Shown here piece by piece: positions 1 to 64,000 of a stretch of DNA of 64,000 nt. Both the position numbers and the translations under genes were made by a program. The stretch comes from Chamaelirium japonicum (Eukaryota; Streptophyta; Magnoliopsida; Liliales; Melanthiaceae): the NCBI GenBank assembly GCA_947650365.1, contig OX393555.1:78807995-78871994 (forward strand). The letters are read 5' to 3'. Below the pieces are notes generated by a model that was given only the letters and a program-made list of their open reading frames with translations, did no database searches and was not told the origin of the DNA. The first letter of the stretch is position 1; every line of letters starts with the position of its first letter.

Positions 1-739
1 TAGAAACATTCGTGCGAATGAACTAGAATGGATCATACGAAGGAATTAGGGTGGATTGTACGAATGAATTAGAATGGATCGTATGAATGAATTAGAATGG
101 ATCGTGCGAATGAATTAGAATGGATCGTACGAATGAATTAGAATGGATCGTACGAATAAATTAGAATGGATCGTGCGAATGAATTAGAATGGATCGTACG
201 AATGAATTAGAATGGATACATTCATGCGAATGAATTAGAATGGATCGTACGAATGAAATAGAATGGATCGTTCAAATGAATTAGAAAGGATCGTGCTAAT
301 GAATTAGAATGGATCATACGAATGAATTAGAATAGATTGTGCGAATGAATTAGAATGGATCGTACGAATGAATTAGAATGGATCGTGCGAATGAATTAGA
401 TTGGATCGTATGACTGAATTAGAATGGATACATTCGTGCGAATGAATTAGAATGGATCGTATGAATGAGTAAGAATGGATCGTACGAATGAAATAGAATG
501 GATCGTACCAATGAATTAGAATGGATCGTGCTAATGAGTTAGAATGGATCGTACGAATGAGTTAGAATAGATTGTCCGAATGAATACATTTCGTGCGAAT
601 GAATTAGAATGGATTATATGAATGAATTAAAATGGATCGTATGAATGAATTCGAATGGATCATACGAATGAATTAGAATGGATACATTCGTCCGAATGAA
701 TTAGAATGGATCATATGAAGGAATTAGGGTGGATCGTAC

Positions 740-767
740 GAATGAATTAGAATGGATACATTCGTGC
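740..767 (+). repeat. 28-bp monomer variant (type example)
   Basis: This is an exact example of the second monomer type. It matches the 23-mer up to GGAT, then has an extra ACATT before CGTGC. The insertion creates CATTCG-TG-CGAATG across the join with the next unit: two 6-bp complementary arms around 2 bp. The type recurs across the whole window in both orientations (as CGCACGAATGTATCC in - blocks), spaced by 28 + n x 23 bp. It marks the edge of each higher-order repeat. Confidence 0.95.
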
Positions 768-951
768 GAAAGAATTAGAATGAATTGTATGAATGAATTA
801 GAATGGATTGTATGAATGAATTAGAATGGATTGTGCCAATGAATTAGAATGGATCGTACGAATGAATTAGAATGGATCGTATGAATGAATTAGAATGGAT
901 CGTGCGAATGAATTAGAATGGATCGTACGAATGAATTAGAATAGAATGGAT

Positions 952-1140
952 ACATTCGTGCGAATGAATTAAAATGGATCGTACGAATGAGTAAGAATGG
1001 ATCGTACGAATGAAATAGAATGGATCGTACGAATGAATTAGAATGGTTCGTGCTAATGAATTAGAATGGATCGTACGAATGAATTAGAATAAGTTGTGCG
1101 AATGAATTAGAATGGATTGTATGAATGAATTAGAATTGAT
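952..1140 (+). repeat. 189-bp higher-order repeat, 8-mer (+)
   Basis: Measured from one ACATT to the next this is exactly 189 bp, or 28 + 7 x 23. The variants come in the order: 28-mer, GAGTAAG unit, GAAATAG unit, plain unit, TGCTAATG unit, plain unit, unit ending in TTGTGC, plain unit, then the next 28-mer. The same order and length recur at 3068, 8757, 17208 and 34650. The 8-mer was therefore a unit of amplification and not a chance run of variants. Confidence 0.93.
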
Positions 1141-2799
1141 ACATTCATGCGAATGAATTAGAATGGATCGTATGAATGAATTAGAATGGATCGTGCGAAT
1201 GAATTAGAATGCATCATACGAATGAATTAGAATGGATACATTCGTGCGAACGAATTAGAATAGATCGTACGAATCAGTAAGAATGGATCGTACGAATGAA
1301 ATAGAATGGATCGTACGAATGAAATAGAATGGATCGTACGAATGAGTAAGAATGGATCGTACGAATGAAATAGAATGGATCGTACGAATGAATTAGAATG
1401 GATCGTCCGAATGAATTAGATTGGATCGTGTGAATGAATTAGAATGGATCGTACGAATGAATTAGAATGGATACATTCGTGCGAATGAATTAGTATGGAT
1501 CGTATGAATGAATTATACTGGATCTTATGAATGAATTCGAATAGATCATACGTATGAATTAGAATGGATCGTACGAATGAATTAGAATGGATCGTATGAA
1601 TGAATTAGAATGGATCGTACGAATAAATTAGAATGGATCGTACGAATGAATTAGAATGGCTACATTCATGCAAAAGAATTAGAATGGATTGTATGAATGA
1701 ATTAGAATGGATCGTACGAATGAATTAGAATGGATCGTATGAATGAATTAGAAAGGATCGTGCGAAGGAATTAGATTGGATCGTACGAATGAATTAGAAT
1801 AGATACATTCGTGCGAATGAATTAGAATGGATCGTACGAATGAGTAAGAATGGAACGTATGAATGAAATAGAATGGATCGTACGAATGAATTAGAATGGA
1901 TCGTACGAATGAATATAATTGGATCGTGCGAATGAATTAGATTGGATCGTACGAATGAGTAATAATGGATCGTACGAATGAAATAGAATGGATCGTATGA
2001 ATGAATTAGAATTGATTATACGAATGAAATAGAATGGATCGTATGAATGAATTAGAATGGATCGTATAAATTAGAATAGATCGTATTAATGAATTAGAAT
2101 GGATAGTACTAATGAATTAGAATGGATCGAACGAATGAATTAGAATGGGTCGTACGAATGCATTAGAATGGATCGTATGAATGAATTAGAATGGATCGTG
2201 CGAATGAATTAGAATGGATCGTACGAATGAACTAGAATGGATCGTACGAATGAATTAGAATAGATACATTCGTGCGAATGAATTAGAATGGATCGTACGA
2301 ATGAGTAAGAATGGATCGTACGAATGAAATAGAATGTATCGTACGAAGGAATTAGAATAGATCGTGCTAATGAATTAGAATGGATCGTACGATTGAATTA
2401 GAATAGATTGTGCGAATGAATTAGAATGGATCGTACGAATGAATTAGAATGGATCGTATGAATAAATTAGAATGGTTCGTGCGAATGAACTAGAATGGAT
2501 CGTACGAATGAATTAGAATGGATTCATTCATGCGAATGTATTAGAATGGATCCTATGAATGAGTTAGAATAGATCATACGAATGAAATAGAATGGATCGT
2601 ACGAATGAATTAGAATGGATCGTGCTAATGAATTAGAATGGATCGTACGAATGAATTAGAATAAATTGTGCGAATGAATACATTCGTGCGAATGAATTAG
2701 AATGGATCGTATGAATGAATTAGAATGGATCGTATGAATGAATTTGAATGGAACGTATGAATGAATTCGAATGGATCATACGAATGAATTAGAATGGAT

Positions 2800-2873
2800 A
2801 CATTCGTGCAAATGAATTAGAATGGATCATACGAAGGAATTTGGGTGGATCGTACAAATGAATTAGAATGGAT
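2800..2873 (+). repeat. 74-bp higher-order repeat, 3-mer (+)
   Basis: Two 28-mer ACATT boxes stand 74 bp apart (28 + 2 x 23). The enclosed units carry CATACGAAGGAATT and GGGTGG, a pair seen almost only in this setting. The same 74-bp phrase occurs at 684-757 and, reversed with ACCCTAATTCCTTCG, at 55247-55320. The unit that follows typically reads GCGAAAGAATTAG and ends GGATTGTATG. Confidence 0.9.
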
Positions 2874-3067
2874 ACATTCGTGCGAAAGAATTAGAATGGA
2901 TTGTATGAATGAATTAGAATGGATCGTATGAATGAATTAGAATGGATCGTGCGAATGAATTAGAATGGATCGTACGAATGAATTTGAATGGATTATATGA
3001 ATGAATTAGAATGGATCGTGCGAATAAATTAGAATGGATCGTACGAATGAATTAGAATAGAATGGAT

Positions 3068-3256
3068 ACATTCGTGCGAATGAATTAGAATGGATCGTTC
3101 GAATAGGTAAGAATGGATCGTACGAATGAAATAGAATGGATCGTAGGAATGAATTAGAACGGATCGTGCTAATAAATTAGAATGGATCGTACGAATGAAT
3201 TAGAATAGATTGTGCGAATGAATTAGAATGGATCGTACGAATGAATTAGAATGGAT
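3068..3256 (+). repeat. 189-bp higher-order repeat, 8-mer (+)
   Basis: The interval between ACATT boxes is 189 bp and the diagnostic GTAAG, GAAATAG, GCTAATA and AGATTGTGC units come in the standard order. A 5-bp extra AGAAT lies just before the opening 28-mer, and the same extra is present before the copy at 8757 and before the 28-mer at 952. That shared oddity ties these copies together by descent. Confidence 0.9.
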
Positions 3257-5394
3257 ACATTCGTGCGAATGAATTAGAATGGATCGTATGAATGAATTAG
3301 AATGGATCGTATGAATGAATTAGAATGGATCTTGCGAATGAATTAGAATGGATCGTACGAATGAATTAGAATGGATACATTCGTGCAAATGAATTAGAAT
3401 GGATCGTACGAATCAGTAAGAATAGATCGTACGAAAGAAATAGAATGGATCGTACGAATGAATTAGAATGGATCGTTCTAATGAATTAGAATAGATCATA
3501 CGAATGAATTAGAATGGATCGTATGAATGAAATAGAATGGATCGTGCGAATGAATTATAATGGATCTTACGAATGAATTATAATGGATACATTCGTGCGA
3601 ATGAATTAGAATGGATCGTACGAATGAGTAAGAATTGATCGTACGAATGAAATAGAATGGATCGTATGAATGAATTAGAATGGATCGTACGAATGAATTA
3701 GAATGGATCCTATGAATGAATTAGAATGGATCGTGCGAATGAAATAGAATGGATTGTACGAATGAATTAGAATGGATACATTCGTGCAAATGAATTAGAA
3801 TGGATCGTATAAATGAGTAAGAATGGATTGTACCAATGAAATAGAATGGATCGTATGAATGAATTAGAATGGATCGTGCGAATGAATTAGATTGGATCGT
3901 GCGAATGAATTAGAATGGATCGTATAAATGAATTAGAATGGATACATTCGTGCGAATGAATTAGAATGGATCGTTTGAATGAATTAGAATAGATCGTACG
4001 AATGAATTAGAATAGATTGTGCGAATGAATTAGAATGGATCGTATGAATGAATTAGAATGGATCGTATGAATGAATTAGAATGGATCGTGCGAATGAATT
4101 AGAATGGATCGTACGAATGAATTATAATGGATACATTCATGCGAATTAATTAGAATGGATCGTACAAATGAGTAAGAATGGATCGTACGAATGAAATAGA
4201 ATGGATCGTATGAATGAATTAGAATGGATCGTACGAATGAATTAGAATGGATCATATGAATGAATTAGAATGGATCTTGCGAATGAATTAGAATGGATTG
4301 TACGAATGAATTACAATGGATACATTCATGCGAATGAATTAGAATGGATCGTATGAATGAGTAAGAATGGATTGTACGAATGAAATAGAATGGATCGTAT
4401 GAATGAATTAGAATGTATCGTCCGAATGAATTATAATGGATCGTACGAATGAATTAGAATGGATACATTCGTGCGAAAGAATTAGAATGGATTGTATGAA
4501 TGAATTAGAATGGATCGTATGAATGAATTAGAATAGATCGTATGAATGAATTAGAATGGATCATGCGAATGAATTAGAATGGATCGTACGAATGAATTAG
4601 AATAGATACATTCGTGCGAATGAATTAGAATGGATCGTACGAATGAGTAAGAATGGATTGTACGAATGAAATAGAATGGATCGTACGAATGAATTAGAAT
4701 GGATCGTACGAATGAATATGATTGGATTGTGCGAATGAATTAGATTGAATCGTACGAATGAGTAAGAATGGATCGTACGAATGAAATAGAACGGATCGTA
4801 TGAATGAATTAGAATGGATCATACGAATAAAATAGAATGGATCGTATGAATGAATTAGAATGGATCGTATGAATTAGAATGGATCGTATGAATGAATTAG
4901 AATGGATCGTGCTAATGAATTAGAATGGAACGTACGAATGAATTAGAATGGATCGTACAAATGAATTAGAATGGATCGTATGAATGAATTAGAATAGATC
5001 GTGTGAATGAATTAGATGGGATTGTACGAATGAATTAGAATGGGTACATTCGTGCGAATGAATTAGAATGGATCGTACGAATAAGTAAGAATGGATCGTA
5101 CGAATGAAATAGAATGGATCGTACGAATGAATTAGAATGGATTGTGCGAATGAATTAGATTGGATCGTGTGAATGAATTAGAATGGATCGTACGAATGAA
5201 TTAGAATGGATACATTCGTGCGAATGAATTAGAATGGAAATATTCATGCGAATGAATTAGAATGGATTTTGCAAATGAATTAGAATGGATCGTAGGAATG
5301 AATTAGAATGGATCGTATGAATGAATTAGAATGGATCGTACGAATGAATTAGAATGGATACATTCGTGCGAAAGAATTAGAATGGATTGTGCTA

Positions 5395-8100
5395 ATTCAT
5401 TCATACGATCCATTCTAATTCATTCGTACGATCCATTCTAATTCATTTGCACAATTTATTCTAATTCAATCGTACGATCCATTCTAATTCATTCGCACGA
5501 TCCATTCTAATTCATTTGCATGATCCATTCTAATTCATTCATACAATCCATTCTAATTCTTTCGCACGAATGTTTCCATTCTAATTTATTCGTACGATCC
5601 ACCCTAATTCCTTCGGATGATCCATTCTAATTGATTCGTACGATCAATTCTAATTCATTAGCACGATCCATTCTAATTCATTTGCACGAATATATCCATT
5701 CTAATTCATCGTACGATCAATTCTAATTCATTCGCACGAATGTATCCATTCTAATTCATTCGTACTATCCATTCTAATTCATTCGCACGATCCATTCTAA
5801 TTCATTCATACGATCCAATCAAATTCATTCGTACGATCCATTCTAATTCATTTGCATGATCCATTCTATATCATTCATACGATCCATTCTAATTCATTCG
5901 CACGATCCATTCTAATTCATTCGTACGATCCATTCTAATTCATTCGTACGATCCATTCTAATTCATTCGTACGATCCATTCTAATTCCTTCGTACCATCC
6001 ATTCTAATTCATTCATACGATCCATTCTAAATTATTCATACGATCCATTCTATTTCATTCATACAATCGATTCTATTTCTTTCGCATGAATGTATCTATT
6101 CTAATTCATTTGTACGATTCACCCTAATTCCTTTGTATGATCCATTCTAATTCATTCGCACGAATGTATCCATTTTATTTCATTCGTACGATCCATTAAA
6201 ATTCATTCATACGATCCATTCTAATTCATTCGCACGATCCATTCTAATTCATTCATACGATCCATTCTAATTCATTCGTACAATCCATTATAATTCATTT
6301 GCACGATCCATTCTAATTCATTCGCACGATCCGTTCTAATTCATTCGTACGATCCATTCTAATTCATTCATACGATCCATTCTATTTCATTCGTATAATC
6401 CTTTCTTACTCATTCGTACGATCCATTATAATTCATTCGCACGATCCATTCTAATTCATTCGCACGATCCATTCTAATTCATTCGTACGATCCATTCTAT
6501 TTCATTCGTACGATCCATTCTTACTCATTCGTACGATCCATTCTAATTTATTCGCAGGAATGTATCCGTTCTAATTCATTCGTACAATCCATTCTAATTC
6601 ATTCGCACAATCCATTCTACTTCATTCATACGATCCATTCTAATTCATTCGTACGATCCATTCAAATTCATTCATACAATCCATTCTAATTCTTTCGCAC
6701 GAATATATCCATTCTAATTCATTCGTACGATCCATTCTAATTCATTCGCACGATCCATTCTAATTCATTCATACGATCTATTCTAATTCATTCATACAAT
6801 CCATTCTAATTCTTTCGCACGAATGTATCCATTCTAATTCATTCGTACGATCCATTCTAATTCATTCGCACGATCCAATCTAATTCATTCGCATGATCCA
6901 TTCTAATTCATTCGCACGAATGTATCCAGTCTATTCTAATTCATTTGTACGATCCATTCTAATTCATTCATACGATCCATTCTAATTCATTCGTACGAAT
7001 GTATCCATTCTATTCTAATTCATTCGTACGATCCATTCTAATTCATTCGCACGATCCATTCTAATTCATTCGTACGATCCATTCTAATTCATTCGCACGA
7101 TCCATTCTAATTCATTCATACGATCCATTCCAATTCATTCATACAATCCATTCTAATTCTTTTGTACGAATGTATCCATTCTAATTCATTCGTACGATCC
7201 ACCTTAATTCCTTCGTATGATCCATTCTAATTCATTCGCACGAATGTTTCCATTCTAATTCATTCGTACGATCCATTCGACTTCATTCATATGATCCATT
7301 CTAATTCATTCATACGATCCATTCTGATTCATTTGCACGAATGTATTCATTCGCACAATCTATTCTAATTCATTCGGACGATCCATTCTAATTCATTCGT
7401 ACGATCCATTCTAATTCATTCGCACAATCTATTCTAATTTATTTGTATGATCCATTCTAATTCATTAGCACGATACATTCTAATTCATTCGTACGATCCA
7501 TTCTATTTCATTCGTACGATCCATTCTTACTCATTCGTACGATCCATTCTAATTCATTCGCACGATCCATTCAAATTCATTCATACGAACCATTCTTATT
7601 TATTCGTACGATTCGTTGTAATTCATTCGCACGATCCTTTCTAATTCATTCATACGATCCATTCTAATTCATTCATACAATCCATTCTAATTCTTTCACA
7701 CGAATGTATCCATTCTAATTCGTTCGTATGATCCACCCTAATTTTTTTGTATGATCCATTCTAATTCATTCGCACGAATGTATCCATTCTAATTCATTCG
7801 TACATCCATTCTAATTCATTCATACGATCCATTCTAATTCATTTGCACGATCCATTCTAATTCATTCGTACGATCCATTCTAATTCATTCATACGATCAA
7901 TTCTAATTCATTCGCACGATCTATTCTAATTCATTCGCACGTTCCATCCTAATTCTTTCGTACGATCCATTCTATTTCATTCGTATGATTCATTCTAATT
8001 CCTTCGTACGATCCATTCTAATTCATTCCCATGAATGTATCCATTCTAATTCATACATACGATCCATTCTTACTCATTCGTACGATCCATTCTAATTCCT
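5395..8100 (-). repeat. Satellite block, - orientation
   Basis: All units read GATCCATTCTAATTC. The block contains a perfect 14-bp palindrome, CATTCGTACGAATG, at 6988-7001, where a 28-mer has GTAC in place of GCAC. Units extended to CCATTCTATTCTAATTC (a 5-bp extra) occur near 6925 and 7010. It ends at AATTCCTACGATCGTGCG, a flip at CGATCG. It is homologous to 10772-13541. Confidence 0.95.
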
Positions 8101-10771
8101 ACGATCGTGCGAATAAAATAGAATGGATTGTATGAATGAATTAGAATAGATTGTAAGAATGAATTAGAGTGGATACATTCATGGGAATGAATTAGAATGG
8201 ATCGTACGAAGGAATTAGAATGGATTATACGAATAAAATAGAATGGATCGTACGAAGGAATTAGAATGGATCGTACGAAGGAATTAGAATGGATCGTACG
8301 AATGAATTAGAATAGTTTGTGCGAATGAATCAGAATGGATACATTCGTGCGAAAGAATTAGAATGGATACATTCGTACGAAGGAATTAGAATGGATCGTA
8401 TGAATGAATTAGAATGGATCGTACGAATGAATTAGAATGGATCGTATGAATGAATTCGAATGGATCATACGAATGAAATAGAATGGATATATTCGTGCGA
8501 ATGAATTAGAATGGATCATACGAAGGAATTAGGGTGGATCGTACAAATGAATTAGAATGGATACATTTGTGCGAAAGAATTAGAATGGATTGTATGAATG
8601 AACTAGAATGAATCGTATGAAAGAATTAGAATGGATCGTGCGAATGAATTAGAATGGATCGTACGAATGAATTAGAATAGATTTTATGAATGAATTAGAA
8701 TGGATCGTGCGAATGAATTAGAATGGATCGTACGAATGAATTAGAATAGAATGGATACATTCGTGCGAATGAATTAGAATGGATCGTACGAATAAGTAAG
8801 AATGGATCGTACGAATGAAATAGAATGGATCGTACGAATGAATTAGAAAGGATCGTGCTAATGAATTAGAATGGATCGTACGAATGAATTAGAATAGATT
8901 GTGCGAATGAATTAGAATGGATCGTACGAATGAATTATAATGGATACATTCGTGCGAATGAATTAGAATGGATCGTATGAATGAATTAGAATGGATCATA
9001 TGAATGAATTAGAATGGATCGTGCGAATGAATTAGAATGGATCGTACGAATGAATTAGAATGGATAAATTCGTGCGAATGAATTAGAATGGATAGTACGA
9101 ATCAGTAAGAATGGATCGTACGAAAGAAATAGAATGGATCGTACGAATGAATTAGAATGGATCGTGCTAATGAATTAGAATGGATCGTACGAATGAATTA
9201 GAATAGATTGTGCGAATGAAATAGAATGGATCGTACGAACGAATTAGAATGGATCGTATGAATGAATTAGAATGGATCGTGCGAATGAATTAGAATGGAT
9301 CGTACGAATGAATTAGAATGGATACATTCGTGCGAATGAATAAGAATGGATCGTACGAATGAGTAAGAATGGATCGTAGAATGAAATAGAATAGATCGTA
9401 TGAATGAATTAGAATGGATTGTACGAATGAATTAGAATGGATCGTATGAATGAATTAGAATGGATCGGGCGAATGAATTAGAATGGATCATACGAATGAA
9501 TTAGAATGGATACATTCGTGCGAATGAATTAGAATGATTCATACGAATGAGTAAGAATGGATCGTACGAATGAAATAGAATGGATCGTACGAATGAATTA
9601 GAATGGATCGTGCGAATGAATTAGATTGGATCGTCCGAATGAATTAGAATGGATCGTACGAATGAATTAGAATGGATACATTCGTGTGAATGAATTAGAA
9701 TGGATCGTATGAATGAATTCGAATGAATCGTACGTATGAATTAGAATGGATCATACAAATGAATTAGAATAGATCGTATGAATGAATTAGAATGGATCGT
9801 GCGAATGAATTAGAATGGATCGTATGAATAAATTAGAATGGATATATTCGTGCGAAAGAATTAGAATGGATTGTATGAATGAATTAGAATGGATCGTACG
9901 AATGAATTAGAATGGATCGTATGAATGAATTAGAATGGATCGTGCGAATGAATTAGAATGGATCGTACGAATGAATTAGAATGGATACATTCGTGCGAAT
10001 GAATTAGAATGGATCGTATGAATGAGTAAGAATGGATCGTACGAATGAAATTGAATGGATCGTACGAATGAATTAGAATGGATCGTACGAATGAATATGA
10101 TTGGATCGTGCGAATGAATTAGATTGGATCATACGAATGAGTAAGAATGGATCGTACGAATGAAATAGAATGGATCGTATGAATGAATTATAATGGATCA
10201 TACGAATTAAATAGAATGGATCGTATGAATGAATTAGAACGGATCATATGAATTAGAATGGATCGTATGAATGAATTAGAATGGATCGTGCTAATGAATT
10301 ATAATGGATCGTACGAATGAATTAGAATGGATCATACGAATGAATTTGAATGGATCGTATGAATAAATTAGAATAGATCGTGCGAATGAATTAGAAGGGA
10401 TCGTACGAATGAATTAGAATGGGTACATTCGTGCGAATGAATTTGAATGGATCGTACGAATGAGTAAGAATGGATCGTACGAATGAAATAGAATGGATCG
10501 TACGAAGGAATTAGAATAGATTGTGCGAATGAATTAGATTGGATCGTGCGAATGAATTAGAAGGGATCGTACAAATGAATTAGAATGGATACATTCGTGC
10601 GAATGAATTAGAATGGAAACATTCATGCGAATGAATTAGAATGGATCGTGCAAATGAATTAGAATGGATCGTAGGAATGAATTAGAATGGATCGTTTGAA
10701 TGAATTAGAATGGATCGTACGAATGAATTAGAATGGATACATTCTTGCGAAAGAATTAGAATAGATCATGG
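8101..10771 (+). repeat. Satellite block, + orientation
   Basis: The block opens at the CGATCG flip with GCGAATAAAATAG and a CATTCATGGGAATG 28-mer near 8171. From about 8380 it follows 2691-5394 unit by unit, at an offset of 5,689 bp up to 9100 and of 5,379 bp from about 10245. It ends at CATGGTAATTCATTC. Confidence 0.95.
8757..8945 (+). repeat. 189-bp higher-order repeat, 8-mer (+)
   Basis: This is the exact counterpart of 3068-3256 at an offset of 5,689 bp, with the same AGAAT extra before its first 28-mer. It belongs to the second copy of the 5.4-kb duplication. Confidence 0.9.
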
Positions 10772-13541
10772 TAATTCATTCATACGATCCATTCTAATTC
10801 ATTCGTACGATCCATTCTAATTCATTCGCACAATCTATTCTAATTCATTCGTATGATCCATTCTAATTCATTCGCACGATCCATTCTAATTCATTTGCAC
10901 GATCCATTCTAATTCATTAATACAATCCATTCTAATTCTTTCGCACGAATGTTTCCATTCTAATTCATTCGTACGATCCACCCTAATTCCTTCGTATGAT
11001 CCATTCTAATTCATTCGTACGATCCATTCTAATTCATTAGCACGATCCATTCTAATTCATTCGCACGAACGTATCCATTCTAATTCATCGTACGATCCAT
11101 ATTCTAATTCATTCACACGAATGTATCCATTCTAATTCATTCGTATGATCCATTCTAATTCATTCGCATGATTCATTCTAATTCATTCATACGCTCCATT
11201 CAAATTCATCTGTACGATCCATTCTAATTCATTCGCATGATCCATTCTAATCATTCATACGATCCATTCTAATTCATTCATACAATCCTTTATAATTCTT
11301 TTGCACGAATATATTCATTCTAATTCCTTCGTACGATCCATTCTAATTCATTCATACACTCCATTCTAATTTATTCATACGATCCATTCTAATTAATTCA
11401 TACAATCTATTCTATTTCTTTCGCACGAATGTATCTATTCTAATTCATTTGTACGATCCACCCTAATTCCTTCGTATGATCCATTCTAATTCATTCGCAC
11501 GAATGTATCCATTCTAATTCATTCGTACGATCCATTCAAATTCATTCATACGATCCATTCTAATTCATTCGCATGATCCATTCTAATTCATTCATACGAT
11601 CCATTCTAATTCATTCGCACGATCCATTCTAATTCATTCGTACCATCCATTCTATTTCATTCGTACGATCCATTCTTACTCATTCGTACGATCCATTCTA
11701 ATTCATTCGCATGAATGAATCCGTTCTAATTCATTCGTACGATCCATTCTAATTCATTCGAACGACCCATTCTAATTTATTCATACGATCCACTCTAATT
11801 CATTCGTACGATCCATTCAAATTCATTCATACAATCCATTCTAATTCTTTCGCACGAATGTATCCATTCTAATTCATTAGTACGATCCATTCTAATTCAT
11901 TCGCACGATCCATTCTAATTCATTCATACGATCCATTCTAATTCATTCATACAATCCATTCTAATTCTTTCGCACGAATGTATCCATTCTAATTCATTCG
12001 TACAATCCATTGTAATTCATTCGCACGATCCAATCTAATTCATTCGCACGATCCATTCAAATTCATTCGCATGAATGTATCCAGTCTTTTCTAATTCATT
12101 CATACGATCCATTCTAATTCATTCGTACGATCCATTCTAATTCATTCGTACGAATGTATCCATTCTATTCTAATTCATTCGTACGATCCATTCTAATTCA
12201 TTCGCACGATCCATTCTAATTCATTCGCACGATCCATTCTAATTCATTCGTACGATCCATTCTAATTCATTCGCACAATCCATTCTAATTCATTCATACG
12301 ATCCATTCTAATTCTTTTGCACGAATGTATCCATTCTAATTCATTCGTACGATCCACCCTAATTCCTTCGTATAATCCAATCTAATTCATTCGCACGAAT
12401 GTATCCATTCTAATTCATTCGTACGATCTATTCGAATTCATTCATACTATCCATTCTAATTCATTCATATAATCCATTCTAATTCATTCATACGATCCAT
12501 TCTAATTCATTCGCACGAATGTATTCATTCTCACAATCTATTCTAATTTATTCGTACGATCCATTCTAATTCATTAGCACGATCCATTCTAATTCATTCG
12601 TACGGTCCATTCTATTTCATTCATACGATCCATTCTTACTCATTCCTACAATCCATTCTAACTCATTCGCACGAATGTATCCATTCTATTTCATTCGTAC
12701 GATCCATTCTAACTCATTCATACGATCCATTCTAATTCATTCGTACGATCCATTCTAATTCATTTGCACAATCTATTCTAATTCATTCTTACGTTCCATT
12801 CTAATTTATTAGCACGATCCATTCTAATTTATTCGTACGATCCATTCTAATTCATTAGCACGATCCATTCTAATTTATTCGTACGATCTATTCTATTTCA
12901 TTCGTACGATCCATTCTTACTCATTCGTACGATCCATTCTAATTCATTCGCACGAATATAACCATTCTAATTTATTCGTACGATCCATTCTAATTCATTC
13001 GCACGATCCATTCTAATTCATTCGTACGATCCATTCTTATTTATTCGTATGATCCATTGTAATTCATTCGCACGATCCATTCTAATTCATTCATACGATC
13101 CATTCTAATTCATTCATACAATCCATTCTAATTCTTTCACATGAATGTATCCATTCTAATTCATTCGTACGATCCACCCTAATTTCTTCGTATGATCCAT
13201 TCTAATTCATTCGCACGAATGTATCCATTCTAATTCATTCATCCATCCATTCTACATCATTCATACGATCCATTCTAATTCATTTGCATGATCCATTATA
13301 ATTCATTCGTATGATCCATCCTAATTCATTCGTACGATCCATTCTAATTCATTCGCACGATCCATTCTAATTCATTCGCACATTCCATTCTAATTCCTTC
13401 GTAGGATCCATTCTATTTCATTCGTATGATCCATTCTAATTCCTTCGTACGATCCATTCTAATTCATTCCCATGAATGTATCCATTCTAATTCATACATA
13501 CGATCCATTCTTACTCATTCGTACGATCCATTTTAATTCCT
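10772..13541 (-). repeat. Satellite block, - orientation
   Basis: This is the second copy of block 5395-8100, with the same opening order of units and the same CCAGTCT-plus-5-bp oddity (near 12083; first copy near 6928). It ends at AATTCCTACGATCGTGCG, the same flip as at 8101, 5,441 bp downstream. Confidence 0.95.
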
Positions 13542-15326
13542 ACGATCGTGCGAATGTAATAGAATGGATCGTATGAATGAATTAGAATAGATTGTGCGAA
13601 GGAATTAGAGTGGATACATTCATGGGAATGAATTAGAATGGATCGTACGAAGTAATTAGAATGGATCATACGAATGAAATAGAATGGATCGTACGAAGGA
13701 ATTACAATGGATCGTACGAAGGAATTAGAATGGATCGTAAGAATAAATTAGAATAGATTGTGCGAATGAATTAGAATGGATGGTACGAATGAATTAGAAT
13801 AGATACATTCGTGCGAAAGAATTAGAATGGATTGTATGAATGAATTAGAATGAATACATTCGTGCGAAGGAATTAGAATGGATCGTACGAATGGATCATA
13901 CGAATGAATTAGAATTAAATAGAATGGATCGTACAAATGAATTAGAAAGGATCTTGCTAATGAATTAGAATGGATCGTACGAATGAATTAGAATAGATTG
14001 TGCGAATGAATTAGAATGGATCGTACGAATGAATTAGAATGGATACATTCGTGCGAATGAATTAGATTGGATCATATGAATGAATTAGAATGGATCGTAC
14101 ATATGAATTAGAATGGATACATTCATGGGAATGAATTAGAATGGATCGGACGAAGGAATTAGAATGGATCGTACGAATGAATTAGGTTGGATCGTGCGAA
14201 TGAATTAGAATGGATACATTCGTGCGAATGAATTAGAATAGATCGCATGAATTAATTAGAATGGATCGTGCGAATGAATTAGAATGGATCGTACGAATGA
14301 ATTAGAATGGATCATATGAATGAATTAGAATGGATCGTGCGAATGAATTAGAATGGATCGTACGAATGAATTAGAATGGATACATTCGTGCGAATGAATT
14401 AGAATGGATCGTACGAATGAGTAAGAATGGATCATACGAATGAAATAGAATAGATCGTATGAATGAATTAGAATGGATCATGCTAATGAATTAGAATGGA
14501 TCGTACGAATGAATTCGACTAGATTGTGCGAATGAATTAGAATGGATCGTATGAATGAATTAGAATGGATCGTACGAATAAATTAGAATGGATACATTCG
14601 TGCGAATGAATTAGAATGGATCGTACGAATGAGTAAGAATGGATCGTATGAATGAAATAGAATAGATCGTACGAGTGAATTAGAATGGATCGTGCTAATG
14701 AATTAGAATGGATCATACGAATGAATTAGAATAGATTGTGCGAATGAATTAGAATGGATCGTACGAATGAATTACAATGGATCGTATGAATGAATTAGAA
14801 TGGATTGTGCGAATGAATTAGAATGGATCATACGAATGAATTAGAATGGATACATTCATGCGAATGAATTAGAATAGATCGTACGAATGAGTAAGAATGG
14901 ATCGTACGAATGAAATAGAATGGATCATGCTAATGAATTAGAATCGATCGTACGAATAAATTAGAATAGATTGTGCGAATGAATTAGAATGGATCGTACG
15001 AATGAATTAGAATGGATTATAGGAATGAATTAGAATGGATCGTGCGAATGAATTAGAATGGATCGTATGAATGAATTAGAATGGATCATACGAATGAATT
15101 AGAATGGATAAATTCGTGCGAATGAATTAGAATGGATTGTACGAATGAATTAAAATGGATCGTACGAATGAATTAGAATGGATCGTGCTAAAGAATTAGA
15201 ATGGATCGTACGAATGGATTAGAATAGATCGTATGAATGAATTAGAATAGTTCGAATGAATGAATTAGAATGGATCGAACGAATGAGTAATAATGGATCG
15301 TACGAATGAAATAGAATGGATCGAAC
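13542..15326 (+). repeat. Satellite block, + orientation
   Basis: It starts like 8101 (CGATCGTGCGAAT, then a CATTCATGGGAATG 28-mer) but jumps near 13900-13920 to a stretch matching 8820 onward, including the shared GAATTAGAAAGGATC unit. It is thus a shortened third copy of the 5.4-kb unit. It ends GGATCGAACGTATGATCC, a flip at a GTAC-like site. Confidence 0.93.
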
Positions 15327-16623
15327 GTATGATCCATTCTAATTCATTCATTCGATCCATTCTAATTCATTCGCACGAATGTATCCATTCTAATTTAATC
15401 GTACGATCAAATCTAATTCATTCGCACAATCTATTCTAATTCATTCGTACCATCTATTGTATTTTAATCGCACGATCCATTCTAATTCTTTCGTACGATC
15501 CATTCTAATTCATTCATATAATCCATTCTAATTCTTTTGTACGATCCATTCTAATTCATTCCTACGATCCATTCTAATTCCTTCGTACGATCCATTCTAA
15601 TTCATTCATACGATCGATTCTAATTCATTCGTACGATTCATTTTAATTCATACGTATGATCCATTTGAATTTATTCATACGATCCATTCTAATTCATTCA
15701 TACGATCCATTCTAATTCATTCACACGAATGTATCCATTCTAATTCATTCGTACGATCCATTCTAATTCATTCGCATGATCCAATCTAATTCTTTCGCAC
15801 GATCCATTCTAATTCATTCGTACGATCCATTCTATTTCATTCGTACGATCCATTCTTACTCATTCGTACGATCTATTCTAATTCATTCGTACGATCCATT
15901 CTATTTCATTAGCACAATCCATTCTAATTCATTCGTACGATCCATTCTAATTCATTCGTATGATCCATTCTAATTCATTTGTACGATCCATTCTTATTCA
16001 TTTGTACGATCCATTCTAATTCATTCATACAATCCATTCTAATTCTTTTGCACGAATGTATGCATTCTAATTCATTCGTATTATCCATTCTAATTCCTTT
16101 GTATGATCCATTCTAATTCTTTCATACGATCAATTCTAATTCCTTCGTACGATCTATTCTAATTCATTCCCAAGAATGTATCCATTCTAATTCATACGTA
16201 CGATCCATTCTAATTTATTCATACGATCATTCATACGATCCATTCCAATTCATTCGTACGATACATTCTAATTCATTCATAAGATCCATTCTAATTCATT
16301 CGTACGATCCATTCTAATTCATTCGTACGAATGTATCCATTCAAATTCATTCGTACGATCCATTCTAATTCATTCGCATGATCCATTCTAATTCATTCAT
16401 ACGATCCATTCTAATTCATTCGTACTATCCAATCTATTCTAATTCATTCCCATGAATGTATCCATTCTAATTCATTCATATGATCCATTTTAATTCATTC
16501 ATACGATCCATTCTAATTCATTCGCACGAATGTATCCATTCTAATTCATTCGTTTGATCCATTCTAATTCATTTATACGATCCATTCTAATTCATTCATA
16601 CGATCCATTCTAATTCATTCGTA

Positions 16624-16648
16624 TGGATACATTCATGCGAAGGAATTC
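16624..16648 (+). repeat. One-monomer inverted inset (+)
   Basis: A single 28-mer-type unit in + direction (GGATACATTCATGCG followed by AAGGAATT) sits inside a - block, joined as CGTATGGATAC on the left and GGAATTCATTC on the right. The same inset is at 34117-34140 (offset 17,493 bp), so it predates that duplication. Confidence 0.88.
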
Positions 16649-16701
16649 ATTCTAATTCATTCGCACAATCTATTCTAATTCATTCATTCGCACGATCTAT
16701 T

Positions 16702-16718
16702 CTAATTAGAATACATTC
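16702..16718. repeat. Micro-inversion at CTAATTAG
   Basis: CTAATTAG is an 8-bp palindrome formed by - units meeting a short + piece (ATTAGAATACATTC). It is copied at 34195, again 17,493 bp away. A monomer fragment CCTAATACATTC lies about 90 bp further on in both copies. Confidence 0.8.
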
Positions 16719-17110
16719 TAATCCATTCGTACGATCCATTCTAATTCATTCATATGGTCCATTCTAATTCATTTGTATGATCCATTCTAATTCCTAATAC
16801 ATTCTAATTCATTCTAATTCATACATACGATCCAATCTAATTCATTTGCACGATCTAATCTAATTCATTCATTCGATCCATTCTAATTCATTCATACAAT
16901 CCATTCTAATTCTTTCGCACGAATGTATCCATTCTAATTCATTCGTACGATCCATTTTAGTTCATTCGCACGATCCATTCTAATTCATTCATACGATCCA
17001 TTCTAATTCATACATACGATCCATTCTAATTCATTCATATGATCCATTCTATTTCATTCGTATGATCCATTCTAATTCCTTCGTACGATCCATTATAATT
17101 CATTCCCATG

Positions 17111-17207
17111 AATGTATCCATTCTAATTCATACGTACGATCCATTCTAATTCATTTATATGATCCAATCTAATTCATTCATACGATCCATTCTAATTCAT
17201 TCGCACG
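17111..17207 (-). repeat. 97-bp higher-order repeat, 4-mer with CCCATGAATG
   Basis: AATGTATCC to AATGTATCC is 97 bp (28 + 3 x 23). The left 28-mer is the distinct form ATTCCCATGAATG, followed by ATTCATACGTACG and a GATCCAATC unit. The phrase recurs with the same neighbours near 45010, 48800, 53380, 55700, 57830 and 60420, and in + form (ATTCATGGGAATG) near 8171 and 13616. It is usually next to CTTCGTACG units. Confidence 0.88.
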
Positions 17208-17396
17208 AATGTATCCATTCTAATTCATTCGTACGATCCATTCTAATTCTTTCGCACAATCTATTCTAATTCATTCGTATGATCCATTCTAATTCATTAG
17301 CATGATCCATTCTAATTCATTCGTACGATCCATTCTATTTCATTCGTACGTTCCATTCTTACTCATTCGTACGATCCATTCTAATTCATTCGCACG
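17208..17396 (-). repeat. 189-bp higher-order repeat, 8-mer (-)
   Basis: AATGTATCC to AATGTATCC is 189 bp. Read on the + strand the variants come as CACAATCTATTC, TTAGCATG, TATTTCATTC and TTACTCATTC, which is the + strand 8-mer in reverse complement. The higher-order repeat was therefore formed before, or carried through, the inversions. Confidence 0.9.
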
Positions 17397-18150
17397 AATG
17401 TATCCATTCTAATTCATTCGTACGATCCATTCTAATTCATTCGCACGATCCATTCTAATTCATTCATATGATCCAATCTAATTCATCCATACAATCCATT
17501 CTAATTCTTTCGCACGAATGTATCCATTCTAATTCTTCCGTACGATCCACCCTAATTCCTTCGTATGATCCATTCTAATTCATTCGCACGAATGTATCCA
17601 TTCTAATTCATTCGTACGATCCATTCGAATTCATTCATACGATCCATTCTAATTCATTCATACGATCCATTCTAATTCATTCGTACGATCCATTATAATT
17701 CATTCGCACGATACATTCTAATTCATTCATACGATACATTCTAATTCATTCGTACGATCCATTCTAATTCATTCATACGATCCATTCTAATTCCTTCGTA
17801 TGATCCATTCTAATTCATTCGCACGAATGTATCCATTCTAATTCATTCGTACAATCCATTCGAATTCATTCATACGATCCATTCTATTTCATTCGTACGA
17901 TCCATTCTAATTCATTCGCACGAATGTATCCATTCTAATTCATTCGTACGATCCATTCTAATTCATTTGCATGATCCAATCTAATTCATTCGCACGATCC
18001 ATTCTAATTCATTCGTACGATCCATTCTATTTCATTAGTACGATCCATTCCTACTCATTCGTACGAACCATTCTAATTCATTCGCAAGAATGTATCCATT
18101 CTAATTCATTCGTACGATCCATTCTAATTCATTCGCACGATCCATTCTAA

Positions 18151-18934
18151 TGATCATGCGAATGAATTAGAATGGACCGTACGAATGAATTAAAATGGAT
18201 CGTATGAATGAATCAGAATGGATCGTGCGAATGAATTAGAATGGATCGTACGAATGAATTAGAATGGATACATTCATGCGAATGAATTAGAATGGATTGT
18301 ATGAATGAATTAGATTGTATGAATTAGAATAGATCATACGAATGAGTAAGAATGGGTCGTATGAATGAATTAGAATGGATCGTGCGAATGAATTAGAATA
18401 GATCGTGCGAATGAATTAGAATGGATACATTTGTGCGAATGAATTAGAATGGATCGTACGAATGAATTAGAATGGATCGTATGAATGAATTAGATTGAAT
18501 CGTGCGAATGAATTAGAATGGATCGTATGAATGAATTAGAATGGATACATTCGTGCGAATGAATTAGAATGGATCGTATGAATAAATTAGATTGGATCGT
18601 ATGAATGAATTAGAATGGATCGTGCGAATGAATTAGAATGGATCGTACGAATAAATTAGAATGTATCGTACGAATGAATTAGAATGGATACATTCGTGCG
18701 AATGAATTAGAATGGATCATACGAAGGAATTAGGGTGGATTGTACGAATGAATTAGAATGGATACATTCGTGCGAAAGAATTAGAATGGATCGTATGAAT
18801 GAATTAGAATGGATCATACGAATGAATTAGAATGGATCGTATGAATGAATTAGAATGGATCATGTGAATGAATTAGAATGGATCGTACGAATGAGTAAGA
18901 ATGGATCGTACAAATGAAATAGAATGGATCGTAC
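18151..18934 (+). repeat. Satellite block, + orientation
   Basis: It opens TGATCATGCGAATG with the marker GGACCGTACG and an AATCAG unit. The first 100 bp differ from 23065-23164 at 2 positions and from 36235-36334 at 5 (counted by eye). It ends GGATCGTAC directly joined to GTACGATCC, so the flip is at GTAC. Confidence 0.95.
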
Positions 18935-19474
18935 GTACGATCCATTGTAATTCATTCATACGATCCATTCTAATTCATTCGCACGAGTGTATCCATTCTA
19001 ATTCATTTGTACGATCTATTCTAATTCATTTGCACAATCTATTCTAATTCATTCGTATGATCCATTCTAATTCATTCGCATGATCCATTCTAATTCATTT
19101 GAACAATCCATTCTAATTCATTCATACAATCCATTCTAATTCTTTTACACGAATGTATCCATTCTAATTCATTCGTACGATCCATTCTAAATCCTTCGTA
19201 CAATCCATTCTAATTTTTTCGTACGATCTATTCTAAATCATTCATACGATCCATTCTAATTCATTCGTACGATCCATTCTAATTCATACGTACGATCCAT
19301 TCGAATTCATTCATACGATCCATTCTAATTCATTCATACAATCCATTCTAACTCATTCGCACGAATGTACCCATTCTAATTCATTCGTACGATCCATTCT
19401 AATTCATTCGCATGATCCAAACTAATTCTTTCATATGATCCATTCTATATCATTCGTATGATCCATTCTAATTT
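18935..19474 (-). repeat. Satellite block, - orientation
   Basis: A short - block between a GTAC/GTAC flip and an AATTTATGAATGAG flip. It is copied at 23849-24383 and 36991-37480, with the same flanking flips. Confidence 0.93.
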
Positions 19475-19597
19475 ATGAATGAGTAAGATCAATTCGTGCG
19501 AATGATTAGAATGGATCACGAATGAATTAGAATGGATCGTGCTAATGAATTAGAATGGATCGCACAAAGGAATGAATTAGAATGGATACATTCGTAC
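19475..19597 (+). repeat. Satellite block, + orientation (about 120 bp)
   Basis: A scrambled + block: TGAATGAGTAAGATC, then TGCGAATGATTAG, GGATCACGAATG (a unit that has lost GTA) and CGCACAAAGG. It ends in the 28-mer CATTCGTAC fused to AATCTATTC. Copies lie at 24384-24507 and 37481-37604. Confidence 0.92.
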
Positions 19598-19819
19598 AAT
19601 CTATTCTAATTCATTCGTACGATCCATTCTAATTCATTCATACGATCCATTCTAATTTATTCATTCGATCCATTCTAATTCATATTCATTCGTACGATCC
19701 ATTCTAATTCATTCGTACGATCCATTCTAATTCATTCGTACGATCCATTCTAATTCATTCGTACGATCTCTTCTAATTCATTCGTTCGATCCATTCTAAA
19801 TCATTCACACGATCCTTTC
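19598..19819 (-). repeat. Satellite block, - orientation
   Basis: A run of - units with several ATTCGTTCG and ATTCGTACG forms. It ends GATCCTTTCTTGAATGG, where two units meet head-on at CATTCT/GAATGG. This copy is a little longer than its homologues at 24508 and 37605. Confidence 0.92.
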
Positions 19820-20167
19820 TTGAATGGATCGTACGAATGAGTAAGAATGGATCGTACGAATGAAATAGAATTGATCGTACGAATGAATTAGAATGGATCG
19901 TGCTAATGAATTAGAATGGATCGTACGAATGAATTATAATAGATTGTACGTATGAATTAGAATGGAGCGTACGAATGAATTAGAATGGATCTTGCGAATG
20001 AATTAGAGTGGATCTTACGAATGAATTAGAATGGATCGTACGAATGAATTAGAATGGATCGTACGAATGAATATGAATTAGAATGGATCGTATGAATGAA
20101 TTAGAATGGATCGTACAAATGAATTAGAATGGATCGTACGAATGAATTAGAATGGATTGTACGAATG
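19820..20167 (+). repeat. Satellite block, + orientation
   Basis: It opens with GTAAG, AAATAG and TGCTAATG units and contains the fused ATGAATATGAATTAG near 20070. It ends GGATTGTACGAATGTATCC, where a + unit merges into a reversed 28-mer. It is homologous to 24686-25028 and 37805-38149. Confidence 0.93.
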
Positions 20168-20402
20168 TATCCATTCTAATTCATTTCTTTGTGCGGTCCA
20201 TTCTAATTCATTCGTACGATCCATTCTAATTCATTCATACGATCCATTCTAATTCATTCGTACGATCCATTCTAATTCATTCTCACAATCTATTCTAATT
20301 TATTCGTACGATCCATTCTAATTTATTAGCACGATCCATTCTAATTGATTCGTACGATCCATTCTATTTCATTCGTACGATCCATTCTTATTCATTCGTA
20401 GG
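20168..20402 (-). repeat. Satellite block, - orientation
   Basis: Starts with the unusual TTTCTTTGTGCGG unit (20180-20193), a marker repeated at 25050 and 38171. It ends ATTCGTAGGATCATATG, a flip at GATC. Confidence 0.92.
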
Positions 20403-20456
20403 ATCATATGAATGAATTAGAATGAATTAGAATGGATCGTATGAATTAGAATGGAT
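20403..20456 (+). repeat. Satellite micro-block, + orientation
   Basis: About two and a half units (ATGAATTAG repeated with shortened spacing, GGATCGTATGAATTAG), ending GGATTCATTCGTAC. Identical in layout to 25267-25318 and 38413-38463. Confidence 0.92.
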
Positions 20457-23064
20457 TCATTCGTACGATCCATTCTAATTCATTAGCATGATCCATTCTA
20501 ATTCATTCGTACGATCCATTCTATTTCATTCGTACGATCCATTCTTACTCATTCGTACGATCCAATCTAATTCATTCATTCGATCCATTCTAATTCATTC
20601 GCACGAATGTATCCATTCTAATTCATTCGTACGATCCATTCTAATTCATTCGCCCAATCTATTCTAATTCATTTATACGATCCATTCTAATTCATTAGCA
20701 CGATTCATTCTAATTTATTCGTACGATCCATTCTAATTCATTTGTACGATCCATTCTAATTCATTTCCATGAATGTATCTATTCTAATTCATACGTACGA
20801 TCCATTCTAATTCATTCATATAATCCAATCTAATTCATTCATACGATCCATTCTAATTAATTCGTACGATCCATTCTAATTCATTCGCACGATCCATTCT
20901 AATTCATTTATACGATCCATTCTAATCCATTCGTACGATCCATTGTAATTCATTTGCACGATCCATTCTAATTCATTCATACGATCTAATCTAATTCATT
21001 CGTATGATCCATTCTAATTCCTTCGTACGATCCATTCTAATTCATTCGCACGATCCATTCTAATTCATTTGCACGATCCATTCTAATTCATTCATACAAT
21101 CCATTCTAATCCTTTTGCACGAATGTATCCATTCTACTTCATTCGTACGATCCATTCTAATTCCTTCGTACGATCCATTCTAATTCCTTCGTACGATCCA
21201 ATGTATTTCATTCGTATGATCCATTCTAATTCCTTCGTACGATCCATTCATTCGTACGATCCATTCTAATTCTTTCGCACAAACTATTCTAATTCATTCG
21301 TGCGATCCATTCTAATTCATTCGTACGATCCATTCTAATTCATTAGCACAATCCATTCTAATTCATTCATACGATCCATTCTAATTCGTACGATCCATTC
21401 TATTTCATTCATACGTTCCATTCTTACTCATTCATACGATCCATTCTAATTCATTCGCACGAATGTATCCATTCAAATTCATTCGTACGATCCATTCATT
21501 CGTATGATCCATTCTAATTCTTTTGCACAATCTATTCTAATTCATTCGTACGATCCATTCTAATTCATTCATATGATCTATTCTAATTCATTAGCACGAT
21601 CCATTCTAATTCATTCATACGATCCATTCTAATTCATACGATCCATTCTAATTCATTCATATGATCCATTATATTTCATTTGTATGATCCATTCTAATTC
21701 ATTCGTACGATCCATTCGAATTCATTCATACGATCCATTCTAATTCATTCGCACAATCTATTCTAATTCATTCGTACGATCTATTCTAATTCATTAGCAC
21801 GATTGACTCTAATTCATTCGTACGATCCATTCTATTTCATTCGTATGATCTATTCTTACTTATTCGTACGATCCATTCTAATTCATTCGCAGGAATGTAT
21901 CCATTCTAATTCATTCGTACGATCCATTCTAATTCATTCACACAATCTAATTCATTCGTACGATCCATTCTAATTCATTAGCACGATCTATTCTAATTCA
22001 TTCACTATTTCATTCGTACGATCCAATCTTACTCATTCGTACGATCCATTCTAATTTATTCGCACAATCTATTCTAATTCATTCGTACGATCCATTCTAA
22101 TTCCTTTATTCTTATTAATTCGTACGATCCATTCTAATTCATTTGTACGATCCATTCTAATTCTTTCGCACAATCTATTCTAATTAATTCGTACGATCCA
22201 TTCTAATTCATTAGCATGATCCATTCTAATTCATTCGTACGATCCATTCTATTTCATTCGTACGTTCCATTCTTACTTATTCGTACGATCCATTCTAATT
22301 CATTCGCACGAATGTATCCATTCTAATTCATTCGTACGATCCATTCTAATTCATTCGCACGATCCATTCTAATTCATTCATATGATCCATTCTAATTCAT
22401 CCATACAATCCATTCTAATTCTTTCGCACGAATGTATCCTTTCTAATTCTTCCGTACGATCCACCCTAATTCCTTCGTATGATCCATTCTAATTTATTCG
22501 CATGAATGTATCTATTCTAATTCATTCGTACGATCCATTCGAATTCATTCATACGATCCATTCTAATTCATTCATACGATCCATTCTAATTCATTTGTAC
22601 GATCCATTCTAATTCATTCGCACGATACATTCTAATTCATTCATACGATACATTCTAATTCATTCGTACGATCCATTCTAATTCATTCATACGATCCATT
22701 CTAATTCCTTCGTATGATCCATTCTAATTCATTCGCACGAATGTATCCATTCTAATTCATTCGTACGATCCATTCGAATTCATTCATACGATCCATTCTA
22801 TTTCATTCGTACGATCCATTCTAATTCATTCGCACGAATGTATCCATTCTAATTCATTCGTACGATCCATTCTAATTCATTTGCACGATCCAATTTAATT
22901 CATTCGCACGATCCATTCTAATTCATTCGTACGATCCATTCTATTTCATTAGTACGATCCATTCTTACTCATTCGTACGAACCATTCTAATTCATTCGCA
23001 CGAATGTATCCATTCTAATTCATTCGTACGATCCATTCTAATTCATTCGCACGATCCATTCTAA
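20457..23064 (-). repeat. Satellite block, - orientation
   Basis: Contains many shortened units (for example ATCCATTCATTCGTACG near 21244 and 21485, and ATTCACTATTTCATTCG near 22002). The stretch from about 22145 to 23064 repeats 17230-18150 at 4,914 bp, so a duplication join lies inside this block near 22100-22160. It ends CTAATGATCATGCG. Confidence 0.93.
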
Positions 23065-23848
23065 TGATCATGCGATTGAATTAGAATGGACCGTACGAAT
23101 GAATTAGAATGGATCGTATGAATGAATCAGAATGGATCGTGCGAATGAATTAGAATGGATCGTACGAATGAATTAGAATGGATACATTCATGCGAATGAA
23201 TTAGAATGGATCATATGAATGAATTAGATTGTATGAATTAGAATGGATCATACAAATGAGTAAGAATGGATCGTATGAATGAATTAGAATGGATCGTGCG
23301 AATAAATTAGAATAGATCGTGCGAATGAATTAGAATGGATACATTTGTGCGAATGAATTAGAATGGATCGTACGAATGAATTAGAATGGATCGTATGAAT
23401 GAATTAGATTGGATCGTGCGAATGAATTAGAATGGATCGTATGAATGAATTAGAATAGATACATTCGTGCGAATGAATTAGAATGGATCGTATGAATAAA
23501 TTAGATTGGATCGTATGAATGAATTAGAATGGATCGTGCGAATGAATTAGAATGGATCGTACGAATAAATTAGAATGTATCGTACGAATTAATTAGAATG
23601 GATACATTCGTGCGAATGAATTAGAATGGATCATACGAAGGAATTCGGGTGGATTGTACGAATGAATTAGAATGGATACATTCGTGCGAAAGAATTAGAA
23701 TGGATCGTATGAATGAATTAGAATGGATCATACGAATGAATTAGAATGGATCGTATGAATGAATTAGAATGGATCATGTGAATGAATTGGAATGGATCGT
23801 ACGAATGAGTAAGAATGGATCGTACAAATGAAATAGAATGGATCGTAC
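23065..23848 (+). repeat. Satellite block, + orientation
   Basis: Second copy of 18151-18934, with the same TGATCATGCG start and GGACCGTACG marker. It ends GGATCGTAC joined to ATACGATCC; the CpG at the flip has become CA. Confidence 0.95.
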
Positions 23849-24383
23849 ATACGATCCATTCTAATTCATTCATACGATCCATTCTAATTCATTCGCACGA
23901 ATGTATCCATTCTAATTCATTCGTACGATCCATTCTAATTCATTCGCACAATCTATTCTAAGTCATTCGTACGATCCATTCTAATTCATTCGCACGATCC
24001 ATTCTAATTCATTTGAACAATCCATTCTAATTCATTCATACAATCCATTGTAATTCTTTTGCACGAATGTATCCATTCTAATTCATTCGTACAATCCATT
24101 CTAATTCCTTCGTACAATCCATTCTAATTTTTTCGTACGATCTATTCTAAATCATTCATACGATCCATTCTAATTCATTCGTACGATCCATTCTAATTCA
24201 TACGTACGATCCATTCAAATTCATTCATACGATCCATTCTAATTCATTCATACGATCCATTCTAATTCATTCGCACGAATGTATCCATTCTAATTCATTC
24301 GTACGATCCATTCTAATTCATTCGCATGATCCAAACTAATTCTTTCATACCATTCTATATCATTCGTATAATCCATTCTAATT
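23849..24383 (-). repeat. Satellite block, - orientation
   Basis: Second copy of 18935-19474. A unit near 24345 has lost a few bases (TTTCATACCATTC) compared with the first copy. Confidence 0.93.
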
Positions 24384-24507
24384 TATGAATGAGTAAGATC
24401 CATTCGTGCGAATGATTAGAATGGATCACGAATGAATTAGAATGGATCGTTCTAATGAATTAGAATAGATTGCACAAAGGAATGAATTAGAATGGATACA
24501 TTCGTAC
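24384..24507 (+). repeat. Satellite block, + orientation (about 120 bp)
   Basis: Second copy of 19475-19597, with the same broken units (GGATCACGAATG, CACAAAGG). It ends CATTCGTAC joined to AATCCATTC. Confidence 0.92.
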
Positions 24508-24685
24508 AATCCATTCTAATTCATTCGTACGATCCATTCTAATTCATTCGTACGATCCATTCTAATTTATTCATACGATCCATTCTAATTCATATTCATT
24601 TGTACGATCCATTCTAATTCATTCGTACGATCTATTCTAATTCATTCGTTCGATCCGTTCTAAATCATTCACACGATCCATTCTT
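24508..24685 (-). repeat. Satellite block, - orientation
   Basis: Homologue of 19598-19819 but about 40 bp, or two units, shorter. It ends CCATTCTTGAATGG. Confidence 0.92.
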
Positions 24686-25028
24686 GAATGGATCGTACGA
24701 ATGAGTAAAAATGGATCGTACGAAGGAAATAGAATTGATCGTACGAATGAATTAGAATGGATCGTGCTAATGAATTAGAATGGATCGTACGAATAAATTA
24801 GAATAGATTGTACGTATGAATTAGAATGGATCGTACAAATGAATTAGAATGGATCTTGCGAATGAATTAGAGTGGATCTTACGAATGAATTAGAATGGAT
24901 CGTACGAATGAATTAGAATGGATCGTATGAATGAATATGAATTAGAATGGATCGTATGAATGAATTAGAATGGATCGTACAAATGAATTAGAATGGATCG
25001 TACGAATGAATTAGAATGGATTGTACGA
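24686..25028 (+). repeat. Satellite block, + orientation
   Basis: Homologue of 19820-20167, including the ATGAATATGAATTAG fusion near 24928 and the GGATTGTACGAATGTATCC exit. Confidence 0.93.
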
Positions 25029-25266
25029 ATGTATCCATTCTAATTCATTCTTTGTGCGGTCCATTTTAATTCATTCATACGATCCATTCTAATTCATTCA
25101 TACGATCCATTGTAATTCATTCGTACGATCCATTCCATTCATTCTCATAATCTATTCTAATTTATTCGTACGATCCATTCTAATTCATTAGCACGATCCA
25201 TTCTAATTAATTCGTACGATCCATTCTATTTCATTCGTACGATCCATTCTTATTCATTCGTACGAT
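25029..25266 (-). repeat. Satellite block, - orientation
   Basis: Homologue of 20168-20402 with the CTTTGTGCGG marker at 25050. One unit is shortened to CCATTCCATTCATTC near 25132. It ends CGTACGATCATATG. Confidence 0.92.
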
Positions 25267-25318
25267 CATATGAATGAATTAGAATGAATTAGAATGGATC
25301 GTATGAATTAGAATGGAT
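25267..25318 (+). repeat. Satellite micro-block, + orientation
   Basis: Copy of 20403-20456, flanked by GATCATATG and GGATTCATTCGTACG. Confidence 0.92.
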
Positions 25319-27138
25319 TCATTCGTACGATCCATTCTAATTCATTAGCACGATCCATTCTAATTCATTCGTAAAATCCATTCTATTTCATTCGTACGAT
25401 CCATTCTTACTCATTCGTACGATCCAATCTAATTCATTCATACGATCCATTCTAATTCATTCGCACGAATGTATCCATTCTAATTCATTCGTACGATCCA
25501 TTCTAATTCATTCGCACAATCTATTCTAATTCATTTATACGATCCATTCTAATTCATTAGCACGATTCATTCTAATTTATTCATACGATCCATTCTAATT
25601 CATTTGTACGATCCATTCTAATTCATTTCCATGAATGTATCTATTCTAATTCATACGTACTATCCATTCTAATTAATTCATACGATCCAATCTAATTCAT
25701 TCATACGATCCGTTCTAATTAATTCGTACGATCCATTTTAATTCATTCGCACGATCCATTCTAATTCATTCATACGATCCATTCTAATCCATTCCTACGA
25801 TCCATTGTAATTCATTTGCATGATCCATTCTAATTCATTCATACGATCTAATCTAATTCATTCGTATGATCCATTCTAATTCATTCGCACGATCCATTCT
25901 AATTCATTTGCACGATCCATTCTAATTCATTCATACAATCCATTCTAATCCTTTTGCACGAATGTAACCATTCTACTTCATTCGTACGATCCATTCTAAT
26001 TCCTTCGTACGATCCATTCTAATTCCTTCGTATGATCCAATGTATTTCATTCATATGATCCATTCTAATTCCTTCGTACGATCCATTCATTCGTACGATC
26101 CATTCTAATTCCTTCGCACAAACTATTCTAATTCATTCGTGCGATCCATTCTAATTCATTCGTACGATCCATTCTAATTCATTAGCACAATCCATTCTAA
26201 TTCATTCATACGATCCATTCTAATTCGTACGATCCATTCTATTTCATTCATACGTTCCATTCTTACTCATTCGTACGATCTATTCTAATTCATTCGCACG
26301 AATGTATCCATTCAAATTCATTCGTACGATCCATTCATTCGTATGATCCATTCTAATTCTTTTGCACAATCTATTCTAATTCATTCGTACGATCCATTCT
26401 AATTCATTCATACGATCTATTCTAATTCATTAGCACGATCCATTCTAATTCATTCATACGATCCATTCTAATTCTTACTATCCATTCTAATTCAGTCATA
26501 CGATCCATTATATTTCATTCGTATGATCCATTCTAATTCATTCGTACGATCCATTCGAATTCATTCATACGATCCATTCTAATTCATTCGCACAATCTAT
26601 TCTAATTCATTCGTACGATCTATTCTAATTCATTAGCATGATTGACTATAATTCATTCGTACGATCCATTCTATTTCATTCGTATGATCTATTCTTACTT
26701 ATTCGTACGATCCATTCAAATTCATTCGCAGGAATGTATCCATTCTAATTCATTCGTACGATCCATTCTAATTCATTCACACAATCTAATTCATTCGTAC
26801 GATCCATTCTAAATTCATTAGCACGATCTATTCTAATTCATTCACTATTTCATTCGTACGATCCATTCTTACTCATTCGTACGATCCATTCTAATTCATT
26901 CGCACAATCTATTCTAATTCATTCGTACGATCCATTCTAATTCCTTTATTCTTATTAATTCGTACGATCCATTCTAATTCATTCGCACAATCTATTCTAA
27001 TTCATTCGTACGATCCATTCTAATTCCTTCATTCTTATTCATTCGTACGATCTATTCTAATTCATACGTACGATCCATTCTAATTCTTTCATACGATCCA
27101 ATCTAATTCATTCATACGATCCATTCTAATTCATTCGG
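25319..27138 (-). repeat. Satellite block, - orientation
   Basis: Homologue of 20457 to about 22140, then continues into ATTCCTTTATTCTTATT and ATTCCTTCATTCTTATT units (26941 onward) that the first copy has only in part. It ends ATTCGGTCATACGAATG. Confidence 0.93.
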
Positions 27139-27573
27139 TCATACGAATGAGTAAGAATGGATCGTACGAATGAATTAGAATGGATACATTCGTGCAAATG
27201 AATTAGAATGGATCGTATGAATGAATTAGAATGGATCTTTTGAATGAATTAGAATGGATCGTGTGAATGAATTAGAATGGATCGTACGAATGAATTAGAA
27301 TGGATCGTATGAATGAATTAGAATAGATCGTGCGAATGAATTGGAATGGATCGTACGAATGAATTATAATGGATACATTCGTGCGAATGAATTAGAATGG
27401 ATCGTACGAATGAGTAAGAATAGATCATAACAATGAAATAGAATGGATCAAACGAATGAATTAGAATGGATCGTGCGAATGAATTAGATTGGACCGTACG
27501 AAGGAATTAGAATGGATACATTCGTGCGAATGAATTAGAATGGATCGTATGAATGAATTAGAATGGATTGTAC
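27139..27573 (+). repeat. Satellite block, + orientation
   Basis: Starts with a GAGTAAG unit and ends GGATTGTAC joined to GTACGATCC. Homologous to 40416-40850. Confidence 0.93.
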
Positions 27574-27960
27574 GTACGATCCATTCTATTTCATTCGTAC
27601 GATCCATTCTTACTCATTCGTATGATCCATTCTAATTTATTCGCACGATCCATTCTAATTCATTCATACGATCCATTCTATTTCATTCGTATGATCCATT
27701 CTAATTCCTTCGTATGATCCATTCTAATTCATTCCCATGAATGCATCCATTCTAATTCATTCGTACGATCCATTCTAATTCATTCGCACGAATGTATCCA
27801 TTCTAATTCATTCGTACGATCCATTCTAATTCATTCGCACAATCTATTCTAATTCATTCGTACGATCCATTCTAATTCATTAGTACGATCCATTCTAATT
27901 CATTCATACAATCCATTCTAATTCATTCGCACAATCTATTCTAATTCATTCGTACGATCC
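27574..27960 (-). repeat. Satellite block, - orientation
   Basis: Begins at the GTAC/GTAC flip and includes an ATTCCCATGAATG 28-mer. It ends CGTACGATCCATACGAATG. Homologous to 40851-41237 (offset 13,277 bp). Confidence 0.93.
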
Positions 27961-29643
27961 ATACGAATGAATTAGAATGGATACATTCGTGCGAATGAAT
28001 TCGAATGGATCGTACGAATGAGTAAAAATGGATCGTACGAATAAAATACAATGGATCGTACGAATGAATTAGAATGGATCATGCTAATGAATTAGAATGG
28101 ATCGTACGAATGAATAAGAATGGATCGTGCGAATGAATTAGAATGGATCGTGCGAATGAATTAGAATGGATCGTACGAATGAATTAGAATGGATACATTC
28201 GTGCGAATGAATTAGAATGGATACATTCGTGCGAATGAATTAGAATGGATCGTACGAATGAGTAAGAATAGATCGTACGAATGAAATAGAATGGATCGTA
28301 TGAATGAGTTAGAATGGATCGTACGAATGAATTAGAATGGATCGTATGAATGAATTAGAATGGATCGTGCGAATGGATTAGAATGGATCGTACGAATGAA
28401 TTAGAATGGATACATTCGTGCGAATGAATTAGAATGGATTGTACGAATGAGTAAGAATGGATCGTACGAATGAAATAGAATTGATCGTACGAATGAATTA
28501 GAATGGATCGTGCGAATGAATTAGATTGGATCGTGCGAATGAATTAGAATGGATCGTACGAATGAATTAGAATGGATACATTCGTGCGAATGAATTAGAA
28601 TGGATCGTATGAATGAATTAGAATGGATCGTATGAATGAATTCGAATGAATCGTACGTATGAATTAGAATGGATCGTACAAATAAATTAGAATAGATCAT
28701 ATGAATGAATTAGAATGGATCGTGCGAATGAATTAGAATGGATCGTACGAATGAATTAGAATGGATACATTCGTGCAAAAGAATTAGAATGGATTGTATG
28801 AATGAATTAGAATGGATCGTACGAATGAATTAGAATGGATCGTATGAATGAATTAGAATGAATCGTGCGAATGAATTAGAATGGATCGTAAGAATGAATT
28901 AGAATGGATACATTCGTGCGAATGAATTAGAATTGTTCGTACGAATGAGTAAGAATGGATCGTACGAATAAAATAGAATGGATCGTACGAATGAATTAGA
29001 ATGGATCGTACGAATGATTATGATTGGATCGTGCGAATAAATTAGATTGGATCGTACGAATGAGTAAGAATGGATCGTACGAACGAAATAGAATGGATCG
29101 TATGAATGAAATAGAATGGATCATACGAATAAAATAGAATGGATCGTATGAATGAATTAGAATGGATCGTATGAATTAGAATGGATCGTATGAATGAATT
29201 AGAATGGATCGTACGAATGAATTAGAATGGATCGTACGAATGAATTAGAATGGATCGTATGAATGAATTAGAATAGATCGTGCAAGTGAATTAGAAGGGA
29301 TCGTACGAATGAATTAGAATGGGTACATTCGTGCAAATGAATTAGTATGAATCGTACGAATGAGTAAGAATGGATCGTACGAATGAAATAGAATGGATCG
29401 TACGAATGAATTAGAATGGATTGTGCGAATGAATTAGATTGGATCGTGCGAATGAATTAGAATGGATTATACGAAAGAATTAGAATGGAAATATTCATGC
29501 GAATGAATTAGAATGGATTGTGCAAATGAATTAGAATGGATCATACGAATGAATTAGAATGGATCGTATGAATGAATTAGAATGGATCATACGAATGAAT
29601 TTGAATAGATACATTCGTGCGAAAGAATTAGAATGGATCATGC
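27961..29643 (+). repeat. Satellite block, + orientation
   Basis: Starts ATACGAATGAATTAG with 28-mers and GTAAAAATGG and AAATACAATGG units, the latter shared with 41238 onward. From about 28600 it follows 9700-10771 (for example TTCGAATGAATCGTACGTATG at 28641 and near 9718). It ends GATCATGCTAATTCATTC. Confidence 0.93.
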
Positions 29644-31760
29644 TAATTCATTCTTACGATCCATTCTAATTCATTCGTACGATCCATTCTAATTCATTCG
29701 CACAATCTATTCGAATTCATTCATACGATCCATTCTAATTCATTCGCACGATCCATTCTAATTCATTTGCACGATCCATTCTAATTCATTCATATAATCC
29801 ATTCTAATTCTTTCGCACGAATGTTTCCATTCTAATTCATTCGTACGATCCACCCTAATTCCTTCGTATGATCCATTCTAATTCATTCGTACAATCCATT
29901 CTAATTCATTAGCACGATCCATTCTAATTCATTTGCACAAATGTATCCATTCTAATTCATCGTACGATCCATTCTAATTCATTCGCACGAATGTATCCAT
30001 TCTAATTCATTCGCTCGATCCATTCTAATTCATTCACACGATCCATTCTAATTCATTCATACGATCCATTCAAATTCATTCGTACGATCCATTCTAATTC
30101 ATTCGCATGATCTATTCTAATTCATTCATACGATCCATTCAAATTCATTCATACAATCCATTCTAATTCTTTCGCACGAATGTATCCATTCTAATTCCTT
30201 CGAACGATCCATTCTAATTCATTCATACGATCCACTCCAATTCATTCATACAATCCATTCTATTTCTTTCACACGAATGTATCTATTCTAATTAATTTGT
30301 ACGATCCACCCTAATTTCTTCGTATGATCCATTCTAATTCATTCGCACGAATATATCCATTCTAATTCATTCGTACGATCCATTCAAATTCATTAATACA
30401 ATCCATTCTAATTCATTCGCACGATCCATTCTAATTCATTCATACAATCCATTCTAATTCATTCGTACGATCCATTATAATTCATTCGCACGATCCATTA
30501 TAATTCATTCGCACGATCCATTCTAATTCATTCGTACGATCCATTCTATTTCATTCATACGATCCATTCTATTTCATTCGTATGATCCATTCTTACTCAT
30601 TCGTACGATCAATTCTAATTCATTCGCACGATCCATTCTAATTTATTCGCAAGATCCATTCTAATTCATTCGCACGATCCATTCTATTTCATTCGGACGA
30701 TCCATTCTTACTCATTCGTACGATCCATTCTAATTCATTCGCATGAATGTACCCATTCTAATTCATTCATACGATCCATCCAAATTCATTCGCACGATCC
30801 ATTCTAATTCATTCATACAATCCATTCTAATACTTTCGTACGATCCATTCAAATTCATTCATACAATCCATTCTAATTCTTTCGCACGAATGTATCCATT
30901 CTAATTCATTCGTACGATCCATTCTAATTCATTCGCACGATCCATTCTAATTCATTCATACGATCTATTCTAATTCATTCATACAATCCATTCTAATTCT
31001 TTCGCACGAATGTATCCATTCTAATTCATTCGTACGATCCATTCTAATTCATTCGCACGATCTAATCTAATTCATTCGCACGATCCATTCTAATTCATTC
31101 GCACAAATGTATCCATTCTATTCTAATTCATTCGTACGATCCATTCTTATTCATTCGTATGATCCATTCTAATTCATTCGTATGAATGTATCCATTATAT
31201 TCTAATTCATTCGTACGAGCCATTCTAATTCATTCGCACCATCCATTCTAATTTATTCATACGATCTATTCTAATTCATTCGCACGATCCATTCTAATTT
31301 ATTCATACGATCCATTCTAATTCATTCATACAATCCATTCTAATTCTTTCGCACGAATGTATCCATTCTAATTCATTCGTACGATCCATTCTAATTCATT
31401 CGCACGATCCAATCTAATTCATTCGCACGATCCATTCTAATTCATTCGCACAAATGTATCCATTCTAGTCTAATTCATTCGTACGATCCATTCTAATTCA
31501 TTCGTATGATCCATTCTAATTCATTCGTACGAATGTATCCATTCAATTCTAATTCATTCGTACGACCCATTCTAATTCATTCGCACCATCCATTCTAATT
31601 CATTCATACGATCCATTCTAATTCATTCATACGATCCATTCTAATTCATTCGCACGATCCATTCTAATTCATTCGTAATTCGTTCGCACGATCATTCTAA
31701 TTCATTCGTACGATCCATTCTAATTCATTCGCACGATCATTCGTAATTCGTTCGTAATTC
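29644..31760 (-). repeat. Satellite block, - orientation
   Basis: Third copy of the - arm seen at 5395 and 10772, truncated on the right. The extra-5-bp form CCATTCTAGTCTAATTC lies near 31455. The last 85 bp are disturbed by the short repeats ATTCGTTCG and GATCATTC (31676-31760). Confidence 0.93.
31676..31760 (-). repeat. Disturbed monomers with local duplication
   Basis: GTAATTCGTTCG with CGCACGATCATTC occurs twice about 60 bp apart, with units cut to GATCATTC and extra GTAATTC pieces, just before the flip to + orientation. It looks like local slippage or repeated template switching at a flip point. Confidence 0.75.
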
Positions 31761-32844
31761 ATGCGAATGAATTAGAATGGATCGTACGAATGAGTAAGAA
31801 TGGATCGTATGAATGAAATGGAATGGATCGTACGAATAAATTAGAATGGATCGTGCTAATGAATTAGAATGGATCGTACGAATGAATTAGAATAGATTGT
31901 GCGAATGAATTAGAATGGATTGTATGAATGAATTAGAATGGATCGTACGAATGAATTAGAATGGATACATTCGTGCGAATGAATTAGATTGGATCGTACG
32001 AATGAGTAAGAATGGATCGTACAAATGAAATAGAATGGATCGTACGAATGAATTAGAATGGATCGTGCTAAAGAATTAGAATGGATCGTACGAATGAATT
32101 AGAATAGATTGTGCGAATGAATTAGAATGGATCGTACGAATGAATTAGAATGGATCGTATGAATGAATTAGAATGGATCGTACGAATGAATTAGAATGGA
32201 TCGTACGAATGAATTAGAATGGATACATTCGTGCCAATGAATTCGAATGAATCGTACGAATGAGTAAGAATGGATCGTACGAATAAAATAGAATGGATCA
32301 TGCTAATGAATTAGAATGGATCGTACGAATTAATTAGAATGGATCGTATGAATGAATTAGAATGGATCGTGCGAATGAATTAGAATGGATCGTATGGATG
32401 AATTAGAATGGATACATTCGTGCGAATGAATTAGAATGCATTGTAGGAATGAATTTGAATGGATCGTATGAATGAATTAGAATGGATCATACGAATGAAT
32501 TATAATTGATCGTACGAATGAATTAGAATGGATCGTATGAATGAATTAGAATGGATCGTGCGAATGAATTAGAATGGATCGTACGAATGAATTAGAATGG
32601 ATACATTCGTGCGAATGTATTAGAATAGATCGTACGAATGAGTAATAATGGATCGTATGAATGAAATAGAATGGATCGTACGAATGAATTAGAATAGATC
32701 GTGCTAATGAATTACAATAGATCGTACGAATGGATTAGAATGGATCGTACGAATGAATTAGAATGGATCATACGAATGAATTAGAATGGATCGAACGAAT
32801 GAGTAAGAATGGATCGTACGAATGAAATAGAATGGATCAAACGT
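31761..32844 (+). repeat. Satellite block, + orientation
   Basis: Homologous to the second half of 13542-15326. It ends GGATCAAACGTACGATCC; the counterpart at 15327 reads GGATCGAACGTATGATCC, so the same flip is preserved in both copies with CpG-type changes. Confidence 0.93.
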
Positions 32845-34116
32845 ACGATCCATTCTAATTCATTCATACGATCTATTCTAATTCAATCATACGATCCATT
32901 CTAATTCATTCGCACAATCTTTTCTAATTCATTCGTACGATCAATTCTAATTCATTCGCACGATCCATTCTAATTCATTTGTACGATCCATTCTAATTCA
33001 TTCATACAATCCATTCTAATTCTTTTGCACGAATGTATCCATTCTAATTCATTCGTACGATCCATTCTAATTCTTTCGTACGATCCATTCTAATTATTTC
33101 ATACGATCCATTCTAATTCATTCATACGATCCATTCTAATTCATTCGTACGATCCATTCTAATTCATACGTACGATCCATTCGAATTCATTTATACGATC
33201 CATTCTAATTCATTCATACGATCCATTCTAATTTATTCACACGAATGTATCCATTCTAATTCATTCGTACGATCCATTCTAATTCATTCACATGACCCAA
33301 TCTAATTCTTTCGCACGATCCATTCTAATTCATTCGTACGATCCATTCTATTTCATTCATACGATCCATTCTTACTCATTCGTACGATCCATTCTAATTC
33401 ATTCGTACGATCCATTCTATTTCATTAGCACGATCCATTCTAATTCATTCGTACGATCCATTCTAATTCATTCGTATGATCAATTCTAATTCATTCGTAC
33501 GATCCATTCTAATTCATTTGTATGATCAATTCTAATTCATTCATATAATCTATTCTAACTCTTTTGCACGAATGTATGCATTCTAATTCCTTCGTATGAT
33601 CCATTCTAATTCCTTCGTACGATCCATTCTAATTCATTCCCATGAATGTATCCATTCTAATTCATACGTGCGATCCATTCTAATTCATTCATACGATCAT
33701 TCATAAGATCCATTCTAATTCATTCGTACGATCCATTCTAATTCATTCATACGATCCATTCTAATCCATTCATACGATCCATTCTAATTCATTCGCACGA
33801 ATGTATCCATTCTAATTCATTCGTACGATCCATTCTAATTCATTCGCACGATCCATTCTAATTCATTCATATTATCCATTCTAATTCATTCGTATGATCC
33901 AATCTATTCTAATTCATTCCCATGAATGTATCCATTCTAATTCATTCATACGATCCATTCTAATTCATTCATACGATCCATTCTAATCCATTCGCACGAA
34001 TGTATCCATTCTAATTCATTCGTATGATCCATTCTAATTCATTCGTATGATCCATTCTAATTCATTCATACGATCCATTCAAATTCATTCGTACGATCCA
34101 TTCTAATTCATTCGTA

Positions 34117-34140
34117 TGGATACATTCGTGTGAAGGAATT
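34117..34140 (+). repeat. One-monomer inverted inset (+)
   Basis: A single + 28-mer (GGATACATTCGTGTG plus AAGGAATT) inside a - block, the counterpart of 16624-16648 with the same joins on both sides. A CTAATTAG micro-inversion follows at 34195-34202. Confidence 0.88.
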
Positions 34141-34649
34141 CATTCTAATTCATTCGCACAATCTATTCCAATTCATTCATTCGCATGATCCATTCTAATT
34201 AGAATACATTCTAATCCATTCGTACGATCCGTTCTAATTCATTCTTACGATCCATCCTAATTCATTCGTATGATCCATTTTAATTCCTAATACATTCTAA
34301 TTCATTCTAATAAATACATACGATCCAATCTAATTCATTCGCACGATCCATTCTAATTCATTCATTTGATCCATTCTAATTCATTCATACAATCCCTTCT
34401 AATTCTTTCACACGAATGTATCCATTCTAATTCATTCGTACGATCCATTCTAATTCATTCGCACGATCCATTCTAATTCATTCATGCGATCCATTCTAAT
34501 TCATTTGTACGATCCATTCTAATTCATTCAAACAATCCATTCTAATTCCTTTTTACGATCCATTCTAATTCCTTCGTACGATCCATTCTATTTCATTCGT
34601 ATGATCCATTCTAATTCCTTCGTACGATCCATTCTAATTCATTCACACG

Positions 34650-34838
34650 AATGTATCCATTCTAATTCATTCGTACGATCCATTCTAATTCATTCGCACA
34701 ATCTACTCTAATTCATTCGTACGATCCATTCTAATTCATTAGCACGATCCATTCTAATTCATTCGTACGATCCATTATATTTCATTCGTACGATCCATTC
34801 TTACTCATTTGTACGATCCATTCTAATTCATTCGCATG
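34650..34838 (-). repeat. 189-bp higher-order repeat, 8-mer (-)
   Basis: The AATGTATCC spacing is 189 bp with all marker units in order (CACAATCTACTC, TTAGCACG, TATTTCATTC, TTACTCATTT). It is homologous to 17208-17396 through the large duplication joining 13-18 kb to 31-36 kb. Confidence 0.9.
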
Positions 34839-36234
34839 AATGTATCCATTCTAATTCATTCGTACGATCCATTCTAATTCATTTGCACGATCCATTCTAA
34901 TTCATTCATATGATCCAATCTAATTCATTCATACAATCTATTGTAATTCTTTCGCACGAATGTATCCATTCTAATTCTTTCGTACGATCCACCCTAATTC
35001 CTTTGTATGATCCATTCTAATTGATTCGCACGAATGTATCTATTCTAATTGATTCGTACGATCCATTCGAATTCATTCATACGATCCATTCTAATTCATT
35101 CATACGATCCATTCTAATTCAATCGTACGTTCCAATCTAATACATTTGCACGAATGTATCCATTCTAATTCATTCGCACGATCCATTCTAATTCATTCGC
35201 ACAATCTATTCTAATTGATTCGTACGATCCATTCTAATTCATTAGCACGATCCATTCTAATTCATTCGTACGATCCATTCTATTTCATTCGTATGATCCA
35301 TTCTTACTCATTAGCACAATCCATTCTAATTCATTTGCACGATCCATTCTAATTCATTCATAGGATCCATTCTAATTCATTCATACGATCCATTCTAATT
35401 CATTCGCACGAATGTATCCATTGTAATTCATTCGTATGATCCACCCTAATTCCTTCGTATGATCCATTCTAATTCATTCGCATGAATGTATCCATTCTAA
35501 TTCATTCGTACGATCCATTCGAATTCATTCATACGATCCATTCTAATTCATTCATACGATCCATTCTAATTCATTTGCACAAACGTATCCATTCTAATTC
35601 ATTCGTACGATCCATTCTAATTCATTTGCACGATCCAATCTAATTCTTTCGCACGATCCATTCTAATTCATTCATACAATCCATTCTAATTCATTCATAT
35701 GATCCTTTATAATTCATTCGCACAAATATATCCATTCTAATTCATCCATTCTAATTCCTTCGCACAAAAATATCCATTCTAATTCATTCGTATGATCCAT
35801 TCTAATTCATTCATACGATCCATTCTAATTCATTCGTACGTTCCATTCTAATTCATTCATACGATCCATTCTAATTCCTTCGTATGATCCATTCTAATTC
35901 ATTCGCACGAATGTATCCATTCTAATTCATTCGTACGATCCATTCGAATTCATTCATACGATCCATTCTATTTCATTCGTACGATCCATTCTAATTCACT
36001 CGCAGGAATGTATCCATTCTAATTCATTCGTACGATCCATTCTAATTCATTCGCACGATCCAATCTAATTCATTCGCACGATCCATTCTAATTCATTCGT
36101 ACGATCCATTATATTTCATTCGTACGATCCATTCTTACTCATTCGTACGAACCATTCTAATTCATTCGCACGAATGTATCCATTCTAATTTATTCGTACG
36201 ATCCATTCTAATTCATTCGCACGATCCATTCTAA

Positions 36235-36990
36235 TGATCGTGCGAATGAATTAGAATGGATCGTACGAATAAATTAGAATGGATCGTATGAATGAATCAG
36301 AATGGATCGTGCGAATGAATTAGAATTGATCGTACGAATGAATTAGAATGGACACATTCGTGCGAATGAATTACAATGGATCGTATGAATGAACTAGATT
36401 GAATGAATTAGAATGGATCGTACGAATGAGTAAGAATGGATCGTATGAATGAATTAGAATGGATCGTGCGAATGAATAAGAATAGATCATGAGAATGAAT
36501 TAGAATGGATCGTACGAATGAATTAGAATGGATCGTATGAATGAATTAGATTGGATCATGCGAATGAATTAGAATGGATCGTATGAATGAATTAGAATGG
36601 ATACATTCGTGCGAATGAATTAGAATGGATCGTATGAATGAATTAGATTGGATCGTATGAATGAATTAGAATGGATCATGCGAATGAATTAGAATGGATC
36701 GTACGAACGAATTAGAACGGATCGTACGAATGAATTAAAAAGGATACATTCGTGCGAATGAATTAGAATGTATCAAACGAAGGAATTAGGGTGGATTGTA
36801 AGAATTAATTAGAATGGATACATTCGTGCGAAAGAATTAGAAGGGATTGTATGAATGAATTACAATGGATCGTACGAATGAATTAGAATGGATCGTATGA
36901 ATGAATTAGAATGGATCGTGTGAATGAATTAGAATGGATCGTACGAATGAGTAAGAATGGATCGTACGAATGAAATAGAATGGATCGTAC
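36235..36990 (+). repeat. Satellite block, + orientation
   Basis: Third copy of 18151-18934. It ends GGATCGTAC joined to GTACAATCC. Confidence 0.94.
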
Positions 36991-37480
36991 GTACAATCCA
37001 TTCTAATTCATTTGTACGATCCATTCTAATTCATTCGCATGAATGTATCCATTCTAATTCATTCGTACGATCCATTCTAATTAATTCGCACAATCTATTC
37101 TAATTCATTCGTACGATCCATTCTAATTCATTCGCACGATCCATTCTAATTCATTTGTACGATCCATTCTAATTCATTCATACAATCCATTCTAATTCAT
37201 TCATACAATCCATTCTAATTCCTTCGTACGATCCATTCTAATTCATTCCTACGATCCATTCTAATTCATTCGTACGATCCATTCTAATTCATACGTACGA
37301 TCCATTCGAATTCATTCATACGATCCATTGTAAGTCATTCATACGATCCATTCTAATTCATTTGCATGAATGTATCCATTCTAATTCATTCGTACGATCC
37401 ATTCTAATTCATTCGCATAATCCAAACTAATTCTTTCATATGATCCATTATAATTCATTCGTACGATCCATTCTAATTTA
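36991..37480 (-). repeat. Satellite block, - orientation
   Basis: Third copy of 18935-19474, with at least one unit fewer. It ends CTAATTTATGAATGAG. Confidence 0.92.
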
Positions 37481-37604
37481 TGAATGAGTAAGATCCATTC
37501 GTGCGAATGATTAGAATGGATCGTACGAATGAATTAGAATGGATCGTGCTAATGATTTCGAATGGATCGCACAAAGGAATGAATTAGAATGTATACATTC
37601 GTAC
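37481..37604 (+). repeat. Satellite block, + orientation (about 120 bp)
   Basis: Third copy of 19475-19597. Here the second broken unit is intact (GGATCGTACGAATG), whereas both other copies have lost GTA; the 3-bp loss is therefore shared only by the 18-19 kb and 24 kb copies. Confidence 0.92.
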
Positions 37605-37804
37605 AATCCATTCTAACTCATTCGTACGGTCCATTCTAATTCATTCGTACGATCCATTCTAATTTATTCATACGATCCATTCTAATTCATATTCATTCGT
37701 ACGATCCATTCTAATTTATTCGTACGATCTATTCTAATTCATTCCTACGATCCATTCTAATTCATTCGTACGATCCATTCTAAATCATTCGCACGATCTA
37801 TTCT
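37605..37804 (-). repeat. Satellite block, - orientation
   Basis: Third copy of 19598-19819. It ends ATTCTAGAATGG, with the flip inside the palindrome ATTCTAGAAT. Confidence 0.92.
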
Positions 37805-38149
37805 AGAATGGATCGTACGAATGAGTAAGAATAGATCGTACGAATGAAATAGAATGGATCGTACGAATGAATTGGAATGGATCGTGCTAATGAATTAGAA
37901 TGGATCGTACGAATGAATTAGAATAGATTGTACGTATGAATTAGAATGGATCGTACGAATGAATTAGAATGGATCGTGCGAATATATTAGAATGGATCTT
38001 ACGAATGATTTAGAATGGATCGTACGAATGAATTAGAATGGATCGTACGAATGAATATGAATTAGAATGGATCGTATGAATGAATTAGGATGGATCGTAC
38101 GAATGAATTAGAATGGATCGTACGAATGAATTAGAATGGATTGTACGAA
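37805..38149 (+). repeat. Satellite block, + orientation
   Basis: Third copy of 19820-20167, with ATGAATATGAATTAG near 38051 and the exit GGATTGTACGAATGTATCC. Confidence 0.93.
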
Positions 38150-38411
38150 TGTATCCATTCTAATTCATTTCTTTGTGCGATCCATTCTAATTCATTAGCA
38201 CAATCCATTCTAATTCATTCGTACGATCCATTCTAATTCATTCATACGATCCATTCTAATTCATTCGTACGATCCATTCTAATTCATTCGCACGATCTAT
38301 TCTAATTCATTCATACAATCCATTCTAATTCATTAGCACGATCTATTCTAATTCATTCGTACGATCCATTCTATTTCATTCGTACAATCCATTCTTATTC
38401 ATTCGTACGAT
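38150..38411 (-). repeat. Satellite block, - orientation
   Basis: Third copy of 20168-20402. The marker CTTTGTGCGA is at 38171. It ends CGTACGATCATATG. Confidence 0.92.
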
Positions 38412-38463
38412 CATATGAATGAATTAGAATGAATTAGAATGGATCGTATGAATTAGAATGGAT
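38412..38463 (+). repeat. Satellite micro-block, + orientation
   Basis: Third copy of the roughly 52-bp + inset, with the same joins GATCATATG and GGATTCATTCGTACG. Confidence 0.92.
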
Positions 38464-40414
38464 TCATTCGTACGATCCATTCTAATTCATTAGCACGATC
38501 CATTCTAATTCATTCGTACGATCCATTCTATTTCATTCGTACGATCCATTCTTACTCATTCGTACGATCCAATCTATTTCTTTCAAACGATCCATTCTAA
38601 TTCATTCGCACGAATGTATCCATTCTAATTCATTCGTACGATCCATTCTATATCATTCGCACAATCTATTCTAATTCCTTTATACGATCCATTCTAATTC
38701 ATTAGAACAATCCATTCTAATTTATTTGTACGATCCATTCTAATTCATTCATACGATCCATTCTAATTCATTCCCATGAATGTATCCATTCTAATTCATA
38801 CGTGCAATCCATTCTAATTCATTCATACGATCAAATCTAATTCATTCATACGATCAATTCTAATTCATTCGTACGATCTATTCTAATTCATTCGCACGAT
38901 CCATTCTAATTCATTCATATGATCCATTCTAATCCATTCGTACGATCCATTCTAATTCATTCGAACGATCCATTCTAATTCATTCATACGATCCAATCTA
39001 ATTCATTCATACGATCCATTCTAATTCATTCGCACGAATGTATCCATCCTAATTCATTCGTACGATCCATTCTAAGTCATTCGCACAATCTATTCTAATT
39101 CATTCGTACGATCCATTCTAATTCATTCGCACGATCCATTCTAATTCATTTGCACGATCCATTCTAATTCATTCATACAATCCATTCTAATTCATTTGCA
39201 CAAATGTATCCATTCTAATTCATTCGTACGATCCATTCTAATTCCTTCGTACGATCCATTCTAATTCCTTCGTACGATCCATTGTATTTTATTCGTATGA
39301 TCCATTCTAATTCCTTCGTACGATCCATTCATTCATACGATCCATTCTAATTCATTCGCACAATCTATTCTAATTCATTCGTACGATCCATTCTAATTCA
39401 TTCGTACGATCCATTCTAATTTATTAGCACAATCCATTCTAATTCATTCATACGACCCATTCTAATTCGTACGATCCATTCTATTTCATTCGTGCGATCC
39501 ATTCTTACTCATTCGCACGAATATATCCATTCTAATTCATTCGCACGAATGTATCCATTCTAATTCCTTCGTACGATCCATTCATTCGTACGATCCATTC
39601 TAATTCATTGGCACAATCCATTCTAATTCATTGTACGATCCATTCTAATTCATTCATACGATCGACTCTAATTCATTAGCACGATCTATTCTAATTCATT
39701 CATACGTCCATTCTAATTCATACGAACCATTCTAATTCATTCATACGATCCATTATATTTCATTTGTATGATCCATTCTGATTCATTCGTACGATCCATT
39801 CGAATTCATTCATACGATCCACTCTAATTCATTCGCACAATCTATTCTAATTCATTCGTACGATCCATTCTAATTCATTAGCATGATCCATTCTAATTCA
39901 TTCGTACGATCCATTCTATTTCATTTGTATGATCCATTCGTACTCATTCGTACGATCCATTCTAATTCATTCGCACGAATGTATCCATTCTAATTCATTC
40001 GTACGATCCATTCATTCATACGATCCATTCTAATTCATTCGCACAATCTATTCTAATTCATTCGTACGATCCATTCTAATTCATTAGCACAATCTATTCT
40101 AATTCATTCATACGATCCATTCTATTTCATTCGTACGATCCATTCTTACTCATTCGTACGATCCATTCTAATTCATTCGCACAATCTATTCTAATTCATT
40201 CGTACGATCCATTCTAATTCCTTCATTCTTATTCATTCGTATGATCCATTCTAATTCATTCGCACAATCTATTCTAATTCATTCGTACGATCCATTCTAA
40301 TTCCTTCATTCTTATTCATTCGTACGATCCATTCTAATTCATACGTATGATCCATTCTAATTCATTCATACGATCCAATCTAATTCATTCATACGATCCA
40401 TTCGAATTCATTCG
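38464..40414 (-). repeat. Satellite block, - orientation
   Basis: Third copy of 20457 onward, continuous through the two ATTCCTTCATTCTTATTC units (near 40220 and 40305). Like 25319-27138 it has no second insertion of 17.2-kb material. It ends ATTCGATCATACGAATG. Confidence 0.93.
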
Positions 40415-40850
40415 ATCATACGAATGAGCAAGAATGGATCATACGAATGAAATAGAATGGATTGTACGATTGAGTAAGAATGGATCGTACGAATGAAATA
40501 GAATGGATCGTACGAATGAATTAGAATGGATACATTCGTGCGAATGAATTAGAATGGATCGTACGAATGAGTTAGAATGGATCGTACGAATGAATTAGAA
40601 TGAATCGTGCGAATGAATTAGAATGGATCGTACGAATGAATTAGAATGGATATATTCATGCGAATGAATTAGAATGGATCGTACGAATGAGTAAGAATGG
40701 ATCGTACGAATGAAATAGAATGGATCATACGAATGAATTAGAATGGATCGTGCAAATAAATTAGATTGGATCGTACGAAGGAATTAGAATGGATACATTC
40801 GTGCAAATGAATTAGAATGGATCGCATGAATGAATTAGAATGGATTGTAC
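40415..40850 (+). repeat. Satellite block, + orientation
   Basis: Homologue of 27139-27573. It ends GGATTGTAC joined to GTATGATCC. Confidence 0.93.
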
Positions 40851-41237
40851 GTATGATCCATTCTATTTCATTCGTACGATCCATTCTTAGTCATTCGTAC
40901 GATCCATTCTAATTCATTCGCACGATCCATTCTAATTCATTCATACGATCCATTCTATTTCATTCGTATGATCCATTCTAATTCCTTCGTCTGATCCATT
41001 CTAATTCATTCCCATGAATGTATCCATTCTAATTCATTCGTACGAACCATTCTAATTCATTCGCACGAATGTATCCATTCTAATTCATTCGTACGATCCA
41101 TTCTAATTCATTCGCACAATCTATTCTAATTCATTCGTACGATCCATTCTAATTCATTTGCACGATACATTCTAATTCATTCATACGATCCATTCTAATT
41201 CATTCGCACGATCTATTCTAATTCATTCGTATGATCC
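40851..41237 (-). repeat. Satellite block, - orientation
   Basis: Homologue of 27574-27960. It ends CGTATGATCCATACGAATG. This closes the 13.3-kb superunit that began at 27961. Confidence 0.93.
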
Positions 41238-42432
41238 ATACGAATGAATTAGAATGGATACATTCGTGCGAATAAATTAGAATGGATCATACGAATGAGT
41301 AAGAATGGATCGTACGAATGAAATACAATAGATCATACGAATGAAATAGAATGGATCATGCTAATGAATTAGAATGGATCGTACGAATGAATTAGAATGG
41401 ATCGTATGAATAAATTTGTACGTACAAATGAATTATAATAGATTGTGCGAAAGAATTAGAATGGATCGTACGAATAAATTAGAATGGATACATTCGTGCG
41501 AAAGAATTAGAATGGATTGTATGAATGAATTAGAATAGATCGTATGAATGAATTAGAATGGATCGTGCGAATGAATTAGAATGGATTGTAGGAATGAATT
41601 AGAATGGATCATGCTAATGAATTAGAATGGATCGTACGAATGAATTAGAATAGATTGTGCGAATGAATTATAATGGATCGTACGAATGAATTAGAATGGA
41701 TCGTAAGAATGAATTATAATGGATCGTGCGAATGAATTAGAATGGATCGTACGAATGAATTAGAATGGATACATTTGTGCGAATGTATTAGAATGGATCG
41801 TTCGAATGAGTTAGAATGGATCGTATGAATGAAATAGAATGGATCGTACGAATGAATTAGAATGGATCATGCTAATGAATTAGAATGGATCGTACGAATG
41901 AATTAGAATAGATTGTGCGAATGAATTAGAATGGATCGTACGAATGAATTAGAATGGATACATTCGTGCGAATGAATTAGAATGGATCGTATGAATGAAT
42001 TAGAATCGATCGTGCGAATGAATTAGAATGGATCGTACGAATGAATTAGAATGGATCGTATGAAGGAATTAGAATGGATTGTATGAATGAATAAGAATTG
42101 ATCGTACGAAGGAATTAGAATGGATCGTACGAAGGAATTAGAATGGATACATTCATGGGAATGAATTAGAATGGATCGTACAAAGGAATTAGAATGGATC
42201 ATACGAATGAAATAGAATGAATCTTATGAAGGAATTAGAATGGATCGTACGAATGAATTAGAATGGATCGCACGAATGAATTAGAATGGATCGTACCAAT
42301 GAAATAGAATGGATCGTACGAATGAATTAGATTGGATCGTATGAATGAATTAGAATGGATCATACGATTGAATTAGAATAGATCGTGCGAATGAATTAGA
42401 ATGGATTGTACGAATGAATTAGAATGGATTGT
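41238..42432 (+). repeat. Satellite block, + orientation
   Basis: Starts like 27961, with the shared AAATACAAT unit, then departs. It contains the perfect 16-bp palindrome ATTTGTACGTACAAAT at 41414-41429, which looks like a flip followed at once by a flip back. It ends GGATTGTACGATCC. Confidence 0.93.
41414..41429. repeat. 16-bp perfect palindrome at a double GTAC
   Basis: ATTTGTAC joined to GTACAAAT. Outside it the array is + on both sides, so only a fragment of a - unit is left. It is the same GTAC/GTAC join as at 18934, 27573 and 36990, but healed within one monomer. Confidence 0.85.
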
Positions 42433-42554
42433 ACGATCCATTCTATTTCATTCGTATGATCCATTCTAATTCCTTCGTACGATCCATTCTAATCCATTCT
42501 TATTCATTCGTACGATCCATTCTAATTCATTCGCACAATCTAATTTATTCGTAC
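42433..42554 (-). repeat. Satellite block, - orientation (about 120 bp)
   Basis: Five or so - units, two of them shortened (CTAATCCATTCTTATTC and CACAATCTAATTTATTC). It ends TTCGTACGTATGAATTGG, a GTAC/GTAT flip. It marks the start of the shuffled zone that runs to about 52 kb. Confidence 0.9.
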
Positions 42555-43766
42555 GTATGAATTGGATCGTATGAATGAATTAGAATGGATCGTACGTATG
42601 AATTAGAATGGATACATTCATGGGAATGAATTAGAATGGATCGTACGAAGGAATTCGAATGGATCATACGAAGGAATTAGAATGGATCGTACGAAGGAAT
42701 TAGAATGGATCGTACGAATGAATTCGAATGGATACATTCGTGCAAAAGAATTAGAATGGATTGTATGAATGAATTAGAATGGATCGTACAAATGAATTAG
42801 AATGGATCGTACGAATGAATTAGAATGGATACATTCGTGCGAATAAATTAGAATGGATCGTATGAATGAATTAGAATGGATCGTATGAATGAATTCGAAT
42901 GGATCGTACGAATGAATTATAATGGATACATTCGTGCGAATCTATTAGAATGGATCGTACGAATGAATTAGAATGGATACATTCGTACGAAAGAATTAGA
43001 ATGGATCGTACGAAAGAATTAGAATGGTTCGTATGAATAAATTCGAAGGGATCGTATGAATGAATTAGAATGGATCGTGCGAATGAATTAGAATGGATCA
43101 TATGAATGAATTAGAATAGATTGTTCGAATGAATTAGAATGAATCGTATGAATGAATTAGAATGGATACATTCGTGCAAGTGAATTATAATGGATCGTAT
43201 GAATGAATTAGAATGGATCGTATGAATGAATTCGAATGGATACATTCGTGCGAATGAATTAGAATGGATCGTATGAATGAATTAGAATGGATCGTACGAA
43301 TGAATTCGAATGGATCGTACGAATGAATTAGAACGGATCGTACGAATAAATTAGAATGGATCATACGAAGGAATTAGGGTGGATCGTACGAATGAATTAG
43401 AGTAGATACATTCGTGCGAAAGAATTAGAATGGATCATGCGAATGAATTAGAATGGATCGTATGAATGAATTAGAATGGATTGTACAAAGGAATTAGAGT
43501 GGATCGTACGAATGAATTAGAATAGATACATTCGTGCGAAAGAATTAGAATGGATTGTATGAATGAATTAGGATGGATCGTCTGAATGAATTAGAATGGA
43601 TCGTGCGAATGAATTAGAATTGATCGTACGAATGAATTAGAATGGATCGTATGAATGAATTCGAATGGATCGTACGAATGAATTAGAATGTATACATTCG
43701 TGCGAATGAATTAGAATGGTTCATACGAAGGAATTAGAATGGATCGTACGAATGAATTAGAATGGA
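42555..43766 (+). repeat. Satellite block, + orientation
   Basis: Mixed modules with several GGAATTAGGGTGG and TTCGAATGG units. It ends AATGGATCCATTCTATTC: the flip is centred on GGATCC at 43764-43769. Confidence 0.93.
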
Positions 43767-44215
43767 TCCATTCTATTCTAATTCATTCACACGATCCATT
43801 CTAATTCATTCATACGATCCATTCTAATTCATTCATACAATCCATTCTAATTCTTTCGCACGAATATATCCATTCTAATTCATTCATACGATCCACCGTA
43901 ATTCCTTCGTATGATCCATTCTAATTCATTCGCACGAATGTATCCATTCTAATTCATACGTACGATCCATTCAAATTCATTCATACGATCCAATCTAATT
44001 CATTCATACGATCCATTCTAATTCATTCGCACGAATGTATCCATGGGAATGAATCCATTCTAATTCATTTGTACGATCCATTCTAATTCATTCGTACGAT
44101 CCACTCTAATTCATTTGCATGATTCATTCATACGATTCATTCTAATTCATTTGCACAATCCATTCTAATTCATTCGCAAGATTCATTCGTATGATCCATT
44201 CTAATTCATTCGCAA
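43767..44215 (-). repeat. Satellite block, - orientation
   Basis: A - block with a small inset, CCATGGGAATGAATCC, at 44041-44056, where a few + bases (GGGAATGAAT) interrupt at CCATGG. It contains shortened units (GCATGATTCATTCATACG, GCAAGATTCATTCG). It ends ATTCGCAAGAATGGAATG. Confidence 0.9.
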
Positions 44216-44543
44216 GAATGGAATGAATTAGAATAGATACATTCGTGCGAATGAATTAGAATGGATCATATGAATGAATTAGATTGGATCGGAATGGATC
44301 GTACGAATAAATTAGAATGGATACATTCGTGTGAATGAATTAGAATGGATCGTATGATTGAATTAGAATGGATCGTATGAAGGAATTAGAATGGATCGTA
44401 CATATGAATTAGAATGGATACAATCATGCGAATGAATTAGAATGGATCGTACGAAGGAATTAGAATGGATCATACGAATGAAATAGAATGGGTCGTACGA
44501 AGGAAATAGAACGGATCGTGCGAATGAATAAGAATAGAATGGA
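44216..44543 (+). repeat. Satellite block, + orientation
   Basis: Includes a truncated junction GATTGGATCGGAATGG near 44282. It ends AGAATGGATCCATTCT, a 16-bp palindrome centred on GGATCC (44541-44546). Confidence 0.92.
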
Positions 44544-44680
44544 TCCATTCTAATTCATTCATAGGATCCAATCTAATTCATTCGCACAATCTATTCTAAT
44601 TCATTCGTACGATCCATTCTAATTCATTTGTACGATCCATTCTAATTCCTTCATACGATCCATTCTATTTCATTCGTATG
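44544..44680 (-). repeat. Satellite block, - orientation (about 135 bp)
   Basis: Six - units from the GGATCC flip to ATTTCATTCGTATGAATG, where the array turns back at CATTCGTATGAATG, an almost perfect palindrome. Confidence 0.9.
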
Positions 44681-44710
44681 AATGAATTAGAATGAATTAG
44701 AATGGATAGT
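44681..44710 (+). repeat. Satellite micro-block, + orientation
   Basis: About one and a half units (AATGAATTAG twice), ending GGATAGTACAATC, a flip at GTAC. Confidence 0.87.
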
Positions 44711-45506
44711 ACAATCTATTCTAATCTATTCGTATGATCTATTCTAATTCATTTGCACGATCCATTCTAATTCCTTCATACGATCCATACTAATTCATTC
44801 GTACGATCTAAATCATTCGCACGATCCATTCTAATTCATTCATATGATCCATTTTATTTCATTCGTACGATCCATTCTAATTCATTCGCTTTAATTCCTT
44901 CATACGATCCATTCTAATTCTTTCGTACGATCCATTCTAATTCCTTCGTACGATCCATTCTGTTTCATTTGTATGATCCATTCTAATTCCTTCGTACGAT
45001 CCATTCTAATTCAATCCCATGAATGTATCCATTCTAATTCATACGTACGATCCATTCTAATTCATTCATACGATCCAATCTAATTCATTCATACGATCCA
45101 TTCAAATTCATTCGCACGAATGTATCCATTCTAATTCATTCGTACGATCCATTCTAATTCATTCGCACAGTCAATTCTAATTCATTCGTACGATCCATTC
45201 TAATTCATTAGCACGATCCATTCTAATTCATTCGTACGATCCATTCTAATTCATTTGTACGATCCATTCTAATTCATTCGTACAATCCATTCTAATTCAT
45301 TCATACGATCCATTCTAATTCATTCATATAATCTATTCTAATTCATTTTTATTCATTCGCATAATCTATTCTTATTCATTCGTTCAATCCATTCAATCTA
45401 ATTCATTCGCACGATCCAATCTAATTCATTCGCACTATCCATTCTAATTCATTCGTACGATCCATTCTATATCATTCGTACGATCCATTCTTACTCATTC
45501 GTACGA
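44711..45506 (-). repeat. Satellite block, - orientation
   Basis: Contains the deletion join ATTCATTCGCTTTAATTCC near 44885, also seen at about 53320, and a divergent patch at 45340-45400 (ATTCATTTTTATTCATTCG, GTTCAATCCATTCAATC). An ATTCAATCCCATGAATG 97-bp module follows near 45010. It ends CGTACGATCATACG. Confidence 0.92.
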
Positions 45507-46243
45507 TCATACGAAGGAATTAGAATGGATCATTTGAATGAATTAGAATGGATCGTGTGAATGAATTAGAATGGATCGTACGAATGAATTAGAATGGATC
45601 ATATGAATGAATTAGAATGGATCGTACATTTGAATTAGAATGGATACATTCATGGGAATGAATTAGAATGGATTGTATGAATGAATTAGAATGGATCGTA
45701 TGAATGAATTCGAATGGATCGTGCGAATCAATTAGAATGGATACATTCGGATTGTACGAAGGAATTAGAATGGTTCGTACGAAAAAATAAGAATAGATTG
45801 TGCGAATGAATTAGAATGGATCGTACGAATGAATTAGAATGGATCGTGCTAATGAATTAGAAGGATCGTATGAATGAATTAGAATAGATTGTGCGAATTA
45901 ATTAGAATGGATCGTACGAATGAATTAGAATGGATCGTATGAATGAATTAGAATGGATACATTCATGGGAATGAATTAGAATGGATCGTACGAAGGAATT
46001 AGAATGGATCGTGCGAATGAATTAGAATGGATCATACGAAGGAATTTAGAATGGATCGTATGAATGAATTAGATTGGATCGTATGAATGAATTAGAATGG
46101 ATCATATCAATGAATTAGAATGGATCGTGCGAACGAATTAGAATGGATCGTATGAATGAATTAGATTGGATCGTATGAATGAATTAGAATGGATCGTATG
46201 AATGAATTAGAATGGATCGTATGAATGAATTAGAATGGATCGT
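45507..46243 (+). repeat. Satellite block, + orientation
   Basis: Modules with CATTCATGGGAATG and GAAGG units. One 28-mer is cut at CATTCGGATTG (near 45746). It ends TGGATCGTACGATCCA, a 16-bp palindrome at 46236-46251. Confidence 0.92.
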
Positions 46244-46493
46244 ACGATCCAATCTAATTCATACAATCCAATCTAATTCATTCATATGATCCATTCTAAT
46301 TCATTCTAATTCATTCGTACGATCCATTCTAAATTATTCATACGATCCATTCTAATTCATTCATACGATCCATTCTAATTCATTCGCACGAATGTATTCA
46401 TTCTAATTCATTCGTACGATCCATTCTAATTCATTCGCACGATCCATTCTAATTCATTCGTACGATCCATTCTAATTCTAATTAATTCTAATT
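46244..46493 (-). repeat. Satellite block, - orientation
   Basis: From the CGTACG flip to CTAATTCTAATTAATTCTA, where half-units of - type pile up before turning into GATTAGAATGG. Confidence 0.9.
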
Positions 46494-46812
46494 GATTAGA
46501 ATGGATCGTACGAATGAATTAGAATGTATACATTCGTGCGAATGAATTAGAATGGATTGTATGAATGAATTAGAATGGATTAGAATGGATACATTTGTGC
46601 GAAAGAATTAGAATGGATTAGATAGGATTAGAATGGATTAGAAAGAATTAGAATGGATCGTACGAATTAATTAGAATGGATCGTGCTAATAAATTAGAAT
46701 GGATCGTACCAATGAATTAGAATAGATTGTGCGAATGAATTAGAATGGATCATGCAAATGAATTAGAATGGATACATTCGTGCGAATGAATTAGAATGGA
46801 TCGTACGAATGA
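46494..46812 (+). repeat. Satellite block, + orientation, with half-unit run
   Basis: Bases 46560-46660 hold repeats of a 10-12 bp half-unit (GAATGGATTA, GATAGGATTA, GAATGGATTA, GAAAGAATTA) in place of full 23-mers. It ends GAATGAATCCATTC. Confidence 0.88.
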
Positions 46813-46833
46813 ATCCATTCTAATTAGAATGGA
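46813..46833. repeat. Triple flip within 21 bp
   Basis: GAATCCATTCTAATTAG followed by AATGGATCCATTC: + to - at GAATCC, - to + at CTAATTAG, + to - at GGATCC (46831-46836). The piece between is under one monomer in each direction and could fold on itself. Confidence 0.85.
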
Positions 46834-47104
46834 TCCATTCTAATTCATTCGTACGATCCATTCTAATTCATTCGCACGATCCATTCTAATTCATTCATAC
46901 GATCCATTCTAATTCATTCGTATGATCCATTCTAATTCATTTGCACGATCCATTCTAATTCATTCGTACGATCCATTCAATTCATTCATATGATCCATTC
47001 TAATTCATTCATACGATACATTCTAATTCATTCGCACAATCTATTCTAATTCATTCGTACGATCAATTCAAATTCATTCGCACGATCCATTATAATTCAT
47101 TAGC
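46834..47104 (-). repeat. Satellite block, - orientation
   Basis: Twelve or so units, one shortened (CCATTCAATTCATTC near 46975). It ends AATTCATTAGCGAATGATG. Confidence 0.9.
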
Positions 47105-47335
47105 GAATGATGAATCGTACGAATGAATTAGAATGGATCGTACGAAGGAATTAGGGTGGATCGTATGAATGAATTAGAATGGATACATTCGTGCGAAAGA
47201 CTTAGAATGGATTGTATGAATGAATTAGAATGGATCGTGCAAATGAATTAGAATAGATACATTCGTGCGAATGAATTAGAATGGATCATACAAAGGAATT
47301 AGGGTGGATCGTACGAATGAATAAGAATGGACCGT
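47105..47335 (+). repeat. Satellite block, + orientation
   Basis: Contains two 74-bp-type GGAATTAGGGTGG modules. It ends GGACCGTACGATCC, a flip at CGTACG. Confidence 0.9.
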
Positions 47336-47718
47336 ACGATCCATTCTAATTCATTTGTAAGATCCATTCTAACTCATTCGCATGAATATATCCATTCTAA
47401 TTCATTCGCACGATCCATTCTAATTCATTCATGCGATCCATTCTAATTAATTCATACGATCCATTTTAATTCATTCGCACGAATGTATCCATTCTAATTC
47501 ATTCGTAGATCCATTCTAATTCATTCATACGATCCATTCAAATTCATTCATACGATCCATTCTAATTCATTCGCACGAATGTATCCATTCTAATTCATTC
47601 GTACGATCGATTCTAATTCATTCTAATTCATTCACACGATCCATTCTAATTCATTCATACGATCCATTCTAATTCATTCGTACGATCCATTCTAATTCAT
47701 TCTAATTCATTCATACGA
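47336..47718 (-). repeat. Satellite block, - orientation
   Basis: Contains two units shortened to ATTCTAATTCATTCTAATTC (near 47620 and 47690). It ends CATACGATCGTACG, a flip at CGATCG. Confidence 0.9.
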
Positions 47719-48226
47719 TCGTACGAATGAATAAGAATGGATCGTACGAATAAAATAGAATGGATCGTTGAAATGAATTAGAATGGATTGTGCTAATGAA
47801 TTAGAATGGATCGTACGAATGAATTAGAATAGATCGTGCGAATGAATTAGAATGGATTGTACGAATGAATTAGAATGGATCGTATGAATGAATTAGAATC
47901 GATCATGCAAATGAATTAGAATGGATCATACGAATGAATTAGAATGGATCGTACGAATGAATTAGAATAGATCGTGCGAATGAATTAGAATAGATTGTGC
48001 GAATGATGAATTAGAATGGATTAGAATGGATTGTGCAAATGAATTAGAATGGATCGTACGAATGAATTAGAGTGGATACATTTGTCCAAATGAATTAGAA
48101 TGGATCGTATGAATGAATTAGAATGGATCGTATGAAGGAATTAGAATGGATCGTGCGAATGAATTAGAATGGATCGTACGAATGAATTAGAATGGATACA
48201 TTCGTGTGAATGAATTAGAATGGATC
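47719..48226 (+). repeat. Satellite block, + orientation
   Basis: Includes CGAATGATGAATTAG and a GGATTAGAATGGATTG half-unit pair near 48003-48030. It ends GGATCATTCTAATCC. Confidence 0.9.
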
Positions 48227-49054
48227 ATTCTAATCCATTCTAATTCATTCCTATGATCCATTCTAATTCATATGTACGATCCATTCTAATTCATTCATAC
48301 GATCCAATCTAGTTCATTCATACGATCCATTCTAATTCATTCGCATGAATGTATCCATTCTAATTCATTCTAATTCCTTCGTACGATCCATTCGTACGAT
48401 CCATTCTAATTCCTTCGCACGAATGTATCCATGCACGAATGTATCCATTCTAATTCATTCGTACGATCAATTCTAATTCCTTCGTATAATATATTCTAAT
48501 TCATTCGCAAGATCCATTCTAATTCATTCATACGATCCATTCTAATACATTCGTATGATCCATTCTAATTCATTCACACAATCTATTCTAATTTATTCGT
48601 ACGATCCATTCTAATTCATTAGCACGAATGTATCCATTCTAATTCTAATCCATTCTAATTCATTCGTACGATCCACCCTAATTCCTTCGTACGATCCATT
48701 CGCATTCCTTCGTACGATCCATTCTAATTCCTTCGTACGATCAATTCTATTTCATTCAAATGATCCATTCTAATTCCTTCGTACGATCCATTCTAATTCA
48801 TTCCCATGAATGTATCCATTCTAATTCATACATACGATCCATTCTAATTCATTCATACGATCCAATCTAATTCATTCATACGATCCATTCTAATTCATTC
48901 GTACGATCCATTCTAATTCATTGGCACAATCTATTCAAATTCATTCGTACGATCCATTCTAATTCATTAGCACGATCCATTCTAATTCATTCGTACGATC
49001 CATTCTATTTCATTCGTACAATCCATTCTTACTCATTCATGCAATCAAGTCTAA
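48227..49054 (-). repeat. Satellite block, - orientation
   Basis: Contains a small direct duplication of GCACGAATGTATCCATG (near 48417-48440), half-units near 48640, and a 97-bp ATTCCCATGAATG module near 48800. It ends AGTCTAATTAGAATGG, a flip at CTAATTAG. Confidence 0.92.
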
Positions 49055-49514
49055 TTAGAATGGATCGTACGTATGAATTAGAATGGATCGTACGAAGGAA
49101 TTAGAATGGATCATACGAATGAAATAGAATGGATCGTATGAAGGAATTAGAATGGATCATACGACAAATGAATTAGAATGAATTAGAATGTATCGTGCGA
49201 ATGTAATTAGAATGGATCGTATGAATGAATTAGAATAAATTAGAATGGATCGTATGAATGAATTAGAATGGATTAGAATGGATCGTATGAATGAATTAGA
49301 ATGGATTTGAATGGATCGTACGAAGGAATTAGAATGGATCATACGAATGAATTAGAATGAATACATTCGTGTGAATGAATTAGAATGGATCGTATGAATG
49401 AATTAGATTGGATCATATGAATGGATTATAATGGATCATATGAATGAATTAGAATGGATAGTACGAATGAATTAGAATGGATCGTATGAAGGAATAAGAA
49501 TGGATACATTCGTA
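49055..49514 (+). repeat. Satellite block, + orientation
   Basis: Bases 49160-49315 carry repeated half-units (AATGAATTAGAATG twice, AATAAATTAG, GGATTAGAATGG, GGATTTGAATGG), each about 10 bp extra after a full unit. It ends in a 28-mer CATTCGTACGATCC. Confidence 0.9.
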
Positions 49515-49688
49515 CGATCCTTTCTAATTCATTCATACAATCCATTCTAATTCTTTCGCACGAATGTATCCATTCTAATTCATTCGTACGATCCACCCTA
49601 ATTGCTTCGTATGATCCATTCTAATTCTTTCGCACGAATGTATCCATTCTAATTCATTCGTACGATCCATTCTAATTAATTCACACGA
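49515..49688 (-). repeat. Satellite block, - orientation
   Basis: One 74-bp ACCCTAATTG module plus flanking units. It ends CACACGATCGTATG, a flip at CGATCG. Confidence 0.9.
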
Positions 49689-49940
49689 TCGTATGAATGA
49701 ATTAGAAAGGATCGTATGAATGAATTAGAATGGATCGTGCGAATAAATTAGAATGGATCGTATGAATGAATTCGAATGGATCATACGAATGGATTAGAAT
49801 GGATACATTCGTGCGTATGAATTAGAATGGATCATACGAAGGAATTAGGGTGGATCGTATGAAAGAATTAGAATGGATACATTCGTGCAAAAAAATTAGA
49901 AAGGATTGTATGAATGAATTAGAGTAGATCGTACAAATGA
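49689..49940 (+). repeat. Satellite block, + orientation
   Basis: Contains a 74-bp GGAATTAGGGTGG module, the + counterpart of the one in the preceding - block, so the two face each other across the CGATCG flip. It ends CGTACAAATGAATCC. Confidence 0.9.
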
Positions 49941-50197
49941 ATCCATTCTAATTCCTTCGTACGATCCATTCTAATTCATTCGTACGATCCGTTCTAATTC
50001 ATTCCCATTCTAATTCATTCATACGATGCAATCTAATTTATTCATACGATCCATTCTCATTCATTCGCACAAATGTATCCATTCTAATTCATTCGTACGA
50101 TCCATTCTAATTCATTCGTACGATCCATTCTAATTCATTCATACGATCCATTCTAATTCATCCGCACGAATGTATCAATCTAATTCATTAGCACGAA
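49941..50197 (-). repeat. Satellite block, - orientation
   Basis: Contains a shortened unit (ATTCCCATTCTAATTC near 50002). It ends AGCACGAATTCATTAG, with the flip at GAATTC (50195-50200). Confidence 0.9.
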
Positions 50198-50402
50198 TTC
50201 ATTAGAATGGATCATACGAATGAATTAGAATGGATTAGAATGGATCGTATGAATGACTTGGAATGGATCGTACGAATGAATTAGAATGGATCGTACGAAT
50301 TAGTAAGAATGGTTCGTACGAATGAATTAGAATGGATCATACGAATGAATTAGAATGGATCGTACAAATGAATTAGAATGGATCGTACGAATGAATTAGA
50401 AT
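50198..50402 (+). repeat. Satellite block, + orientation
   Basis: Nine or so units, one with a GGATTAGAATGG half-unit. It ends AATTAGAATAATCCATTC. Confidence 0.9.
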
Positions 50403-51155
50403 AATCCATTCTAATTCATTCGTACAATCCATTCTAATTCATTCATACGATCCATTCTGATTCATTCATACAATCCATTCTAATTCTTTCGCAAGAATGT
50501 ATCCATTCTAATTCATTCGTACGATCCATCCTAATTCATTCGTATGATCCATTCTAATTCATTCGCACGAATGTATCTATTCTAATTCATTCGTATGATC
50601 CATTCTAATTCATTCGCACGATCCATTCTAATTCATTCATACTATCCATTCTATTTCATTCATACGATCCATTCTAATTCATTCGCACGATCCATTCTAT
50701 TTCATTTGTACGATCCATTCTTACTCATTCGTACGATCCATTCTAATTCATTAGCACGAATGTATCCATTCTAATTCATTCGTACGATCCATTCTAATTC
50801 ATTCGCACGATCCATTCTAATTCATTCATACGATCTATTCTAATTCATTCGTACGATCCATTCTAATTCATTCGCACAATCTATTCTAATTCTTTCGTAC
50901 GATCCTTTCTAATTCATTAGCACGATCCATTCTAATTCATTCGTATGATCCATTCTATTTCATTCGTACGATCCATTCTTACTCATTCTTACGATCCATT
51001 GTAATTCATTCGCACGAATGTATCCATTCTAATTCACTCGTACGATCCATTCTAATTCCTTCGTACAATCCATTCTATTTCATTCATACGATCCATTCTA
51101 ATTCATTCATATAATCAATTCTGATTCTTTCACACGAATCTATCCATTCTAATTT
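50403..51155 (-). repeat. Satellite block, - orientation
   Basis: Several 189-bp-type modules with TATTTCATTCG and TTACTCATTCG pairs. It ends CATTCTAATTTGAAAGG. Confidence 0.92.
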
Positions 51156-52062
51156 GAAAGGATCGTACGAAATAATTAGAATGGATATATTCGTGCGAAT
51201 GAATTAGAATGGATCATATGAAGGAATTAGGGTGGATTGTACGAATGAATTAGAATAGATACATTCATGCGAAAGAATTAGAATAGATTTTATGAATGAA
51301 TTAGAATGGATCGTATGAATGAAATAGAATGGATCGTACGAAGGATTTAGAATGGATCGTACGAATGAATTAGAATGGATACATTCGTGCGAATGAATTA
51401 GAATGGATCGTACGAATGAGTAAGAATGGATCGTACGAATGGATTAGAATGGATCGTGCGAATGAATTAGAATTGATCGTATGAATGAATTAGAATGGAT
51501 CATATGAATGAATTAGAATGGATCGTACGTATGAATTAGAATGAAATGTGTGAATGAATTAGAATGGATCGTGCGAATGAATTAGAATGGATCGTACGAA
51601 TGAATTAGAATGGATACATTCGTGCGAATGAATTAGAATAGATCGTACGAATGAGTAAGAATGGATCGTACGAATGAAATAGAATGGATCGTACGAATGA
51701 ATTAGAATGGATCATGCAAATGAATTAGAATAGAGCATACGAATGAATTAGAATAGATTGTGCGAATGATGAATTAGAATGGATCGTGCGAATGAATTAG
51801 ATTGGATTGTGCGAATGAATTATAATGGATCGTAATAATGAATTAGAATGGATACATTCGTGCGAATGAATTAGAATGGATCGTATGAATGAATTAGAAT
51901 GGATCGTAAGAATGAATTAGAATGGATCGTAAGAATGAATTAGAATGGATCGTACGAATGGATCGTATGAAGGAATTAGAATGGATCGTAAGAATGAATT
52001 AGAATGGATCGTAAGAATGAATTAGAATGGATCGTACGAATGGATCGTATGAAGGAATTAGA
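51156..52062 (+). repeat. Satellite block, + orientation
   Basis: Opens with a 28-mer and a GGAATTAGGGTGG module and closes with an 82-bp tandem duplication (51906-52064). It ends GAGTACGATCCACCC. Confidence 0.93.
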
Positions 52063-52064
52063 GT
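51901..52064 (+). repeat. Perfect 82-bp tandem duplication
   Basis: Two copies, starting at 51906 and 51988, read the same through AAGAATG, AAGAATG, CGAATGGATCGTATG and AAGGAATTAG. The 82-bp unit is three 23-mers plus a 13-bp truncated one (CGAATGGATCGTA). No mismatch was seen between copies, so this is among the youngest events in the window. Confidence 0.9.
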
Positions 52065-54210
52065 ACGATCCACCCTAATTCCTTCGTATGATCCAATCTA
52101 ATTCATTCGCATGAAGTATCCATTCTAATTCATTCGTACGATCCATTCAAATTCATTCATACGATCCATTCTAATTCAATCATATGATCCATTCTAATTT
52201 ATTCACACGAATGTATCCATTCTAATTCATTCTTACGATCCTTTCTAATTCATTCGCACAATCTATTCTAGTTCATTCGTATGATCCATTCTAATTCATT
52301 CACACGATCCATTCAAATTCATTTGCACGATCCATTCTAATTCATTTATACAATCTATTCTAATTCTTTTACACGAATGTATCCATTCTAATTCATTCGT
52401 ATGGTCCATTCTAATTTCTTTGTACGATCCATTCTAATTCCTTCGTACGATCCATTCTAATTCCTTCGTATGATCCATTCTATTTCTTCATATGATCCAT
52501 TCTAATTTCTTCGTACGATCCATTCTAATTCATTCCCATGAATATATCCATTCTAATTCATACGTACGATCCATTCTAATTCATTGATACGATCCAATCT
52601 AACTCATTCATACGATCCATTCTAATTCATTCGCACGAATGTATCCATTCTAATTCATTCGTACGATCTATTCTAATTCATTCGCACAATCTATTCTAAT
52701 TCATTCGTACGGTCCATTCTAATTCATTAGCACGATCCATTCTAATTCATTCGTACGATCCATTCTATTTCATTCGTACGATCCATTCTTACTCATTCGT
52801 ATGATCCATTCTATTTCATTCGTATGATCCATTCTTACTCATTCGTACGATCCATGCTAATTGATTCGCACGAATGTATCCATTCTAATTCATTCGTACA
52901 ATCCATTTTAATTCATTCGCACGATCCATTCTAATTCATTCATACGATCCATTCTAATTCATTCGTATGATCCATTCTAATTAATTTGCACGATCCATTC
53001 TAATTCATTCATACAATCCATTCTAATTCATTCATACAATCCATTCTAATTCTTTCGCACGAATGTATCCAGTCTAATTCATTCGTACGATCCACCCTAA
53101 TTCTTTCATAAGATCCTTTCTAATTCATTCGCACGACTGTATCCATTCTAACTCATTCGTACGATCCGTTCGAATTCATTCATACGATCCATTCTAATTC
53201 ATTCATACGATCCATTCTAATTCATTCTTACGATCCATTCTAAATCATTCATACGATCCATTCTATTTCATTTGTACAATCCATTCTTACTCATTCGTAC
53301 GATCCATTCTAATTCATTCGCTCTAATTCCTTCGTACGATCCATTCTAATTCCTTCGTACGATCCATTCTAATTCATTCCCATGAATGTATCCATTCTAA
53401 TTCATACGTACGATCCATTCTAATTCATTCATACGATCCGATCTAATTCATTCATACAATCTATTCTAATTCATTCGCACGAATGTATCCATTCTAATTC
53501 ATTCGTACGATTCTTTCTAATTCATTCGCACAATCCATTCTTATTCATTCGTACGATCCATTCTAATTCATTAGCATGATCCATTCTAATTAATTCGTAC
53601 GATCCATTCTATTTCTTTAGTACGATCTATTCTTACTCATTCGTACGATCCATTCTAATTCATTCGCACGAATATATCCATTCTAATTCATTCGCACGAT
53701 CCATTCTAATCCATTCATACGATCCATTCTAATTCATTTGTACGATCCATTCTAATTCATTCGCACGATCCATTCTAATTCATTTGTATGATCCATTCTA
53801 ATTCATTCATACGATCGATTCTAATTCTTTTGCACGAATGTATCCATTCTAAATCATTCGTACGATCCACCCTAATTCCGTCATATGATCCATTCTAATT
53901 TATTCGTACGATCCATTCTAATTCATTAGCAAGATCCATTCTAATTTATTCGTACGATCCATTCTATTTCATTCTTATGATCCGTTCTAATTCCTTAGCA
54001 CGATCCATTCTAATTCATTCGTACGATCCGTTCGAATTCATTCATACGATCCATTCTAATTCATTCGTATGATCCATTCTAATTCATCACACGATCCATT
54101 CCAATTCATTCGCACAATCCATTCTAATTCTTTCGCACGAATGTATCCATTCTAATTCATTCGTACGATCCACCCTAATTCCTTCGTATGATCTATTCTA
54201 ATTTATTTGT
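52063..54210 (-). repeat. Satellite block, - orientation
   Basis: Standard modules. The 8-mer at 52638-52872 is enlarged to 235 bp by duplication of the TATTTCATTCG/TTACTCATTCG pair (46 bp). The deletion join ATTCATTCGCTCTAATTCC is near 53320. It ends ATTTGTACAAAGGAATTAG, a flip at TGTACA (54208-54213). Confidence 0.93.
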
Positions 54211-54988
54211 ACAAAGGAATTAGAATGGATTAGAATGGATCATATGAATTAGAATGGATCGTATGAATGAGTAAGAATGAATCATGCGAATGAATTAGAA
54301 TGGATCATGCTAATGAATTAGAATGGATCATACAAATGAATTAGAATGGATCGTATGAATGAAATAGAATAGATCGTGCGAATGAATTAGAATGGATCGT
54401 ACGAATGAATTAGAATGGATACATTCGTGCGAATGAATTAGAATGGATCGCACGAATGAGTATGAATGAATCGTACGAACTAATGGATCGTACGAATGAA
54501 TTAGAATGGATATATTCGTACGAATGAATTAGAATGGATCGAACGAATGAGTAAGAATGAATCGTACGAATGAAATAGAATGGATCGTACGAATGAATTA
54601 GAATGGATCGTGCTAATGAATTAGAATGGATCGTATGAATGAATTAGAATGGATCATACGAATGAATTAGAATGGATACATTTGTGCGAAAGAATTAGAA
54701 TGGATTGTATGAATGAATTAGATTGGATCGTATGAATGAATTAGAATGGCTCGTACCTATGAATTAGAATGGATACATTCATGGGAATGAATTAGAATGG
54801 ATCGTACGAAGGAATTAGAATGGATCATACGAATGAATTAGAATAAATAGATTCGTGCAAAAGAATTAGAATGGATTGTATGAATGAATTACAATGGATC
54901 GTGCAAATGAATTAGAATGGATCGTACGAAGGATTTAGAATGGATCGTACGAAGGAATTAGAATGGATCGTATGAATGAATTAGAATC
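54211..54988 (+). repeat. Satellite block, + orientation
   Basis: Begins with a GGATTAGAATGGATC half-unit and includes a broken unit CGAACTAATGGATC near 54477. It ends AATTAGAATCAATCCATTC. Copied at 58904-59704; the first 100 bp differ at 3 positions. Confidence 0.93.
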
Positions 54989-55246
54989 AATCCATTCTAA
55001 TTTATACGTACGATCCATTCCAATTCATTCTAATATCCATTCTAATTAATTCGCACAATCTATTCTAATTCATTCATACGATCAATTCGAATTCATTCGC
55101 ACGAATGTATCCATTCAAATTCATTCGTACGATCCATTCTAATTCATTCGTACGATCCATTCTAATTCATTCGCACGATCCATTCTAATTCATTCATACG
55201 ATCCATTCTAATTCATTCATACAATCCATTCTAATTCTTTCGCACG

Positions 55247-55320
55247 AATGTATCCATTCTAATTCATTCGTACGATCCACCCTAATTCCTTCGTATGATC
55301 CATTATAATTCATTCGCACG
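55247..55320 (-). repeat. 74-bp higher-order repeat, 3-mer (-)
   Basis: AATGTATCC boxes stand 74 bp apart around CCACCCTAATTCCTTCG. This is the reverse-complement form of the GGAATTAGGGTGG phrase in + blocks. It is preceded by the usual ATTCTTTCGCACG unit. Confidence 0.9.
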
Positions 55321-57630
55321 AATGTATCCATTCTAATTCATTCGTACGATCCATTCGAATTCATTCATACGATCCATTCTAATTCATTCGCACGAATGTA
55401 TCCATTCTAATTCATTCGTACGATCGATTCTAATTCATTCACGCAATCTATTCTAATTCATTCGTACGATCCATTCTAATTCATTCGCACGATCCATTCT
55501 AATTCATTTGCACGATCCATTCTAATTCACTCATACAATCCATTCTAATTGTTTTGCACGAATGTATCCTTTCTAATTCAGTCATACGATCCATTCTAAT
55601 TCCTTCGAACGATCCATTCTAATTCTTTCAAATGATCCATTCTATTTCATTCATATGATCCATTCTAATTCCTTCGTACGATCCATTCTAATTCATTCCC
55701 ATGAATGATTCCATTCTAACTCATACATACGATCCATTCTAATTCATTCATACGATCCAATCTAATTCATTCATACGATCCATTCTAATTCATTCGCACG
55801 AATGTATACATTCTAATTCATTCGTATGATCCATTCTAATTCATTTGCACTATCTATTCTAATTCATTTGTATGATCCATTCTAATTCATTTGTACGATC
55901 CATTCTAATTCATTCATTCGATCCATTCTAATTCATTCATACGATCCATTCTTACTCATTCGTACGATCCATTCTAATTCATTCACATGAATGTATCCAT
56001 TCTAACTCATTCGTACGATCCATTCTAATTCATTCGTACGATCCATTCTAATTCATTCGCATGATCCATTCTAATTCATTCATACAATCCATTCTAATTC
56101 ATTCATACAATCCATTCTAATTCTTTTGCATGAATGAATCCATTCTAATTCATTCGTACGATCCATTCTAATTCATTCAAACAATCTATTCTAATTCATT
56201 CGTACGATCAATTCTAATTCATTAGCACGATCCATTCTAATTCATTTGTACGATCCATTCTATTTCATTCATACGATCCATTCTAACTCATTCGTACGAT
56301 ACATTCTAATTCATTCGCACAAATGTATCCATTCTAATTCATTCGTACGATCCATTCTAATTCATTCGCATGATCCATTCTAATTCATTCATACGATCCA
56401 TTCTAATTCATTCGTACGATCCATTCTAATTTATTCGCACGATCCATTCTAATTCATTCATACAATCCATTCTAATTCATTCGCACGAATGTATCCATTC
56501 TAATTCATTCGTATGATCCATTCTAATTCATTCGCACGATCCATTCTAATTCATTCATACGATCCATTCTAATTCATTCGTACGATCCATTCTAATTCAT
56601 TCGTATGATCCATTCTAATTTATTAGCACGATCCATTCTAATTCATTCATACGATCCATTCTAATTCATTCATACGTTCCATTCTATTTCATTCGTATGA
56701 TCCATTCTAATTGATTCATACGATCCATTCTATTTCATTCGTACGATCCATTCTTACTCATTCATACGATCCATTCTAATTCATTCGCACGATCCAATCT
56801 AATTCATTCGCACGATCCATTCTAATTCATTCGTACGATCCATTCCATTTCATTCGTACGATCCATTCTTACTCATTCGTACGATCCATTCTTACTCATT
56901 CGTACGATCCATTCTAATTCATTTGCCCGAAGGTATCTATCCTAATTCATTCGTACGATCCATTCTAATTCATTCGCACGATCCATTCTAATTTATTCAT
57001 ACGATCCATTCTAATTTATTCGTACGATCCATTCTAATTCATTCATACAATCCATTCTAATTCTTTCGCACGAATGTATCCATTCTAATTCATTCGTACG
57101 ATCCATTCTAATTCGTTCGCACGATCCATTCTAATTCATTCATACGATCCATTCTAATTCATTTGTACGATCCATTCTAATTCATACGTACGATCCATTC
57201 GAATTCATTCATACGATCCATTCTAATTCATTCATACGATCCATTCTAATTCATTCGCACGAATGTATCCATTCTAATTCATTCGTACGATCCATTCTAA
57301 TTCATTCGCACGATCCAATCTAATTTTTTCGCACGATCCATTCAAATTCATTCGTACGATCCATTATATTTCATTCATACGATCCATTCTTACTCATTCG
57401 TACGATCCATTCTAATTCATTCGCACGAATGTATCTATTCTAATTCATTCGTACGATCCATTCTAATTTATTCGCACGATCTATTCTAATTCATTCATAC
57501 GATCCATTCTAATTCATTCGTACGATCCATTCTAATTCATTCGCACAATCTATTCGAATTCATTCGTATGATCCATTCTAATTCATTAGCACGATCCATT
57601 CTAATTCATTCGCACGATCCATTCTAATTC

Positions 57631-57657
57631 ATTCGTGCAAAAGAATTAGAATGGATT
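57631..57657 (+). repeat. One-monomer inverted inset (+)
   Basis: ATTCGTGCAAAAGAATTAG with AATGGATTGC, one + unit, embedded in - DNA and running straight into AGAATGTATCC. The copy at 63220-63246 has the fuller GCACGAATGTATCC exit, so this copy has lost a few bases. Confidence 0.88.
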
Positions 57658-58903
57658 GCAGAATGTATCCATTCTAATTCATTCGTACGATCCATTCTAA
57701 GTCCTGCATACGATCCTTTCTAATTCCTTCGTACGATCCATTCTATTTCATTCGTACGATCCATTCTATTTCATTCGTATGATCCATTCTAATTCCTTCG
57801 TTCGATCCATTCTAATTCATTCCCATGAATGTATCCATTCTAATTCATATGTACGATCCATTCTAATTCATTCATACCATCCATTCTAATTCATTCAAAC
57901 GATCCATTCTAATTCATTCGCACGAATGTATCCATTCTAATTCATTCGTACGATCCATTCTTATTCATTCGCACAATCTATTCTAATTCGTTCGTACGAT
58001 CCATTCTAATTCATCAGCACCATCCATTCTAATTCATTCGTTCGATCCATTCTATTTCATTCTTACTCATTCGTACGATCCATTCTAATTCATTCGCACG
58101 AATGGATCCATTCTAATTCATTCATACGATCCAATCTAATTCATTCATACAATCTATTCTAATTCATTCGCACGAATGTATCCATTCTAATTCATTCGTA
58201 CGATTCATTCTAATTCATTCCCACAATCCATTCTTATTCATTCATACGATCCATTCTAATTCATTAGCACGATCCATTCTAATTAATTCGTACGATCCAT
58301 TCTATTTCATTCGTACGATCCATTCTTACTCATTCGTACGATCCATTCTAATTCATTCGCACGAATGTATCCATTCTAATTCATTTGCACGATCCATTCT
58401 AATTCATTCATACGATCCATTCTAATTCATTCGTATGATCCATTCTAATTCATTCGCACGATCCATTCTAATTCATTTGTATGATCCATTCTAATTCATT
58501 CATACAATCCATTCTAATTCTTTCGCATGAATGTATCCATTCTGAATCATTCGTACGATCCACCCTAATTCCTTCATATGATCCATTCTAATTTATTCGT
58601 ACGATCCATTCTAATTCATTAGCACGATCCATTCTAATTTATTCGTACGATCCATTCTATTTCATTCTTATGATCCATTCTAATTCATTAGCACGATCCA
58701 TTCTAATTCATTCGTACGATCCATTCTAATTCATTCATACGATCCATTCTAATTCATTCGTACGATCCATTCTAATTTATCACACGATCCATTCTAATTC
58801 ATTCGCACAATCCATTCTAATTCTTTCGCACGAATGTATCCATTCTAATTCATTCGTACGATCCACCCTAATTCCTTCGTATGATCTATTCTAATTCATT
58901 TGT

Positions 58904-59704
58904 ACAATGGAATTAGAATGGATTAGAATGGATCATATGAATTAGAATGGATCGTATGAATGAGTAAGAATGGATCGTGCGAATGAATTAGAATGGATCA
59001 TGCTAATGAATTAGAATGGATCGTACAAATGAATTAGAATGGATCGTATGAATGAATTAAAATAGATCGTGCGAATGAATTAGAATGGATCGTACGAATG
59101 AATTAGAATGGATACATTCATGCGAATGAATTAGAATGGATCGCACGAATGAGTAAGAATGGATCGTATGAACTAATGGATCGTACGAATGAACTAGAAT
59201 GGATACATTCGTACGAATGAATTAGAATGGATCGTACGAATGAGTAAGAATGAATCGTACGAATGAAATAGAATGGATCGTACGAATGAATTAGAATGGA
59301 TCGTGCTAATGAATTAGAATGGATCGTATAAATAAATTAGAATAGATTGTGCGATTGAATTAGAATGGATCGTACGAATGAATTAGAATGGATACATTCG
59401 TGCGAATGAATTAGAATGGATCGTATGAATGAATTAGATTGGATCGTATGAATAAATTAGAATGGATCGTACCTATGAATTAGAATGGATACATTCATGG
59501 GAATGAATTAGAATGGATCGTACGAAGGAATTAGAATGGATCATACGAATGAATTAGAATCGATACATTCGTGCAAAAGAATTAGAATGGATTGTATGAA
59601 TGAATTACAATGGATCGTGCAAATGAATTAGAATGGATCGTACGAAGGATTTAGAATGGATCGTACGAAGGAATTAGAATGGATCGAACGAATGAATTAG
59701 AATC
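58904..59704 (+). repeat. Satellite block, + orientation
   Basis: Second copy of 54211-54988 with the same half-unit start, the same broken unit (TGAACTAATGGATC near 59169) and the same AATCAATCC exit. Confidence 0.93.
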
Positions 59705-62700
59705 AATCCATTCTAATTTATACGTACGATCCATTCTAATTCATTCTAATATCCATTCTAATTCATTCGCACAATCTATTCTAATTCATTCATACGATCC
59801 ATTCTAATTCATTCGCACGAATGTATCCATTCAAATTCATTCGTACGATCCATTCTAATTCATTCGTACGATCCATTCTAATTCATTCGTACGATCCATT
59901 CTAATTCATTCGCACGATCCATTCTAATTCATTCATACGATCCATTCTAATTCATTCATACAATCCATTCTAATTCTTTCGCACGAATGTATCCATTCTA
60001 ATTCATTCGTACGATCCACCCTAATTCCTTCGTATGATCTATTCTAATTCATTCGCACGAATGTATCCATTCTAATTCATTCGTACGATCCGTTCGAATT
60101 CATTCATACGATCCATTCTAATCCATTCGCACGAATGTATCCATTCTAATTCATTCGCGCAATCTATTCTAATTCATTCGTACGAACCATTCTAATTCAT
60201 TCGCACGATCCATTCTAATTCATTTGCATGATCCATTCTAATTCATTCATACAATCCATTCTAATTGTTTTGCACGAATGTATCCTTTCTAATTCAGTCA
60301 TACGATTCATTCTAATTCCTTCGAACGATCCATTCTAATTCCTTCAAATGATCCATTCTATTTCATTCGTATGATCCATTCTAATTCCTTCGTACGATCC
60401 ATTCTAATTCATTCCCATGAATGTATCCATTCTAACTCATACGTACGATCCATTCTAATTCATTCATACGATCCAATCTAATTCATTCATATGATCCATT
60501 CTAATTCATTCGCACGAATGTATACATTCTAATTCATTCGTATGATCCATTCTAATTCATTCGCACTATCTATTCTAATTCATTTGTACAATCCATTCTA
60601 ATTCATTTGTACGATCCATTCTAATTCATTCATTCGATCCATTCTAATTCATTCGTACGATGCATTCTTACTCATTTGTACGATCCATTCTAATTCATTC
60701 GCACGAATGTATCCATTCTAATGCATTCGTATGATCCATTCTAATTCATTCGCACGATCCATTCTAATTCATTCGTACGATCCATTCTAATTCATTCGTA
60801 CGATCCATTCTAATTCATTCGCACGATCCATTCTAATTCATTCATACGATCCATTCTAATTCATTCATACAATCCATTCTAATTCTTTTGCATGAATGTA
60901 TCCATTCTAATTCATTCGTACGATCCATTCTAATTCATTCGCACAATCTATTCTAATTCATTCGTACGATCCATTCTAATTCATTAGCATGATCCATTCT
61001 AATTCATTTGTACGATCCATTCTATTTCATTCATACGATCCATTCTTACTCATTCGTACGATACATTCTAATTCATTCGCACAAATGTATCCATTCTAAT
61101 TCATTCGTACGATCCATTCTAATTCTTTCGCATGATCCATTCTAATTCATTCATACGATCCATTCTAATTCATTCGTACGATCCATTCTAATTCATTCGC
61201 ACGATCCATTCTAATCATTCATACGATCCATTATAATTCTTTCATACAATCCATTCTAATTCATTCGCATGAATGTATCCATTCTAATTCATTCGTATGA
61301 TCTATTCTAATTCATTCGCACGATCCATTCTAATTCATTCATACGATCTATTCTAATTCAATCGTATGATCCATTCTAATTCATTCGCACAATCTATTCT
61401 AATTTATTCGTACGATCCATTCTAATTCATTAGCACAATCCATTCTAATTCATTCGTACGATCCATTCTAATTCATTCGCACGATCCATTCTAATTCATT
61501 CATACGATCCATTCTAATTCATTCGTACGATCCATTCTAATTCATTCGCACAATCTATTCTAATTCATTCGTACGATCCATTCTAATTCATTAGCACGAT
61601 CCATTCTAATTCATTCGTACGATCCATTATATTTCATTCGTACAATCCATTCTTACTCATTCGTACGATCCATTCTAATTCATTCGCATGAATGTATCCA
61701 TTTTAATTCATTCGTATGATCCATTCTAATTCATTCGCACGATCCATTCTAATTCATTCATATGATCCATTATAATTTATTCATATAATCCATTCTAATT
61801 CTTTCGCACGAATGTATCCATTCTAATTCATTCGTACGATCCACCCTAATTCCTTCGTATGATCCATTCTAATTCATTCGCACGAATGTATCCATTCTAA
61901 TTCATTCGTACGATCCATTCGAATTCATTCATCCGATCCATTCTATTTCATTCGTACGATCCATTCTAATTCATTCACACGAATGTATCCATTCTATTTT
62001 ATTCGTACGATCCATTCTAATTCATTCGCATAATCCAATCTAGTTTATTCGCATGATCGATTCTAATTCATTCGTACGATCCATTCTATTTCATTAGTAT
62101 GATCCATTCTTACTCTTTCGTACGATCCATTCTAATTCATTCGCACGAATGTATCCATTCTAATTCATTCGTACGATCCATTCTAATTCATTCATACGAT
62201 CCATTCTAATTCATTTGTACGATCCATTCTAATTTATTAGCATGATCCATTCTAATTCATTCATACGATCCATTCTAATTCATACGATCCATTCTAATTC
62301 ATTCATACGTTCCATTCTATTTCATTCGTATGATCCATTCTAATTAATTCATACAATCCATTCTATTTCATTCGTACGATCCATTCTTACTCATTCGTAC
62401 GATCCATTCTAATTCATTCGCACGATCCAATCTAATTCTTTCGCACGATCCATTATAATTCATTCGTACGATCCATTCCATTTCATTCGTACGATCCATT
62501 CTTACTCATTCGTACGATCCATTCTAATTCATTTGCCCGAAGGTATTTATCCTAATTCATTCGTACGATCCATTCTAATTCATTCGCACGATCCATTCTA
62601 ATTCATTCATACAATCCATTCTAATTCATTCGTACGATCCATTCTAATTCATTCATACAATCCATTCTAATTCTTTTGCACGAATGAATCCATTCTGATT

Positions 62701-64000
62701 CATTCGTACGATCCATTCTAATTCGTTCGCACGATCCATTCTAATTCATTCATACGATCCATTCTAATTCATTCGTACGATCCATTCTAATTCATACGTA
62801 CGATCCATTCGAATTCATTCATACGATCCATTCTAATTCATTCATACGATCCATTCTAATTCATTCGCATGAATGTATCCATTCTAATTCATTCGTACGA
62901 TCCATTCTAATTCATTCGCACGATCCAATCTAATTTATTCGCACGATCCATTCAAATTCATTCGTACGATCCATTCTATTTCATTCATACGATCCATTCT
63001 TACTCATTCGTACGATCCATTTTAATTCATTCGCACGAATGTATCCATTCTAATTCATTCGTACGATCCATTCTAATTCATTCGCACGATCCATTCTAAT
63101 TCATTCATACGATCCATTCTAATTCATTCGTACGATCCATTCTAATTCATTCGCACAATCTATTCTAATTCATTCGTATGATCCATTCTAATTCATTAGC
63201 ACGATCCATTCTAATTCATTCGTGCAAAAGAATTAGAATGGATTGCACGAATGTATCCATTCAAATTCATTCGTACGATCCATTCTAAGTCCTGCGTACG
63301 ATCCTTTCTAATTCCTTCGTACGATCCATTCTATTTCATTCGTACGATCCATTCTATTTCATTCGTATGATCCATTCTAATTCCTTCGTTCGATCCATTC
63401 TAATTCATTCCCATGAATTTATCCTTTCTAATTCATATGTACGATCCATTCTAATTCATTCATACGATCCAATCTAATTCATTCAAACGATCCATTCTAA
63501 TTCATTCGCACGAATGTATCCATTCTAATTCATTCGTACGATCCATTCTAATTCATTTGCACAATCTATTCTAATTCGTTCGTACGATCCATTCTAATTC
63601 ATCAGCACGATCCATTCTAATCCATTCGTACGATCCATACTATTTCATTCTTACTCATTCGTACGATCCATTCTAATTCATTCGCACGAATGTATCCATT
63701 CTAATTCATTCATACGATCCATTCTAATTCATTCACACGATCCATTCTAATTCATTCGCACGAATGTATCCATTCTAATTCATTCGTACGATCCATTCTA
63801 ATTCATTCGCACGATCTATTCTAATTCATTCGTACGATCCATTCTAATTCATTAGCACGATCCATTATAATTCATTCATACAATCCATTCTTTTTCATTC
63901 GTACGATCCATTCTTACTCATTCGTACGATCCATTCTAATTCATTCGCACGAATGTATCCATTCTAATTCATTCGTACGATCCATTCTAATTCATTCGCA
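59705..64000 (-). repeat. Satellite block, - orientation, cut by window end
   Basis: Second copy of 54989 onward, longer by about 870 bp within 59.7-62.5 kb. The ATTTGCCCGAAGGTATT unit is at 62531. The last base falls inside a monomer, so the array goes on past the window. Confidence 0.94.
63220..63246 (+). repeat. One-monomer inverted inset (+)
   Basis: TCGTGCAAAAGAATTAG with AATGGATTGC in a - block, the counterpart of 57631-57657 at an offset of 5,587 bp. Confidence 0.88.

Follow-up and report, generated by a model that had tools for sequence, protein, structure and literature searches.

Orientation flips at monomer palindromes suggest how a plant centromere satellite array may grow

The satellite array described here reverses direction about once per kb (213 flips in 264 kb), and these flips occur at the small palindromes of its monomer far more often than chance. 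The original prediction, which attributed the flips to strand or template switching through short self-complementary sites, is thus partly confirmed, in a weaker form than first stated. The enrichment persists after flips copied by duplication are collapsed, and it holds in two satellite stretches on different contigs. Moreover, three large inverted duplications with spacers have a flip at their inner edge. On balance we lean towards the view that the flips are old and young junctions of fold-back inverted duplications.

The window, by which we mean the whole 64-kb stretch analysed (G000:C7:78807995-78871994 of a 1.52-Gb genome; C7 and C1 below are contigs), consists of one tandem repeat from end to end, and the same repeat fills 100 kb on each side of it:

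1..64000, both strands: uninterrupted 23-bp satellite in alternating orientation, with plus-strand monomer GGATCGTACGAATGAATTAGAAT and a 28-bp variant.

The variant, GGATACATTCGTGCGAATGAATTAGAAT, differs from GGATCGTACGAATGAATTAGAAT by 5 extra bp and one A/G substitution, and 1,428 such 28-mers were collected in the 264 kb. Its five added bases complete an inverted repeat, CATTCG..CGAATG. The insert also lengthens the palindrome TCGTACGA to CATTCGTGCGAATG, by which the 28-mer might be read as a 23-mer plus a tiny template-switch product. GTAC is found in most monomers. In the consensus 23-mer only TCGTACGA, GATC and AATT are inverted microhomologies of at least 4 bp, and since all three are palindromes, the two categories almost coincide in this monomer. 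Deletions within same-strand stretches of the 264 kb recur at set registers (13 bp, 57 times; 4 bp, 49 times; 3 bp, 42 times). Beyond this region, the satellite was present in 4-kb probes of C7 at 78.40, 79.20, 79.60 and 84.00 Mb and absent from those at 77.0, 78.0, 80.5 and 82.0 Mb. One 60-mer of the satellite has 72,079 exact copies genome-wide, 36,482 on one strand and 35,597 on the other, which scales to about 161 Mb of 1,519 Mb, or about 11%, a rough figure extrapolated from one array.

Judged by its traits, this satellite is very probably Chio1/Chio2, the holocentromere satellite of Chionographis japonica. In the accessible text of the published account, Chio1/Chio2 has 23- and 28-bp monomers that differ by 5 bp and one substitution, lies in megabase-sized arrays of mixed forward and reverse orientation, makes up about 16-17% of the genome, and carries three and four dyad symmetries, with an 8-bp dyad predicted to pair between adjacent monomers; it counts 100 centromere units (Kuo et al. 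2023, PMC10264360). The window satellite shows the same two monomer lengths, likewise separated by a 5-bp indel and a single substitution, lies in mixed-orientation arrays and recurs in distant C7 probes; the 9-bp TTCGTACGA reported for Chio occurs in its minus-strand monomer, ATTCATTCGTACGATCC. Our analysis differs in that switch breakpoints were mapped and inverted duplications found, neither of which is reported in that text.

Flips were located by a two-strand circular hidden Markov model (HMM). In the window it gave 69, comprising 35 plus-to-minus and 34 minus-to-plus changes, in agreement with an earlier count of about 33 and 32 made by inspection. Two stretches fit the satellite model poorly, G000:C7:78890340-78890463 (124 bp, containing a local inverted repeat) and 78873044-78873058 (15 bp), and both probably yield spurious flips. 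Flips were then collapsed into families by the rare variants common to their flanks, a procedure supported by the finding that flip pairs strongly sharing flank variants nearly all have equal breakpoint register. The 69 flips of the window reduce to 41 families (43 with a stricter threshold) and the 213 of the 264 kb to 81 (68 with a looser one), because many were copied by block duplication. The copied groups are readily traced:

18152..20457: group of eight flips, with block copies at 23066-25319 and 36236-38464.

Similarly, three flips of 27137-27962 reappear at 40414-41239, and across 14941-27137 and 36236-41239 block duplications carry flip groups along with them. The block copies include a shift of about 4.9 kb at 89% identity and others 13 and 18 kb away at about 83-84%, over a background of about 82%. 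Same-orientation stretches 69 to 460 bp apart in the 264 kb have a median rare-variant sharing of 0.11-0.15, and the flanks of unrelated flips 0.12. Since nearby stretches share no more variants than unrelated flanks do, turnover of the array seems to involve multi-kb blocks rather than slippage of single monomers.

The individual flips of the window that bear on the palindromes are as follows:

18925..18945: plus-to-minus flip joining GGATCGTACG to TACGATCC (GTAC twice), copied at 23848 and 36992.
19589..19595: plus-to-minus flip via CATTCG of the 28-bp variant (non-palindromic); likewise at 25032 (CGAATG).
25264..25267: minus-to-plus flip at GATC; its family is also found at 20401 and 38409.
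42425..42440: plus-to-minus flip at TTGTACGA, with an 8-bp overlap.
42545..42556: minus-to-plus flip at TCGTACG, 118 bp past the flip at 42425..42440; its register fits a simple inversion.
43764..43769: plus-to-minus flip at GGATCC, with a GATC overlap.
44541..44546: plus-to-minus flip at GGATCC, with a GATC overlap.
45505..45508: minus-to-plus flip at GATC.
46240..46247: plus-to-minus flip at TCGTACGA.
46831..46836: plus-to-minus flip at GGATCC.
47332..47339: plus-to-minus flip at CGTACGA.
47716..47721: minus-to-plus flip at CGATCG.
49053..49056: minus-to-plus flip at AATT.
49687..49690: minus-to-plus flip at GATC.

The motifs named in the original prediction lie within a few bases of the coordinates it gave. 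Doubled GTAC was located at 18936, 27575 and 36992, CGTACG at 46244 and 47336, GGATCC at 43769, 44542 and 46835, and GATC or CGATCG at 8103, 13544, 25264, 38409, 40414, 45505, 47717 and 49687; the word at 20401 is GGATC after GTA. Its claim that many flips sit at GTAC- or GATC-type sites thus stands as to the motifs, whereas its raw counts were inflated by block duplication. By a strict measure, palindromic overlaps mark 12 of 41 families in the window, or 14 of 69 raw flips. The family of 18936 takes in 27575 and 36992. These doubled-GTAC flips share an overlap of only 2 bp (CG) in the register-based measure, their register's three families merge into one with looser clustering, and the copies may represent a few old events.

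For the statistics, the overlap at a flip was defined as the word compatible with both strands, and the strict class as overlaps of at least 4 bp containing a 4-bp palindrome. The overlap word list was derived from a model of the 23- and 28-mers and has no word in common with its reverse complement, one (median) copy per family was counted, and the null comprised random joins of real plus and minus pieces passed through the same pipeline (7,983 joins for the 264 kb). In the window, palindromic overlaps of at least 4 bp were found in 6 of 20 plus-to-minus families (null 2.1%, p = 2.4e-6) and 6 of 21 minus-to-plus families (null 2.3%, p = 5.3e-6). Across the 264 kb they mark 24 of 81 families (null 2.3%, p = 3e-20), or 23 if the lower-median copy is taken, and 16 of 68 with looser clustering (p = 3e-12). 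The palindromes concerned are chiefly TCGTACGA, GATC and AATT. An independent sample, comprising a 60-kb C1 array and four 4-kb C7 probes (two of them flip-free), gave 8 of 28 families (null 2.4%, p = 2e-7), all eight on C1. Its 33 families had been reduced to 30 by setting aside three related to the first C7 set, and to 28 (26 on C1, 2 on C7) by setting aside two in a non-satellite insert (C1 piece 37508 and 38379); the null was masked accordingly, an earlier version having taken in joins from that insert. The C1 array contains about 13 kb of such non-satellite sequence in total (piece L030 to L034, bases ~12980-13918 and ~27608-40214).

Three other measures were tried and set aside. The longest palindrome at a flip is enriched, yet its background is high since TCGTACGA is part of the monomer: 22% of random joins lie close to a palindrome of at least 8 bp, and GTAC is the centre of more than half of these. 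Because most monomers contain GTAC, its presence near a flip is weak evidence. A first overlap measure, built on the 11-mers of the window, gave 16 of 20 plus-to-minus against 6 of 21 minus-to-plus families; this asymmetry vanished with the register-based measure and is taken as a weakness of the 11-mers. A k-mer measure on the 264 kb returned overlaps of up to 59 bp, ascribed to undetected short flips in its word list, and was discarded.

Overlaps of at least 4 bp of any kind mark 36 of 81 families in the 264 kb against 5.8% of random joins. Enriched junction overlaps would also be expected if templates had been switched, through microhomology, between distant and oppositely oriented parts of the array (MMBIR/FoSTeS-like) with no local folding, a route we regard as rather unlikely for the flips in general. 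Under such distant switching, palindromes should not be favoured over other overlaps of the same length. Among 80 of the 81 families (one in a short non-satellite stretch was left out), overlaps of 4-5 bp were palindromic in 15 cases against 1.19 expected (12.7-fold) and non-palindromic in 2 against 2.06. Overlaps of 6-7 bp without a palindrome were enriched as well (8 against 0.46 expected in the same 80 families), most of them being the CATTCG/CGAATG arms of the 28-bp variant, themselves a dyad. These data qualify switching through self-complementary sites in both directions: the palindromic excess is strong and recurs in the independent sample, whereas 45-47 of the 81 families have overlaps below 4 bp, the longer non-palindromic overlaps are enriched, and only one of the three C7 duplication centres described below is palindromic. 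Zero overlap was found in 13 of 80 families.

The preference for 4-bp palindromes over other 4-bp inverted matches is also what site-directed cleavage would produce, if self-complementary 4-base overhangs (GATC, AATT, GTAC) were ligated to like ends in either orientation, and some flips carry doubled sites, GTACGTAC and GATCGATC, that look like filled-in ends. We nonetheless consider such cleavage very doubtful: we know of no nuclease of this kind in plant centromeres, the GTACGTAC families drop from three to one with looser clustering, and the three C7 centres have spacers and junctions without a doubled palindrome.

Breakpoint registers lead to a similar picture. The register was calculated as the sum of the last and first monomer phases modulo 23, a value unaffected by where within a shared word the break is placed, and one that an indel beside the flip can shift. 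After collapse, registers were non-uniform in the window (p = 0.004 for plus-to-minus and 0.018 for minus-to-plus flips) and in the 264 kb (p = 1.5e-4 and 3e-4; with looser clustering, 3.5e-4 and 0.006). The plus-to-minus and minus-to-plus registers also showed a correlation at shift -3. A uniform distribution after collapse had been named beforehand as the outcome that would refute the original prediction, and it was found in neither data set.

Registers also bear on in-place inversion, in which a segment is cut at two sites and rejoined the other way round. For a simple inversion the minus-to-plus register should equal the plus-to-minus register plus 2. Five of 19 unique adjacent pairs no more than 150 bp apart fit this expectation (e.g. 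42433/42551 and 44676/44708), two of the five looking like one pair read in both directions. Among all 126 unique adjacent pairs, however, 10 fit by family register against 6.9 expected (p = 0.19), and 12 by the pair's own registers against the same 6.9. As the three large events described next are duplications and not inversions, in-place inversion is improbable as a general explanation and accounts for at most a few short segments.

When inverted repeats of large size were sought, giant palindromes whose centres are flips emerged directly upstream of the window. The first of these C7 flips, 78713821, has a 7-bp overlap (TCGTACG), a loop of about 73 bp and arms of 5.0 kb at 92.7% identity, and is the only one of the three centres to use a palindromic site. 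The mirrored flips 78713664/78713912 beside it are images of each other, and 78713821 is taken as the centre flip. The second, 78749927, has an overlap of about 4 bp (ATTA, read by eye), a loop of about 152 bp, 11.2 kb aligned at 93.0% and a gapped match chain of about 35 kb. The third, 78785779, has a 2-bp overlap (GA), a loop of about 2.77 kb, 11.2 kb aligned at 95.5% and a gapped chain of about 33 kb. In the latter two, the flip coincides with the inner boundary of the right arm, to within 4 bp for the second and 1 bp for the third. In both, the loop is a continuation of the left arm: that of 78749927 contains no other flip, and most of that of 78785779 is still covered by the inverted block's mirror match, which extends to 78785366. 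Together they arrange a 33-35-kb block in direct, inverted and direct order (gapped match chains at 78715080-78749627, 78750057-78785366 and 78785821-78818969), the last copy of which ends inside the window:

1..10975: end of the third copy of the ~33-kb block (block series G000:C7:78715080-78818969).
10772..10975: mirror copy, by coordinates, of the centre flip C7:78749927 with about 200 bp.

Beyond about 10975 similarity falls, with scores of 0.64-0.83 against 0.88-0.97 to the left. The original prediction had missed these duplications, the centres of which lie outside the window. Further centres were found elsewhere: the C1 flip 1823714 has a mirrored flank score of 0.87 (best control 0.67) and a loop of 352 bp, at least three further C1 centres are marked by mirrored flip pairs, and the C7 pair 78951148/78952988 marks another.

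Fold-back reads do create palindromes in long-read data, and the centres might in principle reflect sequencing or assembly. Their arms differ by about 5-7%, from which they look like evolutionary events, not read artefacts. Diverged block copies share flips, and the published C. japonica assembly, presumably the one used here, was built from PacBio HiFi reads according to the accessible part of its description. An artefact is accordingly exceedingly unlikely.

The large duplications are readily compared with known rearrangements. In human fold-back inverted duplications, according to the text available, a spacer separates the copies and the junction shows inverted microhomology of 2-8 bp (Hermetz et al. 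2014, PMC3907307). The three C7 flips resemble them in having inverted copies, a single-copy spacer continuous with one arm, and junction microhomologies of 7, about 4 and 2 bp; they differ in their interstitial position within a satellite array, every unit of which carries the inverted homologies. In yeast, the accessible accounts describe inverted triplication by ODIRA as seeded by short interrupted inverted repeats (PMC4689423), and foldback inversions as seeded through hairpins (PMC7467729). The direct/inverted/direct layout of the 33-35-kb block recalls the ODIRA product, whereas its second junction (78785779), with a 2-bp overlap and a 2.77-kb loop, is unlike a short interrupted inverted repeat. 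Among satellites, the available text on Tribolium madens describes macro-dyad symmetries with a few predominant conserved inversion sites and subunits based on ~110 bp, most arrays comprising two subarrays, and states that such symmetries are documented only in Tribolium (PMC13081366). The satellite studied here is likewise arranged in inverted subarrays over tens of kb; unlike the T. madens arrays, it flips about once per kb and in many registers.

Typical flips lack such mirrored flanks. Mirrored arms at zero offset exceeded the 95% background level in only 3 of 63 families, and arms tested with monomer offsets exceeded background in only 5 of 53; tests at zero or small offset miss centres with spacers, which emerged in the large-inverted-repeat search. 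The lag values at 23 and 46 bp in the offset test are an alignment artefact and were left unused. A 4-kb search for mirrored flanks gave a median score of 0.677 against a control median of 0.679; the score was above that of every control (up to 14 each) in 38 of 420 tests, little above chance. Typical flips may be too old for mirrored arms to survive. Unmirrored arms at most flips also suit switching between distant templates, as do the unflipped copies of both flanks of 78785779 that exist elsewhere, about 15.5 kb apart. Against this, the mirror source of that flip is only 2.77 kb away. For flips too old to test, distant template switching is a possible origin.

The fold-back route that we prefer would begin with a single strand, either the resected end of a break or the nascent strand of a stalled fork, that folds back, anneals through a short inverted homology and is extended by copying. 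The product would be a mirror-image copy with a central loop of unduplicated DNA. Every 23-bp unit would supply the inverted homologies TCGTACGA, GATC and AATT, with CATTCG...CGAATG added by the 28-bp variant, and flips would concentrate at these sites because each unit supplies them. Annealing by itself would give a 4-bp palindrome no advantage over any other inverted match of that length; the scheme therefore needs, as a plausible further element, breakage or stalled forks at palindromes able to form hairpins, and palindromes probably raise the flip rate. It was presumably single-strand folding, rather than another form of inverted joining, that made the duplications, and most other flips probably arose by the same route. 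The families with overlaps below 4 bp and the many flips without mirrored arms above background stand against this reading. A palindrome is also not sufficient, since the accessible text of a comparison with the sister genus reports that its satellite, the Chama repeat of Chamaelirium luteum, shares TTCGTACGA and that its arrays keep one orientation (PMC12722358).

Parts of this picture are already published, namely the satellite, its mixed orientation, its dyads and the suggestion of hairpin-induced breakage; the last appears in the available text of the same 2025 comparison of two genera, which goes no further than suggesting that forks may be broken by hairpins of the shared TTCGTACGA (PMC12722358). 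Rearrangement by fold-back inverted duplication is likewise known, as are satellite macro-dyads in Tribolium. Our literature search, limited to the accessible portions of the sources, found no report that maps satellite orientation flips to monomer dyads and none that traces the switches of a centromeric satellite to fold-back duplication. Mapping the switches to palindromes, together with looped inverted duplications of 5-35 kb, makes the hairpin-breakage idea countable in any long-read centromere assembly.

We raise, tentatively, a further idea: that the Chio dyad suspected in centromere identity also drives array growth, each monomer being a fold-back seed and the 28-mer a frozen fold-back product one monomer long. 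If so, repair of breaks and stalled forks in centromere chromatin would yield inverted copies tens of kb long, as duplications and triplications, and the same repair would both alternate the orientation of the array and multiply it. Overall, these data bear on the expansion of centromeric satellite arrays and on the reason why some of them change direction about every kb, and the palindrome-centred flips suggest a way in which centromere arrays may grow.
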